A DNA stretch of 64,000 nt from Oscillospiraceae bacterium (lineage in GTDB: Bacteria; Bacillota; Clostridia; Oscillospirales; Oscillospiraceae), in NCBI GenBank assembly GCA_910575695.1, contig CAJTGJ010000013.1:1-64000 (forward strand), in the 5' to 3' direction. The translations under genes and the position numbers were made by a program. The notes below the pieces were generated by a model. It made no database searches. It had not been told where the DNA came from and was given only the letters and a program-made list of their open reading frames with translations. This document shows positions 1 through 64,000 of this stretch, in pieces; position 1 is the first letter of the stretch; each line of letters begins with the position of its first letter.

Positions 1-1338
1 ACACGGTTCATCTCCGTGAAAGAGAATTTCGACAACTTCACCTGCGGCAACGCAATGGAGTCCCTGTCGGTGAGCCTGCAAAACCTGGTGAACGCCATGT
101 ATTCACGGGACATCTCCAAGAAGGTCTCCACGGCACTCCGGGCGCAGATGGAGACGGGGATCTTTCGGAACCGCAACCTCCCCTATGGCTATCTCTGGAA
201 CGAGGATAAGACCGCCTATGTGGTGGATGAAGAAGCCGCCGCTGTTGTCCGGCAGATATTTGAGTGGAAACTGTGGGAGGTACCGGTCTACACCATCGTT
301 GAGCGGTTGAAGGCCGGGGGTATAGAAAGCCCGGAGCGGCACAAGCGCAGGGCCGGCACCCGGAACGGCGGCAACATCCAGGGCGAGGGCTGGTGTCCCT
401 CCACCATCCGGGGCATCCTGCAAAACCGGGCGTATATTGGGGAGATGATCTGTGGGAAGTCCGAAACGGCGCTCTACAAAGGGCTGAAAAAACGGCTCAC
501 AGAAAAAGATAACTGGATCGTTGTCTCCGATGCCCACCCGCCCATCGTTTCTGTCTCGGACTTTGAGGCGGTGGAGCGGCAGATGCGGGAGGACAGCGCC
601 CACCGGGAGACCGCTATGGAGTGGTCGGCGGACATCCGGGCGGGCATGATCGACCTCTTTGCCGGGAAGATATTCTGCGCCGACTGCGGAAAGCGGATGT
701 ACTACAAGCGGCAGCGTATCCAGTGCAAGGGCGTTGTGTTCCGTGGGGTCTATGATTGCAGCACCCACATGAGGCGGGGGCATGGGACCTGCTTCAAACA
801 CGCCATGCGGCAGGACGCCCTCAACGAGAAGGTGTTCAATGCCATCCGGGACCAGCTTCAGGTGGCGCTGGACTATGAGAAGCTCCTGCTTGCCATGCGG
901 GGCGGCGACCGCGAGGCCAGCGTCCGGGAGAAGCACAAGGCGGCGGTGGCGAGCGTCAAGCTCCGGCTGAACGCCCTGAAAAAGAAACGGGCGGGGCTGT
1001 ATGAGAGCTATGCCGAGGGCATCCTGAACGAGGAGGAATACGCCTTTGCCAAGCAGACCTATGAGGAGCAGTATGAAGCCCTGAACCGCCTCTTGGACGA
1101 GGCCGTGGAGCGACGGGAGCGGTTCCTGGCGTCCATCTCCCCGGACAACAAATGGCTCACCATGATGCGGGGCGTTGCCGGGATGACAGGATTGACGCAG
1201 GAGCTTGTAGACGCGATAATCGAGAAGGTGCTTGTCTACGGCGAGGGCCGTATCGAGGTCGTGCTGAACTATAACGATGTATTTTACACCATGCTGGAGT
1301 GCGTGGAGCAGATAAAGGAGGCGGGCGGCGATGACTGA
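1..1338 (+). CDS. Large serine recombinase, 5' end outside window
   Basis: Open from the first base without a start, so the catalytic resolvase domain with its serine lies upstream of the window. What remains begins with the RFISV end of the catalytic domain and the long E helix. The recombinase domain follows (residues about 50-170). A zinc-ribbon of the type FCADCGK with later cysteines lies at about residues 222-265, and a coiled-coil C-terminus at about 300-380. These proteins catalyse site-specific integration and excision of mobile elements. The stop overlaps the ATG of the next recombinase by 8 bp, so the two are translationally coupled and probably act together. Certain as a family member; the exact element is not known. 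Confidence 0.9.
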   Translation, partial: TRFISVKENFDNFTCGNAMESLSVSLQNLVNAMYSRDISKKVSTALRAQMETGIFRNRNLPYGYLWNEDKTAYVVDEEAAAVVRQIFEWKLWEVPVYTIVERLKAGGIESPERHKRRAGTRNGGNIQGEGWCPSTIRGILQNRAYIGEMICGKSETALYKGLKKRLTEKDNWIVVSDAHPPIVSVSDFEAVERQMREDSAHRETAMEWSADIRAGMIDLFAGKIFCADCGKRMYYKRQRIQCKGVVFRGVYDCSTHMRRGHGTCFKHAMRQDALNEKVFNAIRDQLQVALDYEKLLLAMRGGDREASVREKHKAAVASVKLRLNALKKKRAGLYESYAEGILNEEEYAFAKQTYEEQYEALNRLLDEAVERRERFLASISPDNKWLTMMRGVAGMTGLTQELVDAIIEKVLVYGEGRIEVVLNYNDVFYTMLECVEQIKEAGGDD

Positions 1339-2926
1339 TTACCGGGTGGGCATTTATATCCGCCTTTCCCTGGCGGACGGGGACGGGAAGGCCGAGAGCG
1401 ACAGCATCGGCAACCAGCGGGAGCTGATCCATCAGTTTTTGGACCGCCACCCCCAACTGAAAACAGCGCCCCGGACGGAGTTCGTGGACGATGGGTACAC
1501 TGGGACCAACACGGACCGCCCGCAGTTCCAGGCGTTGATGAAGGAGCTTCGCACCGGGGCCATCAATGTGATGGTGACGAAGGATTTTTCCAGATGCCAC
1601 CGGGACTACACCCAGATGGGCAACTATCTGGAGTGCGTCTTTCCCTTCCTCGGCGTCCGCTATCTCTCCGTCAATGACGGCTACGACAGCGATGATTACA
1701 AGGGCATGACCTCCGGCATGGATGTGGTCCTGCGGAACATCATCTATGAGGCGTACAGCAAGGACCTGTCCGTCAAGACCACCACGGCAAAGATCATCAT
1801 GATGAAGCAGGGCAAATACATAGGCAGCTTCGCTCCCTATGGCTTCCAGTTCCATCCCACGGTCCGGAACAAACTGGTGATAGATGAGGACTCGGCGGCG
1901 GTGGTGCGGCGTATCTTCGATATGACCTTGCAGGGTATGGGCAGCACCGCCATCGCCCGCAGGCTGAACAGCGAGGGTGTCCTGACCCCCGGCGCCTACT
2001 TCCGACAGAAAAATCCGGGGAGCGGACGGTTCCGCAAAGCCTCCGAAAAGAACGGCTGGACAGCGGCCACGGTGCTGAACATCCTCCACCAGTATGAGTA
2101 CACCGGGGCGCTGGTGGGGCGCAAGCGGTACAAGGCCGGCCTCCATGAAAAGCGGACCGTCCCGCAGGATAAGTCCGACTGGATCATCTATGAGGGGGCG
2201 CATGACGCCATCATCAGCAGGGCGGACTTTGACCGGGCGCAGGAGATCATCCGGCAGAGGCCCAGACGGGCAAAGGGGACATCACAGGAATATCCGCTGA
2301 AAGGGCTTCTCAAATGCGGCAACTGCCATAGGACACTGAGCCGTATCCACAGTTCTGCCGGATACTACTACCGCTGCACCAAGAGCAGGACGGATGAGAA
2401 CAGCGACTGCCCGAAGGGAAAGCTGTTCTCCGAGAAGGAGATCGAGGGCATCATCTTCCGGGCGGTCACGCAGATGCTGGCTATCTGCCAGGAGCAGAAA
2501 AAGCAGAAGTCCTCCCTGATGCTGACCCGCAAGGAGCGCATCGCCGCCTGTGTTGCGGAGCTTCAAAAGCTGGAACAGCAGCAGGAACGGTACAGGCAGG
2601 AGAAGTTCAGGGCCTACGAGGATTACAGCGGCGGGACGCTGGCAAAGGACGCCTACCTGAGACAGCGGGCGGACATTGACAGTAAACTCGCCGCCGCCAA
2701 AGCCGAACAGGAGGCGCAGGAACAGCTTTTATCTGAATTGGAGCATCTGGACTTTCAGGACAAGGCGCAGGAGGATGATATGTTCACTTCCTTTGCCGGG
2801 GCTACGGAACTGACGGCGGAACTGGCGGGGACGTTCATCAAGGAAGTGCTGGTGTCCTCTCCCACCGAGATCGAGATCGTCTGGAAGTTCCGGGATGTGT
2901 TCGATATGCAGAGACATGACAACTGA
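1331..2926 (+). CDS. Large serine recombinase
   Basis: Complete 531-residue large serine recombinase. The N-terminal resolvase domain has the nucleophile serine in the YIRLS motif at about residue 13 and the GYTGTNTDRP motif. A recombinase domain, a zinc-ribbon (LKCGNC ... YRC ... DCPKG) and a C-terminal coiled coil follow. Compared with the common DLSRFGRDY box it reads DFSRCHRDY, which marks a distinct subfamily. The ATG lies inside the end of the preceding recombinase gene (overlap ATGACTGA). Tandem recombinases are known in some clostridial elements where more than one is needed for transposition. Likely role: excision and insertion of the left element. Confidence 0.93.
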   Translation: MTDYRVGIYIRLSLADGDGKAESDSIGNQRELIHQFLDRHPQLKTAPRTEFVDDGYTGTNTDRPQFQALMKELRTGAINVMVTKDFSRCHRDYTQMGNYLECVFPFLGVRYLSVNDGYDSDDYKGMTSGMDVVLRNIIYEAYSKDLSVKTTTAKIIMMKQGKYIGSFAPYGFQFHPTVRNKLVIDEDSAAVVRRIFDMTLQGMGSTAIARRLNSEGVLTPGAYFRQKNPGSGRFRKASEKNGWTAATVLNILHQYEYTGALVGRKRYKAGLHEKRTVPQDKSDWIIYEGAHDAIISRADFDRAQEIIRQRPRRAKGTSQEYPLKGLLKCGNCHRTLSRIHSSAGYYYRCTKSRTDENSDCPKGKLFSEKEIEGIIFRAVTQMLAICQEQKKQKSSLMLTRKERIAACVAELQKLEQQQERYRQEKFRAYEDYSGGTLAKDAYLRQRADIDSKLAAAKAEQEAQEQLLSELEHLDFQDKAQEDDMFTSFAGATELTAELAGTFIKEVLVSSPTEIEIVWKFRDVFDMQRHDN

Positions 2927-2950
2927 TAAAGGTTTCTACTTCACGATAAA

Positions 2951-3001
2951 GCGGATGCCGGGGGCGGTCTGGGAAAGACCTGTTGGCCGCCTCTGGCATC
3001 C
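2951..3001 (+). terminator. Strong hairpin after the recombinase pair
   Basis: GGATGCC at the left pairs with GGCATCC at the right, with GGCGG/CCGCC inside. It sits just downstream of the second recombinase stop and is followed by an A-rich stretch, so it may act as a terminator or mRNA-stabilising hairpin near the element end. Confidence 0.45.
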
Positions 3002-3033
3002 GTAAAAAATTTGGTGTTTAGTTGACACAAAGA

Positions 3034-3084
3034 GACATGAGCCGTTTTGGACGGGACTACTTGCAGGTCGGTCGTTATACGGAA
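3034..3084 (+). pseudogene. Internal fragment of a serine recombinase catalytic domain
   Basis: Reads D-M-S-R-F-G-R-D-Y-L-Q-V-G-R-Y-T-E, the signature box of the large serine recombinase catalytic domain. The reading frame collapses right after 3084. The continuation (I-V-F-P-S-Y-D-V-R-F-I-A) appears 6.04 kb further on at 9127 in the same strand. The upstream catalytic serine part is absent and replaced by unrelated sequence. This is the middle piece of a gene split by one, probably two, inserted elements. Confidence 0.8.
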
Positions 3085-3116
3085 CTACGATGGACAAGGG
3101 CATAAAAGGATAATGG

Positions 3117-3144
3117 TCTGACGGTATGCCCACCGTCAGATTTT
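3117..3144 (+). terminator. Rho-independent terminator near left element end
   Basis: TCTGACGGT (3117-3125) pairs with ACCGTCAGA (3132-3140), followed by TTTT. It stops rightward transcription coming into the element and overlaps the 3' end of the minus-strand recombinase gene. Confidence 0.7.
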
Positions 3145-4647
3145 CCACTCAATTTGCAGCTTCTCGCTGGTGGCGCGAATAACGGTAATCATTAAATCCA
3201 CCACCTGCTGCTTGTCCTCAAAGCTGACATTCTCCCAATCATCCAGATAATTGGAAATCGTGTCAATCTGCTCCGGGGACACCGCCTCGGTGGTCAGCTT
3301 GGCAATCTCGGTGGCAAGGGTCTGGCGGCGGCTGTCCAATTCCTCAATCTTGGCGTTGGCATAGGAGATCAGCACCGGGGTCGCGCCCGTCAGCGTGTCC
3401 AGCAGCTTTTCAATCTCGCTTTCCACCTGGGCCAGCTCCATCTGCTTTGCCGTCAGCTTCGGGCTGGCGGCTCTTTTCTTTTTGCGGCCTGTCAGCGTCT
3501 TGTAGTCCTCCAGCTTCTTCACCATCTGCTGATAAACTACTTCCTCCAAATCATGGAGCCGAACAGCGCCACAGCCAGGACAGGATTTATTTTCTGCGTG
3601 TTTCGAGCAGCGAAAATAGAGATGCCCGCAAGAGTGAGCCGCCATCAGAGCGTAGCCGCAGTTGCCACACTTGATTTTCCCGGCCATCCACGAATGACGG
3701 GCTTTCCTCGCGGGCTGGTAACTTTGGCTTGCCATGATTTTCTTCCGTACCTGGAGCCACAAATCAGATGGGATGAAGCCCTCGCTGGGTGCCAGCACCA
3801 ACATCTGGCCTTGCAGGTACTTGTGCTTGTTGTCGGTGTTGCCTTTACTGCGATAGTAGTAGCAGCCGTTGGTTCCCGCGAAGTCGGCGGCATCGTTGTA
3901 AATCTCCGTCCCCTGACTTTTGAAAAACTCGTATATATCCAGGTCAGCCATTGCGTAAATTGGATTGCGGAGGATAAGGCTGATCGTTGACCTGGAAAAC
4001 GGCTTTCCAAAGAACGACCTCACACCTTGGGTCGTAAGCTGGGTGGCTATGTCGTGGAGCGAGATGCGGGGGTCATTATACATCTCGTACATCTTACGCA
4101 CGAACGCCGCCTCGGTCGGTTCAATCACCAGCTTCTTTGTATGGATGCCGTCAATGATGATAGGCTCCGTCCGAAATCCATACGGCGCTCTACCGCCCAT
4201 TTTGAAACCTCGCTGACACCTGGCGTACCATGCGTCCTGCACTCGCTTCTGGATGGTTTCTCTCTCTAACTGCGCGAACACAATGCAGATGTTCAGCATC
4301 GCCCGGCCCATCGGTGTGGACGTGTCGAACTTCTCTGTGGAGGATATGAACTCCACGTTGTATTCCTGGAACAAAGCCATCATGTTTGCGAAGTCCAGAA
4401 TGGAACGGCTGATGCGGTCGAGCTTGTAAACGACTACCCTGGCAATCAGCCCGCGCTTGATGTCCTCTACCAGCATTTGAAACTGGGGCCTGTCCGTATT
4501 CTTACCGCTGTAACCCTTATCTTGATACTCCCGGCAGCTTCCACCCCTCAATTCATATTTGCAAAACTCAATCTGACTTTCGATAGAGATAATATCTTTC
4601 TTGTCGATGGATTGTCTTGCATAAATTGCGTCAATTCGGTTGTTCAT
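3136..4647 (-). CDS. Large serine recombinase of the 6-kb element
   Basis: 503 residues. Resolvase domain with catalytic serine at residue 13 (YARQS), the motif GYSGKNTDRPQF, and DRISRS in the position of the SRFGRD box. A recombinase domain and a zinc-ribbon (KCGNCG ... FRCSKH ... CPGC, about residues 324-360) follow, then a coiled coil. It lies directly inside the left end of the element, reading outward, the usual place for the recombinase. The symmetrical GA-flanked ends of the element fit its presumed crossover sites. It is more TnpX/CcrB-like than the two recombinases to its left. High confidence for function; the link to these particular ends is inference. Confidence 0.93.
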   Translation of the reverse strand: MNNRIDAIYARQSIDKKDIISIESQIEFCKYELRGGSCREYQDKGYSGKNTDRPQFQMLVEDIKRGLIARVVVYKLDRISRSILDFANMMALFQEYNVEFISSTEKFDTSTPMGRAMLNICIVFAQLERETIQKRVQDAWYARCQRGFKMGGRAPYGFRTEPIIIDGIHTKKLVIEPTEAAFVRKMYEMYNDPRISLHDIATQLTTQGVRSFFGKPFSRSTISLILRNPIYAMADLDIYEFFKSQGTEIYNDAADFAGTNGCYYYRSKGNTDNKHKYLQGQMLVLAPSEGFIPSDLWLQVRKKIMASQSYQPARKARHSWMAGKIKCGNCGYALMAAHSCGHLYFRCSKHAENKSCPGCGAVRLHDLEEVVYQQMVKKLEDYKTLTGRKKKRAASPKLTAKQMELAQVESEIEKLLDTLTGATPVLISYANAKIEELDSRRQTLATEIAKLTTEAVSPEQIDTISNYLDDWENVSFEDKQQVVDLMITVIRATSEKLQIEWKI

Positions 4648-4736
4648 TTTGCGCTCCCTTTCTGAAAAGAAGCGGAGCTGCTGACAGCTTCATTATACCG
4701 TCAGCAGCCCCGCAAATCAATCTCTATCTGAAAAAA

Positions 4737-4919
4737 TCACGAGGCGGGTGTTTCCCTCTGCTGGTACTTGCGGAACACCTCATAAAGCCGCTGCTCCAAC
4801 TCCCGGCGCTTCGCCGCCTCCTGTTCCGGGGAAAGAATGGGTGTGAGGTTTTCCAGCGGGATTTCCCGGCCCTGGAAATTGACAATTTCGGTCTGCGTCT
4901 TGTAGCTGATATGCTCCAT
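4737..4919 (-). CDS. Small acidic conserved protein next to recombinase
   Basis: 60 residues starting at the ATG 6 bp after AAGGAG (an in-frame TTG two codons upstream is too close to that site). It begins MEHISYKTQ and ends in a charged amphipathic helix rich in Glu, Arg and Gln. No domain is recognised. Small proteins of this kind commonly precede recombinase genes in clostridial mobilizable elements, and a recombinase accessory or directionality role is possible but unproven. Same strand as the recombinase, 89 bp upstream of it. Confidence 0.7.
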   Translation of the reverse strand: MEHISYKTQTEIVNFQGREIPLENLTPILSPEQEAAKRRELEQRLYEVFRKYQQRETPAS

Positions 4920-5062
4920 AGGCAACTCCTTGTTTTCAAAATGTTCATGGTGGACATTTGTCCGAAAAGTGGGCGCTATTTACTCCCACTCGTTTGATTC
5001 ATTTATTTGTTTCTATTTGTTTGATTTGGGGGTAGTTTTCTATCTGCGGAAGGTCTTGTTTT

Positions 5063-5464
5063 CTAACTGTTCCGAAGGTCATTTTCTGCCCCCGTGATGG
5101 ACAATCCTTTGTCCATCTGGGATGGGATAATTCTTTGTCCATCAGGCAGTTTCACATAAATCAGATTGGGCAAGAACTGTCCCCGGCGTTTTCGCTCAAT
5201 CAGCCCTGCCGCCGACAACTCGGCCAATGCGTTCTTGGCTGATGAAAGGCTCCTGTTCAGCGCCGCCGCAATTTTCTCCACGGGGAAAATGAGATAGACC
5301 CGCCCGGCCTCGTCCGTCCAGCCGTTAAGCTGGGAGAGGTGCGCCCTGTCCAGCAGGAGCGCGTAGGTCAGGGCGGCTGTATGGGACAATGGCATATCCA
5401 TCAGGAATTGGGGGTAAGGGAAATAGGGCGGCAAATCGGTATCTACCGCCATGTAGTCAGTCAT
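5063..5464 (-). CDS. RepA_N-like replication initiator, short form
   Basis: 133 residues. The N-terminal half reads FPYPQFLMDMPLSHTAALTYALLLDRA, the winged-helix start of RepA_N/replication initiator A proteins. It is followed by a second helix-turn-helix stretch around ALNRSLSSAKNALAELSAAGLIERKRRG. Classical RepA_N initiators are about 300 residues, so this is the DNA-binding part only. RBS AAGGAGG 8 bp before the ATG. In integrative elements such proteins may support replication after excision or regulate transfer. Family assignment fairly sure, activity uncertain. Confidence 0.75.
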   Translation of the reverse strand: MTDYMAVDTDLPPYFPYPQFLMDMPLSHTAALTYALLLDRAHLSQLNGWTDEAGRVYLIFPVEKIAAALNRSLSSAKNALAELSAAGLIERKRRGQFLPNLIYVKLPDGQRIIPSQMDKGLSITGAENDLRNS

Positions 5465-5613
5465 GGTATTGGCCTCCTTAATGTGGGGCTGTCAGACCGC
5501 CGCTGTGGGTCGTTTGAGGCCCGTTTTCGGGGGTGGAAAGGAAATGTATCAAGCCCCCGTCGAGGGCGGTCTTGAAAGCCCTGATATTACTGTATTTTCA
5601 GAGGGTACTTTTT

Positions 5614-5982
5614 CTACACATCAGCCCGGTTTTTCTTTGCCCAGGCCCGCTTACTCCGTTTGGCACGTTCTGCGGCACAGGCGGAGCAATAGAGGGTGTT
5701 GTGCCTGGGTGGGGCAAACGGCCTCCCGCACTCCCGGCAGCGCCGCCGTCTGACAGCGGGCGGAGGGAACAGCGCGGCGCACAGGCCAGCGTCCAGGGGA
5801 AGGACAGCGGTGCGGAACCATTTGCAGATTAGGGAGTAGGTAATGCCCTGCGGGCAGACACACTCCTCGCCATCATCCAGGAGCAGGCAGTTTCCGCAAT
5901 CATAGTTGCAGCACTCCCGCACCAGTCTCCGGGTTGTCCGATACTGCTGATAGGTCATGTGCGGAATTTCGGACGCGCCCAT
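5614..5982 (-). CDS. Cysteine-rich VLP-type protein
   Basis: 122 residues. The N-terminal half has the motif RLVRECCNYDCGNCLLLDDGE and the C-terminal half a zinc-binding CRECGRPF...YCSACA ribbon. This matches the cysteine-rich VLP domain proteins found in clostridial mobilizable elements next to relaxase genes. Their function is unknown; metal binding is inferred from the eight or more cysteines. It is the first gene downstream (minus strand) of the oriT region. Confidence 0.75.
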   Translation of the reverse strand: MGASEIPHMTYQQYRTTRRLVRECCNYDCGNCLLLDDGEECVCPQGITYSLICKWFRTAVLPLDAGLCAALFPPPAVRRRRCRECGRPFAPPRHNTLYCSACAAERAKRSKRAWAKKNRADV

Positions 5983-6069
5983 TTCACACGCTCCCCTGGC
6001 AAAATCCTAAAAACGACAGATGTGCGTTTTTAGCACGAACGGCAATTTGACGCTGATGATACCTGACCC

Positions 6070-6240
6070 GCAGAAAAGGAACAGACGCAAAGCGGGGGTT
6101 CCTTTCCTGCGGGTGCGCAAGGGGTTTGGGGAGTGCAACTCCCCATCGCGTCCGAAGGACGCAACGCCCCCGGCAGGGCGCACGACACCGGAACGGTGTA
6201 TAAGTGCGCTGTTGGAAACAGACAGGATTTCCGGCACGAA
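6070..6240. other. Hairpin-rich transfer-origin region
   Basis: The interval 5983-6369 between the Cys-rich protein and the sigma factor has no convincing gene. It is packed with inverted repeats: ACCCGCAG with CTGCGGGT arms around an AGGAAC/GTTCCT stem (6067-6113), GGGGAGT/ACTCCCC (about 6129-6145), GCGTCC/GGACGC (about 6148-6162), and the oriT repeat at 6185-6199. Such structure is typical of relaxosome binding regions. Confidence 0.55.
6185..6212 (+). other. oriT: Candidate oriT (IncQ/MobQ type)
   Basis: A perfect inverted repeat ACACCG-GAA-CGGTGT (6185-6199) is followed one base later by TAAGTGCGC (6201-6209). The RSF1010/IncQ oriT has the same arrangement: an inverted repeat directly before TAAGTGCGCCCT, nicked within that sequence. 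The match covers the first nine positions of the consensus. By that analogy the plus strand would be transferred. No relaxase gene is present in the element, so mobilization would have to be in trans. Confidence 0.7.
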
Positions 6241-6369
6241 AAATCATGTTGTTCACTGTGACCTCCTTGACATAAGAGGGACAAGCCGCCGGAGCAGCTT
6301 GTCCCTCCCGGTGATAGGGCGGTTGCCCCTCACCTTGTAGCCATCATGCCGGGGTGATCGTTGGGTAGG

Positions 6370-6768
6370 TCAGCGGAAAAACTTGAAAAACTTTTTCCGA
6401 ACTCCTTCGATGCTGTCATGGACTGCGGCCTTGGAGCAGCCGCACATCCGCCCAATCTCCGCATAGCTGTAATCATACAAAGCATAGAGCAGAAACCGCT
6501 CCCGCTGGGTCTTGGTGCAGAGGGCCAGCACCGCCATAATTTCATCCAGCGTCTCCCGCTGGCAGACCAATTCCTCCGGGGTGGCGCAGTAGGGCAGAAC
6601 GCCCTGGGCGGCAATTATGTATTCGTCACACTCGCGCCCGTCCCAATGCCGCCGCTGCTCGCGGTCAAGGCTCCGTTCGGTACGCTTGGCCAGCTCCCAA
6701 AATTCGCCGAGGGTGGCGGCGTCCTCATAGGTCATTTTGCGGCTGTATCTCTTGATGGTAATTTCCAT
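6370..6768 (-). CDS. Small sigma-70 family protein (region 4 type)
   Basis: 132 residues counted from the ATG that follows AGGAGG by 8 bp; the longer open frame upstream lacks a better start. The C-terminus has a sigma region 4 helix-turn-helix (FLLYALYDYSYAEIGRMCGCSKAAVHDSIEGVRKKF in two segments). The N-terminal part carries the conserved stretch WELAKRTERSLDREQRRHWD. Such proteins are widespread in Tn916-like and related clostridial elements and are thought to control element genes. There is no obvious region 2, so it may be a regulator rather than a full sigma factor. Confidence 0.75.
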   Translation of the reverse strand: MEITIKRYSRKMTYEDAATLGEFWELAKRTERSLDREQRRHWDGRECDEYIIAAQGVLPYCATPEELVCQRETLDEIMAVLALCTKTQRERFLLYALYDYSYAEIGRMCGCSKAAVHDSIEGVRKKFFKFFR

Positions 6769-7011
6769 CGCGTTATCCTCCTGTTCAGATTTGGGGAAGT
6801 GCAAAATCTGAACAAGACGGGCGGGCCGCGACACCGGGGCCGGATGGGACAGCCCTCCGAGAAAGCAAAAATGCCCGAACAGCACAAAACTGTTCAGGCG
6901 TTGGGGTTGGCGATATGGACAGACAAAAAACGACTATTTTTGCAAACCTGGGTAGGGGATGCCGTTGCGTAGGTCAGGCTTTTTTTGACTGTAGTTTACA
7001 CAACAAAAAGG

Positions 7012-7042
7012 ACACGGCAATACCTCCTAACGGTTGCCGTGT
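7012..7042 (-). terminator. Terminator, minus strand
   Basis: ACACGGCAA and TTGCCGTGT arms with a 13-nt loop, followed on the minus strand by CCTTTTTG. It lies downstream of the KTR gene and would end the TetR/flavin/KTR transcript. Confidence 0.75.
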
Positions 7043-7059
7043 TCTTTCAACGTAAAAGA

Positions 7060-7094
7060 GCCGATAACCGCATTTTTAATCTGCGTGTTATCGG
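7060..7094 (-). terminator. Second hairpin in tandem with the terminator
   Basis: GCCGATAAC pairs with GTTATCGGC, extended by CGCA/TGCG, with a short A/T-rich loop. On the minus strand it is followed by TCTTTTA. It sits between the KTR stop and the main terminator. Confidence 0.55.
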
Positions 7095-7102
7095 CCCTGC
7101 GT

Positions 7103-7267
7103 CTATGCGTCTGGCTCTTTGATAACTGTTATTTGTAAATTCTGTGCATCAATTATAGTTTCCTTTTTACACTTTGGACAGTAAAGGGGATAATTCTTTA
7201 AAACGGTATCTTCTCTTATTCTGTCACGGGTCTTACTCCCACATATAGGACACAATATCCATTCCAT
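7103..7267 (-). CDS. Cysteine-rich KTR protein
   Basis: 54 residues, beginning MEWILCPICGSKTRDRIRED and carrying a second YCPKCKKET pair. The CPxCGSKTR signature plus a second CPKC defines the cysteine-rich KTR family, a small zinc-ribbon protein common in tetracycline-resistance and other clostridial elements. Function unknown, probably nucleic-acid binding. An in-frame TGA directly before the ATG fixes the start. It follows the FMN-binding gene by 26 bp on the same strand. Confidence 0.75.
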   Translation of the reverse strand: MEWILCPICGSKTRDRIREDTVLKNYPLYCPKCKKETIIDAQNLQITVIKEPDA

Positions 7268-7293
7268 TCATATTCACCATTTTTGCCTTTCAC

Positions 7294-7695
7294 CTAATCA
7301 TTATTCAGGGCATTTTCAACTGCTTTTTTTAACACAGTACTGGAATTTGTTGCGCCTGACACGGCATCAACATCTATCCGCTGTTCCGCGACAATTCTAT
7401 CAACAACCGCTTCCGCGGCTTGGCCTCGCTCGTTTTTATGCTCTAAAATGCGAATGCCTGTAATTTCTCCATTTTGTATTGTGACCTCTACCTTTGCATA
7501 GATAAAATTAACATCGCATTCACCAATGTAGACCCCATTCGGAATGTCCGAAAGGCAGATTTCCTCAATAGAGGTTTCGCTCACAGAGCACTTATAATCG
7601 GCTACTTGTTTCAAATAGATCGCAAGCGCAATACCCCCTATTAAAATAGCGAAAGCAATGATAGCCGCAGCCGCCTTTTTGATAGACTGTTTCAT
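7294..7695 (-). CDS. Membrane-anchored FMN-binding domain protein
   Basis: 133 residues. One N-terminal transmembrane helix (about residues 8-28, possibly a signal anchor). The FMN-binding domain follows, with GVYIGECDVNFIYAKVEVTI and the flavinylation-type motif DAVSGATNSSTVLKKAVENA near the C-terminus. In RnfG/NqrC relatives FMN is attached to the Thr/Ser of SGATxS, so a covalently flavinylated extracytoplasmic electron carrier is likely. The start overlaps the end of the reductase gene by 4 bp (ATG preferred, AGAGGTG just upstream). It pairs logically with the adjacent FMN reductase. Confidence 0.88.
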   Translation of the reverse strand: MKQSIKKAAAAIIAFAILIGGIALAIYLKQVADYKCSVSETSIEEICLSDIPNGVYIGECDVNFIYAKVEVTIQNGEITGIRILEHKNERGQAAEAVVDRIVAEQRIDVDAVSGATNSSTVLKKAVENALNND

Positions 7696-8261
7696 TTCCA
7701 ACACCTCTCTATTTTTCGCAACACCCGTTCGGGCACATTCTTTGTCTTACCAGTGTTTGCACAAACGATTTTGCCCATTGATTTCATCCCGGCGGTTTTG
7801 AAAAACTCATCCATGTTTCGTATTGCTCCCCTGCTCTGTCCAAATATCCACGAGAAAGGAGCTGGCGTATTACAGGCAGTCAAGAGCACATATTTTTTTC
7901 CGGACAATCGAGGTTTTGGAAATGCCGCTGTTTCCTCCATAGCAGTTCCCAGCAGACGATCAAATAAATTTTTTACTGGGGCAGGAACATTAGCCCAATA
8001 TGTAGGAGCCGCAAGGACTACAATCTGACTTTCGTGCAGCAAAGAAATGATTTCTTCTATATCGTCTTTTTGAACACACATTCCAGAAGTTAAGCATCTT
8101 CTGCATCCAGCGCAAAAGGCCAACCGTTTTTCGTACAAATTGATTTTAGCAATGGTATATCCCGCTTTTTCCGCTTCACAAATTGAATGGTTTAACATAG
8201 TGGCGGTTGCTCCATCTATGTGGGGACTGCCCAAAATAGCAAGTACACGTTTTGGCCTCAT
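7692..8261 (-). CDS. NAD(P)H-dependent FMN reductase / flavodoxin-fold protein
   Basis: 189 residues with the flavodoxin-like opening KRVLAILGSPHIDGATATML (phosphate-binding loop) and the motif LAAPTYWANVPAPVKNLFDRL that contacts the flavin ring. A cysteine cluster CAGCRRC...GMC (about residues 50-62) resembles iron-sulfur flavoproteins. Likely reduces FMN or quinone-like substrates with NAD(P)H in the cytoplasm. It overlaps the TetR gene by 4 bp (ATGA), so it belongs to the same operon and is probably derepressed by the TetR ligand. Confidence 0.88.
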   Translation of the reverse strand: MRPKRVLAILGSPHIDGATATMLNHSICEAEKAGYTIAKINLYEKRLAFCAGCRRCLTSGMCVQKDDIEEIISLLHESQIVVLAAPTYWANVPAPVKNLFDRLLGTAMEETAAFPKPRLSGKKYVLLTACNTPAPFSWIFGQSRGAIRNMDEFFKTAGMKSMGKIVCANTGKTKNVPERVLRKIERCWK

Positions 8262-8902
8262 TCTGGTTCCTCCGTATTTGCGATAGATTGATAGATCATG
8301 TTAAAACCATGTTGAAGAAATTCATTCCGGGACATATCCATTGTCTTTTGGATGTAATCTTTTTTGTTTGCCGCCAAAAGAATAAGTCCCGACAGCATCC
8401 CCCAGCATGAAAATGAAGTTGGCATAAGTTCTATATCACGGCGCAAATCACCGCTTTCAATGCCGGACAGCAAAAGCCCTTTTATCATTTTATTTATTTC
8501 TTCCCCAATCTCATAGCTTTCTTTTTCTTCCGGGAAAAAGTCTTGATTTTCAAAATTAACATTGATTTTATCAAGCATCATCTTGAAATAGAAAGGGTAT
8601 TCGTCCTGATACCGTGTTAACTCTTTGCAAATCAAATCATACTTTGCTCTCGTGGACGTTTGAAGTTGTAAAGCAGAAGAAATATAGGAACACAGTTTTT
8701 TCATACTGTCCAAGACTAATATGCTTACGATTTCTTCTTTGTTTTCAAAGTACACATAGAGGGTTGCCTTGCTATATCCCGCCGCTTTTGCTATGTCGTC
8801 CATAGATGTTGCGGAAATACCTCTTTCAGCAAATAGTTCAGAAGCTACTGATGCAATATTGTCTCGATGCACACTCCTTGGTTCCTTTTTTCTTCGGGCC
8901 AT
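8258..8902 (-). CDS. TetR-family transcriptional regulator
   Basis: 214 residues. The N-terminal TetR helix-turn-helix reads ASELFAERGISATSMDDIAKAAGYSKATLYVYFENKEEI (shown in parts: AERGISATSMDDIAKAAGYS, then KATLYVYFENKEE). The C-terminal ligand domain is unspecific. First gene of the flavin operon. A 31-bp perfect palindrome covers its promoter, so autorepression is expected. The ligand is unknown; control of a redox pair suggests a quinone, flavin or xenobiotic. Confidence 0.93.
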   Translation of the reverse strand: MARRKKEPRSVHRDNIASVASELFAERGISATSMDDIAKAAGYSKATLYVYFENKEEIVSILVLDSMKKLCSYISSALQLQTSTRAKYDLICKELTRYQDEYPFYFKMMLDKINVNFENQDFFPEEKESYEIGEEINKMIKGLLLSGIESGDLRRDIELMPTSFSCWGMLSGLILLAANKKDYIQKTMDMSRNEFLQHGFNMIYQSIANTEEPE

Positions 8903-8913
8903 AAGTTCATCTC

Positions 8914-8944
8914 CCTATAATTAAACTTACGGTTTAATTATAGG
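8914..8944. promoter_or_regulatory. TetR operator palindrome
   Basis: CCTATAATTAAAC (8914-8926), 5-bp spacer, GTTTAATTATAGG (8932-8944): perfect 13-bp arms. It covers the -10 box and the transcription start of the minus-strand promoter, the expected place for TetR autorepression. Confidence 0.85.
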
Positions 8945-8965
8945 ACAAGACGGCCTGTTTGTCAA
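8937..8965 (-). promoter_or_regulatory. Consensus sigma-A promoter of the flavin operon
   Basis: On the minus strand TTGACA (8960-8965), exactly 17 bp, TATAAT (8937-8942). Both boxes match consensus perfectly. It drives tetR, the FMN reductase, the FMN-binding protein and probably the KTR gene. Confidence 0.88.
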
Positions 8966-9022
8966 CAGGATACTTAATATTGGTTCAATCAGCGTACTCC
9001 ACCTACATAAATTTTCAAGAAA

Positions 9023-9066
9023 AAACAAGGGAGTTTCTGGTTTGGGCAACCATAACTCCCTTGTTT
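9023..9066. terminator. Long hairpin near right end of the 6-kb element
   Basis: AAACAAGGGAGTT (9023-9035) and AACTCCCTTGTTT (9054-9066) form a perfect 13-bp stem with an 18-nt loop. It may be a bidirectional terminator insulating the element end. Confidence 0.55.
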
Positions 9067-9126
9067 GAATGTTTAGTTGTTGTCAGCAACTCCGTATAGT
9101 TTTGTGGTCTTGTCCAAATCAATGAA

Positions 9127-10473
9127 ATCGTTTTTCCCAGCTATGATGTGCGATTCATTGCCGTCAATGATGGGGTGGACAGTGAGCGTGGAGACAATGA
9201 TTTCACCCCGTTTCGTAATCTTTTTAACGATTTTTATGCCAAGGACACCAGTAAAAAGGTCCGTTCCGTGATGAAAGCCCGCGGCACCAGCGGCAAACAT
9301 ATGGGGAAACCGCCTTATGGCTACCGCTCTGACCCGCAGGACAAGGACCACTGGATTTTGGACGAAGAAGCCGCACCAGTGGTCAAGCGTATCTTTGACC
9401 TGACGATTGCTGGAATCGGCCCATGCCGGATTGCCCGAATCCTCGAAGCTGACCAAGTGCCAACGGTCAAGGCCCTCTATGCTATGCGTAAAGGTAAGCC
9501 CGCGCCGGAGCGTCCCTGTCACTGGCATGAGCAGTCTGTGGTTGGTATCCTGGAACGGATGGAGTACACTGGTTGTGTCTGCAACTCCAAGACCTATTCC
9601 AAGTCCTATAAGCTCAAAAAGCGCATTCCCAACGCCAAAGAGGATATGTTCATCCTGCCCGGTACACAGGAGGCCATTGTTCCGCAGGAACAGTGGGACC
9701 GGGTACAGGAGCTGCGGAAGAACAAGCGCCGCGTCACCAAGGGTGAGCGGCAAGGACTGTTTTCCGGACTTCTATTCTGTGCCGACTGCGGAAGTAAGCT
9801 CAACTTCGCCACTTGTAAAAGGTTTGAGGGCAGGCAGGATCGCTACGTCTGCGCCAAATACAGAAGCGGGCGTGGGACTTGTTCGGGGCATATTATCCGA
9901 GAGGAAGTGCTGCGGGATGTGGTGCTGAAGCGTATCCGGGCTGTAACGGAGATGATCCGTTCTGACGTAGAGGGCTTTCAAGAGGATTGGCTGCACTGCC
10001 GCAGAGAGGAGCAGGAAAAGTCTATCCGGGAGGAGAAGCGGCGTCTGGCCCAGGCCAAGAAGCGTCTAGCGGATATTGATGTGCTTATGACCCGTATCTA
10101 CGAAGACATGGTGCTGGGTAATTTGAGCCAGGAACGCTACCAGAAAATGGCTGAAGGCTATGAAGCGGAGCAGGCCAATCTTAACAATGAGATTATCGGT
10201 CTTGAGGATTGGGTGGAAACCCGCGAGGAAATGGACAACAGCTTTGACCAGTTCGCCGCTTTGGTCGAGAAATATGTGGACATCCCGGAGCTGACACCGA
10301 CCATTGTAAACGAGTTTATCAAAAAGATCATCGTCTATGCGCCGGAGAAGCAGGGAACCAAGCGGATTCAGAAGGTCAGAATCATCTTCAACTTCCTGGA
10401 TGAGTTGGATACGCCGGAAATCGGTGAGCCCGTCATCACAGAAACCACTTATGGACGCGGAAAGACGGCGTGA
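9127..10473 (+). pseudogene. Serine recombinase, 5' part cut off by the 6-kb element
   Basis: The frame is open from 9100 and becomes homologous at 9127 (IVFPSYDVRFIAVNDGVDS), mid catalytic domain. A GTG at 9148 gives a 441-residue product, but it has no ribosome-binding site and lacks the catalytic serine. The rest of the protein is intact: the E helix with KDTSKKVRSVMKARG, the recombinase domain, the zinc-ribbon (LFCADCG ... YVCAKYRSGRGTCSG), a coiled coil and a complete C-terminus. It matches in frame the fragment at 3034-3084. It would be restored by precise excision of the inserted element(s). Confidence 0.88.
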
Positions 10474-10489
10474 TCGTGCGATCACGCCG
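10466..10489 (+). terminator. Palindromic hairpin at the recombinase stop
   Basis: CGGCGTGATCG and CGATCACGCCG form a perfect 11-bp stem with a 2-nt centre, overlapping the stop codon. No U-run follows. Confidence 0.4.
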
Positions 10490-10955
10490 CCCTCTGCGGC
10501 AATAGTTCCCTATCACCTTTTACCCTTGCGGTTCAAGGGGTTTAGCTTGGTGGAGACTACAGAACTCGAACGACATTTAACAAATGATGCCGTTGTTCCT
10601 CAAGCATTGTTTGATGATGTTCCGTCCCACCGAAAAAGCCCGTCAGGCCTTGTGCTACAAGGCTTCGAGAGTATCTAAAAGCAAAAAGCGTTGGGAGACA
10701 ACGTTTTCCAGATTTGAAGGGCGTTGCAAATTTTCTGCAAGTTTTTTGCCCTTTTTGTGCCCCGGCAGGCCTCCATCTGTTGTTACGTGTTGTCAAATTT
10801 TATAGAGAAATAGATGCTATCTATGCACAAGCAATCAATTCCTTTTGAATGCCATAACCTTTTTCCAATTGTCGGGTAGTCCCATCATATTAGACTTTGA
10901 ACGCATTTAGTTCCCACAGCATAATCCGCAAATCATGTAGAAAGGGGCATAAAGT
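10474..10955. other. Gene-free junction region between left elements and ICE
   Basis: 482 bp with no convincing open frame on either strand and mixed base composition. It contains a CCCTT/AAGGG stem (about 10523-10539), the tRNA-3'-end-like sequence (10548-10571), and A/T-rich sequence before the first ICE gene. I read it as the boundary between the serine-recombinase cluster and the conjugative element. Confidence 0.5.
10548..10571 (-). other. tRNA 3'-end-like sequence, possible ICE attachment site
   Basis: The minus strand reads GTTCGAGT, TCTGT, AGTCTCC, A, CCA: a T-loop, the 3' side of a T-stem, the 3' side of an acceptor stem and an encoded CCA. The similarity stops immediately upstream, and no complete tRNA or tmRNA can be drawn. 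Isolated tRNA 3' ends are typical attL/attR copies left by tyrosine-integrase ICEs. No integrase is visible in the window. Confidence 0.35.
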
Positions 10956-11777
10956 ATGCCAGATTATCAGCTTCAAATCAAGCAGCTCGTATCCTACCCG
11001 CGCTGCCGTATCTACCGAGAATTTCTTCAAACCATGATCGCCGACCGGGGCGTCCGCACAAGCGGGCGCCCCGGTCTTTTTTGTTTTTCCGTCCTCTGCT
11101 CTTACGCCAATTTCCGCACCTCGTACCTGTGCCTCGACGGCCTGACCTATACCATCTATCCCGGCGAGTGGATCTGCCGGGTGGGAGAGCTCACCACCGC
11201 CCTGCGGCTGCGTTCCCGCCGCCGGACGCTGGAGGTGCTGGATACCCTTCAAAACCGGCACCTCATCCAATACTCCCTGCTGGGGCGGGGGAACCTGATT
11301 AGGTACAAAATCACAAATTGGCACCGCCACAACACCGTGTTGGACTACAACTGCCCCTGCCAGAAGGAGACCGGCTTCTTCTTCCTGCCTGTTACCACTG
11401 CCACGGAGCTGGTGGGGGCCGAGAAGTGCTCTGAAATGGATATTCTGTTAGATCTGTGGATCTCAGCGGTGTACCGGGACGACCAGGTACAGGGCTCCTT
11501 CGATGGTCCGGTGGTCTATCTGAGAAATGGGACGGGCAGCCCCCTGGTGTCCTACTCCGAGCTGGCCCAGCGGTGGGGACTGTCCAAGGCCACAGTGGGA
11601 AGGGTGCTGCGCAAGCTGGAGAAGGCGGGTCACATCGCCCTGCTCACCTTTCCCGGCAGGCATGGCACGGCCATCTACCTGCAAAATTACCTGTCCACCA
11701 TGTTCCAGATTTCCGACGTGATGGTGGACAAGGACGAAGTGGCCATGTCCCTCAACATCCGGGTTCCCCTCCCGTAA
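10956..11777 (+). CDS. Winged-helix regulator or replication-initiator-like protein
   Basis: 273 residues, start after AAAGGGG with 8-bp spacing. It has two winged-helix-like segments. The first is at about residues 60-125 (LTYTIYPGEWICRVGELTTA ... RTLEVLDTLQNRHLIQYSLL). The second is at about 195-245 (VSYSELAQRWGLSKATVGRVL, RKLEKAGHIALLTFPGRHG). The layout, with paired DNA-binding domains as first gene of the element, resembles replication initiators and regulators of plasmids/ICEs, but no family is certain. The second half is a confident MarR/GntR-like DNA-reading head. Confidence 0.75.
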   Translation: MPDYQLQIKQLVSYPRCRIYREFLQTMIADRGVRTSGRPGLFCFSVLCSYANFRTSYLCLDGLTYTIYPGEWICRVGELTTALRLRSRRRTLEVLDTLQNRHLIQYSLLGRGNLIRYKITNWHRHNTVLDYNCPCQKETGFFFLPVTTATELVGAEKCSEMDILLDLWISAVYRDDQVQGSFDGPVVYLRNGTGSPLVSYSELAQRWGLSKATVGRVLRKLEKAGHIALLTFPGRHGTAIYLQNYLSTMFQISDVMVDKDEVAMSLNIRVPLP

Positions 11778-11784
11778 GCCCGAA

Positions 11785-12090
11785 ATGCCGGAGGGCAGCG
11801 GTTCAAACGAGGAAATTATCGTTTCAAAACCGGCGCAGGAAGTCATGGCCAGGAAAGTGCTTCAACTCCTTGCGCTGCAAGGGATTGGCTGTGCTCAATG
11901 TCCACGGATGACATATAAGTTATATGCTTTGTCCCGCGACAGCCAAGGTATCGTTGAAAGGGACACGTTGGTTAGGCGTTTTCGCATGGACGTGATGTGC
12001 CCCAGCGGTGTCCCGGCGTACACATTCGAGATTTCCACAACACCTGTGGATGGTTCGCCCAATGTTTGCGGTGAGGGGGTGGGCGCATGA
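11785..12090 (+). CDS. Small unknown protein upstream of radical SAM gene
   Basis: Up to 101 residues; a second start at 11842 (AGGAAG just upstream) would give 82. It has four cysteines, including a CAQC pair. Its stop overlaps the radical SAM start by 4 bp (ATGA), which supports real translation and coupling. No domain recognised. Base composition is slightly lower in GC than its neighbours. It could be a partner or even a substrate of the radical SAM enzyme, but nothing in the sequence proves this. Confidence 0.5.
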   Translation: MPEGSGSNEEIIVSKPAQEVMARKVLQLLALQGIGCAQCPRMTYKLYALSRDSQGIVERDTLVRRFRMDVMCPSGVPAYTFEISTTPVDGSPNVCGEGVGA

Positions 12091-12989
12091 AGATTGCCCT
12101 CGTCGATGTAGATGGGCACAGCGGATTCCCCAATCTGGCACTCATGAAGCTGTCCGCCTGGCACAAGCGTCATGGCGATGAAGTGAGCTGGTGGAGCGGA
12201 TTTGAGCACTACGACCGGGTGTACCTGTCCAAAGTGTTTACCTTCACCCCGGACCACGACACCGCCATCGACGCCGATGAGATCGTCACCGGGGGCACGG
12301 GGTACAAGGATTACCGCTGGCTGCCCCCTGAGATCGAGGCCATAGCCCCGGATTACAGCCTCTATCCCCGGTTCACCCGCGCCGTTGGATTCCTGACCCG
12401 GGGCTGTCCGAACCAATGTCCCTGGTGCATCGTGCCCCGCAAGGAGGGGGATATCCGCCCCGCCGCCGATTGGGACGACATCGTGCGCCCGGACAGCCGG
12501 GAGATCGTGTTCCTGGACAACAATGTGCTGGCCTCAGACCATGGCCTGGAGCAGATCAAGCAGATGGGCTATGAAAAGGTGTGGGTGGACTTCAACCAGG
12601 GCCTGGACGCACGGCTCGTCACGCCGAAAGTGGCAAAGCTGCTGGCCGGCCTGCACTGGATCAGATTTGTCCGCCTGTCCTGCGACACCAGCGCCATGCT
12701 CCCGGTGGTGGAGCGGGCTGTGTCCTATCTCCGGGAGGCTGGGATCGCCAAATCCAGGCTGTGGGCCTATGTGCTGGTGGAGGATGTGGAGGACGCTCAC
12801 CGCCGGGTACTGACGCTGGAGCGGATGGGCGTCCTGCCCTTTGCCCAGCCATACCGGGACTCTGACGGCGGCGAACCCACCAGTGAGCAGCGGGCCTTTG
12901 CCCGGTGGGTCAATATCAGGCCCGTACACAAATCATGCACATGGGAAGAGTACGATGACCCAGGAAAGGAAGGTCAGCATGGCAGGTAA
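12087..12989 (+). CDS. Radical SAM protein
   Basis: 300 residues. The 4Fe-4S/SAM motif is C-P-N-Q-C-P-W-C (CxxxCxxC, about residues 110-117) after the strand GFLTRGC. The N-terminal 90 residues (KIALVDVDGHSGFPNLALMK ...) resemble the open-fold region before the TIM barrel in archaeal and phage-type radical SAM proteins of B12-binding-like architecture. The C-terminus after residue 260 is short. Substrate unknown. Such genes occur in several clostridial ICEs and phages. It is translationally coupled to the gene before it. Confidence 0.85.
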   Translation: MKIALVDVDGHSGFPNLALMKLSAWHKRHGDEVSWWSGFEHYDRVYLSKVFTFTPDHDTAIDADEIVTGGTGYKDYRWLPPEIEAIAPDYSLYPRFTRAVGFLTRGCPNQCPWCIVPRKEGDIRPAADWDDIVRPDSREIVFLDNNVLASDHGLEQIKQMGYEKVWVDFNQGLDARLVTPKVAKLLAGLHWIRFVRLSCDTSAMLPVVERAVSYLREAGIAKSRLWAYVLVEDVEDAHRRVLTLERMGVLPFAQPYRDSDGGEPTSEQRAFARWVNIRPVHKSCTWEEYDDPGKEGQHGR

Positions 12990-13509
12990 GCGGAAACAGC
13001 AGGATGTTACAGAGGACCCCCGGTATCACGACACCCGGAAACTCCTGAAGAAATATCGGGACGTGAGCTGGAGCCTGGAGTTGTCGGTGCAGCGGCTGAG
13101 GAACCAGTTCCATGTGGAATACGGAACGGACATTGATGATTTTCTGGACACGGTCTATCTGGCCGGGGCGGATCTGGGCGGCACCGAACTGGAGCACCAT
13201 GCCCAGTGCATTGAGCGCAGCCATAAAATGCTGACGCTTCTGGAAAATGCCGTGGAGCTGCTCCGAAACAAGCACAAAAATGGTGAAGCCTATTACTGGA
13301 TTTTATACTATTCGTATCTGTCCCCGCAGCAGTATCAGAACACGGAAGAAATCATTGAACAGCTCCGGCCCCATATTCGGGATATCAGCAGGACGACCTA
13401 TTTTCGTAAACAGGAGCAGGCTATTCAAGCGCTCAGCGCTATCCTATGGGGCTATACCGCACAGGACAGCAACGCGATTTTGGCCGGTTTTATCCCGCCG
13501 CAGACCTGA
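12979..13509 (+). CDS. Phage-type transcriptional activator (DUF1492/RinA-like)
   Basis: 176 residues from the ATG after AGGAAGG (7 bp); an in-frame ATG at 12955 is less well placed. A helical N-terminus is followed by LLRNKHKNGEAYYWILYYSY and a C-terminal helix-turn-helix (ISRTTYFRKQEQAIQALSAI). This is the layout of DUF1492, RinA and ArpU-type proteins, which activate late operons in phages and islands. It lies directly before the 11-bp repeat array and the promoter of the T4SS genes, so it is the natural candidate for binding there. Family call moderate, role inferred. Confidence 0.65.
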   Translation: MAGKRKQQDVTEDPRYHDTRKLLKKYRDVSWSLELSVQRLRNQFHVEYGTDIDDFLDTVYLAGADLGGTELEHHAQCIERSHKMLTLLENAVELLRNKHKNGEAYYWILYYSYLSPQQYQNTEEIIEQLRPHIRDISRTTYFRKQEQAIQALSAILWGYTAQDSNAILAGFIPPQT

Positions 13510-13521
13510 CTTTTAATTTAG

Positions 13522-13587
13522 ATGGGAGTGGATTGGGACTGTTTTGGGACTATATTGGGACTGTTTTGGAATTGACGCGGGACTTCA
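13522..13587 (+). repeat. Six 11-bp direct repeats in front of the T4SS promoter
   Basis: Units of the form TTGGGACTNTT with GGGA at 13524, 13535, 13546, 13557, (GGAA at 13568) and 13579: six units at exactly 11-bp steps, on one face of the helix. The last two straddle the -35 box. They are probable activator sites for the transfer operon. Confidence 0.8.
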
Positions 13588-13600
13588 TATGTGTTAAGAT
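13572..13600 (+). promoter_or_regulatory. Promoter of the T4SS operon
   Basis: TTGACG (13572-13577), 17 bp, TAAGAT (13595-13600). Embedded at the downstream end of the repeat array; weak -10 match is consistent with activator dependence. Confidence 0.7.
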
Positions 13601-13646
13601 AGTCATGCTCAAAACTGTAAGCAAAACCGAAAACGGCCGCGGGACA

Positions 13647-13668
13647 GACGCCATGGGGCGTCTTTTTT
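13647..13668 (+). terminator. Intrinsic terminator inside the T4SS leader
   Basis: GACGCC-ATGG-GGCGTC followed by TTTTTT. It lies between the promoter and the first structural gene, about 45 nt after the expected transcript start. It would stop transcription unless antitermination occurs. Confidence 0.8.
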
Positions 13669-13748
13669 CATGCTCCTGTGGCAGCGAGACAGCGCCTGGA
13701 CATCGGGCACTGTCTTCGTTTTCACCCAAGCGAAAAGGAGGAATCTGC

Positions 13749-14129
13749 TTGACCAAAGAATTCACCCCGTCCCAGAACGCCCCCAACCGGGGGCCGGACC
13801 CTGGCCGCTGGCTGTACGCCAGCTTCCTGTCCACCAGCCTGACGCCCCTGCTCTCCCGTCCGGCCTACGCGACCACCATCTGGACCAAGGCCAGCGAGGT
13901 CATGAAGGATGTCTACACCCAGATCCTGGGCATCTCCACCATCGCCGCCATCGTCACTGCCGCCGTGGCCCTGCTGATGATGAACTTCTCACGCTCCGGG
14001 CGCACAGTGGACGAGTCCCGCTCCTGGCTGAAGCGCATCGTCATCACCTGGATCATCCTCAACTCCCTGGGCTTTATCATGGCCTACGTCACCCCCTTCT
14101 TCTCCGGCGGCCAGTGGACCGCGCCGTAA
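13749..14129 (+). CDS. VirB2/TrbC-like pilin-type membrane protein
   Basis: 126 residues from a TTG that follows AAGGAGG by 7 bp. Short N-terminal tail, signal-like segment ending LLSRPAYA, then two hydrophobic helices (ILGISTIAAIVTAAVALLMM and IVITWIILNSLGFIMAYVTPFF). The layout fits VirB2/TrbC pilin-like subunits of Gram-positive T4SSs. First gene of the transfer operon, abutting the next gene with no gap. Confidence 0.65.
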   Translation: MTKEFTPSQNAPNRGPDPGRWLYASFLSTSLTPLLSRPAYATTIWTKASEVMKDVYTQILGISTIAAIVTAAVALLMMNFSRSGRTVDESRSWLKRIVITWIILNSLGFIMAYVTPFFSGGQWTAP

Positions 14130-14840
14130 ATGGGAATTTTAGATGGTATCGTAGAATGGATTGCGGAACAAGTCATGAACGGTCTGGATCTGATCAACAC
14201 CTCAGTTTTGGGCGCTCTGGGCTGTGATATGACCACGTTTCTGCGCTACTTCCCAGCGGCGGAGACCATGTACGAGGTTTTCGTGGCCCTGGCCATCGGT
14301 CTCATTCTGCTGCTCTGGGTGTGGAACCTGTTCAAAAACTTTGGCCTGGGCGCAGGCTCCGAGGCCGAGGATCCCATCAAGCTCACCATCCGGGCGGTAC
14401 TGTTCATCATCCTGGTCTGGTACGCGGGCGATATCGTGGATCTGGTTCTGGACATCGGCGGTACGCCCTACAGCTGGATCTTGACGGGAAACCTCCCCAG
14501 CCTGGATTTTGGCAGCTTCAGTTCGGTGCTGCTCACCATCATCGGCGTGTGTGCCAACGGGGCGGTGGCCCTCATCGTCCTCATTCTGGTGCTGATCCTG
14601 GCGTGGAACTACCTGAAGCTCCTGTGTGAAGCGGCGGAGAGGTACGTCCTGCTGGGCGTGCTGGTCTTTACTGCTCCTGTCGCCTTCGCCATGGGGGTGT
14701 CCCACTCCACATCGGATATCTTCAAAAGCTGGTGCCGGATGCTGGCCGGGCAGGTGTTCCTGCTGCTGATGAACGCCTGGTGCCTGAAGCTGTTCACCAG
14801 CATGGTGGGGGCGTTCATTGCCAATCCGCTGTCACTCTGA
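14130..14840 (+). CDS. Polytopic T4SS membrane protein (VirB6/TrbL-like)
   Basis: 236 residues with about five transmembrane helices (about 47-70, 85-107, 130-165, 175-195 and 205-228). The ATG directly follows the TAA of the previous gene. The central WNYLKLLCEAAERYVLLGVLVFTAPVAFAMG stretch (given in part) is typical of the TrbL/VirB6-like channel component next to VirB4 in clostridial elements. It probably forms part of the inner-membrane conduit. Confidence 0.7.
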   Translation: MGILDGIVEWIAEQVMNGLDLINTSVLGALGCDMTTFLRYFPAAETMYEVFVALAIGLILLLWVWNLFKNFGLGAGSEAEDPIKLTIRAVLFIILVWYAGDIVDLVLDIGGTPYSWILTGNLPSLDFGSFSSVLLTIIGVCANGAVALIVLILVLILAWNYLKLLCEAAERYVLLGVLVFTAPVAFAMGVSHSTSDIFKSWCRMLAGQVFLLLMNAWCLKLFTSMVGAFIANPLSL

Positions 14841-14853
14841 ACGGAGGAAACCC

Positions 14854-16395
14854 ATGAAAAAACGAATTTTGTCCCTTCTGCCGCTGGCGCTGGTGCTGGC
14901 GGCATTGCTCTGCGCCCCGGCTTTTGCCCTAACCGAGAGCGAGGTGGAGGCCCAGGTGGCCGCGTCCAGCAAGGAAGCCGTCACCGGGAACGTGCTGATC
15001 TGGTTTTTCTGCGCTGTGGCCTTTTTGAAGGTGTCACAGAAAATCGACAGCATCCTGGGCACTCTGGGCATCAATGTGGGCCGCACCGGCGGTTCCCTGA
15101 TGGCCGAGGCCATGATCGCCGCCCGGGGCGTCACCATGATCGCCAAGGCGGGCGGCCACGCCATAGGCGGCGCGGTCCGGTCAGGGGGCGGCGCGGCCCA
15201 AGGCGCTCCCTCCGGCTCCACAGGCGGCTTCTTCAAGGGCGGACTCATCGGCATGGCCGGACGGCACATCACCAACAGCGCCGTGAAAACGGCCACCTCT
15301 CAGACCGCCAACCTCCATACCGCGCAAAGCCAGACCGCGACCTCCGCCATGCACACGGCCAGCTCCGCCCAGTCTGAGGGCGTCCACACGGCCAGTTCCG
15401 TCCACTCCGGCGTCTCCCATACCGTCAACGCGGTCCAGGGCAGCCGTTTCAGCACCGCCAGCTCCGGCACAGTCCACACAGACAGCAGTTTTCAGTCCGG
15501 CGGCGTGAACACCGACACCTCCGGCATCATCCAGACGGAAAACTCGGTGCAGTCCGCCGCCATGCAGTCGGACACCTCCGTTATCTCGGGGCAGGACAGC
15601 ACCAGCAGCGAGGCTTTTTCCGACAGCGCTGTTTTCGCGGATGCCATAGCCCAGCAGGAGGGCGTCATCATCACCGGGCACGAATCACAGTCCTCTGTCC
15701 ATTCGGACAGCAATTCCCAAACCTCCGGCCCCGGTGCTCCGTCCGCTCCCTCTGGCCCCAATAGCGCGCCCTCCGCTCCATCGGGCGGCAGCGCTCAGGT
15801 GTCTCAGTCGGCCAACAGCTCTCAGACCGTCTACGCTGGCGGTGGAAGCGAACGTGTCCATACCCAGTCCAGCGCCACGGAAACCGCCCACACTCAGTCC
15901 GACACCCATACGGTCCGCCAGACCAGCATCGGCGGCGCTGTATTTGCCCGGTCTCTGGCCTCCGGCGGCAAGTTCGCCAACGACGTAATCGGCACTGTGG
16001 CCCGGGGCGATATCCGCTCCACTGGCTCCATCACCGGGGACCTGGCTGCCCAGTCCCTCAGCTCCTACATGGGCCACACAGCCCTGGGGGCCGGGGCCAG
16101 GAACATCCCCCGGTATTCCGATGTGGAAATCGGCGGCGGGCGCATCACCGGCACGGAGTACAAGCCGGGCAGCAAAGAGGGGCTGGCCTTCGGAATGTAT
16201 CACGCGGGGCAGTATGCCGCTCCCGAAGGCCCCCATCAGAAGGTCCATTCCGCGGATGGGACACTGTGGTTCAAGCAGTACGCCCAGGACGCGGTGGAAC
16301 GCAAGCCCTACAAGGCCCCGGACGGCACTGTGGCCTACGAGGAAAAAATCGTGAAGAAGCTGCCCAACGCGCCCAAGCGGAAGGACCGCATTTAA
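14854..16395 (+). CDS. Exported repetitive Ser/Thr/Gln/His-rich T4SS-associated protein
   Basis: 513 residues, start after GGAGGAAACCC. Signal peptide to APAFA (about residue 26), then one hydrophobic segment (NVLIWFFCAVAFLKV). A Gly-rich part follows, then a low-complexity region of about 200 residues (150-370). That region is built from short units such as HTASS-QS, HTASSVHSG and NTDTSG. The C-terminal 100 residues are more ordered (DVEIGGGRITGTEYKPGSKE). No known domain. It sits between the VirB6-like and VirB4 genes with matched RBSs, so it is part of the transfer apparatus, perhaps a surface-exposed or flexible linker component. Confidence 0.75.
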   Translation: MKKRILSLLPLALVLAALLCAPAFALTESEVEAQVAASSKEAVTGNVLIWFFCAVAFLKVSQKIDSILGTLGINVGRTGGSLMAEAMIAARGVTMIAKAGGHAIGGAVRSGGGAAQGAPSGSTGGFFKGGLIGMAGRHITNSAVKTATSQTANLHTAQSQTATSAMHTASSAQSEGVHTASSVHSGVSHTVNAVQGSRFSTASSGTVHTDSSFQSGGVNTDTSGIIQTENSVQSAAMQSDTSVISGQDSTSSEAFSDSAVFADAIAQQEGVIITGHESQSSVHSDSNSQTSGPGAPSAPSGPNSAPSAPSGGSAQVSQSANSSQTVYAGGGSERVHTQSSATETAHTQSDTHTVRQTSIGGAVFARSLASGGKFANDVIGTVARGDIRSTGSITGDLAAQSLSSYMGHTALGAGARNIPRYSDVEIGGGRITGTEYKPGSKEGLAFGMYHAGQYAAPEGPHQKVHSADGTLWFKQYAQDAVERKPYKAPDGTVAYEEKIVKKLPNAPKRKDRI

Positions 16396-16406
16396 GGAGG
16401 AAACCC

Positions 16407-19313
16407 ATGCGACAAGAAGAACGGGATGTCTACGTCATCCCACCCAATTTTATCGAGGGCGGAAGCCTGATGGGCGGTATGTTCAAGACCTGGAACGCCA
16501 TTGAGGCCGGGATCTTGGGCGCGCTCACCGCCTTGCCTGTGCTCCGGCTCGGCTTTTCCCTCACCACCCGCATCATCATCCTGTGCGTCACCACCCTGCC
16601 CCTGGTGCTGGTGGCCCTCATCGGCATCGGCGGCGAGAGCCTGTCCCAATTCATCCTCCAGTTCATCAGCTATCTGCGCAACCGGCGCGTGCTGGACCAG
16701 ACCGGGACAGGCTCCAAGAAGGGGCTGCTCCCCAGCTGGGCGCAAAAGGAGCACACCGCCAATCCGGATGTGGAGGAACTGCCCAAAAGCCGCCGCCGGT
16801 TCCATGTGGATGTGAAAAAGCGGGAGGTCTCCCAGCACAAAACCTTCCTGGAGCGGGAGGAAGTGGTCAAGCCCCTGAATCCCCTGGCGGATTACGTGCC
16901 CATTGAGAAGATCACCCACGGCGTCATCAAGACCCGGGACCGCCGCTATATCAAGGTGGTGGAGGTGGTGCCCGTGAATTTCCTGCTGCGCAGCGCCCAG
17001 GAGCAGCGCAGCATCATCTATTCCTTCATCAGCTATCTCAAGATCGCGCCGGAGAAGGTGCAGTTCAAGGTGCTCACCAAGCGGGCGGACATCGACCGAC
17101 ACATGGAGAGCGTCCGGGAAGAGCTGGCGAGGGAAACGGACCCCCACTGCCGGATGCTCCAGGAAGACTATCTTCGGCTGATTCGGGACCTGGGCTCCAG
17201 GGAGGCCATCACCCGGCGCTTTTTCCTCATTTTTGAGCATGAACCGCTCCCCGGAACGAAACGGGGCCAGGAGGAGGACGAGGCCATTGCCTCCCTCCAG
17301 ACCGCCGCCCGCACCGCCGCCAATTACCTGCGCCAGTGCGGCAACATGGTGCTCATGCCGGAGGAACAGGATGAAGCGGTGGCCGAGATTCTTTACCATA
17401 TCCTCTGCCGCCGGGAAAGCAACGAGCACCCCTTCACCGACAAGGCCAAGCGGGTGGTGGCGGAATACCTGGCCTCCGGACGGGACGTGAACACCATCCC
17501 CGCCAACGAGTTCTACGCCCCCGGTGAGATCGACTTCACCCACGGACGCTACATCTGCATCGACGGCGTGTACTACGCTTATCTGCTGGTGCCCTCGGAC
17601 GGCTTCAAAACCCAGGTGCCCGCCGGGTGGCTGTCCCTGCTGGTGAACGCCGGGGACGGCATCGACCTGGACGTGTTCCTCACCCGCCAGCCCAAGGACC
17701 GCATGATCCGCAAGCTGGGCCAGCAGCTCCGCATCAACCGAAGCAAGATCCGGGAGACCAGCGACACCAACAGCGACTTCGATGACCTGGACGGGGCCAT
17801 CCGCAGCGGCTTCTTCCTGAAGGACGGCCTGGGAAACAACGAGGATTTCTACTACCTGAATCTCCTGGTCACGGTGACAGCGGGCAGCGTGGACGAGCTG
17901 GAGTGGAAGTGCGCCGAAATGAAAAAGCTGCTCCTGTCCCAGGACATGAACGTACAGCCCTGTTCCTTCTGTGAGGAGCAGGCTTTTCTGTCCTCCCTGC
18001 CCCTGGTTTCGCTGGAGAAACACCTCTTTGAGCGGTCCAAACGCAACGTCCTCACCCTGGGGGCGGCAAGCTGCTACCCCTACACCAGCTATGAGATGTG
18101 CGACGACAACGGCATTTTGCTGGGGGTGAACAAGCACAACAACTCCCTCATCATCGTGGATATCTTTGATTCCAACGTCTACAAAAACGCCAATATCGCC
18201 ATTCTGGGCACCAGCGGGGCGGGCAAGAGCTTCACCATGCAGCTCATGGCCACCCGCATGAGGCGTAAGGGTATCCAGGTGTTTATCGTGGCCCCGCTGA
18301 AAGGCCATGAGTTCCACCGGGCCTGCTCCAACATCGGCGGGGAGTTCATCCAGATATCCCCCGCCTCCCCCAACTGCATCAACGTCATGGAGATCCGCAG
18401 GGTGGACAAGTCCGTGGATGAGTTGCTGGACGGCCCTGGGGTGGAAAAATCCCTGCTGGCGGCGAAGATCCAGCGGCTGCACATCTTTTTCTCACTGCTG
18501 ATTCCCGACATGAGCCACGAGGAGCGGCAGCTTCTGGACGACGCCCTCATCCGCACCTACGCCAACCTGGGCATCACCCATGACAACGCCACCCTGGAGG
18601 ACCCGAAGCGGCCGGGGCAGTACCGCACCATGCCGGTGTTGGGCGACCTCTACGACACCTTGAAGGAAGTGCCGGACACCAAACGGCTGGCCAATATCAT
18701 CAACCGTCTGGTCCACGGCTCCGCCAAGACCTTTAACCAACAGACCAACGTGTCTCTGGACAACAAGTACACGGTGCTGGACATCTCCGAGCTGACGGGC
18801 GACCTGCTGACGGTGGGGATGTTCGTGGCCCTGGACTACGTTTGGGACAAGGCCAAGGAGAACCGCACCGAGGAAAAGGCCATCTTCATCGACGAGTGCT
18901 GGCAGCTCATCGGCGCCAACAGCAACCGTCTGGCGGCGGAGTTCGTGCTGGAGATTTTCAAAATCATCCGGGGCTACGGCGGCTCGGCCATCTGCGCCAC
19001 CCAGGATATCAACGACTTCTTTGCCCTGGAGGACGGCAAGTACGGGAAGGGCATCATCAACAACGCCAAGACCAAGATTTTGCTGAACCTGGAGGACGAG
19101 GAGGCCCGTCGGGTGCAATCCCTGCTCCATCTGTCTGAGGCCGAGGTCATGGAGATCACCCACTTTGAGCGGGGCAGCGGGCTTATTAGCACCAATAACA
19201 ATAATGTGACGGTGGAGATCAAATGCAGCCAGATGGAGAAGGAGCTGATCACTACCGACCGCCGGGAGCTTCAGGAGCTGCTGAACCGCGGCGGAGGCCG
19301 GAAGGCCGGGTGA
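16407..19313 (+). CDS. virB4: PrgI-VirB4 fusion: T4SS ATPase
   Basis: 968 residues from the ATG after AAGGAGGAAACCC. Residues about 1-95 carry two membrane helices in a PrgI/TcpE-like arrangement. The cytoplasmic VirB4/TraE domain follows, with Walker A GTSGAGKS at about residue 601 and Walker B FIDECW at about 825, and the late motif SAICATQDINDFF. VirB4 hydrolyses ATP to drive pilus or channel assembly and substrate transfer. In many Gram-positive ICEs PrgI is a separate gene before VirB4, so the fusion is notable. Very confident for the VirB4 part. Confidence 0.95.
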   Translation: MRQEERDVYVIPPNFIEGGSLMGGMFKTWNAIEAGILGALTALPVLRLGFSLTTRIIILCVTTLPLVLVALIGIGGESLSQFILQFISYLRNRRVLDQTGTGSKKGLLPSWAQKEHTANPDVEELPKSRRRFHVDVKKREVSQHKTFLEREEVVKPLNPLADYVPIEKITHGVIKTRDRRYIKVVEVVPVNFLLRSAQEQRSIIYSFISYLKIAPEKVQFKVLTKRADIDRHMESVREELARETDPHCRMLQEDYLRLIRDLGSREAITRRFFLIFEHEPLPGTKRGQEEDEAIASLQTAARTAANYLRQCGNMVLMPEEQDEAVAEILYHILCRRESNEHPFTDKAKRVVAEYLASGRDVNTIPANEFYAPGEIDFTHGRYICIDGVYYAYLLVPSDGFKTQVPAGWLSLLVNAGDGIDLDVFLTRQPKDRMIRKLGQQLRINRSKIRETSDTNSDFDDLDGAIRSGFFLKDGLGNNEDFYYLNLLVTVTAGSVDELEWKCAEMKKLLLSQDMNVQPCSFCEEQAFLSSLPLVSLEKHLFERSKRNVLTLGAASCYPYTSYEMCDDNGILLGVNKHNNSLIIVDIFDSNVYKNANIAILGTSGAGKSFTMQLMATRMRRKGIQVFIVAPLKGHEFHRACSNIGGEFIQISPASPNCINVMEIRRVDKSVDELLDGPGVEKSLLAAKIQRLHIFFSLLIPDMSHEERQLLDDALIRTYANLGITHDNATLEDPKRPGQYRTMPVLGDLYDTLKEVPDTKRLANIINRLVHGSAKTFNQQTNVSLDNKYTVLDISELTGDLLTVGMFVALDYVWDKAKENRTEEKAIFIDECWQLIGANSNRLAAEFVLEIFKIIRGYGGSAICATQDINDFFALEDGKYGKGIINNAKTKILLNLEDEEARRVQSLLHLSEAEVMEITHFERGSGLISTNNNNVTVEIKCSQMEKELITTDRRELQELLNRGGGRKAG

Positions 19314-19321
19314 ATGGGCTG

Positions 19322-19531
19322 TACGCATTGGAGTGGCGCGAATACGTCTCAAGACCGCTGGAATACGTACCCCAGTTTCTGGACGGCGCGTATACGTCCT
19401 AATACGTACAGCTTCAAAACTTGTACGCAATCAAGAATACTCTAATGCGTATAAGCATGATTTTCAGGAGTTTTGTACGTATAAGCGCCACCCTATTACG
19501 GCGTTAATGCGTATGATTACGCACGAATACG
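19322..19531. repeat. Helix-phased TACG motif array
   Basis: TACG occurs at 19322, 19343, 19364, 19393, 19403, 19424, 19476, 19497, 19518 and 19528, mostly as AATACG or TTACG, with repeated spacings of 21 bp and some of 10 bp; CGTA adds further sites on the other strand. The spacing equals one or two helical turns. The array fills the gap between virB4 and the next gene. Probably a protein-binding array (regulator, partition or replication iterons). Confidence 0.75.
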
Positions 19532-19547
19532 CACAGGAGGAACCGAC

Positions 19548-20069
19548 ATGAAAATAAGGGATCAGAACTACAGCCAGGAGACCGCCGCCCTGCTCCGGGA
19601 TATCTCCATGTACCGGGCCTTGCGGGAGGGCCAGCTGCTCCAGCTGTACCCTGGAAAACAGGCCATCATCCGCAAACTGCTGGCATACATGAGCAAACAG
19701 CACAGGATCGTATACGAGGACGGGCTCTACTTTCCCGCCCCCGGCAGGCCGGACCACATCGACTTCGGCCTGCTGGCCGCCGTGTGGGTGCTGGTGGACT
19801 TCATCGACCGGGTGGAGTATCACTCAGTGGGCGATTTCCCGGCCAAATTGATCTTTATCGCGGATAGCGAGGTCTACGAGGTGGTCCATATGGAGGCGGG
19901 GCGGGAAGCCCTGCTGTCCCAGGTGATGGGCAGGAAGGAGGAAAAGCCGTCTCATTACCTGGTGCTGGTGGACAGCCCGGAGCAGATCAACGGGCTGGAG
20001 CTGCCCAACGTCTGCGGCTATTGCACCGTCGCCCCCAATGGGACGGTGGAGTATTATCAAAAAGAGTGA
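19548..20069 (+). CDS. ICE-conserved protein (DUF5697-like)
   Basis: 173 residues, strong RBS CAGGAGG. The N-terminal half looks like a winged helix (LREGQLLQLYPGKQAIIRKL). The second half is an alpha/beta domain with FIADSEVYEVVHMEAGREAL and a terminal CGYCTVAPNG strand. This resembles DUF5697 proteins of Firmicutes elements (recalled, not verified). Function unknown. It is the first gene after the TACG array, so it could be the protein controlling or bound by that array. Confidence 0.65.
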   Translation: MKIRDQNYSQETAALLRDISMYRALREGQLLQLYPGKQAIIRKLLAYMSKQHRIVYEDGLYFPAPGRPDHIDFGLLAAVWVLVDFIDRVEYHSVGDFPAKLIFIADSEVYEVVHMEAGREALLSQVMGRKEEKPSHYLVLVDSPEQINGLELPNVCGYCTVAPNGTVEYYQKE

Positions 20070-20082
20070 AAGGACTGAAAAT

Positions 20083-20745
20083 TTGAACCGAACCATCCTA
20101 TCCCAGCGCATTTCCTCCATTTTGGATGACATCCAGCGGCTGAACAGCGCACTGTTCGCCATGAACACCACTGATATCCAGCGATACCCGGACAACTACG
20201 AAACGCTGTCCACCGACGCGGCCCTGCGGGCGGAGCAGATCGCCTGCCGGCTTCGGCACATCCTCTACGCCTCCACCAACGTTCAGAAGGAGGAATACCT
20301 CACGTCCGCCGCCCTGATGCAGGGCATTGACATCCAGTACAATGACGGGATCATGGAGATCACCCTGCCCAGCCTGCTGCCCAAACGGAGGCGGCGGCCC
20401 AGCTCGGAGTTCCTGCTGGACCCGTTTCACGCCGCCCTCAGCCAGTACGCCCGGGAGCACCCCATGCCCCAGTTCAAGCACTGCGTGGTGTGCTTTTCCA
20501 ACATCTATGACCGGGAGCTGCCGGAGCGCCGGGTGCGGGACTACGACAACCTGGAGCTGAAGCGGCTGCTGGACGTGGCCGCCTCCTTCATGCTGGTGGA
20601 TGACAGCGGCCTTTTGTGCGACGCCTACCACACCACTGAGCTGGGCGAAGCGGACTGCACCCGCATCTCCATCATGGACAGCGGGCGTTTTGCGGACTGG
20701 CTGAAAGAGCGGGAAAAAGTGCTGGATTCCATCAGGGATCTATAG
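20083..20745 (+). CDS. ICE-conserved protein (DUF6100-like)
   Basis: 220 residues from TTG after AAAGGACTG; the longer frame upstream overlaps the previous gene and has no RBS. Helical N-terminus (ISSILDDIQRLNSALFAMNT), then a basic patch KRRRRPSS and a domain with HCVVCFSNIYDRELPERRVR. The likeness to DUF6100 is from memory. It follows the DUF5697-like gene by 13 bp and probably forms a unit with it. Function unknown. Confidence 0.65.
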   Translation: MNRTILSQRISSILDDIQRLNSALFAMNTTDIQRYPDNYETLSTDAALRAEQIACRLRHILYASTNVQKEEYLTSAALMQGIDIQYNDGIMEITLPSLLPKRRRRPSSEFLLDPFHAALSQYAREHPMPQFKHCVVCFSNIYDRELPERRVRDYDNLELKRLLDVAASFMLVDDSGLLCDAYHTTELGEADCTRISIMDSGRFADWLKEREKVLDSIRDL

Positions 20746-20758
20746 CCCAAAACCATTG

Positions 20759-20784
20759 AAAATAGGGGTCCTATTTTAGCATTT
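20759..20784 (+). terminator. Weak intrinsic terminator
   Basis: AAAATAGG-GGT-CCTATTTT followed by AGCATTTTTTT, right after the DUF6100-like stop. Confidence 0.55.
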
Positions 20785-20870
20785 TTTTGCGCTCCTGTTT
20801 TTGGACCCTGTGCGTTGCTTCTAAAAGTGTTGATACGACACGGGTTGCGCCGTTTTCAAAACACCAAAAA

Positions 20871-20898
20871 ACGCCCAAGTCAAGGCGAGCTTGGGCGT
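20871..20898 (-). terminator. Hairpin with minus-strand U-run
   Basis: ACGCCCAAG and CTTGGGCGT with a 10-nt loop; on the minus strand GTTTTTTGG follows. On the plus strand it lies in the leader of the next gene. It may block antisense transcription entering the T4SS operon. Confidence 0.5.
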
Positions 20899-20920
20899 AA
20901 ATCAGGCTATGGAGGGGGTT

Positions 20921-22069
20921 ATGCGCTCAATGAAGAAAAGCAAAGAAAAAGTACATAGCCTGGACAGCTTCTCCACCCTGCTGCTGACCCTCATTGCCCT
21001 GTCCGGCGAGTTCCCTACTGAGCAGATCATACGTCTGCCGAGTACAGGCGCATATAAAGAGAAAGTCATCAAGTCGCTCAAAAATGACGGCCTCATCCGC
21101 ACTTACTACCATGATGGCCTGCGCGGTCTGCGGCTGACGGCTGCGGCTAAGAAACAGCTGGCCGCTGACTGGCCGGATCGGTTTGTCCCACTCTTTACCG
21201 GCGACACCATGACCAACGCACCCAAGTATACCGTCCTCCACCGTCTGCGCCTCCATCGTATGGCTGAGACGCTGGTGTCTATGCTCAACGCGGGCATATC
21301 GTCTTTCCCCTGGCAAAAGCCTGTCGTGTTTACTCCCACGCCGCTCGACCAGGCCCCGTACATTGAACGGCCCGCTTATTACAGCTCCCGCGAGCTCAAG
21401 CATCTGGGGGCGGCGGCAACAAAAATACGAAATTCCCGCGCTGTGGGCGTCTTGCTGACAGACGGCAATGTTTTCACCGTCTACAACACCGGACCTGCCC
21501 TGATGAAGTGGGAGTACCAGGCGGAAATGCGGCTCAAAGCCCTGCTGCAAATCGAACTGTGCCAAAACCGGCTCCCTAGACAGTTTGGAGGCGCCGGACA
21601 ATGTGCAATTTTATTTGGTTCTGATATGGAGCAGCTGCCGGCCCTGTTAGACGCCGACACCAGGACACAGCACCATTTCATTCAGGACGGGAGCTATGTC
21701 CGCTTCTATTTTCTCACCAACGACCACCATGGCGACGTCCTTCTGGAGCTGCTTTGCAGCCCGGATGAAAAAGCGGCACTGGACAGCACCCTTGCCCAAG
21801 GCCTCGACCCGCCCCGGCCCGGCTGGCCGGTGGTAAACGACGCCATGGACGGGGACAGCCCGGTGCTGTTTGGCTATACCTGTGATATGCCCCGGATCAA
21901 AAATTTTGACTACGCCCTGCACATCCAGCACAGAACGGGGCTGCTGTACTGCTTTGATTTCCAGGAGTCCGCCCTGCGGGAGCTGTGCGGGCCGAATGTG
22001 GAGATCCAGTGCATCGACTTTGAAGCCTACGAAAGGAGTGTGTTCCATCAACCGCAAGAAATTGATTAG
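20921..22069 (+). CDS. Unknown protein with N-terminal winged helix, upstream of virD4
   Basis: 382 residues from the ATG that follows GGAGGGGGTT; TTG 20891 is an alternative. Residues about 20-80 look like a winged helix (ALSGEFPTEQIIRLPSTGAY, KSLKNDGLIRTYYHDGLRGL). Replication-relaxation-type proteins and other ICE proteins begin this way. The rest is an alpha/beta region (VGVLLTDGNVFTVYNTGPAL) with no recognised fold. It overlaps the coupling protein gene, so it may help recruit DNA or the relaxosome to VirD4. Function not established. Confidence 0.7.
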   Translation: MRSMKKSKEKVHSLDSFSTLLLTLIALSGEFPTEQIIRLPSTGAYKEKVIKSLKNDGLIRTYYHDGLRGLRLTAAAKKQLAADWPDRFVPLFTGDTMTNAPKYTVLHRLRLHRMAETLVSMLNAGISSFPWQKPVVFTPTPLDQAPYIERPAYYSSRELKHLGAAATKIRNSRAVGVLLTDGNVFTVYNTGPALMKWEYQAEMRLKALLQIELCQNRLPRQFGGAGQCAILFGSDMEQLPALLDADTRTQHHFIQDGSYVRFYFLTNDHHGDVLLELLCSPDEKAALDSTLAQGLDPPRPGWPVVNDAMDGDSPVLFGYTCDMPRIKNFDYALHIQHRTGLLYCFDFQESALRELCGPNVEIQCIDFEAYERSVFHQPQEID

Positions 22070-23978
22070 CCTGCTGCTCATTCTGCCCATCGCCCTGGCC
22101 GCCCTGCTCTACGGCGGGGGCTTCATGGCTCAATTTATCTACAACTACGATGTCTGGCAGGCAGGAGGCGCGGCGTTCGGCACCGCGCCTCAATTTCCAA
22201 ATGCCAATTTCTTTGCCTGCATTGCCGCTGTGTTCCGCTGGCCCTCCGGGCTGTATGGCCTGGGGTTGTGCGTGGCCGCGCTGGCGGCGTTGACATTCGG
22301 CGTGTTGCACATGGGTCAGGGCGAGGGCGGGGAACTGGACAAGGCCCGCAACCTGATGTATTCGGATAAGGGCACCTATGGCACGGCGGGCTTTCTGTCC
22401 AAGCGGGAGATGAAGGACGTGCTGGACCTGGTGCCCAATATCCGCAAGCACCCTGGCATCATCCTGGGGGAGCTGGACGGCCAGGTGGTGTGCGTCCCCC
22501 TCAAGACTCGGTTCAACGGCAATCTGGCCGTCTATGGGGCCAGCGGCTCCAAGAAGACCCGGGCCTTCTGCGTCAACATGATTTTGCAGAGCGTGGCCCG
22601 GAAGTCCTCGCTGGTCATCTGTGATCCCAAGTCGGAGCTTTACGAAAAGACCAGCGAGTATCTGCGGGATCAGGGCTACACCGTGAAGGTGTTCAACCTG
22701 GTGACGCCCGCCGCCTCCGATTCCTGGAACTGCCTGTCAGAGATCGAGGGCCAGGAGCTGATGGCCCAGCTTTTTTGCGATGTGATCATTAAGAATACGG
22801 GCAGCGGTCGGGGAGACCATTTCTGGGACAATGCCGAACTGAACCTGCTGAAAGCTCTGGTACTCTATGTGGAGCAGGGCTATCCGGAGGGCAGGCGCAC
22901 CATCGGGGAGGTCTACCAGCTTCTGGCCATGAGCAGCGAAAAAGAGCTGAACGCCCTGTTCGACGTGCTCCCCATCTCCCACCCGGCCAAGGCCCCCTAC
23001 AGCATTTTCAAGCAGTCCTCGGAGAGCGTCCGGGGCGGCGTCATCATCGGTTTGGGCTCCCGGCTCCAGGTGTTTCAGAACCAGGATATCCGCAACATCA
23101 CCGGCTATGATGAGATCGACCTGGAGCTTCCCGGCAAACAGCCCTGCGCCTACTTCTGCATCACCAGCGACCAGGACAGCACCTTCGATTTCCTGTCCTC
23201 CCTGTTCCTGTCCTTCATCTTTATCAAGCTGGTGCGGTATGCCGACCAGAACTGTCCCGGCGGGGCGTTGCCTGTCCCAGTCCATGTGCTGGGGGAAGAA
23301 CTGTGCGCCTGCGGAGTTATCCCTGACCTTTCCCGAAAAATCAGCGTCATCCGCTCCCGAAACATCTCCATGTCCTGCGTGTTCCAAAATCTCGCCGGCC
23401 TCCAGAACCGCTATCCCGACAACCAATGGCAGGAAATCCTGGGCAACTGTGACATCACCCTGTTCCTGGGCTGCACCGACGCCCTCACGGCTACGTTCAT
23501 TTCAGACCGCACCGGGGAGGCCAGCATCGCCGTCACCAGCAAGGGCCGGCAGTTAAGTAGCTGGCAGGTGACCAACTACACCCCTTTGTACCGGGAGACC
23601 AGCGGCGTAGGCAAACGCAAGCTCATGACCATGGATGAGGTGCTGCGCATGGATGTGGACCGCGCCCTGGTGATCCTCCGGGGCAAAAAAGTATTGGAGG
23701 TAGACAAATATGACTATTCCAAGCATCCCGAGGCGAAAAAGCTCCGGGCAGGTAAGGCCTCCTCCCACGTTCCGGCGTGGCAGGAGGCGCAAAAGCAGAC
23801 GCGGGCCGCAGCAAAGAAGGAGGTGAAGCCGGCCCCAGCCCAGTCTGCCGCTGTGCCTAAAAAAGAACCGGCGTCTGAACCGGCTCCGGCGAAGCAGGCG
23901 GCGCATGAGGCCGCGCCGCGAGTAAAGAGCACAAGCAAGGATTCCATTATCAAGCCAAAACCGAAAAAGGAGGACTGA
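22038..23978 (+). CDS. virD4: VirD4/TraG coupling protein with altered Walker motifs
   Basis: About 646 residues. Two N-terminal membrane helices (about 9-35 and 72-92) precede a cytoplasmic TraG/VirD4 ATPase that docks the relaxosome to the channel. The P-loop reads GASGSKKT (about 167-174), with Lys in place of the usual Gly. The Walker B region reads HVLGEELCACG, with Glu where Asp is usual. The C-terminal 90 residues are a Lys/Ala/Pro-rich tail. The start is unclear: GTG 22038 is used here, but AAAGGAG lies only 1 bp from it. TTG 22062 is another option. The gene overlaps the end of the previous one. Confidence 0.88.
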   Translation: MCSINRKKLISLLLILPIALAALLYGGGFMAQFIYNYDVWQAGGAAFGTAPQFPNANFFACIAAVFRWPSGLYGLGLCVAALAALTFGVLHMGQGEGGELDKARNLMYSDKGTYGTAGFLSKREMKDVLDLVPNIRKHPGIILGELDGQVVCVPLKTRFNGNLAVYGASGSKKTRAFCVNMILQSVARKSSLVICDPKSELYEKTSEYLRDQGYTVKVFNLVTPAASDSWNCLSEIEGQELMAQLFCDVIIKNTGSGRGDHFWDNAELNLLKALVLYVEQGYPEGRRTIGEVYQLLAMSSEKELNALFDVLPISHPAKAPYSIFKQSSESVRGGVIIGLGSRLQVFQNQDIRNITGYDEIDLELPGKQPCAYFCITSDQDSTFDFLSSLFLSFIFIKLVRYADQNCPGGALPVPVHVLGEELCACGVIPDLSRKISVIRSRNISMSCVFQNLAGLQNRYPDNQWQEILGNCDITLFLGCTDALTATFISDRTGEASIAVTSKGRQLSSWQVTNYTPLYRETSGVGKRKLMTMDEVLRMDVDRALVILRGKKVLEVDKYDYSKHPEAKKLRAGKASSHVPAWQEAQKQTRAAAKKEVKPAPAQSAAVPKKEPASEPAPAKQAAHEAAPRVKSTSKDSIIKPKPKKED

Positions 23979-23981
23979 CAT

Positions 23982-25496
23982 TTGGCAAGAAAAAAAGCAG
24001 TGACCGAACCCCAGGAGGAGCAGATGCCTGATGCCGCCGTTCCCATGGAGGACACCTCCGGGGCGGAGTTTGACCCCGGCCCTGCGGAGGATGCGCCCGG
24101 CGGCATGGCCCCCCCCGGCATGGAGGGCAGCGCCCCGGGCGGGGATTTCACCGAGAGCGGGGACAGCGGCGGTGGGGATCTCCCCGTGGGCGATGATATA
24201 TCTTTTGATCCCCCCGCGGATGGAGATGTCCCGCCCGGTGAGGAGCCCGGCCTGGGCATTCTTTCCCCCAGTGATGGAGAGAGCGGCATGGGCGATGTCT
24301 CCGCCGATCCCGATGGGGATGCTGACAGCGAGGACTACGCCGCCCTGCTGGCTGCGGTGAGTCAGGGGGGCATGGAGCCTGTTCCCCTGCCGGAGGATGA
24401 GGGCAGCGGTGAGACGGACATGGACGGCGAGGGCCAGGACAGCAGCCCCGGCGAAATGCCGCCCATGCCCCCGGAGGACTATGCCGGCGCTTTGCCGTCC
24501 GCGTCTGACGGGGAGGACCCCACCGCCGCCACGGGCAGCCCCACCCCCGCCCGAGTCGTGGACCGCCGTACCAACCCCCGGCGGGAGCGCGTACTCACCG
24601 TCGATCCCCGGGCCGAGGTGCTGACCCAGCAGGACCTGGAGGATATCATCTGGCACGAGCTGGAAAATGCCCAGCGCACCGGCCACCTCCTCACCGGCAA
24701 GCTGGGCGGCGTGGAGCGGACGCGGAACGGCATGGACACGGCCATCATCCTCTACAAGGGCGTGAAGGTGCTGGTTCCGCTGAAAGAGATGGGCGTTCAC
24801 ACCGGCTCTGTTCCCAGCGGTCCGGACTACGCTCCCTGGGCGGCGGGGGTGATCCGCGTCCTCAGTGCCCGGCAGAACTCCGACGTGGATTTCATGGTGC
24901 GCGGCTTCGGCGACAGCGAGAGCGGCGGCCGCATCGTGGTGGGAAGCCGGCGGGACGCCATGCGCCGCAAGCGCAGGCGGTTCTACCTGGACACGGATGA
25001 GCTGGGCCGCCACATGATCGAGCAGGGCAGTCTGGTGCAGGCCCGGGTGGTGGCCGTGACGGACAAGGCCCTCCGGCTGGAGGTCTTTGGCGTGGAGTGC
25101 AACGTGGTCGCCAGGGGCATTTCCTGGATGTGGGTGAGCAGCGCCCGGGACAAGCACTATGTAGGTGAGCTGATCCCGGTCCGGGTGACGAAAATTGAGC
25201 GGGACAGCGCGGGCCGCATCGCCATCCGGGTGGACGCCAGGGAGCTTTTCGGCGAAGCCGGGGACAACCTCTCCCAGTGTCAGCTCCAGGGCCGGTATGT
25301 GGGCGAGGTGACGGATGTGCATAAGGGCCGAGTGTTTATCCGGCTCGACATCGGCGTGAACGCCCTTGCCCATGAGTGCCGGGATATGCGTATGCCCGGC
25401 AGAAAGGATACCGTCAGCTTCACCGTCACCCGGCTGGACGAAAAGAACGGCATCGCCATCGGCATCATCACCCGCATCATCAAACAAAATCTGTAA
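23982..25496 (+). CDS. Acidic protein with C-terminal S1-like domains
   Basis: 504 residues from TTG after AAAAGGAGG. Residues about 1-200 are low-complexity, rich in Pro, Gly, Asp and Glu. A basic stretch (VDRRTNPRRERVLTV) follows. The C-terminal half has two S1/OB-like segments (GSLVQARVVAVTDKALRLEV, GRYVGEVTDVHKGRVFIRLD). An S1-type RNA/ssDNA-binding function is likely. Placed between virD4 and an exported membrane protein. Its acidic tail could contact the basic C-terminus of VirD4; that is inference. Confidence 0.75.
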   Translation: MARKKAVTEPQEEQMPDAAVPMEDTSGAEFDPGPAEDAPGGMAPPGMEGSAPGGDFTESGDSGGGDLPVGDDISFDPPADGDVPPGEEPGLGILSPSDGESGMGDVSADPDGDADSEDYAALLAAVSQGGMEPVPLPEDEGSGETDMDGEGQDSSPGEMPPMPPEDYAGALPSASDGEDPTAATGSPTPARVVDRRTNPRRERVLTVDPRAEVLTQQDLEDIIWHELENAQRTGHLLTGKLGGVERTRNGMDTAIILYKGVKVLVPLKEMGVHTGSVPSGPDYAPWAAGVIRVLSARQNSDVDFMVRGFGDSESGGRIVVGSRRDAMRRKRRRFYLDTDELGRHMIEQGSLVQARVVAVTDKALRLEVFGVECNVVARGISWMWVSSARDKHYVGELIPVRVTKIERDSAGRIAIRVDARELFGEAGDNLSQCQLQGRYVGEVTDVHKGRVFIRLDIGVNALAHECRDMRMPGRKDTVSFTVTRLDEKNGIAIGIITRIIKQNL

Positions 25497-25511
25497 AAGG
25501 AGCTGCTTTTT

Positions 25512-26669
25512 ATGAAGCTGAAGTACATCAAACGCATGGCGCTGTGTCTGGCGCTGACGCTGGCCCTCAGCGTCAGCGCCTTTGCCTCCGCTGTGCCGGA
25601 AAATCTGGTGGTGGAGAACCTGAACGGCCAGCAGCGCATCACCAAGACCTATGTGCTCCCGCCCGACACCGACCCGGAGATCTTGAAAGAGCCGTCGTTT
25701 GATTACGACGGCTTTACCTATACCTGGGCCTTCACCACCAAGGAGGAGCACACCTTTCTGGAGTCCAAAACCGCCACCCAAACAGTGACGGTGGAGACGG
25801 CCAAGAAGGACCTCAATACCATCCTGGAGCAGCTGGCCCCCACGCTTCCCTATGACGATGGAGAGTACACGGGTGAGCTGGCCCTGGACCACACCACCCT
25901 GTCCACCGTGGCGTCGGGCTACACCACCCAGCGGGGCTCCATCACCGCCACCAAGACCATCGGCCCCCTGGACCGCAACGATATGTCCTACATCCCGGCC
26001 ACCACCACGAAGAACGGCCGCACCCTCTCCCTGGTCAACGTGGATTGGCAGGTCATCGGCTCCGATGTGGTGGGGGATATGATGGCCCCCTGCTCCTATC
26101 AGGCGGTCGCCACCTATTCCGCCGCTACCAGCAGCCAGGTCGCCACAGGCTATGTCACCACCGCCGAGTACAAGGGCGAGGTGGTGGCGGAGGGCGTGGA
26201 AAACATCACCTATACGGTGGTCTATGTGGGCAGCGAGATCGTCCCGGCGGAACCCGATCCCACTGAGCCTGTCGAGCGGGCCTATCCGTCCTTCTTCCTG
26301 CCCATGGCCGTCATCGGCGGCGTCCTGCTCCTGGCGGCATTGGCGGCGCTGGGCGTGTTCGGCGTCCGCCTGTTCCGGCACAGGAAGAACGTCTATGTGT
26401 ACGTCCCCGGCGACAGTCCCCGGGACTACAAGCTGATCGCCAAGTTCCGGGCGGAGCCGGACAGGCCGGAGGTCGATATTCGGAACATGACCCCCTACCC
26501 CAATACCACCATTGCGGTGGAGATCAAGCGGCCCCTGGCAAAGCAGCTGGTGGGCCAGACCTTCACCGTCCACCACCGCACTGCGGACTACACCTATACC
26601 GTCCTCCGGGACAGCCCGGCGGATTGGCACGAGTTTGACCCCACAGAGGAAAAGGAGGATGCCATTTGA
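25512..26669 (+). CDS. Exported single-pass membrane protein of the T4SS region
   Basis: 385 residues, RBS AAAAGGAG. Signal peptide ending SAFAS (about residue 27), an extracellular beta-rich Thr-rich domain to about residue 255, a transmembrane helix (FFLPMAVIGGVLLLAALAAL), and a cytoplasmic domain of about 100 residues. The cytoplasmic part has PYPNTTIAVEIKRPLAKQLV, which recalls the anti-sigma or signalling-type tail of some surface sensors. No named domain. Its stop overlaps the sortase start by 4 bp, so the two are coupled. It could be a receptor-like scaffold for the sortase module. Confidence 0.75.
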   Translation: MKLKYIKRMALCLALTLALSVSAFASAVPENLVVENLNGQQRITKTYVLPPDTDPEILKEPSFDYDGFTYTWAFTTKEEHTFLESKTATQTVTVETAKKDLNTILEQLAPTLPYDDGEYTGELALDHTTLSTVASGYTTQRGSITATKTIGPLDRNDMSYIPATTTKNGRTLSLVNVDWQVIGSDVVGDMMAPCSYQAVATYSAATSSQVATGYVTTAEYKGEVVAEGVENITYTVVYVGSEIVPAEPDPTEPVERAYPSFFLPMAVIGGVLLLAALAALGVFGVRLFRHRKNVYVYVPGDSPRDYKLIAKFRAEPDRPEVDIRNMTPYPNTTIAVEIKRPLAKQLVGQTFTVHHRTADYTYTVLRDSPADWHEFDPTEEKEDAI

Positions 26670-27517
26670 AACACATCGGAAAAATCGCGGGCCTGGCGCT
26701 GTCCGCCGTGATGGCGCTGACCATGACCGCCCCGGCCTTTGCGTCGGATTACAGCTTTACCACCACGGCCCTCCAGGATTACTACAACAGCACCAGCTAT
26801 GAGGACGTCTACGGCTCCCAGTACAACTATGGCGGGCGCAACGTGGTGGACTACGACATCCCCGAGCTGGAGTACGGCCGCATGAGTACCACCATGACCG
26901 GCGTGATGGAGCGGACCATCCTGCCAGGGCTCCAGCAGGTCGTGGCATCCACGGACGGCTCCGGCTACGGCCTGGGCGGCGAGAACGGCGGCGGTGGCGG
27001 CCCCCTCACGGAACTGGTGCTGGATGACGGCACGGGCGCGGGTTCCGGCTCCACGGTGCCGGTGATCCCCGACACCCCGCAGATCACGGTCCCCAACTCC
27101 CCCGCCTACACCAGCGTCCAGGGCATGGCCTACAAGGACGGCAGCATCGGCACGCTGAAGATCGCCAAACTGGGCATCAGCGTGAAGGTCTGGGAGGGTG
27201 AGTCCACCACCAGCATGGCCAAGGGTGTGGGCCACTACAGCTCCACCTCTGCCTGGGATGGCAATGTCGGTTTGGCTGGGCACAACCGGGGGGCCAAGTA
27301 CAACATCGGCACCATCAAAAATCTGGTGGCCGGCGACACCATCACCTACACCACCATGTATGGCACCCGTACCTATCAGGTGACGTCGGTGAAAACCATC
27401 ACCAACACCGACTGGAGCTATCTCCAGGGCACCGCCGACAACCGCATCACCATCACCACCTGCCTGGAGAACCATCCGGAGAGCCGGGTCTGCGTCCAGG
27501 CTGTGGAGGTGAAGTGA
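26666..27517 (+). CDS. Sortase (class D-like transpeptidase)
   Basis: 283 residues from TTG after AAAAGGAGG. N-terminal signal peptide (APAFA about residue 26), Gly-rich linker, then a sortase domain (about 150-283). Catalytic residues are visible: His206 in GLAGHNRG, Cys266 in ITITTC and Arg274 in ESRVCV. Sortases cleave LPxTG-type signals and attach proteins to the cell wall. The natural substrate here is the giant protein at 28428-35696 that ends in LPKTGY. Anchoring seems to be by signal peptide rather than a retained helix, unless cleavage fails. High confidence for family. Confidence 0.92.
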   Translation: MKHIGKIAGLALSAVMALTMTAPAFASDYSFTTTALQDYYNSTSYEDVYGSQYNYGGRNVVDYDIPELEYGRMSTTMTGVMERTILPGLQQVVASTDGSGYGLGGENGGGGGPLTELVLDDGTGAGSGSTVPVIPDTPQITVPNSPAYTSVQGMAYKDGSIGTLKIAKLGISVKVWEGESTTSMAKGVGHYSSTSAWDGNVGLAGHNRGAKYNIGTIKNLVAGDTITYTTMYGTRTYQVTSVKTITNTDWSYLQGTADNRITITTCLENHPESRVCVQAVEVK

Positions 27518-27561
27518 CCAAGCCCCAGGAAAAAAATTTTTGCCGGGGGCCTCCCAATTTG

Positions 27562-27590
27562 TTGAAAACCGCATTCTCCGTTTGTATAAG
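27562..27590 (+). promoter_or_regulatory. Promoter of the cysteine peptidase gene
   Basis: TTGAAA (27562-27567), 17 bp, TATAAG (27585-27590), 50 bp before the ATG at 27641 with RBS AAAGGAGG. Confidence 0.6.
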
Positions 27591-27640
27591 GAAGTATACC
27601 GGCCTCTCTGGGACCGGAACAATACAAAGGAGGTCTTTTT

Positions 27641-28354
27641 ATGCGGCAAAGGATGTTTACCCTCTTGGCAGGGATGGCCCTGGGCATGGTCCTGCTCAGC
27701 GGTGGCTACGCCGCCAGTACTGCCCTCACCGCCACCGTCAGCAACCAGCCCATCTATGTAGACGGCCAGCGGGTATACCTCACCGCCTATCATATCGGCG
27801 GGAACAACTTCGTGAAGCTCCGAGACATCGGACAGGCCGTGGGCTTCAATGTCTATTGGGACGGGACGGTGCAAATCGAGAGCGATAAGCCCTATACCGG
27901 GGTCATCCCCTCCAGTCAGACGCCTGTACCCACCCAGCTGATCCCAACCGTCCCCACCGAAGCCAGTGCGCAGGCAGCCATCAAGGCTCTGCGGGACACC
28001 TATCCCCACGGAACGGCTTACCCCACGCCCTACCGGCCCAACAATCCTCTCTCCAGGCCCTATACCAACTGCGACCACTGTGCCGGCTGGGCCATGCTGT
28101 GCAGCGATGCGGCCTTTGGCGATTTACCCTGGCGGTATCAGACCGCCCCGGCCTGGAGCGATATCCGGGCGGGGGACCTGGTTCGGTACGACAATTCCTA
28201 TGGCGGCCATGTTGTGGTCGTGGTGGACAAGACGGACGAATACATCCTCGTCACCGAGAGCGGCGCCAACAATAAGGTCCGCTGGAGTGGACAGTATTTC
28301 AAGTGGTGGCTGGAGGAACAGCCCGGCTATGCCCGTTGGACACGGTATCCCTAA
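27641..28354 (+). CDS. Exported cysteine peptidase with stalk domain
   Basis: 237 residues. Signal peptide to about residue 25. Then a copper-amine-oxidase N-terminal-like stalk domain (NFVKLRDIGQAVGFNVYWDG, about 55-75), which usually mediates surface interactions rather than catalysis. A Pro/Thr linker and a C-terminal NlpC/CHAP-type cysteine peptidase domain follow (about 140-237: CDHCAGWAML with the likely nucleophile Cys, and GGHVVVVVDK with the His). Probably cleaves peptidoglycan to open the wall for the T4SS or to expose sorting sites. Lies between sortase and its putative substrate. Confidence 0.82.
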   Translation: MRQRMFTLLAGMALGMVLLSGGYAASTALTATVSNQPIYVDGQRVYLTAYHIGGNNFVKLRDIGQAVGFNVYWDGTVQIESDKPYTGVIPSSQTPVPTQLIPTVPTEASAQAAIKALRDTYPHGTAYPTPYRPNNPLSRPYTNCDHCAGWAMLCSDAAFGDLPWRYQTAPAWSDIRAGDLVRYDNSYGGHVVVVVDKTDEYILVTESGANNKVRWSGQYFKWWLEEQPGYARWTRYP

Positions 28355-28372
28355 TTTAATCATCTGACATCG

Positions 28373-28404
28373 AAAGGCCAGACTGTACCCACAGTCTGGC
28401 CTTT
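28373..28404. terminator. Perfect 14-bp hairpin before the giant surface protein gene
   Basis: AAAGGCCAGACTGT (28373-28386) and ACAGTCTGGCCTTT (28391-28404) with a 4-nt loop and only TTT on the 3' side. A partial terminator or processing site that may set lower expression of the adhesin. Confidence 0.6.
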
Positions 28405-28427
28405 CCTCGTACAAGGAGGACGATATT

Positions 28428-31400
28428 TTGAAGCACAAATTCTTTCAGCGCGCCTTGGCCATGCTTTTGGCCCTGGTGTGCGTCATGGGCATTCTGCCCT
28501 TGTCCGCATTTGCCGCCGGGGGAAGCGCCCCCAGTTCCATCACCCAGCGGTCCTCCGCCTACATGACCATCGGCGGGCGGTCCGTCCGCTATAAGGCGGC
28601 CAGCAGCACCATCAACAACGTGGGCCTGCCATATGTGTTCAACGAGCAGGTGGACGTACCCGGTTACGGAACGACCCGCGCCCTGTGCGCCTACCAGCAC
28701 GGCACCTTGGGTCCCGCAGCCAACGGCCAGAAGTGGAACTTCAAGAGCGAGGTCAACAGCGCCTCCCTGAAGGTGCTGCTGACCTATATCTATTCCTACA
28801 CCTATGGGGACTTTGAGGCCGCGGGCGACGCCGTCGGTCTGGAGCACTGGAACCAGTATTGGTCCAACATCTGGTTCCTTGTGGCGCAGGCCATGTCCTG
28901 GTACTACGAGCACGGTATCATCAAAGATGTGACCAGCGACCGGGAGGGCTTCATTGAGCAGGCCAGCGAGGAGTTCGTTGCGGCCATGCGGCTCTACCAT
29001 CAGACCTACGGCCAGTCCAGCTGGATCACCAACTGGGACGCCATCGGCACCCATTCCATCATAGACAGCACCGATGGCGGGGCCACCGGCGTTTCCGCCT
29101 ACGATTACGTCTCCACCGGCGTCAATCTGGTGCTGGATCATCCCGAATACTTCCACGATTACCACCTGTGGATCTATGAGTGGGACAGTACGCAGCCCTG
29201 GAAGCTGACGGGCCAGTCCGGCACTCCCATGCAGCGGCTGCTCATTGCCGTGCCGGAGGAACGGACAGAAGAGGAGGACACTGTTCAGCTGACAGTAAAA
29301 AAGCTGGAAGCCGGTACAAATAAGCCTCTTCCCGGCGTCACCTTCAAAGTCGAGAATTCCGCTGACCCTGCCGCATTCTCTGTCACGCGGCAGACCGGCT
29401 CCGATGGAACGTTTACCCTCACTGCTGAGGCAGACCATCTCACAGCCGGCCAGTATCTCATCACCGAAGAGGCCGCGCCCGAGGGCTATGTGGCCCAGAC
29501 TGCCTCCCAGTTGGTGACAGTCCTGCCCAACGGCTCCGCCAACAGTGTGTTCACTTTCTTTAATGAGCCGACCACGACAACGACTACTCCCGGCACCGGC
29601 TCCATTCGCAAGGTAAACGCGGACAACCCCACTGAGGGCATTCCCGGCGCGGTTATCCGCATCACTTCGGTCAAGCTGGATGATGGCGGCAGCTTTGTCA
29701 GCGAGTACACCACCAAGGACGGCGGCTATATTTTGAAGGAGGATCTGGATTTCTCCCAGCTCCCCACCGGAAGCTATATCGCCGAGGAGATCACTCCGCC
29801 GGAGGGGTTCATCCTGAGCTCTGATGTGTCCAAGGTCAAGCAGCCCTTTGTGTGGGACGGCGAGCACGACATCAGCCTGATTTTTGAAAACAGCGCGAAA
29901 GTTCGTGTGCAGCTGAAGAAGGTGGACGAGAGCAACGCCCCCCTTCCCGGGGCTGTTTTTGTTATCCTGCGGGACGGCCAGGTGATCGGCACCGAGGAAA
30001 CTCAGCCCGACGGCACCATCACCGTGTCCAACGTCAGCGAGGGGTACTATGAGTTCCGTGAGGTAAGTGCCCCGTCTGGCTTCGACTGCGACCGCTCCCC
30101 CGTGGGCGTCCATGTGGAGGCCAAGGACCTTCAGGGTGAACAGACCATCGTGGTCACCAAAATGAACCATCACAAGCGTTCCCTGACCATCACCAAGCGG
30201 AACACCGAGACCGGCGACCCCGTTCCCGGCACCTCTTTCCATATCCGGGGTGTGAACCTGGGCTATGAAAACGACGTGGTGACGGGCGCCGACGGCAAGG
30301 TGACCATCTCCGATATGCCTTCCGGCTGCTACGAAATCGAAGAGACAGACGTACCCGCGCCCTATATCCTGGACACCAACAACCGTAAGACCGTCTGGAT
30401 CGACGCCGAAAAGGACCAGGATGTGGTGGTTGATTTTGTCAACTCCACCCGGCCCGGCCTGCGGCTGCTGAAAATTGACGCTCAGACCGGCGAGCCTCTT
30501 TCCCAGGTCCAGTTCCGCATCAGAGAGGTCAACGGCGGCTATAACGAGCTGCACTTCACCAACGCCGAGGGCCTGATCGTGCTGGAAGGGCTGAACCCCG
30601 GGGCCTATACCGTGCAAGAAACGAAGCCCAAGAATGGCTGGGTGGCGGATGATACCGTCCACACCGTCTACCTGGAGGAGAATAAGACCACCACCCTTGA
30701 ACTGAAAAACCTGCGCAAGCCGGATCTGTATGTCAAGAAGGTGGACAGCATCACGGGCAGCCCCATCAAGGGCGTTAAATTCCAAATCTGGCGCGGGTCT
30801 GACGACACCCAGAGCGGCGAGTATAACGACCTGGGCACCTTCTACACTGATGAGCAGGGCCAGATCCATCTGGTTCGGGTCAATACCGGGTGGTACAAGA
30901 TCCAGGAGCTGGAACCCGCCCCCGGCTACACCATCAAAGAACCGGCTATCCAGGAGATTTATATGGAGGCCGGAAAGGACCACACCGTCACCTTTGAGAA
31001 CACCCCCAAGAACGCGATAGTGGTCGAGAAGTATGATTCCGTCACTCATCAGGCCCTGCCCGGGTGTACCTTCCAGCTGAGGTATCTGGGCGGCGCATCC
31101 GGCACAGGCGGCACCGTCATCGGCCAGAAGGTGACGGGGAACAACGGCATCGCCATGTGGACCGGGTTGAATCCCGGGTCCTATATCGTGGAAGAGGTCG
31201 ATCCAGCGGACGGATATAACATCATAAATGCCTCTGAAACCGTATTCTTGGCCGATGATGGTGAGCAGAGCGTGGTCACTGTCCGGTTCAACAATTCCCC
31301 TAACGGCTCCCTCCTGATCCGGAAGGTGTGCGCCACAAATCCCTCTGTCACCCTCCAGAACGCCGAGTTCAAAGTGACCTATGCGGACGGCACCCTCATC

Positions 31401-34400
31401 GGCGATAGCAACGGCATTTTCAGGTCCGACGAAAACGGCGAGGTGCTGATTGACGACCTGAAGCCGGGCTCCAGCGTGGTGGTCACCGAGGTGCGGGCCC
31501 CTGCGGGTTTCCTCATCGACACCCAGAGCGTCACCGTTCAGATCAAGGAAGGCCGCACCATGTCCGTGGTCATGAAAAACCAGCCCAAAGGAAAACTGAT
31601 TATTCAGAAGCGGGACAGCCAGACCAACGAGGTCCTGCCCGGCGCTGAGTTCCGGGTCACCACCGCCGCCGGCTGCGAGGTTGGTCTGGACGGCGTGATT
31701 GGCACTTCCTCCCTGACCCAGAACGGCATTTTCACCACCGACAGCCAGGGCGAGATCCGCATTTCCAACCTCGTCCCCGGCGCATATGTCATCAATGAAA
31801 TCAAAGCCCCGGGCGGCGGGTATGTCATTGACACCCCCTCCACCAACGTGGTCATCGGGCAGGGCGGCGACACCCAGACAGTGGTGATTAAAAACACCAA
31901 GAAGGGTCAGTTGATCGTCGAGAAGTACGATAAGATCACGAAGCAGCCCCTGGCCGGTGCGCAGTTCAAAATCATGACGGCCAATGGGGAGCTCACCCCC
32001 GACAATGAGGGGCTCACCAGCTCCAACGGCCTCTATACCACCGACCAGAACGGCCAAATTGTGTTGTCCAAGCTCCTGCCCAACACCTATGTGGTTTCTG
32101 AGGAACGTGCCCCGGACAATTACCGCAAGGACCCCACCCCGCAGACGGTCGTAGTCAATGCCGGGGACACGCAGACGGTTCGCTTTTATGACGACCCCCT
32201 CTGTACCCTCACCATTTTGAAGCGGGATGCCGTCACCAAGAAGCCCCTGAAGGGCGCTGAGTTCCTGGTCCGGGACAGCTCCGGCCATGTGATTGGTCCC
32301 AACAATGGCCTCTACACCACCGGCACCGACGGCACCGTGACCGTCACCGGGTTGGCCCCCAATTCCACGGTGGTGGTGTCTGAGAAACGGGCTCCCACAG
32401 GCTACATCCTCGATGAGACTCCCAAAAACATCGTGGTGCGCTCCGGCGTGGCCAACAGCCTGATTTTTGATAACGAGCCTGGAACCACCCTCATAATCCG
32501 GAAATTCGTCGAGGGCACCGAGAACGAGCCCCTGTCTGGCGTGGCCTTTAAGGTCGTGGACGGCGCTGGGGCGGCGGTTGGTCCCGGCGATGGCGTCTAT
32601 TATACTGATAAGGCGGGCGAAATCGTCCTGGAGGGCATCGAGCCCGGCACAACAGTGAAGGTGCGCGAAATCAAGACCGTGGAGGGCTATGTCCTCGATG
32701 GCACCCCCCAGGACATCAAAATCAAGGGCGGCGAGGTGCAACAGCTCACATTTTGGAACAAAAAGGCGGGCACACTGGTCATCGAGAAAAAGGATTCTGT
32801 GTCCGGGGCATTCATTTCCGGCGCCCAGTTCCAATTGACGTATGCCAATGGCGGCTACGTTGACAATATCAATGGTCATTTGTCCTCCAACGGCCTGTAT
32901 ACCACAAACGATAAGGGCCAGATCCGCATTGAGGGCATCGTGGGCACCGTGGTCGCCAAGGAGGTCAAGGCAGCCCCCGGCTATGTGATCGACCAGTCCA
33001 CTCAGGTACAGACTGTCACAGTCAACCCCCTGGACACGCAGACACTCACCTTCCTCAACGAGCCCCTGTGCTCCCTCACCATCACGAAACTGGATTCCGT
33101 CACCGGGAAGCCCGTGCCCAACACTTCCTTCGCGGTGAAGGACGGCAACGGGAACGTGCTGGCCCGCTGCACCACCGGGCAGGATGGCACTGCCACTGTC
33201 ACCGGCCTCGTGCCCAACAGCACCGTGGTCGTGGTGGAGACCAAAGTACCCTCGGGCTATGTGCTCAACACCACGCCCCAGACCATCATCGTGAAAAACG
33301 GCTCCAACACCCTCACCGGCAGCTCCGGCACCGTGACCACCCCAGGTACGAATCCTGGCGGCAGCACTGTCGTCAATCCGGGCAGCAATACCGGCACCAG
33401 CAATGGCAACGACCTCACCTTTGAGAACGAGCCCAAGCAGACCTTGACCATTCACAAGTACATCGAGGGCACGAAAAACGAGCCTTTGGCCGGTGTGACC
33501 TTCAAACTGGTGGACGGCTCCGGCACTCCTGTGGGCTCCAGCGACGGCACCTTTATCACCGACAGCAAGGGAGAGATCGTGGTGGAGGGCCTGGAGCCCG
33601 GAACCACTATCACCGCCCAGGAGGTCAAGACCGTGGACGGTTTTGTGCTCGACGGCACCCCGAAATCTGTGAAGATCAAGGCAGGCCAAGGCGCTCCCTC
33701 CCTCACCTTCTGGAACGCCAGGGCGGGCGAACTCATTATCCGCAAGCTGGACAAGGCCACCGGGAAGCCCCTCGCCGGGGTGGAATTTGAGCTGACCTAC
33801 GCGGGCGGCGGCTACGTCGATAACGCGGACGGCCATTTGAGCAGCAACGGCCTGTATACCACCGACGCCCATGGGGAAATTCACATCTCTGGCGTGACCG
33901 GGACCATCGTGGTAAAGGAGACTCGGACCATCGACGGGTACACCATCGACCCCGCCACTCAGACGCAGACGGTAAAGGTCAACCCCCAGGATACGCAAAC
34001 GCTGACCTTCTACAACGCCCCCAAGCAGACTTTGACCATCCAGAAGTATGTGGACGGCACCACCGACCCCATCCAGGGCGTGACCTTCCTTGTCACCGAC
34101 AGCTCCGGGCAGGTGCTGGGTCCCAACAACGGCGAGTATATCACCGACCGTAATGGCCGCATTGTAATCACCGACCTGACCCCCGGAACCACCATCACAG
34201 CCAAGGAGACCAAGACCGTTGGCGGCTATGTGCTGGATACCACGCCCCAGTCCATCCTCATCAAGAGCGGCGTGGCTCAGACCCTGACCTTCTTCAACAA
34301 GGCCGAGGGCGGGCTGGAGCTGATCAAGGTGTCCGCCAGCGACAAATCCCAGCGCATCCCCAACGTGACCTTTGAGATCCGGGAGATGGACGGCGGGCTG

Positions 34401-35696
34401 GTGGATACCATCACTACCGATTCCAGCGGCCGGGTCCATCTGAACCTGGACGCCGGGGATTACTACGCTGTCGAGACTGAGGCCGGAGAGGGCTTCAAGA
34501 TCGACACCACGCCCCACTACTTCACCATCAAGGACGGCAAGACCACAACCCTCACCGTGACCAACGAGGCATTCAGCGGCATCATCATTCACAAGGTCAA
34601 TTCCGTCACCAAGGACGGGATTTATGGAGTGAAATTCCTGGTTTACGACCAGAATAAGAACCCCATCGGCGAGTACACCACCGATGACCAGGGCTACATC
34701 TACATCGACGACCTCACCGTGAAGGGGAAGGGCAAGCTGTTCATCCGCGAGTTGGAGGCCGCCGAGGGCTACGAGCTGGACAAGCAGTACAAGACCGTCT
34801 ACGTCCAGCCGGGCAAGACCATTGAGATCGAATGGGAGAACGTGCCCATCACCGGGCAGTTCCAGATCCGCAAGTACGCCGCTGAGTACAACGAGGTCAC
34901 CGGCACCGCCGCTGGCGCTCCCCTGAAGGGCGCGGTCTATGAGATCAGCGAGGCCCGCAGCGGGAAAGTGGTGGATTATATCACCACCGACGCCCGGGGC
35001 GTGGCGGCATCTAAGCCCCTACCCCTGGGCCGCTACAAGATCACTGAGGTGACCGCTCCTCCCTACTGGAAGCTCAGCGGCACCGTGTTTGATGAGACGC
35101 TGGAATATTCCGGCCAGATCATTAAGCTGTCCGACTACGACAAGCCCTCCAACCTGGGCGTCACCATCACCAAGCGGGGCAACGCTCAGGCCCTGGCGGG
35201 CAGCCAGATGCGCTACGACATCACCGTGGCGAACACCAGTAATGTGGCGCTCTCCGAATTCTACTGGCATGACCGCATCCCCACCGGCGCCACCCGGGCC
35301 ACTGTTCTGACCACCGGCACCTATAGCGCCCGGCTCAACTACCGTGTGCTGTACAAGACCAACTACCGGAACGGCTATCAGGTGCTGGCGTCCAACCTGC
35401 TCACCAGCAGTAACTACTCCTTCAGCCTCAACGCCATCCCCACCCAGCCGGGCGAGTACGTTACCGACGTTTACTTCGACTTTGGCAAGGTCCCCGTGGG
35501 ATTCCAGTCCACCACCAATCCGACCCTGACGGTCCAGGTACTGGGCTCCATCGCCAACAACTATCAGATTGTCAACCGGGCCGACGTGGGCGGCAAGTAC
35601 CAGGGCACCTGGCAGACCGCCCAGGCCACCTGGCTCACCATTGTGCGCAAGCTGACGCCCACCTACACCCCCACCCTGCCCAAAACGGGCTACTGA
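28428..35696 (+). CDS. Giant surface protein: thioester domain plus about 20 Cna-B repeats, ends LPKTGY
   Basis: 2422 residues from TTG after AAGGAGG. Signal peptide to AFAA (about 30). A thioester-type head follows, with Cys87 (ALCAYQ) and Gln154 (VAQAMSW), the pair that forms an internal thioester in TQxA-domain adhesins. I count about 20 SpaA/Cna-B repeats from residue 290 to about 2220. Each starts with a hydrophobic-K-K/R-x-D-type strand and contains a late E-xx-AP-GY motif, consistent with Lys-Asn isopeptide bonds. A C-terminal domain resembling a DUF11/isopeptide fold follows. The protein ends LPKTGY with no membrane helix or basic tail. Likely the surface adhesin of the ICE mating apparatus. 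Confidence 0.93.
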   Translation: MKHKFFQRALAMLLALVCVMGILPLSAFAAGGSAPSSITQRSSAYMTIGGRSVRYKAASSTINNVGLPYVFNEQVDVPGYGTTRALCAYQHGTLGPAANGQKWNFKSEVNSASLKVLLTYIYSYTYGDFEAAGDAVGLEHWNQYWSNIWFLVAQAMSWYYEHGIIKDVTSDREGFIEQASEEFVAAMRLYHQTYGQSSWITNWDAIGTHSIIDSTDGGATGVSAYDYVSTGVNLVLDHPEYFHDYHLWIYEWDSTQPWKLTGQSGTPMQRLLIAVPEERTEEEDTVQLTVKKLEAGTNKPLPGVTFKVENSADPAAFSVTRQTGSDGTFTLTAEADHLTAGQYLITEEAAPEGYVAQTASQLVTVLPNGSANSVFTFFNEPTTTTTTPGTGSIRKVNADNPTEGIPGAVIRITSVKLDDGGSFVSEYTTKDGGYILKEDLDFSQLPTGSYIAEEITPPEGFILSSDVSKVKQPFVWDGEHDISLIFENSAKVRVQLKKVDESNAPLPGAVFVILRDGQVIGTEETQPDGTITVSNVSEGYYEFREVSAPSGFDCDRSPVGVHVEAKDLQGEQTIVVTKMNHHKRSLTITKRNTETGDPVPGTSFHIRGVNLGYENDVVTGADGKVTISDMPSGCYEIEETDVPAPYILDTNNRKTVWIDAEKDQDVVVDFVNSTRPGLRLLKIDAQTGEPLSQVQFRIREVNGGYNELHFTNAEGLIVLEGLNPGAYTVQETKPKNGWVADDTVHTVYLEENKTTTLELKNLRKPDLYVKKVDSITGSPIKGVKFQIWRGSDDTQSGEYNDLGTFYTDEQGQIHLVRVNTGWYKIQELEPAPGYTIKEPAIQEIYMEAGKDHTVTFENTPKNAIVVEKYDSVTHQALPGCTFQLRYLGGASGTGGTVIGQKVTGNNGIAMWTGLNPGSYIVEEVDPADGYNIINASETVFLADDGEQSVVTVRFNNSPNGSLLIRKVCATNPSVTLQNAEFKVTYADGTLIGDSNGIFRSDENGEVLIDDLKPGSSVVVTEVRAPAGFLIDTQSVTVQIKEGRTMSVVMKNQPKGKLIIQKRDSQTNEVLPGAEFRVTTAAGCEVGLDGVIGTSSLTQNGIFTTDSQGEIRISNLVPGAYVINEIKAPGGGYVIDTPSTNVVIGQGGDTQTVVIKNTKKGQLIVEKYDKITKQPLAGAQFKIMTANGELTPDNEGLTSSNGLYTTDQNGQIVLSKLLPNTYVVSEERAPDNYRKDPTPQTVVVNAGDTQTVRFYDDPLCTLTILKRDAVTKKPLKGAEFLVRDSSGHVIGPNNGLYTTGTDGTVTVTGLAPNSTVVVSEKRAPTGYILDETPKNIVVRSGVANSLIFDNEPGTTLIIRKFVEGTENEPLSGVAFKVVDGAGAAVGPGDGVYYTDKAGEIVLEGIEPGTTVKVREIKTVEGYVLDGTPQDIKIKGGEVQQLTFWNKKAGTLVIEKKDSVSGAFISGAQFQLTYANGGYVDNINGHLSSNGLYTTNDKGQIRIEGIVGTVVAKEVKAAPGYVIDQSTQVQTVTVNPLDTQTLTFLNEPLCSLTITKLDSVTGKPVPNTSFAVKDGNGNVLARCTTGQDGTATVTGLVPNSTVVVVETKVPSGYVLNTTPQTIIVKNGSNTLTGSSGTVTTPGTNPGGSTVVNPGSNTGTSNGNDLTFENEPKQTLTIHKYIEGTKNEPLAGVTFKLVDGSGTPVGSSDGTFITDSKGEIVVEGLEPGTTITAQEVKTVDGFVLDGTPKSVKIKAGQGAPSLTFWNARAGELIIRKLDKATGKPLAGVEFELTYAGGGYVDNADGHLSSNGLYTTDAHGEIHISGVTGTIVVKETRTIDGYTIDPATQTQTVKVNPQDTQTLTFYNAPKQTLTIQKYVDGTTDPIQGVTFLVTDSSGQVLGPNNGEYITDRNGRIVITDLTPGTTITAKETKTVGGYVLDTTPQSILIKSGVAQTLTFFNKAEGGLELIKVSASDKSQRIPNVTFEIREMDGGLVDTITTDSSGRVHLNLDAGDYYAVETEAGEGFKIDTTPHYFTIKDGKTTTLTVTNEAFSGIIIHKVNSVTKDGIYGVKFLVYDQNKNPIGEYTTDDQGYIYIDDLTVKGKGKLFIRELEAAEGYELDKQYKTVYVQPGKTIEIEWENVPITGQFQIRKYAAEYNEVTGTAAGAPLKGAVYEISEARSGKVVDYITTDARGVAASKPLPLGRYKITEVTAPPYWKLSGTVFDETLEYSGQIIKLSDYDKPSNLGVTITKRGNAQALAGSQMRYDITVANTSNVALSEFYWHDRIPTGATRATVLTTGTYSARLNYRVLYKTNYRNGYQVLASNLLTSSNYSFSLNAIPTQPGEYVTDVYFDFGKVPVGFQSTTNPTLTVQVLGSIANNYQIVNRADVGGKYQGTWQTAQATWLTIVRKLTPTYTPTLPKTGY

Positions 35697-35704
35697 TTCA
35701 AAAA

Positions 35705-35732
35705 GCGGGACGGCTCCTCGGGGCCGTCCCGC
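35705..35732. terminator. Hairpin after the giant protein gene
   Basis: GCGGGACGGC (35705-35714) and GCCGTCCCGC (35723-35732); no clear U-run. It separates the plus-strand T4SS block from the minus-strand island. Confidence 0.6.
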
Positions 35733-35742
35733 TGGTAGCAGG

Positions 35743-36273
35743 CTACAATTCGCACTCTAACTGACAGTCGAATGGCTCCGCGTCAACGTGCTGCTGACGA
35801 TACTCTTTTGCCTCAACGCATCCCAGTGCCTGATAAAACGCCTGACTTTCAACTGCGGAATGAGCGGAAATATACAGCTTTTTTGCTCCTTTCCCTTTGG
35901 CCCATTCCTTCGCCATCTGGAACAGAGTCCTGCCGATTCCGGCACCTCTCATGTCCTCAGACACATGGATGCTGGTCAGATCAAGATACTGACGCTCCTC
36001 GCCGAAAAAGTCAGCCTCGACCGACACAAAGCCTTTCAGCAAATCATCCGCAAATGCGGCACACACTACGCCGCCTGCTTGAATGGTATGTTTCAGGCAG
36101 GAAATCAGCGTTTGATAGTCTGCCTCCGACCAATCATCAATAAAGGGAGCGTCTTTGATGACCCATTCCCCGTGATCCCTGCGCCAACACTTTTTAACCA
36201 CCTGATGCCGGTTAAAATGCCGGAACAGCTCCCGGCAGAGTTCATCAGTGTACAATGCACGGTACTGTATCAT
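35743..36273 (-). CDS. GNAT N-acetyltransferase
   Basis: 176 residues. The acetyl-CoA site motif is VSEDMRGAGIGRTLFQ (about 107-122, RxxGxG/A type), preceded by LDLTSIHV, and the C-terminal SQAFYQALGC is typical of GNAT motif B. Substrate unknown. The fold is shared by aminoglycoside, streptothricin and toxin acetyltransferases, and cargo resistance is possible but not shown. Last gene of a three-gene minus-strand unit in the accessory island. Confidence 0.85.
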   Translation of the reverse strand: MIQYRALYTDELCRELFRHFNRHQVVKKCWRRDHGEWVIKDAPFIDDWSEADYQTLISCLKHTIQAGGVVCAAFADDLLKGFVSVEADFFGEERQYLDLTSIHVSEDMRGAGIGRTLFQMAKEWAKGKGAKKLYISAHSAVESQAFYQALGCVEAKEYRQQHVDAEPFDCQLECEL

Positions 36274-36284
36274 TCAAATCATCC

Positions 36285-36548
36285 TTAATAACTGCTGGTA
36301 TCTGTTCTGGATTCCATCTGGCATTTTACAAAACTGACCAGTTTCTCGTTGAACTCGCCGTTGCCGCTCAATGCCCCAAATACCCGACTCACCTGCTCCT
36401 GCGGCGCTTCGCCCTCTTTGGCAAGCAGATGGACGGACATGAGAAAGGTGGTAGTCCGTCCGCCCTCCCGGCGGGCCCACACGTTTCCGGTCAAACCGTT
36501 TTCATCATCGGCGCTTTGGCCGTATTCCACGATAATATCCACGATCAT
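36285..36548 (-). CDS. Small unknown protein
   Basis: 87 residues beginning MIVDIIVEYGQSADDENGLT, with a beta-rich N-terminal half and a helical C-terminus. It starts 12 bp after the stop of the zinc-ribbon gene and ends 11 bp before the acetyltransferase start, so the three form an operon. No family recognised. Confidence 0.6.
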   Translation of the reverse strand: MIVDIIVEYGQSADDENGLTGNVWARREGGRTTTFLMSVHLLAKEGEAPQEQVSRVFGALSGNGEFNEKLVSFVKCQMESRTDTSSY

Positions 36549-36560
36549 CCGGCTGTCGAT

Positions 36561-36815
36561 TTACAGCGCCGTGGCGGGCAAGCGGAAGGAAAACGTGTTG
36601 AGCATGGAGATCTCCGTCTCCACCAGGTTGGGGAACCGGGGCGCTTCCGCCCGCTCCTCCCGAACCAGCTCCGCCATGCGCTGGGCAAATTCTTTCTGTT
36701 CTTCTTCATTCGCGGGGCGGACTTCATATTTCCCACAGTCGGGGCACTGCTCCGTTTCCTCGCTACGGCTGAAAATGAAACCGCAGTTATCGCAAGCAAA
36801 TATCATTTTGATCAC
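36561..36815 (-). CDS. Zinc-ribbon protein
   Basis: 84 residues with a rubredoxin-like ribbon near the start (FACDNCGFIF ... CPDCGKYEV), then a Glu/Arg-rich helix (EEEQKEFAQRMAELVREERA). Probably binds zinc. First gene of the short minus-strand operon with the 87-residue protein and the acetyltransferase. Function unknown. Confidence 0.65.
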   Translation of the reverse strand: MIKMIFACDNCGFIFSRSEETEQCPDCGKYEVRPANEEEQKEFAQRMAELVREERAEAPRFPNLVETEISMLNTFSFRLPATAL

Positions 36816-36866
36816 CGCCCTACATTATAGCAGGGGCGGTCATCCTTTACAAGGAGGCGTTTTCCC

Positions 36867-37043
36867 ATAGAACCCACATACCCCGCCCTGGACCGCGCCG
36901 CGTTTCTCATTGAACACGCCTGTGTGCCCCGGGCCTACCCCATTTACTGCGCCGAGGCCGCCCAGCTGCTGGCCATGCTGGATGCGGCCCAGCGTCAGAG
37001 TTCCACCCAAACCGCGAATGAGGTGATGCAAGATGAACATTGA
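36867..37043 (+). CDS. Small protein with apparent ATA start, coupled to HD-GYP gene
   Basis: An open frame of about 58 codons begins at ATA 36867, 9 bp after a perfect AAGGAGG, and runs EPTYPALDRAAFLIEHACVP and onward. No ATG, GTG or TTG lies in frame near the RBS. It overlaps the HD-GYP start by 11 bp. The strong RBS, sensible codon use and coupling suggest a real gene with a near-cognate start, although a sequence difference at the start codon cannot be excluded. Confidence 0.45.
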   Translation: MEPTYPALDRAAFLIEHACVPRAYPIYCAEAAQLLAMLDAAQRQSSTQTANEVMQDEH

Positions 37044-37641
37044 AACAACCCTGGCCGTTTTGCACCGGGAGGGCGTTTTGCAGGATCACACTCCTCACAG
37101 CGCCCAGTTCCGGGACCTGACCGCCTGCCTGCTGGGCGCGTTTTCCGCCGCCGGCGCTATCCCCACGCTGTCCGCCGCCGACGCCCGATTCTACGCCGCC
37201 CTGTCCCCGCTCCATGACATCGGGAAGCGGGCTATCCCCCCGGAGCTTCTGAACAAACCTGGTCCACTGACCTGGGAGGAGTTTGAGGTGATGAAATCCC
37301 ACACCACCCAGGGCTGTGAGCTCCTGGAGCGGATTCCGGCCCTCAAACACAGCGAAGCCTTCCCTCTGATCTGCGACGTATGCCGCCACCACCATGAGCG
37401 GTGGGACGGCAGCGGCTACCCCGACCAGCTGGCCGGGCGGGACATTGCCCCCTGGGTGCAGGTGGTGGGGCTGGCGGACGCCTTTGACGCGCTGATCCAT
37501 CCCCGGGCCTACAAACCCGCTTACTCGCTGGGGCAGGCTGTCCGCATGATTGAGGGCGGCGCGTGCGGGACTTTTGACCCGGTCATGTTGGTGTGCTTTC
37601 AGCAGAACATCAGCCATATTTGCCATGCCGTCTATGCCTGA
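37033..37641 (+). CDS. Single-domain HD-GYP phosphodiesterase
   Basis: 202 residues consisting of an HD-GYP domain alone: early His (PHSAQFRDLT), HDIGK (about 60-64), HTTQGCELL, CRHHHERWDGSGYP (about 117-130) and LADAFDAL. The HHExxDGSGYP signature is complete, so metal-dependent hydrolysis of c-di-GMP (or a related cyclic dinucleotide) is expected. No receiver or sensor domain is attached. Unusual in an ICE between the adhesin block and a wall peptidase; it could lower c-di-GMP in the host or in the recipient cell. Confidence 0.88.
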   Translation: MNIETTLAVLHREGVLQDHTPHSAQFRDLTACLLGAFSAAGAIPTLSAADARFYAALSPLHDIGKRAIPPELLNKPGPLTWEEFEVMKSHTTQGCELLERIPALKHSEAFPLICDVCRHHHERWDGSGYPDQLAGRDIAPWVQVVGLADAFDALIHPRAYKPAYSLGQAVRMIEGGACGTFDPVMLVCFQQNISHICHAVYA

Positions 37642-38986
37642 GCGGGAGAAAAGCGGTCTGGAACAGGCCGCCAGCGCCGCCCATACCGTACACGGCGCTG
37701 TTAAAACCGGCAAGGCCATTGCCTCCGCTGCCAAAGGCGCGGCGGTGGGCGGGCCCTATGGAGCGGCGGCAGGTCTGGCATTGGCAGCGGGAAAACACGG
37801 AAAAAAGCTTCTGGTGGCCGCGGTTGTCATCCTTCTTCTGCCCGTGCTGTTTGTCCTCATGCTCCCAGGACTGATTTTCGGCGGGCTCACCAGCAGCGGC
37901 GCGCCCGGCCAGCCTGTCCTCAACGATGGCGACGCCATCACCGCACAGATGGACAGCATCGCCGCCGCCATTGATGAGATTCTGGCCGAGGGTGTGGAGG
38001 ACGCCAAAGCCCGGGCCGCCCAGGACTTTGCAACAACGGGCGGGGACAACTACGAGGTCGTCCAGCCCTTCACCGTGTCCAGCAACACCAATTCCTTCAT
38101 CGGCCAATACTGCGCCGCGAAGGAGGAGAGCTGGTCCGATATATCCCTGGATGATATGAAACGTATTTTGCGGACCGGAAAAAGCAGCCTCTATTCCTTC
38201 ACTCGAGCCAGCGAAACCCGGACGGTGGAAGCGGACGACCCAGACACCCCGGACGTGGTGGAGACCAAACAGGAGACCTGGTACGTCTACACCCTGGTCT
38301 ACAATGGCGAAGCCTATTTTGCCGACCAGGTGTTCCGCCTGACGGACGATCAGAAAGCGCTGGCCGGGGACTACGCCCAGAACCTCAGCCTGTTCCTGAG
38401 CGACGGCTCAATTCAGCACACCGAGTACACCGGCGGCACCATCGCCTCCCTGGGGGACGTGCGCTTTACGGACGGCGTGACCGAGGTGGTCTACTTCAAC
38501 CAGCTGGATCAACGGTATGCCAACCAGCCCTTCGGCACGGACAACATCGGGGGCTACGGCTGCGGCCCCACCTCCATGGCCATTGTGGTGTCCTCCCTGA
38601 CCGATGAGATCGTGGACCCCATCGCCATGGCCAAGTGGGCCTATGAAAACGGCGGCTGGTGCAAAGGGCAGGGCTCCTACCATTCGCTGATCCCCAATGC
38701 GGCCAAGGCGTGGGGCCTGAACGTGGAGGGTTGTAAGGCCAGCGAGCCCCAGCGCATCCTGGACGCGCTGAGCCAGGGAAAGCTGGTAGTGGCAATTATG
38801 GGCAAGGGGCATTTTACCACCACCGGCCACTTTATTGTCCTCCGAGGTGTGCAGGACGGGAAGATCCTGGTGGCCGACCCGGCCAGCACCTCCCGGAGCC
38901 AAAAGACGTGGGATCTGTCCATTATCCTCAACGAAGCCGGGAAACGGGCCGGGGCGGGAGGCCCGTTTTGGATCGTTGGGGCCTAA
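37634..38986 (+). CDS. Membrane-anchored C39-like cysteine peptidase
   Basis: About 450 residues. The ATG at 37634 overlaps the HD-GYP stop by 8 bp; ATG 37625 is an alternative. Ala/Gly-rich cytoplasmic start, one transmembrane helix (LLVAAVVILLLPVLFVLMLP, about 55-75), an extracellular middle domain, and a papain-like/C39 domain at the C-terminus (about 285-450). That domain has YGCGPTSMAIV (nucleophile Cys), TTGHFIVLRGV (His) and LVADPAS (Asp). Comparable bifunctional wall hydrolases (e.g. the Tn916 Orf14 type) cut peptidoglycan for the T4SS. Strong family call for the catalytic part. Confidence 0.85.
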   Translation: MPEREKSGLEQAASAAHTVHGAVKTGKAIASAAKGAAVGGPYGAAAGLALAAGKHGKKLLVAAVVILLLPVLFVLMLPGLIFGGLTSSGAPGQPVLNDGDAITAQMDSIAAAIDEILAEGVEDAKARAAQDFATTGGDNYEVVQPFTVSSNTNSFIGQYCAAKEESWSDISLDDMKRILRTGKSSLYSFTRASETRTVEADDPDTPDVVETKQETWYVYTLVYNGEAYFADQVFRLTDDQKALAGDYAQNLSLFLSDGSIQHTEYTGGTIASLGDVRFTDGVTEVVYFNQLDQRYANQPFGTDNIGGYGCGPTSMAIVVSSLTDEIVDPIAMAKWAYENGGWCKGQGSYHSLIPNAAKAWGLNVEGCKASEPQRILDALSQGKLVVAIMGKGHFTTTGHFIVLRGVQDGKILVADPASTSRSQKTWDLSIILNEAGKRAGAGGPFWIVGA

Positions 38987-39041
38987 CACCCGTTCACCTT
39001 GGAAAATAAATAGGCATTCCCTTGGCATAGTAACTGTAACA

Positions 39042-39076
39042 AGCGGCACCCCTCAGCTTTCTGTGGGGGTGCCGCT
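39042..39076. terminator. Convergent terminator hairpin
   Basis: AGCGGCACCCC (39042-39052) and GGGGTGCCGCT (39066-39076). It lies between the plus-strand peptidase and the minus-strand hydrolase and serves both directions. Confidence 0.6.
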
Positions 39077-39082
39077 CACCGC

Positions 39083-40036
39083 CTATTGATTCTTCATGAC
39101 ATCCTGCCAGTTGGAATTGTGTAATATCTCAGCGTCCCCGCCAAGAAAAACCGTCCCGGCTTCCACATCTCCCTTCAGCTGATACAACATCCAAGCTGTC
39201 AGGTACCCATCGCTTCTTGCCAGCATATCTCCGTGCTCCGCACCTGCCGCCCTGCCACGAACCTTGAACACAGTGTCATTGATCGAGTCGTAATTTTCAA
39301 TCAGAGAGGATAGTGGCGCGACGCCTGCGTATTCCTCATTTGGATCTGCCACGCCGGCGTCGTCAGATGTGCCGGTCCCCGCCGCCATAAAATATGGGAT
39401 GCCTACCTTTGATATATCATAGAACCAGCCCAAATTTCGGGCCAGGAGAGGGTAGGCCGCGCTGCCTGTGAACATGGCCTTGTACACTGCGCCATTTTCA
39501 TACTCCGTCACCGCCGCCAGAGCTCCCGCGCCGCCCTGGGAAAAGCCGACGATACCGATATTGTCCTCGTCCAGCTTGCCGCAAAGCACATTACCGCTGG
39601 ATAAGCTCAATAGAAAATCCAGCATGATCGATGTTGTCTCACCTGTCCCAGCCTGGGGGTCCTCATTGCCCACAACCACAAAGCCCCAGGACGCCAGGCG
39701 CTTGAACCAGCCCTCATAGTTTGACGCTGGTGTTCCGCTGGCATTGACCGCCATAATGACCGGGCATTTTTCCTCCGATGCCTCCAGCCCGGCGGGATAC
39801 CAGACCCGTATCCTTTGAATGGACCTGTTGTCCGAGGCAAATTCTGTGTAGGATACCACACAGGGGCCCAGTTGAGAATACTTTTGCTCCAAAGGAAAGG
39901 CAGAAGAAAACGCCGTATAATAATCGTCCTTGATAGATGCCTTCCGGGCCTCGATCCAAATCTTGACCAGCAGCAGGACGATCAATACCATGACGACCAG
40001 CAGGCAAATGCCCAAAACCTTCCATATCTTTTTCAT
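39083..40036 (-). CDS. Membrane-anchored alpha/beta hydrolase
   Basis: 317 residues from ATG with GGGG upstream. One N-terminal membrane helix (VLGICLLVVMVLIVLLLVKI). The alpha/beta hydrolase domain has the nucleophile elbow GFSQGGAG (Ser about residue 160) and a late EHGDM histidine (about 275). It resembles dienelactone/PAF-acetylhydrolase-type lipases. It follows a second hydrolase on the same strand by 13 bp. Substrate unknown. Confidence 0.82.
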   Translation of the reverse strand: MKKIWKVLGICLLVVMVLIVLLLVKIWIEARKASIKDDYYTAFSSAFPLEQKYSQLGPCVVSYTEFASDNRSIQRIRVWYPAGLEASEEKCPVIMAVNASGTPASNYEGWFKRLASWGFVVVGNEDPQAGTGETTSIMLDFLLSLSSGNVLCGKLDEDNIGIVGFSQGGAGALAAVTEYENGAVYKAMFTGSAAYPLLARNLGWFYDISKVGIPYFMAAGTGTSDDAGVADPNEEYAGVAPLSSLIENYDSINDTVFKVRGRAAGAEHGDMLARSDGYLTAWMLYQLKGDVEAGTVFLGGDAEILHNSNWQDVMKNQ

Positions 40037-40049
40037 CCCTGATACCCCT

Positions 40050-41090
40050 TTACTTCTGCTCCTCCCGGATAAAACGGAGCATCGCCTCAAAGCAGTCCTG
40101 GGACTCCCTGCTTTCGGTGTTGGAGAGGAATCCGTGCTTCGTCAAGCCGTATGTAGCCTCATCAGTGTAAAAATATTCGTGCTCCACTCCGTGCCCGGCC
40201 AGCCGGTCCGCAAAGTGCTGCATGATCTCGGGGAAGCCGTCATCCGTTCCCGCTGTCAGGAAGCTCCTCGGATAGTTCGGGGTGATGTACCGCGTGGCGC
40301 TGAAACGGTCCGCCTCTGCTTTGTCCCAAAGGAAAACGCTGTCCTGCAAGTATGCGCCGGCCAATATTTTAATAGGCAGTCCCTCCAAAAGCTCCACCTC
40401 AAGGGGGGCGTCATCTATCACCGCAGCCCGTATGTCCGACACCTGCAACCGGGGCTCCTTGGTGAACGCAAACAGGGCTCTATATTCCCCATTGGACAAA
40501 ACTGCCGCGTATTGGGCGGCCAGCTCCGCGCCTGCGGACTGGCCGAACAGGACCACGTCTTCCATATCCAGCCCCAGCTCAGCCCCATGCTCTACGAGAT
40601 AATTGACCGCCTCGCTGATCTGGATCAGCGGGTCCGGGAAATGGTAGTCCGGCATGAGCACATAGTTCACATTGACGAAATTGAACCCCGCCTGGATCAT
40701 TTTGTCGAACAAGGCGGTGGAGTCGTCCCGCTCAGCCATAGGGTCCCCCAGGACCTTATCCCCGGCGAAGAATCCACCGCCGTGGAAGTATATCACGGTC
40801 GTTCGTTTGACCGACGTATCGCTGCTGGGATAGGAAATGTCCAGATAGCTGTTGGGGTAGGTCTCTCCGTATTTGATGTCGTTCACGTAGAGTATGCCGT
40901 TGCTTCTAACGGCTTGGCCGGGTTCGCGCCTCGGCGAGGACGGATTGATGTCGGATTTGTCCTGGTATATCAGGCTCTGGAGCGCATCGGTCACGATAGA
41001 GGGCCGGAGCAGGACTGCGCCAAACAGGATCGCGGCTAGCAAAACGATTCCGGCCAGGATGATGCCAATAGCTTTCATAATTATTTTCAT
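40050..41090 (-). CDS. HSL-type alpha/beta hydrolase (esterase), membrane anchored
   Basis: 346 residues from ATG after AAGGAGG. N-terminal membrane helix (IGIILAGIVLLAAILFGAVL), oxyanion-hole motif YFHGGGF (about 105) and nucleophile elbow GQSAGAE (about 182), both typical of the hormone-sensitive lipase family. Aspartate (TDDG) and His (KHGF) follow in order. First gene of the hydrolase pair and divergent from a TetR gene with an operator between them. Confidence 0.87.
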   Translation of the reverse strand: MKIIMKAIGIILAGIVLLAAILFGAVLLRPSIVTDALQSLIYQDKSDINPSSPRREPGQAVRSNGILYVNDIKYGETYPNSYLDISYPSSDTSVKRTTVIYFHGGGFFAGDKVLGDPMAERDDSTALFDKMIQAGFNFVNVNYVLMPDYHFPDPLIQISEAVNYLVEHGAELGLDMEDVVLFGQSAGAELAAQYAAVLSNGEYRALFAFTKEPRLQVSDIRAAVIDDAPLEVELLEGLPIKILAGAYLQDSVFLWDKAEADRFSATRYITPNYPRSFLTAGTDDGFPEIMQHFADRLAGHGVEHEYFYTDEATYGLTKHGFLSNTESRESQDCFEAMLRFIREEQK

Positions 41091-41100
41091 AGGCTCCTCC

Positions 41101-41129
41101 TTGACAAATGGATGGTGCAAGAGTAGCAT
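41101..41129 (+). promoter_or_regulatory. Candidate promoter of the TetR gene
   Basis: TTGACA (41101-41106), 17 bp, TAGCAT (41124-41129), reading toward the regulator. The operator lies downstream of the expected start. Confidence 0.5.
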
Positions 41130-41162
41130 AGGCTTCGGGATGAATCAAGCGTTTCAGCAAAA

Positions 41163-41191
41163 ATGATACATCGGGAAGGGGTTTGTATCAT
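41163..41191. promoter_or_regulatory. Operator between TetR gene and hydrolase pair
   Basis: ATGATACA (41163-41170) and TGTATCAT (41184-41191), perfect 8-bp arms, centres 21 bp apart. Located in the divergent intergenic region, just upstream of the chosen TetR start; fits autoregulation and control of the esterases. Confidence 0.7.
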
Positions 41192-41194
41192 CAG

Positions 41195-41698
41195 ATGAAT
41201 AACGAGCAAAAGAACACCTATGTGAAGCAGCAGCTTACGCGGGCCCTGCTGGAGCTGTTGCAAAAAAAGACACTGGCCGAAATTTCGGTCAGTGAACTGA
41301 CGGAACGGGCGGGCGTTGGCCGTGTGTCCTTTTACCGCAATTGCCACACAAAGGAGGACATTTTGAAGGAAGAGTCGGACAGGCTCATCGAGCAATGGGG
41401 AAGGCTGTATGAAAGCGACCCTGCATCCACCCCGGAAACGCTGTTCCCATCACTGTTCGACTTCTACAGGGCGAACGGCTCATTTTATACCGCGCTCTAC
41501 CAGGCCGGGCTGTCCGGCATCATGCTGGAGACGATCGTAAGCACCATACAGGTCACGGCGGAGATGGACAATCTGGAGGCTTACATGAAGTCTTTTTGGG
41601 CTTATGGCATCTATGGCTGGCTGAATGAGTGGATCAAACGTGGTATGCAGGAAAGCGGGGAGGAGATCAGCAGGCTGTTCGCAATCGCCAGGCAATGA
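41195..41698 (+). CDS. TetR-family regulator
   Basis: 167 residues from the ATG placed just after the operator; a TTG at 41183 lies inside the operator with poor spacing. Typical TetR head (TRALLELLQKKTLAEISVSE, LTERAGVGRVSFYRNCHTKE) and the TetR_C-like C-terminal domain of the DhaS/YsiA group. Divergent from the two esterases, which it probably represses. Effector unknown. Confidence 0.88.
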   Translation: MNNEQKNTYVKQQLTRALLELLQKKTLAEISVSELTERAGVGRVSFYRNCHTKEDILKEESDRLIEQWGRLYESDPASTPETLFPSLFDFYRANGSFYTALYQAGLSGIMLETIVSTIQVTAEMDNLEAYMKSFWAYGIYGWLNEWIKRGMQESGEEISRLFAIARQ

Positions 41699-41728
41699 GT
41701 AATTCCCAAAGCAAGCTGAATAGACAAA

Positions 41729-41760
41729 GGGCACGGATCGGGTCATTCCCATCCGTGCCC
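41729..41760. terminator. Convergent terminator
   Basis: GGGCACGGAT (41729-41738) and ATCCGTGCCC (41751-41760) between the TetR gene and the minus-strand toxin gene. Confidence 0.7.
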
Positions 41761-41765
41761 TGAAC

Positions 41766-42077
41766 CTATGTAGGCAGATTTTTTGCGTTGTTCTGCCGGC
41801 AGTCCAACACCGTATCCAGATAAACAGTATCGCCCTCAATCGCAAACAGGGCTTTATAACGTTTGCAGAAGAGCGCTTTCCGATACTGACCTGGAGGCAG
41901 TTCGTAGTCAGTTTCGACAGGGAACTGGAACGGATTATCCTCCAGCGCATCCAATACCTTTTCAAAATCCTTTATCAGTCCCTTGGCCGCGGGAACGCTC
42001 ACGTTCGCAAGAAAACGGGTATGCCGCACCAGCATGGTATCCGCACGCCGGGACACGATAACAGCGTACCTACCCAA
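41766..42077 (-). CDS. RelE/ParE-family toxin
   Basis: 103 residues from a TTG that overlaps the antitoxin stop by 8 bp, with GGAGG 9 bp upstream. The pattern ADTMLVRHTRFLANV, then a helix KGLIKDFEKVLDALEDNPFQ, then strands with YRKALFCKRYKALFAIEGDT is the RelE/ParE fold. mRNA interferase or gyrase poison cannot be told apart. Pairs with the RelB/DinJ antitoxin gene. Confidence 0.82.
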   Translation of the reverse strand: MGRYAVIVSRRADTMLVRHTRFLANVSVPAAKGLIKDFEKVLDALEDNPFQFPVETDYELPPGQYRKALFCKRYKALFAIEGDTVYLDTVLDCRQNNAKNLPT

Positions 42078-42363
42078 CGGCCTCGGCCTCCCCGATGGCG
42101 CGTTCCATATCGGCCAGTACCTCGCGGGCGTTCCGGCCCTGATAGCCGTTTCGGCGGTCTGCCTGAGCTTCCAGCAATTCGTCGTATACCGCATTACGGG
42201 GATGGAGGGAGAGGGTAAGGGGAACGGCCTGGTCCCGCACGATTTGTTTTAGGAACATGGTAAACGCGCCGCTCATGGTCAAGCCCAGTTCAGACAGGAT
42301 TTCTTCCGCCTGGGATTTCAGAGCAGAATCCATGCGCATGCTGAAATTGGTATCGCCTGGCAT
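42070..42363 (-). CDS. RelB/DinJ-family antitoxin
   Basis: 97 residues from MPGDTNFSMRMDSALKSQAE. Ribbon-helix-helix N-terminus with the typical ILSELGLTMSGAFTMFLKQI segment of RelB/DinJ. It binds its own promoter and the toxin. A perfect promoter lies 26 bp upstream. It stabilises the element or the island. Confidence 0.88.
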   Translation of the reverse strand: MPGDTNFSMRMDSALKSQAEEILSELGLTMSGAFTMFLKQIVRDQAVPLTLSLHPRNAVYDELLEAQADRRNGYQGRNAREVLADMERAIGEAEAVG

Positions 42364-42388
42364 AAAAATCACCCATCCTTTCCCCATA

Positions 42389-42417
42389 ATTGTACAACAT
42401 AGTATGTGCAATGTCAA
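42389..42417 (-). promoter_or_regulatory. Promoter and operator of the RelBE module
   Basis: Minus strand TTGACA (42412-42417), 17 bp, TACAAT (42389-42394). An 11-bp palindrome ACATAGTATGT (42398-42408) sits in the spacer, the probable RelB operator. Confidence 0.8.
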
Positions 42418-42441
42418 TGCAATTAGTTAGGAGATATTTAT

Positions 42442-42753
42442 GTGAGTTCAGAATGTCATCAGCTCTATTCATTCTTATCCGCCTGCCAAGGCAACTGGCG
42501 CGGCAGCGTCCATATCTGCACCCATGGCCCTGGTTACCTCCTGTCCGCAGACCGGGACGGTCACCCTACCATAATGGCAGTTGAGCAATTCCAGCAGCTC
42601 GCCGGCGAGATGATCGACCCTGCCGAGTGCTGCGGCCAGCTCACAGCGGATGCCTTCAAGGCTCTGTATGCCCAATATCTGCTCTGGCAGGTACCGTCGG
42701 CGGAGTGCGATCCCCTTCTATTCCTGAGCCAGCGCGGAACGGGGCAGTCTTAG
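42442..42753 (+). CDS. Unknown small protein
   Basis: 103 residues from GTG after TAGGAG. It has five cysteines and the segment GPGYLLSADRDGHPTIMAVE, no recognised domain. Ends 4 bp inside the convergent LURP-one-like gene. Confidence 0.55.
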   Translation: MSSECHQLYSFLSACQGNWRGSVHICTHGPGYLLSADRDGHPTIMAVEQFQQLAGEMIDPAECCGQLTADAFKALYAQYLLWQVPSAECDPLLFLSQRGTGQS

Positions 42754-43220
42754 TTTCCCTGCGAGCATTTCGCGGCGTCGATGGCCAATACGATCATCAG
42801 GCAAAGCAAGGCGTCCTCCGGGCGGGAGATGTCCATGCTGTAGGTGTCCGTCCAATTCCACAGCTCTTTGGACAGGGACATCACGGTACGGGGGCCATCC
42901 ATCACCGTGTAATCCCACTCCCAGAAGTCCCCCTCCACCGTCCAGCCGTTGCAGTCCAGGTTGAATTTTGGCCGGAAAAAGGTGAACTCCTTTTCCAGCA
43001 CCCCCACCTGAAGCTCTCCCACGTACAGCTCGAACTTGGGCAGCCAGGTCAAGACCTTCTCCTGCACCGTGCCCAGGTGATTCCCACAGGCGTCGTAGAT
43101 TTGGAGCCGGTGGCCCCAGCTCAGCTCCCCCTTGACCACATAGACAGTGTTCCCGTCCTCGTCATAGATATCATAGCTGTCAAACCAGGAGAAAAACCTC
43201 TGCTTAAAAAGCAAGCGCAT
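42750..43220 (-). CDS. LURP-one-related (scramblase-like) protein
   Basis: 156 residues from ATG after GGGAGGG. Tubby/LURP-one beta-barrel pattern: FFSWFDSYDIYDEDGNTVYV, GHRLQIYDACGNHLGTVQEK, FTFFRPKFNLDCNGWTVEG and FWEWDYTV. The YxjI/LURP-one family is small, soluble and of unclear function. Chromosome-type cargo in the island. Confidence 0.85.
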   Translation of the reverse strand: MRLLFKQRFFSWFDSYDIYDEDGNTVYVVKGELSWGHRLQIYDACGNHLGTVQEKVLTWLPKFELYVGELQVGVLEKEFTFFRPKFNLDCNGWTVEGDFWEWDYTVMDGPRTVMSLSKELWNWTDTYSMDISRPEDALLCLMIVLAIDAAKCSQGN

Positions 43221-43293
43221 GATCACGCCCTCCCTTCCTGGCGCTATTATATCAAATGTACCACTTCTTTGAACAGCCCTTTTTCCCAACACT

Positions 43294-43328
43294 GCCCGCC
43301 TGGATGCCCGGTCCAGGCGGGCTTTTTT
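43294..43328 (+). terminator. Strong plus-strand terminator upstream of the zinc-finger/sigma operon
   Basis: GCCCGCCTGG (43294-43303), 9-nt loop, CCAGGCGGGC (43313-43322), TTTTTT. No plus-strand gene ends nearby, so it belongs to a leader or to a small RNA. Confidence 0.8.
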
Positions 43329-43463
43329 CATTGTTTACAAAAAATTCACGGGGTTAGCTTCCCCTAATTGCCCTTGTCCGGTGCGTAATAAGTCAGATGG
43401 AAATTCAGGTATTCTCCGAGCCCCCACGGGCCGGTTCATAAAAACTCAAAGGAGGGATCTCCC

Positions 43464-43868
43464 ATGAAACGTGTCAACATCAAATGCCCCTACTGCGGCT
43501 CCCGGGCATTCCTGCGCCCAGCGTCCGTGGTGTACGGGGCCAAAGCGATCAATCCTGCCGCGCCCTATTACGTCTGTGCCCGCTATCCGGCCTGCGATGC
43601 CTACGTGGCCGCCCACAAAGATACCCGCCTGCCCATGGGCACTCTGGCCGACAAGAATCTGCGGTGCAAGCGCATCGAAGCTCACAAAGCCTTCAACCGG
43701 CTGTGGGAAAGCGGGCTGATGAGCAAGAAGCAGGCGTACCGCTGGCTCCAGGCCAGCTTGGCCCTGCCGGAACAGGAGGCCCATATCGGCAGGTTTTCCA
43801 CATTCCGCTGCGAGCAGGTGATCCAGATGTGCGGTAATTTCTTCCCCACGCTGGACAAAGCATCATGA
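43464..43868 (+). CDS. Zinc-finger protein (DUF3268-like)
   Basis: 134 residues, RBS AAAGGAGG. The N-terminal half has IKCPYCGSRAFLRPASVVYG and YYVCARYPACDAYVAAHKDT, a four-cysteine zinc finger followed by a helical C-terminus. This matches the zinc-finger-containing DUF3268 proteins of phages and ICEs. It probably binds DNA. Followed after 13 bp by the sigma-like gene. Confidence 0.78.
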   Translation: MKRVNIKCPYCGSRAFLRPASVVYGAKAINPAAPYYVCARYPACDAYVAAHKDTRLPMGTLADKNLRCKRIEAHKAFNRLWESGLMSKKQAYRWLQASLALPEQEAHIGRFSTFRCEQVIQMCGNFFPTLDKAS

Positions 43869-43881
43869 GGAGGCAAATACC

Positions 43882-44472
43882 ATGAAATTCGACTTTACCC
43901 TGACTCCCTGCCAGCAGGCTTTGGCGGAGGCCAACCTGTCGGTCATCGACAAAGTGATCTCCCGATACATCCATGTCAATGAAGGCATCTGCGGCCTGGG
44001 CCGGGACGATCTCTACCAGGAGGGCGCTATGGCGCTGTGCAAGGCCGCCGCCACCTATGACGGGGTCTCCGCCCAGTTCGGCACCTACGCCACCACGGTG
44101 ATCCGCAATCACCTGCTCAACCACTGCAAATCGGTCAACGCCAGCCAGCGGAATCTGCCGGCCCTCTCCCTGGATGCCGGCGGTTCTGAGGATGACCGGC
44201 CCCCGCCCTGCCCGGAGCCGTCCGTCCCGGACGAGGTGGATGAACTCCTTGGCCGATTGGATGTCGCGGATTTTCTGGCGGACTGCAAACGGCGGTACAG
44301 CGGCGTGGCCCGGCTGGGCGTGGAGGCGCTGGAGTGGAAGGTGAAGGGCCTGAGTGGGGCGGATATTGCCCAGCTCTACGGCGCGAAGCCCAACCAGGTG
44401 GGGGCGTGGATATCCCGGGCAACACAAAAAATTCGGAAGGATGTTGTTGAAGATCGTCTGCCCCATTTGTAA
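43882..44472 (+). CDS. Sigma-70 family factor
   Basis: 196 residues, RBS GAGGAGG. Region 2 is visible (LSVIDKVISRYIHVNEGICG, RDDLYQEGAMALCKAAATYD, FGTYATTVIRNHLL). Region 4 has a helix-turn-helix near the end (SGADIAQLYGAKPNQVGAWI). It probably directs RNA polymerase to ICE promoters. Follows the zinc-finger gene in one operon. Confidence 0.88.
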   Translation: MKFDFTLTPCQQALAEANLSVIDKVISRYIHVNEGICGLGRDDLYQEGAMALCKAAATYDGVSAQFGTYATTVIRNHLLNHCKSVNASQRNLPALSLDAGGSEDDRPPPCPEPSVPDEVDELLGRLDVADFLADCKRRYSGVARLGVEALEWKVKGLSGADIAQLYGAKPNQVGAWISRATQKIRKDVVEDRLPHL

Positions 44473-44502
44473 AAGATAGTATCAAGGTTTGGAGGCGAAT
44501 TT

Positions 44503-45201
44503 ATGAACATCAAGAAGGAAAGCACTTATTACACAGCGGTGGGCCATTTCCACCGCAAGACAGACGCCGACGGGCGTACCTATCCTGTGATCCTGGTGAA
44601 CCAGGAGGAGCACATGGTGGACATCCAGGAGATGGCGGTGTGGACTGTCCTCAACTGGCGGTTCCTGCGCCTGGAACAGGTCGAAATGAAGTATAGCCAG
44701 CTGGCCGGGGACCTGCCCCCCGCCCGACGGACGCTGGAAACCTGCCTGAACCGCCTGGAGGTGCGGGGCCTCATCGCCCGGGGCGTGGGCGATACCGACT
44801 TTGAGGCGCTGTATGACCTTCTGGGCGGGCTCTATGTGGTCCCCCTCTCGGAGAGCCTGCCCCTGAAGCTGACCGCTTTCGGCAAGCTGCTGCTGGACGG
44901 GGTGCCCTTCTCCAAGGCCAGGGAGCTGTTCCGAAAGGACAGGCCCAGTGAGCGGGAGGCCCAGGTACTGGCTTTGTCCCGACAGGCGCTGCTGTCCACC
45001 GCCGAGCTCATCAAGTGTGCCGAGGCGGGCGCTACCGACGTTTCCACCGATGAAAAGCTCATGGACGTTCTCATTGACAACGACTACACCACCAGCGACA
45101 GCCTCCCCTTTGAGATGCTGGATGCCAAACAGCGGACGCCCATCACCATGGCGGTAGCTAACCTGTACCTGCGCAAGCAGATCATTTTTGATCGGGTGTA
45201 A
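44503..45201 (+). CDS. Winged-helix protein of unknown function
   Basis: 232 residues, RBS TTGGAGG. Residues about 45-90 look like a winged helix (QLAGDLPPARRTLETCLNRL, EVRGLIARGVGDTDFEALYD). The C-terminal half is helical. No family recognised. Possibly a regulator in the same operon as the sigma factor. Confidence 0.65.
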   Translation: MNIKKESTYYTAVGHFHRKTDADGRTYPVILVNQEEHMVDIQEMAVWTVLNWRFLRLEQVEMKYSQLAGDLPPARRTLETCLNRLEVRGLIARGVGDTDFEALYDLLGGLYVVPLSESLPLKLTAFGKLLLDGVPFSKARELFRKDRPSEREAQVLALSRQALLSTAELIKCAEAGATDVSTDEKLMDVLIDNDYTTSDSLPFEMLDAKQRTPITMAVANLYLRKQIIFDRV

Positions 45202-45284
45202 AAAATTTTTTGAAGCCGTGCAGAAAAAACGGCAGGTCCTCCCTGTTTATTATTTGAAGGACATTACCACATGGAGGGATCACG

Positions 45285-45524
45285 ATGAAAAAGCGGTACA
45301 GTCAGATCAAACTTCCCAGCCCCAACGACCACGATCCCCACCCCCGTCTGCTGGTGGATGGGTACGGCATCCACGCCGGGGACTGCTTCCGGGCCCGGTT
45401 CCCGGACGGCTGGCACGATATCACGCTGGAGGTAGCCTGGGAGATCACGGGCCCCGGGTGCTGGTACATCTCCACCCCCGGCTATGAGGACGTGTGCCCG
45501 GTGGGGCTGTTTGTGGAGACTTAG
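45285..45524 (+). CDS. Small beta-rich protein (DUF5348-like)
   Basis: 79 residues: GIHAGDCFRARFPDGWHDIT followed by GPGCWYISTPGYEDVCPVGL. The GDCF...GxW...WY pattern recalls DUF5348, a small protein of mobile elements. Function unknown. Last gene before a double terminator. Confidence 0.6.
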   Translation: MKKRYSQIKLPSPNDHDPHPRLLVDGYGIHAGDCFRARFPDGWHDITLEVAWEITGPGCWYISTPGYEDVCPVGLFVET

Positions 45525-45533
45525 GACAAACCG

Positions 45534-45557
45534 GGAGGCGGGGCCCGCCCCGCCTCC
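45534..45557 (+). terminator. GC-rich hairpin after the small protein gene
   Basis: GGAGGCGGGG-CCCG-CCCCGCCTCC, a perfect 10-bp stem, no U-run of its own. Confidence 0.55.
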
Positions 45558-45577
45558 TCACTGCCCAATACCCGCGG

Positions 45578-45599
45578 AACACAACTCCTTGTGTTTTTT
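45578..45599 (+). terminator. Intrinsic terminator
   Basis: AACACAA-CTCC-TTGTGTT followed by TTTTA, 20 bp after the GC-rich hairpin. Ends the zinc-finger/sigma operon. Confidence 0.7.
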
Positions 45600-45611
45600 A
45601 TTCCATGCAAT

Positions 45612-45654
45612 CAATATATTGTGCTATTTCTATTGACACCGACAATATATTGTG
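45612..45654. promoter_or_regulatory. Duplicated operator of the SSB operon
   Basis: CAATATATTGTG occurs at 45612-45623 and again at 45643-45654, exactly 31 bp apart (three helical turns). The core CAATATATTG is a palindrome. One copy precedes the -35 box and one lies in the spacer. Confidence 0.75.
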
Positions 45655-45661
45655 GTACAAT
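45633..45661 (+). promoter_or_regulatory. Strong promoter of the SSB operon
   Basis: TTGACA (45633-45638), 17 bp, TACAAT (45656-45661), overlapped by the operator copies. Confidence 0.82.
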
Positions 45662-45667
45662 CCCCTT

Positions 45668-45920
45668 GTAATTGATTCTATGTGCGTTTCCTCTTGATCA
45701 AGAGGGCAGGCTGGACCATCAGCCTGGGAGCGATAGGTATCGCATTGCACACGTTTACGGATATGCGCCCTGCTCCGGCGGGGAAAAGACCACGCGGGCA
45801 TATCTGGGGTTTGTATGCAAGAGCCGGTGGAAAGCTGGCCCCTGTGCTGTCAGGGGACCGGTCTGCCCTCGGGCTCTTTTTATATATACATTATGGCCCA
45901 AACGGGCAGAAAGGAGCGTT
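45668..45920 (+). ncRNA. Structured 5' leader of the SSB operon
   Basis: About 250 nt with no good gene. Successive stems: CCTCTTGA-TCAAGAGG (45690-45705), CAGGCTG/CAGCCTG (45707-45726), GCGAT-AGGT-ATCGC (45730-45743), GATATGC/GCATATC (45760-45804 region), CCCCTG/CAGGGG (45839-45856), and a terminator (45820-45881). The density of perfect stems suggests a regulatory RNA (attenuator or riboswitch-like). No known class is recognised. Confidence 0.55.
45820..45881 (+). terminator. Leader terminator before ssb
   Basis: AGAGCC (45820-45825) pairs with GGCTCT (45872-45877) around an inner CCCCTG/CAGGGG stem, followed by TTTTTA. It lies 40 nt before the ssb ATG. Confidence 0.7.
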
Positions 45921-46316
45921 ATGTCCCAGCTGTACTGCACAGGCCGGGTCACGTCCGAACTGGAGCTGAAAACCAGCGCGAAACAGGTGCCCTATCTCTG
46001 TTTCCCCATCATGGAATATGTGGGGTACGGCAGGAACACCCATCCGCAGTATCTCTCGGTGTGGGCCTGGGGCGCTACGGCGCGGCAGCTTGTCGAAGAC
46101 GGCGTGGGCAAGGGCAGCGTGTTGTGGGTATCCGGCTCGCTGGAGCTGGAGGAGTACGCCAAAAAGGATGGCGTGACCCATGACAAGCGGCTGAAGCTCA
46201 AGCTGAAGGACTGGGGATTCGTCCCCAGCCAGCAGCACCAGGGCAGACCTGGCCAAGACCAAAGCATCCCATCCCCGGGCACCATTGACGGGGAGCGGGA
46301 AGACCTGCCGGAATAG
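45921..46316 (+). CDS. ssb: Single-stranded DNA-binding protein (SSB-like)
   Basis: 131 residues from ATG after AAAGGAGC; the long open frame upstream is the leader RNA. OB-fold pattern: LYCTGRVTSELELKTSAKQV, FPIMEYVGYG, YLSVWAWGATARQLVEDGVG, GSVLWVSGSLELEEYAKKDG. The C-terminus (GTIDGEREDLPE) is acidic as in SSBs but without the canonical DDDIPF tip. Protects ICE ssDNA during transfer or replication. Confidence 0.85.
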   Translation: MSQLYCTGRVTSELELKTSAKQVPYLCFPIMEYVGYGRNTHPQYLSVWAWGATARQLVEDGVGKGSVLWVSGSLELEEYAKKDGVTHDKRLKLKLKDWGFVPSQQHQGRPGQDQSIPSPGTIDGEREDLPE

Positions 46317-46336
46317 CGATTCCGGCAGCAAGCGAA

Positions 46337-46510
46337 AGAGGCGCTGCGCCTCGTTCAGACTTTGTCTGTCCTCTAAACCAAATCGAAGCCCAGCGTAAGC
46401 GGGTTCGATTTGGGGAGGAGGAGCAACGAAACGATGCGAAGTTTTCGGGCGGATGCCCGGAAACGGAGTGAGTGGAGTTTGCTCCGACGAGAAGCAGCGC
46501 CTCTTTTTTT
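46337..46510 (+). ncRNA. Candidate structured RNA, terminator-closed
   Basis: No gene fits 46317-46544. AGAGGCGCTGC (46337-46347) pairs with GCAGCGCCTCT (46494-46504), followed by TTTTTT. Inside are CAGAC/GTCTG (46356-46368), CCAAATCGAA/TTCGATTTGG (46378-46413), a GGGC-GGAT-GCCC stem (46441-46464) and CGGAG/CTCCG (46465-46486). The 5' arm can instead fold locally (GAGGC-GCTGC-GCCTC), giving a bistable switch. Not a class I recognise. Confidence 0.6.
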
Positions 46511-46544
46511 GTTTTCCGACAAAAATTGAAAGGTGGCAAACGAC

Positions 46545-47300
46545 ATGAAACAGAAAGTTTCCCTCGCCTCCAGCACCTCCATCCTAATCGGTGTGGTCAT
46601 CGCCATTCTGGCGCTGCTGCGCGGGTCGGTGCAGACCGTCCTCCTGCTCCTCACCTTTGCCCTGTGGGGCCTGTGGGTGGTAGTCACCCTGCTCCGTCCC
46701 GCATGGCGGGCCAACAGCGCCTACCGCTGTCAGGAGGAGCGGGCGGCCAGAGAGCAGGGCGAGTTCGCTGGCCGGAATCTGGCGGCACTCCTGCTCCGGC
46801 ACGTCAACTGCCGGGTCTCGGAGGCCCTGCAAAGCGTCTACCCCGATGTGAGCTGGGAGTGGACCATGGAGAACCCCGCTATCTTTGTTGTGCGGGGCGG
46901 CACCGGACGCATCCAGGTCTACAACGTGCCCGACTATGAGTACGCCGACGTCACCATTGACCAGAGCGGTGATCTCAAATGCGCCATGGTCAAGGTCGCG
47001 CCGCTGGGAGGCGCACCGTCCGGGCAAACCTCTCTGGATCCCCAGGCGTGGTATGAGCTGGAGGGACGCCAGCTGCTGGAAGCTGTGGTCGCCGACCTGA
47101 AGACCAGGGGCCACCACAAGCTGACGGTGAACGAGGACGGCTCCATCTGCATCCGGCCCAAGTCCGGCAAGAACGTGATCAAAAAGGGGACGTTTACCAA
47201 TTTCCCCGATAAGGTCTATTGGCCCCGGCTGGCAGACGTGCTGAATCAGGAAGGGCTGACCACTGATGTCCAGGCCGATCACATCGCCGTTTCCTGGTAA
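46545..47300 (+). CDS. Two-helix membrane protein with cytoplasmic domain
   Basis: 251 residues from ATG after AAAGGTGG (a GTG four codons earlier is inside the RBS). Two N-terminal membrane helices (TSILIGVVIAILALLRG and VQTVLLLLTFALWGLWVVVT), then a soluble domain of about 180 residues (NVPDYEYADVTIDQSGDLKC, KGTFTNFPDKVYWPRLADVL). No family recognised. Lies in the SSB operon before DUF932. Confidence 0.7.
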   Translation: MKQKVSLASSTSILIGVVIAILALLRGSVQTVLLLLTFALWGLWVVVTLLRPAWRANSAYRCQEERAAREQGEFAGRNLAALLLRHVNCRVSEALQSVYPDVSWEWTMENPAIFVVRGGTGRIQVYNVPDYEYADVTIDQSGDLKCAMVKVAPLGGAPSGQTSLDPQAWYELEGRQLLEAVVADLKTRGHHKLTVNEDGSICIRPKSGKNVIKKGTFTNFPDKVYWPRLADVLNQEGLTTDVQADHIAVSW

Positions 47301-47314
47301 AGGGGGTGCGGTAA

Positions 47315-48403
47315 ATGAAAGCCGGACTGACCATCACTGAGATGGCACAGGAAATCGAGCGCCAGGCCGGGGCCAAGGAGGACTTCCTGGTGAACCCCCA
47401 TGCGCTGGAGATGGACGCCACGGGCGGCAAGCCCATGCTCCGGGTGCTGGAGGGCGGCGTGGATCAGACGGAGCCGCTGGCCATCCAGGAGACGGCCCAC
47501 CGTCAGATGGGGGCCCACCTGGGCATCCCCTGGAGGTACTACGAGAAGATGCTCCAGGAGGAGCCCAGCCTGCTGGCCCACAACGTCAACCACTGGCTTC
47601 ACCGGGGTGAGCCCGCCCAGCGGATGCTGCGCACCCTGGACGGCAAAGCCAGGGCCTTCCTCAGCAACCGCTACCGGCCCATTGACAACCTGGAGATCAC
47701 GGCGGCGGTGCTGCCCATCATCGGGGAGATGCAGGGCGCACGGTTTGAGAGCTGCAGCCTCACCGAGAACTACCTCTACCTGAAGGTGGTAAACCCCAGG
47801 CTCACCGGCGAGGTGCGCTTGGGCGACGTGGTGCAGGCGGGGATCGTCATTTCCAACAGCGAGACCGGCCTGGGCGCGGTAAACGTCCAGCCCCTGGTGT
47901 ACCGTCTGGCCTGCCTCAACGGCATGGTGGTCAACGACGCCAGCACCCGGACGCGGCGCAACCATGTGGGCCGGGTCAACAGCACGGAAGAAAACTTCGC
48001 CCTGTATTCCCAGGAGACGCTGGAACAGGACGGCAAGGCGTTTATGATGAAGCTCCAGGACACAGTGCGGGCAGCGGTAGACGAAGCCCGGTTTGCCAAG
48101 GTGCTGGACACCATGCGCAAGAGCACCGAGGCCAAACTGGACACCACCGATATCCCGGCTTTGGTGAAGCTCACCGGCTCCAACTTCAGCCTCACCGACG
48201 CGGAGGGCAAGGGCGTTCTCCAGCATCTGTTGGAAGGCGCGGACTACACCCTCTACGGACTGGCCAACGCTGTCACCCGGTACAGCCAGGACGTGGAGAG
48301 CTATGAACGGGCCACAGAGCTGGAGACCATCGGCTACAGCGTCATGACCATGAGCCCGGCTATGCTCCGGCAGATCAACCAGGCATCCGCAATGGCCGCG
48401 TAA
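47315..48403 (+). CDS. DUF932 protein
   Basis: 362 residues, RBS AAAGGGGG. DUF932 signatures: MGAHLGIPWRYYEKMLQEEP, ARAFLSNRYRPIDNLEITAA, GIVISNSETGLGAVNVQPLV and RLACLNGMVV. DUF932 proteins occur in phages, plasmids and ICEs near recombination and SSB genes; biochemical function is unknown. Here it follows SSB, in keeping with a DNA replication/recombination or anti-defence role. Confidence 0.85.
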   Translation: MKAGLTITEMAQEIERQAGAKEDFLVNPHALEMDATGGKPMLRVLEGGVDQTEPLAIQETAHRQMGAHLGIPWRYYEKMLQEEPSLLAHNVNHWLHRGEPAQRMLRTLDGKARAFLSNRYRPIDNLEITAAVLPIIGEMQGARFESCSLTENYLYLKVVNPRLTGEVRLGDVVQAGIVISNSETGLGAVNVQPLVYRLACLNGMVVNDASTRTRRNHVGRVNSTEENFALYSQETLEQDGKAFMMKLQDTVRAAVDEARFAKVLDTMRKSTEAKLDTTDIPALVKLTGSNFSLTDAEGKGVLQHLLEGADYTLYGLANAVTRYSQDVESYERATELETIGYSVMTMSPAMLRQINQASAMAA

Positions 48404-48451
48404 TGCGGGCCATGCTGATGATATACAACAACATGACAGGAGGAAAAATTC

Positions 48452-49276
48452 ATGAGTAACCAGCAGAATGTCACCACGGTGGTGGAGTACAAGTCCTTTG
48501 CCCTTCCCGCCCCCATGGACGCCAGCTTTGACGCCGCCGATGTGGCGGAGGATCTGGAGGGCCTGGAGCTCTCCTTCCCCCGGGTGAAGATCCCCGGCGG
48601 CGGCGTGCCCCAGTTCAAGATGCCGGGCGAGGACCCGGACCACCCCACCTATGTGGGCGAGATCGAGGGGATCATCCTCTACAACCACTCCGCCAACGCC
48701 TGCTGGCCGGAGGGCAGCGAGTACGACGACAACACCCCGCCCCAGTGCCAGTCCATGGACGGCAAACAGGGCTACGGAGATCCCGGCCTGCTGTGCGAGG
48801 CCTGCGGCAACAACCAGTTCGGCTCCAGCGGCAAGGGCAAGTTGTGCAAGAATATGCGGATGCTCTACATCCTCCAGGATGGGGCGTATATGCCGCTCCA
48901 GCTGGCCTTGCCGCCCACCAGCATCAAGCCCTACAAGAACTTTGTCAACATGGCCTTTGCCCTGCGCAACCGTCCGGTTTACGGCAGCCTGGTGAAGATC
49001 ACGCTGAAGCCGGTGAGCAGCAACGGCTTCGACTACAGCGTCGCCGTGTTCAACCGGGTGCGGGATTTCGCCGGCGAGGAGCTGGCGGCGGTCAAGACGT
49101 ATGCCGAGGGGTTCCGCAAGATGGTCAAGGAGATGCTGGAACAGCGGGCCCAGGCCCATATGGAGGCCGCGGCCAACATCGTTCAGACGGTGGATGACCC
49201 GCTGGAGCTGCCGGACAACGACGGCCACTTCGCGGTGGGTATCCTGGACGGTGAGCGGGAGCTTATGCCCGCCTGA
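48452..49276 (+). CDS. ICE-conserved protein with zinc motif
   Basis: 274 residues, RBS AGGAGGAAAAATTC. A single-domain protein with GEIEGIILYNHSANACWPEG, then CEACGNNQFGSSGKGKLCKN, a probable four-cysteine zinc site, then PLQLALPPTSIKPYKNFVN. The arrangement recalls phage/ICE ssDNA-binding or recombination accessory proteins, but I cannot name the family. Its stop is in frame with the sigma-like gene that follows. Confidence 0.7.
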   Translation: MSNQQNVTTVVEYKSFALPAPMDASFDAADVAEDLEGLELSFPRVKIPGGGVPQFKMPGEDPDHPTYVGEIEGIILYNHSANACWPEGSEYDDNTPPQCQSMDGKQGYGDPGLLCEACGNNQFGSSGKGKLCKNMRMLYILQDGAYMPLQLALPPTSIKPYKNFVNMAFALRNRPVYGSLVKITLKPVSSNGFDYSVAVFNRVRDFAGEELAAVKTYAEGFRKMVKEMLEQRAQAHMEAAANIVQTVDDPLELPDNDGHFAVGILDGERELMPA

Positions 49277-49852
49277 ATCCGATTTGTAGAGCGGCAGAGC
49301 AGGCTGTTCCCGCAGTTTGCGCGGGGACAGCCCGCCCCGCTGGCGCCCCTCACGGAGGAACAGCGCCGGTTCGCGGACCGGCATCACGACCTGGTCTATT
49401 CGTTCCTGGGCAGGGGCGGCTACGCTGCGGGCGAGTATTACGACGTGGCCGCCCTGGGCTTTCTCCAGGCGGTGCAGCGGTATCTCACCCAGCCGTGGCT
49501 GAGGCGGTATGCCTTTTCCACCATCGCGTGGCAGGCCATGGCCCGCAGCGTCGCCGCGGACTACCGGGCGGAGGAACGCCGCCGCAATGCGGAACGGCGC
49601 TACCTGGAGACTGTCCGGGCCAGACCGCCCGACCCGCGCAGGGATTTGGAGGAGCAATTTGTCCTCCATGACCTGATCTCTATCGGCAACGAGGACCAGC
49701 GCCGCCTGATCCAGCTTCGGCTCCAGGGCTATACGGTGGCAGAGGCCGCCCAAGCCCAGGGCATGAGCGGCAAACGGGCCCGGAAGCTCCTGAATGGGCT
49801 GCACCGGGTGTATTCCGACACAGAAAGAGGGCTCAATATCCATGAATACTGA
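49277..49852 (+). CDS. Sigma-70-like factor without a canonical start
   Basis: The homology to sigma region 2 (FADRHHDLVYSFLGRGGYAA, EYYDVAALGFLQAVQRYLTQ) runs upstream of the first usable GTG (49445). The frame stays open back to the TGA of the previous gene (49274-49276), with no ATG, GTG or TTG between. Region 4 helix-turn-helix is near the end (YTVAEAAQAQGMSGKRARKL). Either translation starts at a near-cognate codon (ATC directly after the TGA) or the TGA is read through. From 49277 the product is 191 residues. Confidence 0.6.
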   Translation: MRFVERQSRLFPQFARGQPAPLAPLTEEQRRFADRHHDLVYSFLGRGGYAAGEYYDVAALGFLQAVQRYLTQPWLRRYAFSTIAWQAMARSVAADYRAEERRRNAERRYLETVRARPPDPRRDLEEQFVLHDLISIGNEDQRRLIQLRLQGYTVAEAAQAQGMSGKRARKLLNGLHRVYSDTERGLNIHEY

Positions 49853-50084
49853 GGGAAAGACTACAAAAACGCTGAACGGTATCTTACTGCGGCCATTGGC
49901 CGTGGGCGCGAAGGCCGTCATCCTCCATCAGGGGCAGGTCACGCTCACGTCCCGGGTGGTGTCCATCCACAGCTATGGCATGGGTGAGGTGCGCTTTGAG
50001 ACGCTGAACACCCAGTACCGCCTGCTGACGGGGCCCAGCTCCGAACCGGCGGCGGGCTGCTTTCCCCTGGCGATGGCCGCCTGA
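49842..50084 (+). CDS. Small unknown protein overlapping the sigma-like gene
   Basis: 80 residues beginning MNTEGKTTKTLNGILLRPLA and continuing with a beta-rich stretch (VILHQGQVTLTSRVVSI). It overlaps the previous gene by 11 bp and ends before a strong terminator. No family recognised. Confidence 0.6.
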   Translation: MNTEGKTTKTLNGILLRPLAVGAKAVILHQGQVTLTSRVVSIHSYGMGEVRFETLNTQYRLLTGPSSEPAAGCFPLAMAA

Positions 50085-50107
50085 ACAGGACAGCTGACAC
50101 ATGAAAA

Positions 50108-50151
50108 GCGCGGCAAAGGACCATCCAGGTCTTTTGCCGCGCCAATTTTTT
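50108..50151 (+). terminator. Strong intrinsic terminator
   Basis: GCGCGGCAAA (50108-50117) pairs with TTTGCCGCGC (50133-50142) with a further inner pairing, followed by CAATTTTTT. It ends the SSB-DUF932-sigma operon. Confidence 0.8.
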
Positions 50152-50167
50152 GTTGGAGTGATGAACA

Positions 50168-50638
50168 ATGCCAGGCCATGAAGCAAACACCGCCTATTTC
50201 CCGCCTCTCTGCGGCACAGTCGATTGTTTCCAGTGTGAGATCGCGTCCGAATGCTGGTGCCGCTGCAAATATCAGCGAAACAGGAGGGACTTTTCACACA
50301 CCTCCGGCCGCTGCCCCCGGCTCCCGGATTATCGGGGCTTCGTGGAGCAGGAACACAGGAAACTCTATGCCAAGACATTTTCGCTTGTCCATGCGGAGCG
50401 TGGCGAAGATGTGCTCTATCTGACCCTGACCGTTCCTGGGGTGAAACGGCCCAAAAAGGTATATCAGACCCAAAGCGGAGAATGGTATTTTCATGAGAAA
50501 AACGATGATGGCACCTATAGTAAGCGGGAAATATCCTTTGAATCATACCACAGCAGGGAACAGATTCTGGATCATATGGATATGGCCCATACGGATTACT
50601 GCTTGTTTCGAGCTGAAATCTTTGGCTACTGCATCTAA
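50168..50638 (+). CDS. Cys-rich unknown protein
   Basis: 156 residues, RBS TTGGAGTG. The N-terminal 50 residues hold six cysteines (CGTVDCFQCEIASECWCRCK), which could bind metal. The rest is alpha/beta with GEWYFHEKNDDGTYSKREIS. No family recognised. First of a group with a pentapeptide-repeat and a YkgJ-type protein. Confidence 0.6.
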   Translation: MPGHEANTAYFPPLCGTVDCFQCEIASECWCRCKYQRNRRDFSHTSGRCPRLPDYRGFVEQEHRKLYAKTFSLVHAERGEDVLYLTLTVPGVKRPKKVYQTQSGEWYFHEKNDDGTYSKREISFESYHSREQILDHMDMAHTDYCLFRAEIFGYCI

Positions 50639-50656
50639 AAAGAGGAGAATTATACC

Positions 50657-51511
50657 ATGATTGACTACAAAGCCGTGCCAAGCGGGCTGGAGCTCAGCCG
50701 CCGCATCGCGGACTGCCTGGAGGCGTCCGCGCCCCGTGGCTATGACCCTGGCGAACGTCCCCGGGCCATCCAAGAGCTCAATGACATCTTGCAGGGCCGG
50801 TCCGCCCGGTCAGCGGATGAACTGCTGGCGGAACTGGACAAGTGCGGGGACACCTGGCTCCCAGCAGTCCTGGGGGATGTTCGGGCGTTCCTGCGCCAGA
50901 AGGCGCTGCTGACCAAGCCCTATCACAAGCGCCCCAGCCGGAAAGCGTTTGCATTTCAGTGGGCGAAGGGTTCCGATGGCCGCAAACTGAAGGTCATCGA
51001 CCAAAGGCTGTATGACCGTGCTGCCAGGGAGGGCTTTCCGGCCAATTTCTTCCGGGAGGCCAGCTTTGACCATGTGACCTTTTTCTGCCTGCCGGACAAG
51101 GTGGATTTCTGCGGTTCGGAGCTGCATGGCTGCAAATTTGCCGTGTGCCGCATAGGTGGCATTTCCTTCGGGTACAGCCGTATCTATGATACGGAGTTTT
51201 ACTCGTCTGTTCTGAGCCATGTGGATATGTACGAGGCCACCCTGGCCCATACCCGGTTCCATGACTGCGAGCTGTCCCACTTGATGGTACAGAACGCCAC
51301 GCTGAAAAGCTGCCACACCGCCGACTGCACGATGGATGAGGTGGATTATGCCGGTTCCACCCTGGACGGATGCACCTTCAGCCGGATCACCGCCGGCACG
51401 GTCTGCCTGGACTGGACTACCATTACCCAGGGCGGGGCCACCGAGGAGGAGTGCCGCCAAAACCGGAAGGACGTTTACCGGGCCCTGGGCGTGAAGGGGG
51501 ACGCCGCATGA
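50657..51511 (+). CDS. Pentapeptide-repeat protein
   Basis: 284 residues. Residues about 135-250 follow a loose A(D/N)LxX pentapeptide pattern (VDFCGSELHGCKFAVCRIGG, THTAD-like units, DYAGSTLDGCTFSRI), giving a right-handed beta-helix. The N-terminal 120 residues are helical. Known members mimic DNA or act in resistance (Qnr, MfpA) or defence evasion, but most are unknown. It overlaps the YkgJ gene by 4 bp. Confidence 0.75.
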   Translation: MIDYKAVPSGLELSRRIADCLEASAPRGYDPGERPRAIQELNDILQGRSARSADELLAELDKCGDTWLPAVLGDVRAFLRQKALLTKPYHKRPSRKAFAFQWAKGSDGRKLKVIDQRLYDRAAREGFPANFFREASFDHVTFFCLPDKVDFCGSELHGCKFAVCRIGGISFGYSRIYDTEFYSSVLSHVDMYEATLAHTRFHDCELSHLMVQNATLKSCHTADCTMDEVDYAGSTLDGCTFSRITAGTVCLDWTTITQGGATEEECRQNRKDVYRALGVKGDAA

Positions 51512-52170
51512 GCCGCGCCATCCCTGTCCGGCCCAAGGACTGGATGTGCTTCCAATGCCGCCGGTGCGCCGGCTGCTGCCGGGATCTGGAGGGCCAGCTG
51601 ATGCTGGAACCGCTGGACGCCTATCGTCTGGCCCGGTGTCTCCGGGAGCAGGGAGAGGCCGGTTCCATCCATGACGTGTACGAACGCTATGCCCACACCG
51701 ATCTTCTGGAAGGCCGTCTGACCATCTATCTGATGAACACGGTGGGCAATGACCATGCCTGCGTCCTTCTCAAAGATGGACGATGCTCCGCTTATGAGGG
51801 CAGGCCCTCTGTCTGCCGGATCTACCCGCTGAGTGTGCGGCCCGGGCAGAGGGGGAAGCCCTTTGAATACTACCGCTGTGTGGATCAGCACGCGGCCCAC
51901 TTTTCTGACGGCAAGTTGCAGGTGAAGGACTGGCTCCACGAGAACTTCTCCAGGGAAAGCCGGGAGTTTTGGGCCGCTGAGGGCAGCGCCCTGCCCACCC
52001 TGGGCTGTCTGCTGAACAAGCTGGACGCCGGAAAACTCCGGGCCAGTCTGTTCCAGATCCTCTACTACCGCTACTACAACTACGACCTGGATCTGCCCTT
52101 TATGCCGCAGTATCAAAAAAATATGGCGGCGCTGGTGCATTTCCTCCAGCAAAGATTGGGGGAGGTGTAG
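51508..52170 (+). CDS. YkgJ-family cysteine-cluster protein
   Basis: 220 residues from ATG overlapping the previous stop (ATGA). Cysteine cluster CFQCRRCAGCCRDLEGQLML near the start and CSAYEGRPSVCRIYPLSVRP further on: the YkgJ pattern CxxCxxCC plus C and RPxxCRxxP. Probably binds zinc or an Fe-S cluster. Coupled to the pentapeptide protein. Function unknown. Confidence 0.85.
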   Translation: MSRAIPVRPKDWMCFQCRRCAGCCRDLEGQLMLEPLDAYRLARCLREQGEAGSIHDVYERYAHTDLLEGRLTIYLMNTVGNDHACVLLKDGRCSAYEGRPSVCRIYPLSVRPGQRGKPFEYYRCVDQHAAHFSDGKLQVKDWLHENFSRESREFWAAEGSALPTLGCLLNKLDAGKLRASLFQILYYRYYNYDLDLPFMPQYQKNMAALVHFLQQRLGEV

Positions 52171-52173
52171 GCC

Positions 52174-52347
52174 GTGTTTGCGCTGGAGCGGCGGATAGGC
52201 CGCCGATGGGTTCGGTGCGCCGTCTGTGGGAACCGTGCCCTGTTGGATAGAGTGCGGGCGGGCCAGCCCCGGCCAAAGGACTGGCGGGTGATGGCCATGT
52301 CGTGCTACGTCAAGGGCCTTTCAGGGAATTTCGCACGAAGTGCTTGA
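52174..52347 (+). CDS. Small zinc-motif protein
   Basis: 57 residues from GTG 8 bp after GGAGG. It has the pair RWVRCAVCGNRALLD near the start and a second MSCY cysteine. It starts just after the YkgJ stop. Weak but consistent evidence. Confidence 0.5.
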   Translation: MFALERRIGRRWVRCAVCGNRALLDRVRAGQPRPKDWRVMAMSCYVKGLSGNFARSA

Positions 52348-52372
52348 TTAAATCGGACGATTGACATATACT
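52344..52372 (+). promoter_or_regulatory. Promoter of the Phd/PIN module
   Basis: TTGATT (52344-52349), 17 bp, TATACT (52367-52372), 38 bp before the antitoxin ATG. Confidence 0.55.
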
Positions 52373-52409
52373 ATAGGTGAAACCATCTGTGTGAAAGGAG
52401 TGCTGGCAA

Positions 52410-52625
52410 ATGTCTATCACCGCGACAGAGCTGAAAAAGAACCTGGGTAAATACCTGGCCCTGTCCAGCAAGGAGGACATCTACATCACCCGGAACGGAA
52501 CGGTGGTGGCCAAGCTGTCCAACCCCTTTCAGGACCGGGTGGATATGGCCAAGTCTCTGTTTGGCATCCTCCCTCCTGACATTACCGTGGAACAGGCCCG
52601 TGAGGAAAGGCTGGATCAGATATGA
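52410..52625 (+). CDS. Phd/YefM-type antitoxin
   Basis: 71 residues, RBS AAAGGAGTG. The N-terminus SITATELKKNLGKYLALSSK and YITRNGTVVAKLSNP match the Phd/YefM fold. The C-terminal 25 residues would wrap the toxin. Overlaps the PIN toxin by 4 bp (ATGA). Confidence 0.88.
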   Translation: MSITATELKKNLGKYLALSSKEDIYITRNGTVVAKLSNPFQDRVDMAKSLFGILPPDITVEQAREERLDQI

Positions 52626-53053
52626 GGGCGTTAATAGACACCTGTATCATAATTGACGCGCTCCAGGCCCGGGAACCCTTCGCGGAGGATGCACAGCAAA
52701 TCTTTCTTGCCGTGGCAAATAAGCGCGTCATGGGCTTCCTCACCGCGAAATCGGCGGCGGATATCTACTACATCACCCACCGCCACACCCACAGTGACCA
52801 GGAAACCCGGCGTGTGCTGGGCACCCTGTTCAACCTGTTCGAGCTGCTGGATACCGCTGGGATGGATTGCCGGCGGGCGATATCGTCCGAACTCACAGAC
52901 TACGAGGACGCCATGATGACAGAGACCGCCCTGCGCTGCGGGATGGACTGCATCGTGACCAGAAATCTCAGAGACTATGGAAAAGCCCCCGTTCAGGTGT
53001 ATTCCCCCTCTGCGTTTTTAACGCAAATCGAGGAGGACATCGGGGAAGAATGA
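52622..53053 (+). CDS. PIN-domain toxin (VapC-like)
   Basis: 143 residues. Acidic residues of the PIN active site: ALIDTCIIIDALQAREPF (first Asp), ELTDYEDAMMTETALRCGMD (middle Glu/Asp) and IVTRNLRDY (last Asp). PIN toxins cut tRNA or rRNA. Pairs with the upstream antitoxin, an addiction module that should stabilise the ICE. Confidence 0.9.
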   Translation: MRALIDTCIIIDALQAREPFAEDAQQIFLAVANKRVMGFLTAKSAADIYYITHRHTHSDQETRRVLGTLFNLFELLDTAGMDCRRAISSELTDYEDAMMTETALRCGMDCIVTRNLRDYGKAPVQVYSPSAFLTQIEEDIGEE

Positions 53054-53084
53054 CCGTTCCCGCAGATTGCGGGGAACAGATATC

Positions 53085-53127
53085 AAAGGACTGTCAGACT
53101 GTATCCATACAGTTTGGCAGTCCTTTT
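53085..53127 (+). terminator. Terminator after the PIN toxin
   Basis: AAAGGACTG and CAGTCCTTTT arms around an inner CAGACTGT/ACAGTTTG stem. A smaller CCCGCA/TGCGGG-type stem lies at 53056-53077. Confidence 0.7.
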
Positions 53128-53150
53128 GCGTTTAGAAAGGAGTCTCAGAT

Positions 53151-53381
53151 GTGAATGAGCGCAGTTTTTCAAATCCCGCCAAGCTGTATTGGTATCAGGA
53201 TCTCTCCTGTCCCGTCTGCGGCGGGGAGGTGAACTCCTGGGACAAGCGGTGCAGCCGGGCGCTGGGTTACAAGCAGATCGTGTGCGAGGGCTGTATTGCC
53301 CAGGAATACCAAATTGAAGTGAAGGAGCTGAGAGACACCATGAAGGAGCACTTTGGCCTGATCCCGTGTCCCGGGATATGA
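53151..53381 (+). CDS. Zinc-finger-like small protein
   Basis: 76 residues from GTG after AAAGGAG. CPVCGGEVNSWDKRC and KQIVCEGCIAQEYQIEV give a four-cysteine zinc site, then a charged helix. First gene of the operon that ends with the two large unknown proteins; overlaps the next gene by 4 bp (ATGA). Confidence 0.65.
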   Translation: MNERSFSNPAKLYWYQDLSCPVCGGEVNSWDKRCSRALGYKQIVCEGCIAQEYQIEVKELRDTMKEHFGLIPCPGI

Positions 53382-54463
53382 ACGGGGAGCTGAACGACCT
53401 GACCCGGCGGCTCTATGCCCAGGGCTATACCAGGGAGCACCACCCGGACACGGTCTGCTGGGGCGACTGGCAGAACTTCTCCTACAAGTGGGAGACCATG
53501 CTGGGCTTCACCTGGGAGACCCCCTGCGGCCTGCTGATCCAAGGCAGCAGCGATGTTGGGCGCGGCTTCAACATAGGCAACTGCTGGTTTCAGAACGTCT
53601 GGTACTGTGCGGAAAACGACAATCCGCTGCTGCACTGTCCCTATTATCGGAAAAACTGCCAGCATATCCCGCAGGGATTGAAACTTATTATGTGTCCCTG
53701 CCACCGGACGGACAGGCCCTATGACTATGAACACAGTGTGGAAAAAATCGAGACCGAGAACGCCAGAGAAGCCCATAAGCAGTACATGGAGCTCACAGGC
53801 GGCGCCTACTGCGCCTGTGTGGTGGGCAGCAACGGTTACGAGGGCGGCTGGTACGAGGTCAAGTATGACGTAGCACAGTGCATCCAGGTACAGTGTAAAA
53901 ACCCGGTCTGCGTCATCCGCAAGCAGCCCCGTGATTTGAAAAAGGTCAACATTTTCTACGATGTCCGCCGCACCTGGATCACCCGCCGGGGCTTTCTGGA
54001 GGAGAAAAAGGTGGAGGTCACCAAGGGGATGAAGGTCTTTGACCGCCCCGTGGCCCGGACAGACGCGGAGATATGGCTGAAGATCAAGGAGCACGAGGCC
54101 AGCCCTCTGAACAACTATACCGTGATCGAGCATCCGAGGAAAACCATGGAGGATCGCCGCCAGGAGTATTTCTCAAAAATGCACCGGCACTATGACGACC
54201 TCTATGACTATTTTGAGTTCCACTATGAGGTGGAGAACATCCGCATCGCCCGGAGCGAGCAGCGGGACCTTTTGCAGGATCTGCGGGACGCCGCCGAGGG
54301 CATCGAGGTCGTCCACAACATCGACCAGCTCAAGGCCAAAGCCGAGAAAAAACGGGCGGCCAAAGTCCACCGCCGGGAGCTGAAGGTGCGCAGGGCGCAA
54401 AGAGCGGCCCTGCTGTCCCAAACGGAAGAACAAATTTCCATTTTTGGAGGTGATTCTGAATGA
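53378..54463 (+). CDS. Cys/Trp-rich unknown protein
   Basis: 361 residues from the ATG coupled to the previous stop. The first half is rich in Cys, Trp and Tyr (DTVCWGDWQNFSYKWETMLG, NCWFQNVWYCAENDNPLLHC, YYRKNCQHIP, MCPCHRTDRP), the rest charged and helical (KAKAEKKRAAKVHRRELKVR). Probably a metal-binding globular domain plus a basic tail. No family recognised. It overlaps the 715-residue gene by 4 bp. Confidence 0.7.
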   Translation: MNGELNDLTRRLYAQGYTREHHPDTVCWGDWQNFSYKWETMLGFTWETPCGLLIQGSSDVGRGFNIGNCWFQNVWYCAENDNPLLHCPYYRKNCQHIPQGLKLIMCPCHRTDRPYDYEHSVEKIETENAREAHKQYMELTGGAYCACVVGSNGYEGGWYEVKYDVAQCIQVQCKNPVCVIRKQPRDLKKVNIFYDVRRTWITRRGFLEEKKVEVTKGMKVFDRPVARTDAEIWLKIKEHEASPLNNYTVIEHPRKTMEDRRQEYFSKMHRHYDDLYDYFEFHYEVENIRIARSEQRDLLQDLRDAAEGIEVVHNIDQLKAKAEKKRAAKVHRRELKVRRAQRAALLSQTEEQISIFGGDSE

Positions 54464-56607
54464 ATTTGTCAAACATGGGCGCCTATGGGCTGCAAATCAA
54501 TTTGAAGCTGCTAAACGACATCATTGCTTTTGTCGTCACCACCGCCAAGGCTAATTACGCCCAGATGGAGGAACTGCGAAAGAGGTGCATATTCCCCCTG
54601 TCCTCCACATCCGAAACGCTGCAGCGGGACTATGGCTTTATGTACCTGGGCGAACTGCTGGAACGGTATGAGGAGCGCTTCGGCATGAGCCTCCCCGACC
54701 GCAGGGCCATTGCCCTGGCCCTGGGCTACACCAGGGATATCGCCACACCGGAAATGTTTGTGGGGAGCCAGCGGGCCGACTTTATCCAGGGGGTGCGGCG
54801 GTGCGCGGAAAGCGACCTCTACCTCACCGGCGCCCTCTGCCTGATCTACGGGGGCGAGAGCGGCGCGGCAGCCATTGAGCAAAAGCTGAAGGAATGGGCA
54901 TACACCCAGACCGAGGAGCTGATCTTCGCCATGAGCCTGTTTCCCGACGGGGAACAGGCCCTCGCCCAATTCAGCGACCAGTTAGTGACCCTGCTGGGAA
55001 AGGGGCGGACCCTTTCCGTGTTTGGCAACACGGACATTTTTAACCAGGTATTTGCCATGCTGTTCCCGCTGAAAAAGCGGATGAAGGCCAGACACATGGA
55101 TCTGCTCCGGGCCCTGCTGTCCCTGCCTGTCTCCTTCGTGAGGGAGGGCAGCAAGCACTATGGCTGGCTGACAGACCACGGCTATACCCCCATTAAGATC
55201 GCATACGCCAATATTGCGGCCCTGTGCAGCCAGTGTGTTCCCGGCGGCCCCGGACGCAATTCTCTCACGGCGGAAAAACTTGTTGTCTCGCTGTTCCGCG
55301 CCGTTCTGACCCATGACCAGCCCCTGTCTGCCGAGGTCTACCAACAGCTCACCCAAATCTATCAGATGTATGCAAAGTTTGACATCAAATGCTATGAGAA
55401 ACACCGGCTGGCTGAAACATTGACGGTCGGCGTGCATATCCAGACCCCCGAGACCATGGCCTGGTTCATCCGCTGCACCGACGAACCTCTCCATCCGGCC
55501 ACCGCCAGCTTCGATGTCATGGATCCCAAGTGGGACCCCCTGGTTGGCAGCCTGGATACGAAGCACTACCTCAAGCTGTTTGAAAGCTGTCTGACTGAGG
55601 ACATGGACGCCGCCCAGATCCGCGAACGGTTGGACCGATATCAGGCCCTCACCCAAAAGGATTTCCTGGATCGTTACCGCGAGGACGCCTTTGCCGGCAG
55701 GTTCCCTCTCATGGTCAAGGTGGGTATCATCGACCTGTGGACGGCCTTCCAGGGCTGTCTGTCCGAGGATGGCGATGTATCCAACTCCACCTTGCTGCGC
55801 CATATCGGGGGCTGTTGCCATGACATCCAGACGTTGCAGGCGGTCGAATTTCTGACACGGTTCCTGCCCCAATATGGATTCCAGGGAGCAAAGACATATT
55901 TTGGCCGCTATCGGGATGGCTTTGAAGATGAACTGTGGGCGCAAAAAGGCTATAACGGCAGCGAGATCACACTCAAGCTCCAGCGTGATTTCCTTGCGGA
56001 TGACCCGGATCGACAGCGCCTGCTGCTCCACTGGGTGGATGAGTATTTTTTCACGAAACAGCCAAAACGCTACCTTGACTTTGTGATCGCCCTGCTGAAG
56101 GATGAGGGCGCGGCCACCCTGCTGTCCCCCGGGGACCAGCGTGGATTATTTGACGCGGTGATCGCCCAATCGAAGCTGTCTGCCTGGGACGCTAAAGAGC
56201 TAAAACAGCGTTACCTGACGCCGGAGGAACAACAGGCGGATCAGGAGGCCAAAGAGGCGGCGGAAGCGGAAGAAAAGCGGCAGGCACACTTTGACATGAT
56301 CCAGAGCATCGAGGCCTGCTATGCCGATTCCAACGATGGCACATTTGGAGCTGTCTTGAAGTATCTGGATAAGTACCGCTACTACAATGACCGGGAGGCC
56401 ATTGCCCACCGTGTGGTGCGCGATGGATTGGAACCGCTTTTGGACGGCACTGGGTATGCCCTGGCCCCAGCGGAGGCGGAGCGTTTTCTGATCGTCTGCC
56501 GGGAGCTGCTCCGCACCGGCGCTTTGACCTGGGCAGAGCTGCAATCTTACATTTTGAAGGTGAAGGAGGTCGAACCGGATGATCCTGACGAAGATCCAGG
56601 CGAATGA
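54460..56607 (+). CDS. Large helical protein of unknown function
   Basis: 715 residues, predominantly helical by eye, without transmembrane segments, repeats or a P-loop that I can identify. It starts MNLSNMGAYGLQINLKLLND and ends in a Glu/Asp-rich tail. Overlaps at both ends (4 bp and 29 bp) put it in a tightly coupled operon with 53378-54463 and 56579-59119, so the three products probably form a complex. Not recognised; candidate part of a new system. Confidence 0.8.
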   Translation: MNLSNMGAYGLQINLKLLNDIIAFVVTTAKANYAQMEELRKRCIFPLSSTSETLQRDYGFMYLGELLERYEERFGMSLPDRRAIALALGYTRDIATPEMFVGSQRADFIQGVRRCAESDLYLTGALCLIYGGESGAAAIEQKLKEWAYTQTEELIFAMSLFPDGEQALAQFSDQLVTLLGKGRTLSVFGNTDIFNQVFAMLFPLKKRMKARHMDLLRALLSLPVSFVREGSKHYGWLTDHGYTPIKIAYANIAALCSQCVPGGPGRNSLTAEKLVVSLFRAVLTHDQPLSAEVYQQLTQIYQMYAKFDIKCYEKHRLAETLTVGVHIQTPETMAWFIRCTDEPLHPATASFDVMDPKWDPLVGSLDTKHYLKLFESCLTEDMDAAQIRERLDRYQALTQKDFLDRYREDAFAGRFPLMVKVGIIDLWTAFQGCLSEDGDVSNSTLLRHIGGCCHDIQTLQAVEFLTRFLPQYGFQGAKTYFGRYRDGFEDELWAQKGYNGSEITLKLQRDFLADDPDRQRLLLHWVDEYFFTKQPKRYLDFVIALLKDEGAATLLSPGDQRGLFDAVIAQSKLSAWDAKELKQRYLTPEEQQADQEAKEAAEAEEKRQAHFDMIQSIEACYADSNDGTFGAVLKYLDKYRYYNDREAIAHRVVRDGLEPLLDGTGYALAPAEAERFLIVCRELLRTGALTWAELQSYILKVKEVEPDDPDEDPGE

Positions 56608-59119
56608 GCTTGGGCAAATGATGCGGGAACACATTGCTTGCATCCTGCGGATGGATGCCGTCCGGCTGAAGCTGGACTGGACGGTGGAATTTACCGCAGG
56701 GCAGATCCTTTCCTGTTGTGACAGGATGGTCAAATACCTGGACTGCACGTTGGATCTCCCCAAGAATGTCCAGCGTGAGCTGATCCAAAACCCGCAGTTT
56801 GCCCCCTGGCTGGCCCAGCTGATGGCCTTTGCGGGGGAAGTGACGGCGGATACCGAGCCGGAGAAGCCCCGTTCGGGCTGGGATGATCTGGCCCAGAGGC
56901 TGGATGAGCTGCTGGAGGCCTGTTGGGCCGGGGAAAAAACGATCACTGCCTATTCGGAGAACGACGTGCTGTTCGCCATGGAGCAACTCGACCTGACTTC
57001 GGCCGCACGGCTGATCTATCTGGAAAACTTTGCCCCCATGGAATTAGACGACGGCACAAGAGCGCAGATCCTCATGAACCTGCCTGCCTGTAGAGCAGTA
57101 CCTGTTGCCCTGGACGAAGGCCAGCGGGCATTGCTGAAAGAGCCCTTTGTGGGCTCTCGCTATCTGTTCGCCTCAGCGGACTTTGAGGACATCTGGACGC
57201 TGTTCCAGTTCTGCCCCGCTTTGGCCGGCATTGCCCGGATGCTCCATCAAAAGAATGTCAACGAACATCTTACCCTGACAGACTACCAGTATTTCGCGGA
57301 GGACGGGGCGGAGTATCAGCGTCTGCTGGCCCTTGTACTCCAGCGCCTGAGCGCCGATGCCGCCGGCAGGTTCCTTCACCATTGGCGGGAGAACAACTGC
57401 GCCCTGTCCGAGCTCCAGCGCATGGAGCGCCGGACGCGGACAACTGACGCCGGAGATCTGGACACTGCCCTGGTCAGCTATACCGGGTATGTAAACCTGA
57501 TTTATGGCAAAAAGTTTAAGACCATTTCCCTCAATGGATTGACCAGCCGCCAGGAAACGCTGCTGCTCTACGCCATCATCCACGAAAAGAAGCACTTCAT
57601 CCGGCTGATCGATGAAAACACGGACAAATTTTTGGGGCTGTCCCAATCGTCCATCCTCTTTTATGAGCCGCTCTACCGTGACCATTTCAATCTGAACGAA
57701 CTGACCGCCAGGGATCTGGAGGACTGCCGTTGGATGACGCAGAGGAATCTGCCCAAAAACCTGCTGGACGGCAGCCGCCAGTACACCTTTCCTGAACTGA
57801 AGCTGCTGTATGACGCACCCGGGGCCTACGTCACCCTGTATAGTAAGCTGTGCGCCCCCGGTTTGGATTATCGGATCAAGGTGCTGCGCCAGCTGCGGAG
57901 GCGGAACGTTCTGGATGAGATCAGCGGAGAGATGGATCTGGCCGCGCTGGCCGGATGGCTGGATCAAAAGCCGCTGGCCGACTGGCAGCGGGAGGAATTC
58001 GCCCACATCAAGGATATCCGGGCGGAGGACGCCGCGCAAATGCTGGTACGTCTGGACAAGCTCCGCCCCGTGCTCCCTTCCATCTGGTGCCGGGCCGACG
58101 TGATGCTGGTGCTGCGCAATTTAGACCACCTTGACCGCTTTGACAGCCTGGACGCACTGAAAGCCAACCTGCTGGAAATAGACCTGGAGTGGAAGGGTCT
58201 GGCGGACGTCATGAAATTGAGCCCCGAATTCAAAGAACGGCACCAGGAAGGCATCATCAAGTTCCTGTGCCAGGACGGGGCCGGGATTGCCGGGACATAC
58301 CTAGACTCTCTCTCGGAAAAGCTGCACCCGGCGTTCTGCCGGGTGGTGAAGGCCGAGCTGATGGGACAGTTCAAAAATCTGAAATACCATACCGGCGACC
58401 TGGAACGGGAGCTGGACTACCCGCTCGATGCTCAGGCGAAGGCGGCGTGGACGCATGATCTTTCCCTTACCCAGGGCCGCACAGAGATCCGGGAAAAGGA
58501 TGATTTCTTTTCCACCATGCTGTTGGGCACACAGCCCTATGCAACGTGCCTGTCCTATCGCGGCGGGGCCTACTGCGACTGCCTGCTGGCCTGTTTTGAT
58601 TCCAATAAAAAGGTGCTGTACGCGGAGCGGGATGGCCGCGTCGTGGCCCGGGCCTGCGTCCGGCTGACCAAATGCTGTGTGAACGGGACGCCAAAAGACC
58701 GGGAAGTCCCCGCCGGTAAATTCAGCTTTGTGGATATAGAGGCCGAGAACGGCCCGCCGGAGGAGCAGCACCAGGGCGAGCGTTTGGCGCTGTTCCTGGA
58801 ACACCTCTACAGCAGCGGCCTGAGCCCAGAGGAGCAGCTCCAGATCAAGGCGTTGTTTGTTCAGCTGGTCCGGCAAAAGGCCGGGATGCTGGGCGCCCTG
58901 CTGGTCCTGAGCCTGGATTACCGGGAGGCTGTCGGGGAGGGCTTTGCCCGAACCAGCCTGCACCTCTACATCTCCGCGTCGAAAGCTGGCGGGCAGTATC
59001 TGGACAGCCTGGGCGGTAACGCGGAGGTGTCCTCGGAGGGCAGCTACAAGAAGAACACCTTCCTGGTGGAACAGGCCAAGAGCCAGCCGGGAGGTATTGA
59101 TGAGATGACGCGCACATGA
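56579..59119 (+). CDS. Large protein of unknown function, partner of the 715-residue protein
   Basis: 846 residues, RBS AAGGAGG inside the preceding gene. Helical for about 620 residues. The last 220 residues differ, with a Cys/Gly-rich strand set (YATCLSYRGGAYCDCLLACF, VLYAERDGRVVARACVRLTK) that looks like a folded, possibly enzymatic or substrate-binding domain. It loosely recalls the RNA/DNA-associated C-terminal PcfJ-like domains of ICE proteins. No catalytic motif is certain. Ends at a pair of hairpins. Confidence 0.8.
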   Translation: MILTKIQANELGQMMREHIACILRMDAVRLKLDWTVEFTAGQILSCCDRMVKYLDCTLDLPKNVQRELIQNPQFAPWLAQLMAFAGEVTADTEPEKPRSGWDDLAQRLDELLEACWAGEKTITAYSENDVLFAMEQLDLTSAARLIYLENFAPMELDDGTRAQILMNLPACRAVPVALDEGQRALLKEPFVGSRYLFASADFEDIWTLFQFCPALAGIARMLHQKNVNEHLTLTDYQYFAEDGAEYQRLLALVLQRLSADAAGRFLHHWRENNCALSELQRMERRTRTTDAGDLDTALVSYTGYVNLIYGKKFKTISLNGLTSRQETLLLYAIIHEKKHFIRLIDENTDKFLGLSQSSILFYEPLYRDHFNLNELTARDLEDCRWMTQRNLPKNLLDGSRQYTFPELKLLYDAPGAYVTLYSKLCAPGLDYRIKVLRQLRRRNVLDEISGEMDLAALAGWLDQKPLADWQREEFAHIKDIRAEDAAQMLVRLDKLRPVLPSIWCRADVMLVLRNLDHLDRFDSLDALKANLLEIDLEWKGLADVMKLSPEFKERHQEGIIKFLCQDGAGIAGTYLDSLSEKLHPAFCRVVKAELMGQFKNLKYHTGDLERELDYPLDAQAKAAWTHDLSLTQGRTEIREKDDFFSTMLLGTQPYATCLSYRGGAYCDCLLACFDSNKKVLYAERDGRVVARACVRLTKCCVNGTPKDREVPAGKFSFVDIEAENGPPEEQHQGERLALFLEHLYSSGLSPEEQLQIKALFVQLVRQKAGMLGALLVLSLDYREAVGEGFARTSLHLYISASKAGGQYLDSLGGNAEVSSEGSYKKNTFLVEQAKSQPGGIDEMTRT

Positions 59120-59135
59120 GGGCGAAAGCCCTCAT
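59116..59135 (+). terminator. GNRA-loop hairpin at the operon end
   Basis: ATGAGGGC-GAAA-GCCCTCAT overlaps the stop codon of the 846-residue gene. Confidence 0.55.
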
Positions 59136-59151
59136 GCGCCGCAGTATTTTA

Positions 59152-59184
59152 GGGAGGACGGCTGCGCCATGCGGCCGTCCTCCC
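59152..59184 (+). terminator. Second hairpin at the operon end
   Basis: GGGAGGACGGC (59152-59162) and GCCGTCCTCCC (59174-59184), 11-bp stem; followed by CGCACTTTATA then the next RBS. Confidence 0.55.
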
Positions 59185-59204
59185 GCACTTTATAGGAGGT
59201 AGTT

Positions 59205-59681
59205 ATGGGTTACATTTATGAGCTGTTCCAGGCCCCGCGCCCTGCGGACGAATGGACCACAGAGTATGATTTGAATGAGAGCCCCAGCGCTTTTCCCATT
59301 GCCAGCCGGATCGGGGCGGCGATGGATCGGGGTGCCGTGATTGCCCGCTTTGGTGCGTGGCTGGAGGAGCGGCGGCTGGGCTGGCTGGATGGCGACGTAT
59401 TTGCCATTGACCCCCAGGCCGCTGAACGCTACTTCGAGGGACGTTATACTGCGTTCCAGAAAGCCGTTATGGCGCTGCAGGCGCTGAATGAGACCCAGTT
59501 CATCCACGACCATGGCTGGGTACAGACGTTGATTGACGCACTGGGCGAAGCATTCACCTCAAAGTATGGAGACTACGTTCTGCTGGGCGATGATATGACA
59601 CCCACGCCCTTTGAGGAATTTCTGCGCAAGGCCCAGCCCGGCCAACGCTATTACTTCGGGGCCGTGTTCTATTACCAATGA
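59205..59681 (+). CDS. Unknown ICE protein
   Basis: 158 residues, RBS TAGGAGG. Begins MGYIYELFQAPRPADEWTTE and has FIHDHGWVQTLIDALGEAFT in the second half. No domain recognised; acidic, probably cytoplasmic. First of a run of small same-strand genes with good RBSs and no known relatives by eye. Confidence 0.65.
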   Translation: MGYIYELFQAPRPADEWTTEYDLNESPSAFPIASRIGAAMDRGAVIARFGAWLEERRLGWLDGDVFAIDPQAAERYFEGRYTAFQKAVMALQALNETQFIHDHGWVQTLIDALGEAFTSKYGDYVLLGDDMTPTPFEEFLRKAQPGQRYYFGAVFYYQ

Positions 59682-59698
59682 CAGGAGGGCATGCCAAT

Positions 59699-60136
59699 AT
59701 GAAAATCTACTGCCTGTTGTCTACGGAAAGCGGCCCGCTCAAAAATAGCGCGACGGTGGACCCGTTCCTGCACCATGAGGAGGCTCAGTCAGCCATGAAG
59801 GCCGCCTATGAGCGAAAGCTGACAGCGCTGCCGTTCGACGTGTCCCTGCAAGCTGATTGGCACCGTTGCTCCTGCGAGAAGAATCTGGCCAGCATCATTG
59901 ACGGGGCTGGTTCCTATACCTGGTGCGTCCAGGAGCGCGAGTTAGATGTCCAGGTGGCCGTCGAGGTGCAAGGTGGACTGGTGCAGAACATCTACGCCAA
60001 CACCGATGTCGATGCCCAGGTCTATGACCTGGACCTGACCGACATCCAGGAGGAGGGCAGCCTCACCGAAGGGGAACTGCGCCAGGCGGCGCTGACCGAA
60101 GTGACCAGCGCACCGGGATGGCGCCACATCTGGTGA
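59699..60136 (+). CDS. Unknown ICE protein
   Basis: 145 residues from the ATG after AGGAGG; an upstream ATG (59678) overlaps the previous stop but has no RBS. Contains ASIIDGAGSYTWCVQERELD and an acidic end. The mix of strands and helices suggests a compact alpha/beta protein. Not recognised. Confidence 0.62.
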   Translation: MKIYCLLSTESGPLKNSATVDPFLHHEEAQSAMKAAYERKLTALPFDVSLQADWHRCSCEKNLASIIDGAGSYTWCVQERELDVQVAVEVQGGLVQNIYANTDVDAQVYDLDLTDIQEEGSLTEGELRQAALTEVTSAPGWRHIW

Positions 60137-60169
60137 CAATATTCATTCAATATGAAGAAAGGAAGCATT

Positions 60170-60595
60170 ATGATGGATTTTTACCAAACACCTATGGGAC
60201 ATACATTCTTTGAGCGCCATGTCCCGCAGCTGATCCAGGCCATTGAGGCCCTTACCTCTGCGCTGGACAAGCCTGCACAGGCCGTCACCCTGCCGGTGGA
60301 GGCCGACCCGGAGTTTCTGTCCAGGCTCTATTTGGGCGAGTATGAGTCCGCGCCCTTCCAGCAGACCCCGGAGGGAGCGGAACTCACCCGGGCCGTCAAC
60401 ACGGCCCACGATGAGCTGGAAGCGTTGCTGCCCGAGGGCTGCCACGAGAAGCTGATGCAGTACCAGGATACCCTGACCATGCGGGAGGGCGTTGATTTGC
60501 AGCGGGCCTACGAGTCTGGCTTCCGCACCGCTGTGCAGATGATGGCGGCGGGGCTGTCCCGGCCCGTGGCCGGACAGTCGGAATCCAATCATTAA
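60170..60595 (+). CDS. Unknown ICE protein
   Basis: 141 residues from ATG after AAAGGAAG (the ATG at 60152 is before the RBS). Mostly helical: HVPQLIQAIEALTSALDKPA and NTAHDELEALLPEGCHEKLM. It may be a small helical bundle. Not recognised. Confidence 0.62.
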   Translation: MMDFYQTPMGHTFFERHVPQLIQAIEALTSALDKPAQAVTLPVEADPEFLSRLYLGEYESAPFQQTPEGAELTRAVNTAHDELEALLPEGCHEKLMQYQDTLTMREGVDLQRAYESGFRTAVQMMAAGLSRPVAGQSESNH

Positions 60596-60608
60596 GGGGT
60601 GGAGAGCT

Positions 60609-61313
60609 ATGCAGATCATCCACGACCACAGCTACATCAGCCAGACGGGGCAGGAGTTCATTTCCCACGGCTATGCCTGTGAGAGCGTATACTCCCTGCG
60701 CTTCAGCTTCGTCTACACCGAGACGCAGCAGGGCGAGAACCGCGCCTACGCAGATGAGGTCGGTTTCCAAAGCAATGCCTGGAGTGCTTACACTGTCACC
60801 AATGCTCGGCAGCGCAGCAAGCACATGGAGCGCATCGCCGCCGTCATGGCGCAAAATTTTAAGGTGTGCCAGTACGGCAGCGAGGATGAAGTTTCGTACA
60901 GCTCCGACTGGGATCTGTTCTTCTGGTGTAACGATTTCAGCACAACAATGCGGGGTCTCCTGACCGGCAGGGACTACGGCTACTTCACACTGTCCTTCAA
61001 CAGCAGGCACAACCCGGAACGGCGGCAGGAGATCCTTGACCGCGCCATGCGTGTCCTGGAGCTGTTTGCCGACGACGAAAACCTGCACGTCGCTGTGCAG
61101 TATGAGACTGTCATGGACGACGCCAAGATCGAACATGACGCGAAGCTGGCCATCCCCAGGATCGCCGGCCAAAAGTGCGTGTACAGCAGCATGGTGGGCC
61201 GTGTTGAAACCAATGGGGAGGCCCTGTTTTTCCGGAAGAAACGCTCCCGGAAATATATCTACCGGCTGACGGACACGGAGATCCTGTCGATTTCCTGGCA
61301 GCTCTCCGCGTAA
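60609..61313 (+). CDS. Unknown ICE protein
   Basis: 234 residues. Segments FISHGYACESVYSLRFSFVY, SDWDLFFWCNDFSTTMRGLL and a basic C-terminus (LFFRKKRSRKYIYRLTDTEI). Possible alpha/beta fold. Not recognised; same strand and regular spacing as neighbours. Confidence 0.65.
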   Translation: MQIIHDHSYISQTGQEFISHGYACESVYSLRFSFVYTETQQGENRAYADEVGFQSNAWSAYTVTNARQRSKHMERIAAVMAQNFKVCQYGSEDEVSYSSDWDLFFWCNDFSTTMRGLLTGRDYGYFTLSFNSRHNPERRQEILDRAMRVLELFADDENLHVAVQYETVMDDAKIEHDAKLAIPRIAGQKCVYSSMVGRVETNGEALFFRKKRSRKYIYRLTDTEILSISWQLSA

Positions 61314-61356
61314 ACCTGAAACCCCGCCCCAGTTACAGGGGCAGAAGGAGAAGGCA

Positions 61357-61626
61357 ATGATAAATTTAGAACAAGTAAATTGGCGCAAGGACGCAGTTAC
61401 CCAGCGTTTTATCGCAGAACACAAAGCGGAACTGGCTGACCCATCATCCATGACGCCCGATTTGCTGGCCGACGCCACCACCTACTGCCAGGGTGATACC
61501 AATCCCTACGCCGAGGAACTGGCAAGGCGGGCCGGTATGCTGGAGAAATACCGGCACACTTCCGGGGAAAAACGCTATGAGGTAGTGTGCCGGGCGGCAA
61601 AAGGCTTCAATATTCTGCTGATCTAA
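61357..61626 (+). CDS. Small unknown ICE protein
   Basis: 89 residues, RBS AAGGAGAAGG. DLLADATTYCQGDTNPYAEE in the middle. No homology noticed. Confidence 0.6.
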   Translation: MINLEQVNWRKDAVTQRFIAEHKAELADPSSMTPDLLADATTYCQGDTNPYAEELARRAGMLEKYRHTSGEKRYEVVCRAAKGFNILLI

Positions 61627-61719
61627 GCCGTGCCAAAGCAGGTTGACCGGGCGGAGTGAACTAAGCAGATACACTTATTAAAATCATCTGCAAATCTTAT
61701 TATGTGAGGAAGCATAACT

Positions 61720-62145
61720 ATGGCAAATTATCACTGTGCGATTCGGACGAACTATTTCCATGTAAAGGATTCGGAGTTGTTCCGGCAGTTTATGTCCTGT
61801 GTCTACGGAGCGGATGGCTCTATAGAGCTCTGGGAAGAAAAGGATGCCGATGGTCAGGCTACGTTCGCTTTTGGCGCCAATGGCGGGATCAGCGGCCTGC
61901 GGGATGCGCTTGACGTTGACGAAGCGGGCTACGATGTGTTCATCCGCGGCCTCCAACAGCATATCCGGGAGGATGACGCGGTGATCATCCTGGAGGTCGG
62001 CCGGGAAAAGCTGTGCTATCTGGTTGGCAGCGCCGAGATCATCACCTGTAACGGCCTTGAACAGCTGGACATTTCGGATCTGGCCCAGCACCATGCGGCC
62101 ATTATGTTAGGCAACCCCAACTGGGAGACAAGTCTTGATTATTAA
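61720..62145 (+). CDS. Unknown ICE protein
   Basis: 141 residues. Starts MANYHCAIRTNYFHVKDSEL; the pattern of alternating strands (GSIELWEEKDADGQATFAFG) and a helix suggests a small ferredoxin-like fold. Similar size and style to the neighbouring unknown proteins. Confidence 0.65.
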   Translation: MANYHCAIRTNYFHVKDSELFRQFMSCVYGADGSIELWEEKDADGQATFAFGANGGISGLRDALDVDEAGYDVFIRGLQQHIREDDAVIILEVGREKLCYLVGSAEIITCNGLEQLDISDLAQHHAAIMLGNPNWETSLDY

Positions 62146-62192
62146 CGAGTTCGCAGGACGTTGTGAGAAAACAATGAAAGGACTTGAGACAT

Positions 62193-62672
62193 ATGGAACA
62201 AATGGCTTTGGAAGATTTCAACCGCCTGGCCAACGGCGACCGGGTGACCCTGGTTCTGGCGCTGGAGTTGCTGCTTCAAAATGGCCGTAACACCATTCAG
62301 CGGGAGGAACCGCTGAAACTGGTTGCCGCCTGTAAAGAGCGCATTGGTGGATTTTTCGAGGAGGGGGCGCTCCAGGAGATCGTGGATGTCTGCCGTCAAC
62401 TGACCGCCCTGGACACCAATATCCTGGTGGACTTCATCCAGCGCGGCAGCCTGGACATGAAAGCTCCCGGCGCGGAGGAGGCGGGTATCTGCCCCGTTTG
62501 CGGCGGCGAATTGGAGTATGTGGATACCATCCGTTCCGACAACGGAGGGTTCGCTGTGTGGACGTGTCCCGATTGTGGCGCCACGGGCAAAGAGGGGTAT
62601 GATGAGGTGTTCGACCAGCACTATGATGTAAAGGACGGGGACGGGAAGCCGTTCCCCGCCCCCGCAGAATAA
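62193..62672 (+). CDS. Unknown protein with C-terminal zinc ribbon
   Basis: 159 residues from ATG after AAAGGACTTGAG. Helical N-terminal 90 residues, then CPVCGGELEYVDTIRSDNGG and WTCPDCGATG, a classic zinc ribbon. Might contact nucleic acid. Followed by a long terminator hairpin. Confidence 0.7.
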   Translation: MEQMALEDFNRLANGDRVTLVLALELLLQNGRNTIQREEPLKLVAACKERIGGFFEEGALQEIVDVCRQLTALDTNILVDFIQRGSLDMKAPGAEEAGICPVCGGELEYVDTIRSDNGGFAVWTCPDCGATGKEGYDEVFDQHYDVKDGDGKPFPAPAE

Positions 62673-62681
62673 TTTGAACTC

Positions 62682-62723
62682 CGCGCCGGGGTCTGTGGGT
62701 TTGCTCCCATAGACCCCGGCGCG
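62682..62723 (+). terminator. Long GC hairpin
   Basis: CGCGCCGGGGTCT and AGACCCCGGCGCG arms, extended inside by TGGG/CCCA, 6-nt loop. No U-run. It separates the zinc-ribbon gene from the next gene. Confidence 0.6.
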
Positions 62724-62746
62724 CTGGAAAGATGAGGTGCGCTTTT

Positions 62747-63274
62747 ATGGATGAAGCCAGAGAAAACGAAAAGCCGGATCTGCCCCGCGATGAATATGAG
62801 CCGGTGGTCGCCCAGACGGTAGAGCTGGGGTTTCTGGGGACGGAGGTTGCCCTGTGCGTCTTTGATATCCACGGCGACCGGGAGATCAAGACGTGCCACG
62901 GGGATATCCGAAAAATTGTTGACGCCCTGCGGGATTATTCCATGTTGCTGAAAATGGTATGCAAGACGTGGAATTTGCAGGGTTTCCATCGTGTGAAGTA
63001 TGAATTTTATGCAGATAAGTTGCGGGAAATCGCGGATAAGTTCCAGACCGGGATCGGCTACGACTACGATGCCGCCCTGGAGCGGTGCAGGAAAAAGCAG
63101 GGCAAAAAGCCACGCAACGAGGATGTGGGCGGCGAGGCCCTTGCTATGGGGTTTCTCAAAGCTCAGCAGGCGGCGGAGGCCAAGGACAGAAAGGCCGCCG
63201 AGAAGGAAAGCGGGGGAACAGCCGATCAAACTGAGGATAGTACGAAGCCTGATTCCTGGGGGGAAGATTTTTAA
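62747..63274 (+). CDS. Unknown ICE protein with charged C-terminus
   Basis: 175 residues from ATG after GAGGTG. An alpha/beta N-terminal domain (TEVALCVFDIHGDREIKTCH, YDYDAALERCRKKQGKK) and a low-complexity charged tail (KAAEKESGGTADQTEDSTKP). Not recognised. Confidence 0.62.
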   Translation: MDEARENEKPDLPRDEYEPVVAQTVELGFLGTEVALCVFDIHGDREIKTCHGDIRKIVDALRDYSMLLKMVCKTWNLQGFHRVKYEFYADKLREIADKFQTGIGYDYDAALERCRKKQGKKPRNEDVGGEALAMGFLKAQQAAEAKDRKAAEKESGGTADQTEDSTKPDSWGEDF

Positions 63275-63299
63275 GAATACCAAATAGGAGGATCGCAAG

Positions 63300-63761
63300 A
63301 TGCAAAAGAAATACATCCTGCCCGTGGTCGGGCAAATCTACAAAAAACGAAATGGCCGGGAATATTGCTGCTTGTCCAACGCCGGCTATACCAGCGAGAG
63401 CAGTATGCGTGTGGCCGTGAGCCTTGGGGATCACCAGGCGTCTATGGTCCGCATGAGCGACGGCTGGAGCTTTGTGGCCCACGGCTTCCAGCAGTATGAG
63501 GACGGAACTGTGGAGTGGAATTTTTCCACCGGTGGGGCCTTCCGGGAGGATGATCTAGACAGGTGCCGGAAGCTGTTGCAGGCAAACGATCCGGACATGA
63601 AGAAATACTTTGACTATCTGGATAATCTGCGCGATTCGGGTACAACAAATATGTTCGGCGCTGTGCCCTATCTAAAAAGCAGATTTTTTGAGCTGTATGT
63701 TGACGAAGCCCGGGCCCGGGAGGTGCTGGCGGCCTGGATGGACAGCCGTTCGGGCCGCTAA
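63300..63761 (+). CDS. Unknown ICE protein
   Basis: 153 residues, RBS AGGAGG. Begins MQKKYILPVVGQIYKKRNGR, with YCCLSNAGYTSESSMRVAVS and a helical C-terminus (LYVDEARAREVLAAWMDSRS). Last of the run of small unknown proteins. Confidence 0.62.
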   Translation: MQKKYILPVVGQIYKKRNGREYCCLSNAGYTSESSMRVAVSLGDHQASMVRMSDGWSFVAHGFQQYEDGTVEWNFSTGGAFREDDLDRCRKLLQANDPDMKKYFDYLDNLRDSGTTNMFGAVPYLKSRFFELYVDEARAREVLAAWMDSRSGR

Positions 63762-63822
63762 AACGATTCTGGAAGCCAAGGACCGGGTAATGCGTCCCTT
63801 CTTAGCGCCAACAAAAAGCAGG

Positions 63823-63852
63823 TTGATATTTTAGCGTAATTATGCTAAAATA
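63823..63852 (+). promoter_or_regulatory. Promoter and operator of the Phd-type antitoxin
   Basis: TTGATA (63823-63828), 17 bp, TAAAAT (63846-63851). An inverted repeat TATTTTAGC (63827-63835) and GCTAAAATA (63844-63852), 8-bp spacer, covers it. Confidence 0.75.
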
Positions 63853-63871
63853 GGTGGTGGAGGCGATGACT

Positions 63872-64000
63872 ATGAAACTGATACGGCCTGTGTCCGATCT
63901 GCGAAACAATTTTGCGGATATCTCCAAGACGGTTCACGAAACAGCCCAGCCTGTGTTTCTGACGAAGAACGGCTATGGTGACATGGTCGTCATGAGCATG
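63872..64000 (+). CDS. Phd/YefM-type antitoxin, 3' end outside window
   Basis: 43 codons visible, MKLIRPVSDLRNNFADISKT followed by VHETAQPVFLTKNGYGDMVV: a Phd/YefM N-terminus. ATG 63866 is nearer the RBS (GGAGG) than ideal, so 63872 is preferred. A RelE/Doc-type toxin gene is expected just beyond the window. Confidence 0.82.
   Translation, partial: MKLIRPVSDLRNNFADISKTVHETAQPVFLTKNGYGDMVVMSM

Follow-up and report, generated by a model that had tools for sequence, protein, structure and literature searches.

Background

The aggregation substance PrgB of plasmid pCF10 and its relatives are large, conjugation-encoded surface adhesins that aid transfer, PrgB itself carrying a classical sorting signal and using a host sortase. 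More generally, the parts of PMC5569036 on which we draw present adhesins of conjugative elements as known classical sortase substrates. TIEpLS20 (p34) of the conjugative plasmid pLS20 is a thioester-type adhesin with a Cna-like stalk, which the sections of PMC8092201 drawn upon describe as free of a classical sorting signal, as lacking both an LPXTG motif and a sortase gene, and as functioning independently of host sortases. No description of a tail-independent sortase system was found among the papers listed in searches of the open-access literature (PubMed Central), from which the string LPKTGY is absent and in which LPRTGY occurs in a single paper, on insect receptors.

We describe here a module found in a stretch of 64,000 nucleotides from an Oscillospiraceae bacterium (the window, meaning the whole of the DNA analysed), which partly resembles each of these systems. 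With classical LPXTG sorting, represented by S. aureus SrtA and by C. difficile SrtB with CD3392 of CTn7, it shares the sortase fold, the catalytic residues and an LPxTG-like pentapeptide near the C-terminus of a presumably exported adhesin; it differs in lacking the hydrophobic stretch and charged tail, in close family sortases that themselves look exported, and in co-encoding a separate membrane partner. Like TIEpLS20, as portrayed in the portion of that source cited above, the adhesin is encoded with conjugation genes and has no classical sorting signal, whereas only the new module has the LPxTG-X end and a sortase of its own. Repeated SpaA domains are shared with SpaH/EbpB-type pilins (NF033902, 202 bits, cut-off 95), but the adhesin is tail-less, the sortase scores too low for class C (46 of 160 bits), and no series of pilin genes was noticed next to it; of the pair that marks such pilin systems, NF033902 with a class C sortase, only NF033902 passes, and it does so on the repeated SpaA domains. 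On balance, we think it somewhat probable that an integrative conjugative element here carries a self-contained sortase system that works independently of a tail and would attach a fully exported mating-type adhesin by its LPxTG-X end, with the membrane partner as docking protein.

Organization of the module

The genes are ordered membrane protein, sortase, variable hydrolase-like protein and adhesin, the adhesin being last in the operon. The features are as follows:

25512..26669, + strand: membrane partner, 385 aa, with signal peptide, ectodomain, one TM helix and cytoplasmic tail (ORF)
26666..27517, + strand: sortase, 283 aa, with a signal-peptide-like N-terminus and no other membrane segment (PF04203, E 5.5e-20)
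27641..28354, + strand: variable third gene, coding for a secreted protein that may be a cysteine hydrolase (sub-threshold Pfam matches)
28428..35696, + strand: giant adhesin of 2,422 aa with some 20 SpaA domains and C-terminal LPKTGY (ORF with TTG start; SpaA in 20 stretches)
35124..35657, + strand: conserved C-terminal domain directly before the sorting motif (alignment and profile searches)
35676..35696, + strand: tail-less sorting motif, LPKTGY then stop (sequence end, motif scan, homologue alignment)
35704..35733, - strand: GC-rich hairpin with T-run, terminator for a convergent gene (terminator scan and folding)

Two elements of this arrangement differ from the earlier note on the same DNA. 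The third gene, there called a cysteine peptidase, yields only sub-threshold Pfam matches (Cu_amine_oxidN1, E 0.0015; Amidase_6, E 0.033), in keeping with the more guarded designation above. The terminator proposed to follow the adhesin exists as a strong hairpin (-29.9 kcal/mol, z -4.65; one terminator-like site found against 0.2 expected in shuffles), but its T-run lies on the minus strand and it therefore serves the convergent gene at 35743-36273.

The module sits in a conjugative element, as is evident from the following genes of the window:

9148..10473, + strand: serine recombinase of a mobile element (Recombinase, E 1.5e-16; DUF4368, E 9.5e-22)
16266..19313, + strand: TraG/VirB4-type conjugation ATPase (P-loop_TraG, E 1.1e-21)
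21870..23978, + strand: type IV coupling protein (T4SS-DNA_transf, E 2e-43)

Carriers of the module include the cultured Flintibacter muris DSM 110149 (L087). Of 80 loci searched with five conjugation proteins as queries, 23 showed matches near the module, as did 19 of those 35 that span at least 15 kb; the 16 long loci without a match may reflect short flanks and the small number of queries. Plasmid and phage collections searched by tblastn with the C-terminal region of one homologue (L119) gave no match at E 1e-5.

Conservation of the tail-less ending

The window adhesin terminates in YTPTLPKTGY followed by TGA, and both the ORF and its homologues confirm the earlier claim that neither hydrophobic helix nor basic tail follows the motif. 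A profile search of the same genome returned ten matches to the C-terminal domain, all of which terminate in LP[KR]TGY-stop. The wider survey, whose 14 query adhesins were picked from those known to end LP[KR]TGY, covered 84 distinct strong homologues with a complete end, after exclusion of 11 domain matches that reached a contig end or stopped early. Of these 84, 83 close with LPxTG and exactly one further residue (Y in 72, F in 5, C in 3, W in 2, M in 1), the remaining one (L237) bearing a hydrophilic extension of 24 residues; a hydrophobic stretch with basic tail is absent from all 84. With the window's own genome and the motif-fetched loci set aside, the tally is 67 of 68. Truncation in a single strain, which the earlier note had named as a danger to its reading, and assembly artefact are ruled out by these shared endings. 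The DNA pattern LPKTG[YF]-stop matched 14 times in 5 of the 295 genomes of the order, and its reversed control was not present among the matches listed, which rules out a chance motif.

The 83 one-residue ends are encoded by 65 different nucleotide spellings. Dereplication, which took in 80 of them, gave 27 diverged lineages (median identity 43%) in which the motif is near-invariant while the preceding linker drifts: the L, P, T and G positions carry 4.1-4.3 bits, and the 12 preceding positions 1.0-1.9. Kept in so many species, the tail-less ending looks like a working route of surface-protein attachment, to judge from sequence comparison. One could suppose instead that the adhesin is simply released and that its motif is the relic of a lost classical signal, given that proteins without a signal classically go to the medium (as stated in the part of PMC5569036 used here) and that four remote homologues do carry a classical tail. 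A relic would be expected to decay, yet across the 27 lineages no other residue among the last 18 is as well conserved as the six of the motif; this, together with the co-occurrence of the ending with its sortase described below, makes simple release very improbable.

It is barely conceivable that a tail is produced by read-through or frameshifting, or was lost in sequencing. One homologue (L232) does have an in-frame, tail-like stretch past its stop, and a hydrophobic stretch occurs at some point in 13 of 83 read-through frames, compared with 7.8% of background frames; however, that stretch lies within 10 residues of the stop in only 2 of the 83, most of the other hydrophobic frames resemble, by eye, the start of the next gene, shifted frames contain such a stretch in just 22 of 332 cases, and all three stop codons are in use.

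A dedicated sortase

The window sortase matches PF04203 with 71.8 bits (curated cut-off 26.6) and passes the general sortase model TIGR01076 (51.3, cut-off 39.35), while no model of the named NCBIfam classes C, D, E and GN exceeds its cut-off, the best class scores being 46-58 bits against cut-offs of 140-165, and GN reaching 32 against 158. Its only relatives in a PDB sequence search are other sortases (51 sequences, best E 3.1e-19). By simple pattern matching, a signal-peptide AxA pattern occurs in 51 of 51 aligned close family sortases versus 2 of 14 other sortases, which suggests that the close family enzymes are probably exported, with putative cleavage at this site, and not membrane-anchored. 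The distant relatives L205, L206 and L209 have TM-anchored sortases and their adhesins are likewise tail-less; a secreted sortase is thus not required for the trait.

The ending and the enzyme travel together. Within the order, the adhesin end was found in 18 of 22 genomes with a family sortase, being absent from the other four, versus 1 of 60 without (Fisher 2.2e-13), where the 60 were taken in list order from 203 and do not constitute a random draw, and some 70 genomes whose sortase matches were all weak did not enter the count. Two genomes depart from the association, G214 and G713, each having the adhesin end and no match to the family sortase. Of the 13 genomes outside the order that have a strong adhesin end, 12 also encode a family sortase. 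The search for further tail-less LPKTG proteins proposed in the earlier note has in this way uncovered a family that is both linked to and co-occurring with the enzyme, and its assertion of a dedicated sortase upstream of the adhesin is borne out by the PF04203 match, the operon linkage and this co-occurrence.

All 51 sortases of the family alignment retain the catalytic His and Cys, and 50 of them the Arg. This intact machinery bears on the decidedly unlikely case of non-covalent capture, wherein the C-terminal domain and LPxTG-X would form a docking handle for sortase and partner, with no cleavage. Such a handle would accord with conservation of the folded domain beside the motif (22 invariant columns in an alignment of 19 sequences) and with the linkage of that domain to the partner-sortase pair, but retention of the catalytic residues argues otherwise, as does the residue after Gly, which fits the chemical need of the sortase reaction as set out in the section of PMC9126251 cited here. 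The domain itself has only sub-threshold DUF11 matches, and no relative in a PDB sequence search at E up to 1.

The membrane partner

The end of the partner gene overlaps the sortase start by 4 bases, partner and sortase are fused in two cases, and a partner profile match lies directly upstream of 120 of the 137 family sortase ORFs. The protein has no Pfam or NCBIfam family match and no relative in a PDB sequence search at E up to 1. As a special case of the tail-independent system favoured above, the partner could itself be the acceptor, its lysine being joined to the adhesin so as to supply a membrane anchor in trans. Its constant position beside the sortase would suit this role, as would the residue aligned with window K45, which is Lys in 43 of 48 partners; but that position is Arg in 3 (Asp in 1, gap in 1), so that no lysine is strictly invariant, and in L206, L209 and L256 no match to the partner lies close to the sortase, yet the adhesins of these genomes are tail-less too. 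We regard the partner as acceptor as rather unlikely.

Proposed route of attachment

In the tail-independent system that we favour, Sec would export the whole adhesin, since it has nothing that could halt it in the membrane. At the cell surface, the co-encoded sortase, itself exported via its signal peptide and retained by the membrane protein whose gene directly precedes its own, would then capture the folded C-terminal domain of the adhesin together with the exposed LPxTG-X end. Cleavage between Thr and Gly would free Gly-Tyr and join the adhesin to an envelope amine, either of a peptidoglycan stem peptide or of a partner lysine, and the anchored giant adhesin could grip partner cells for mating. 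The earlier idea that a sortase may act on a C-terminal motif without a tail thereby gains family-wide conservation, and linkage to and co-occurrence with a dedicated enzyme, all at the level of sequence.

Published biochemistry is partly congenial to this scheme. LPxTG-X is the known minimal sortase substrate. According to the pertinent section of PMC9126251, sortases require LPX1TGX2 and do not accept a Gly that bears a free acid; an excerpt of PMC3929722 likewise has added LPETG-amide incorporated by S. aureus SrtA without any tail. Counting against a tail-independent reading, C. difficile CD3392 is released when its whole sorting signal is deleted, as reported in the relevant part of PMC5569036.

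A bolder version, which we consider doubtful, would have sortase and adhesin both fully exported and meeting in or outside the wall, where the enzyme would link the adhesin in trans to surfaces such as those of neighbouring or recipient cells, so that the conjugative element covalently dresses surfaces for mating. The LPxTG-X end and the adjoining folded domain would then represent a second class of sorting signal, one that needs no tail and has spread through Clostridia.

If the tail-independent reading is correct, a conserved signal of this kind, served by its own sortase, would go against the view that a tail is required. Nature would then be able to dispense with holding the substrate in the membrane, and substrate searches that demand a tail would be overlooking a class of gut adhesins on conjugative elements. 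It also makes testable an old question, namely whether the tail is part of the sortase substrate or a mere tether near the enzyme, and the small natural sortases of this family may suit protein labelling.

At the opposite end of the adhesin, a PDB sequence search with the N-terminal part returned one weak match (E 0.0018). The thioester domain PF08341 (TED) was matched near the N-terminus in 4 of 6 family adhesins tested and not in that of the window, although a Cys is seen there at a similar place.

Conservation of a tail-less sorting end

The module comprises four consecutive genes, the last of which encodes a giant adhesin:

25512-26669, + strand: membrane protein (partner), its 3' end overlapping the sortase start
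26666-27517, + strand: sortase (PF04203, E 5.5e-20)
27641-28354, + strand: hydrolase-like secreted protein (third gene), with sub-threshold matches only
28428-35696, + strand: giant adhesin, a 2,422-residue ORF carrying some 20 SpaA domains, ending LPKTGY and then TGA

This arrangement confirms the earlier note in two respects, the presence of a sortase gene just upstream of the adhesin and the termination of the latter at LPKTGY-stop. When 14 C-terminal domains, each trimmed to stop 12 residues short of the protein's terminus, were used as tblastn queries against all loci collected by then, the domain was matched to its end at 60 places (duplicate loci counted), every one of which continues directly into LP[KR]TG[YF]-stop; 34 of them lie in loci collected by sortase similarity alone. 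Profile searches with the domain, run over 398 genomes of the phylum and 391 of the class, found it in 10 and 14 of them respectively. Pooling of all loci gave 88 distinct complete ends, 84 strong (E below 1e-30) and four weak. In 83 of the 84 strong ends, LPxTG is followed by a single last residue (Y in 72, F in 5, C in 3, W in 2, M in 1), the sole exception (locus L237, genome G266) being LPQTG with 24 further hydrophilic residues and no TM segment; the four weak homologues (L168, L170, L171 and L172) carry a hydrophobic helix and basic tail. Nine of the 88 ends originated from a motif pattern search and seven from the window's own genome, and with both sets removed the one-residue type still accounts for 67 of 68 strong ends.

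In 27 ends with domains under 70% identical (median 43%), information content reaches 4.1-4.3 bits at the L, P, T and G positions, 2.9 at x and 2.8 at the last residue, compared with 1.0-1.9 bits over the 12 linker positions preceding the motif. Across the 83 one-residue ends the motif has 65 nucleotide spellings and is followed by stop codons of all three kinds. At the DNA level, a scan of 295 genomes of the order for LPKTG[YF]-stop found 14 matches, spread over 5 genomes, and the reversed control pattern gave none among the matches listed for the same genomes.

The window's own genome contains ten matches to the C-terminal domain, on contigs C4 (three), C10, C11, C13, C14, C15, C45 and C51, all ending in LP[KR]TGY-stop. 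These copies, together with the conservation across the family, rule out a sequencing truncation confined to one strain, one of the two circumstances that the earlier note held would refute its reading. A classical signal is also present in this genome, on C35, where a sortase lies beside a protein whose IPQTG comes with a hydrophobic helix and basic tail (L061). The adhesin of one C15 locus (L057, about 8942-15437) is divided between two ORFs that lie about 6.5 kb from each other, and looks interrupted. Elsewhere, in L232 (genome G045), LPRTGY-TGA is followed by a short in-frame stretch with its own ATG, encoding a hydrophobic helix and basic end closely resembling a classical sorting tail; found in one of the 83 ends, it could represent a split tail or else a small, unrelated membrane protein.

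An apparently exported sortase and its membrane partner

Tail-less proteins linked to this sortase, which the earlier note had proposed to seek, occur throughout the family and in company with it. The adhesin domain accompanies the close family sortase in 18 of 22 genomes that encode the latter (the others being G139, G146, G046 and G245); among 60 genomes of the order that gave no sortase match at all, it was found in one (G214; Fisher p 2.2e-13). Outside the order, 13 genomes showed a strong adhesin end, and 12 of them gave a family sortase match with E no higher than 2.1e-40, the thirteenth, G713, giving none; in eight genomes with only weak domain matches, the same search gave a best sortase E of 9.5e-18.

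The catalytic His and Cys are invariant among 51 aligned sortases of the close family, and the Arg is present in 50. All 51 display an AxA-type pattern behind a short hydrophobic core (49 under a stricter placing just before an invariant Tyr), versus two among 14 further sortases from the collected loci, and no TM-strength segment was detected further along the family proteins (top 19-residue average 1.51); from these features the 51 look exported rather than membrane-anchored. More distant sortases outside this alignment (L205, L206, L209 and duplicates) possess an ordinary TM anchor, and their adhesins are also tail-less (LPRTGC, LPKTGM and LPKTGC), which argues that tail-lessness is the more basic trait.

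The partner, encoded 5' of the sortase, consists of a signal peptide, ectodomain and TM helix, with nothing over cut-off in Pfam and NCBIfam and no match in PDB. Of 137 family sortase ORFs (duplicate loci counted), 120 have a match to its profile directly on their 5' side. The remaining 17 comprise five at contig edges, two partner-sortase fusions, three with the partner present and the sortase start mis-extended (L036, L088 and L144), two without a call (L136 and L143), and five (three distinct loci) with a TM-anchored sortase and no partner. The commonest partner-sortase spacing is a 4-base overlap (33 of 73 loci measured); in L204 and L122 the two share one reading frame, and L122, so fused, has a broken-looking adhesin. 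In L206, L209 and L256, which lack the partner, the sortase carries an anchor itself, an indication that the partner may serve as the sortase's membrane platform; L205 and L207 have both.

In the open-access papers searched, LPKTGY occurred in none and LPRTGY in one, unrelated; as far as abstracts, for the most part, disclose, these papers describe neither a protein family with tail-less LPXTG ends nor a sortase secreted in nature.

Possible operation of the tail-less signal

Sortase chemistry is reported to require LPX1TGX2 with a residue or amide as X2, Gly with a free acid being no substrate (PMC9126251); one residue behind Gly, as conserved here, is the least that such chemistry demands. 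In S. aureus, externally added LPETG-amide was reportedly incorporated in a SrtA-dependent manner, and the authors concluded that the tail is essential only for proteins exported from the cytoplasm (PMC3929722). A contrary case is described for C. difficile CD3392, which was released upon removal of its whole signal (PMC5569036). In the simplest reading of the sequences, the adhesin's conserved C-terminal domain, together with the membrane partner, would stand in for the tail, keeping the adhesin near the sortase.

Conjugative setting and a plausible role

Located 5' of the module in the window are genes for a coupling protein, a TraG/VirB4-type ATPase, DUF5697 and DUF6100 proteins and a serine recombinase, placing the module within a conjugative element. 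Seven of the ten own-genome adhesin copies (C4 three, C10, C13, C14 and C15) share a contig with a coupling-protein match (PF02534), each reading as within about 35 kb of it. The genome has 28 PF02534 matches, some of them fragments, and 12 sortase matches, numbers by which its load of conjugative elements is unusually large.

The family may resemble thioester-domain adhesins, Pfam TED being found in four of six N-termini examined, with no match in the window's own adhesin. Such an adhesin of pLS20 is reported to be needed for efficient conjugation and to work without a sortase (PMC8092201), whereas the present module encodes one; a role of the adhesin in mating is plausible. The C. difficile conjugative transposon 023_CTn2 is described as encoding a sortase of its own, with two I/TPKTG proteins close by (PMC6814731).

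The third gene, which the earlier note took for a cysteine peptidase, does encode a hydrolase-like secreted protein, but its sub-threshold matches leave the more specific assignment weakly supported. Among copies (window 27641-28354, L051, L054, L056, L059, L203 and L210) it is CAP, transglutaminase-like or amidase-like, so that one operon position is occupied by unrelated enzymes. Of the terminator placed after the adhesin, the hairpin is borne out: it is strong and lies 3' of the gene, but its T-run is on the minus strand. The membrane protein encoded further 3', at 37550-38986, carries a C39-type peptidase domain (Peptidase_C39_2, E 1.1e-18) and is perhaps another component of the element.
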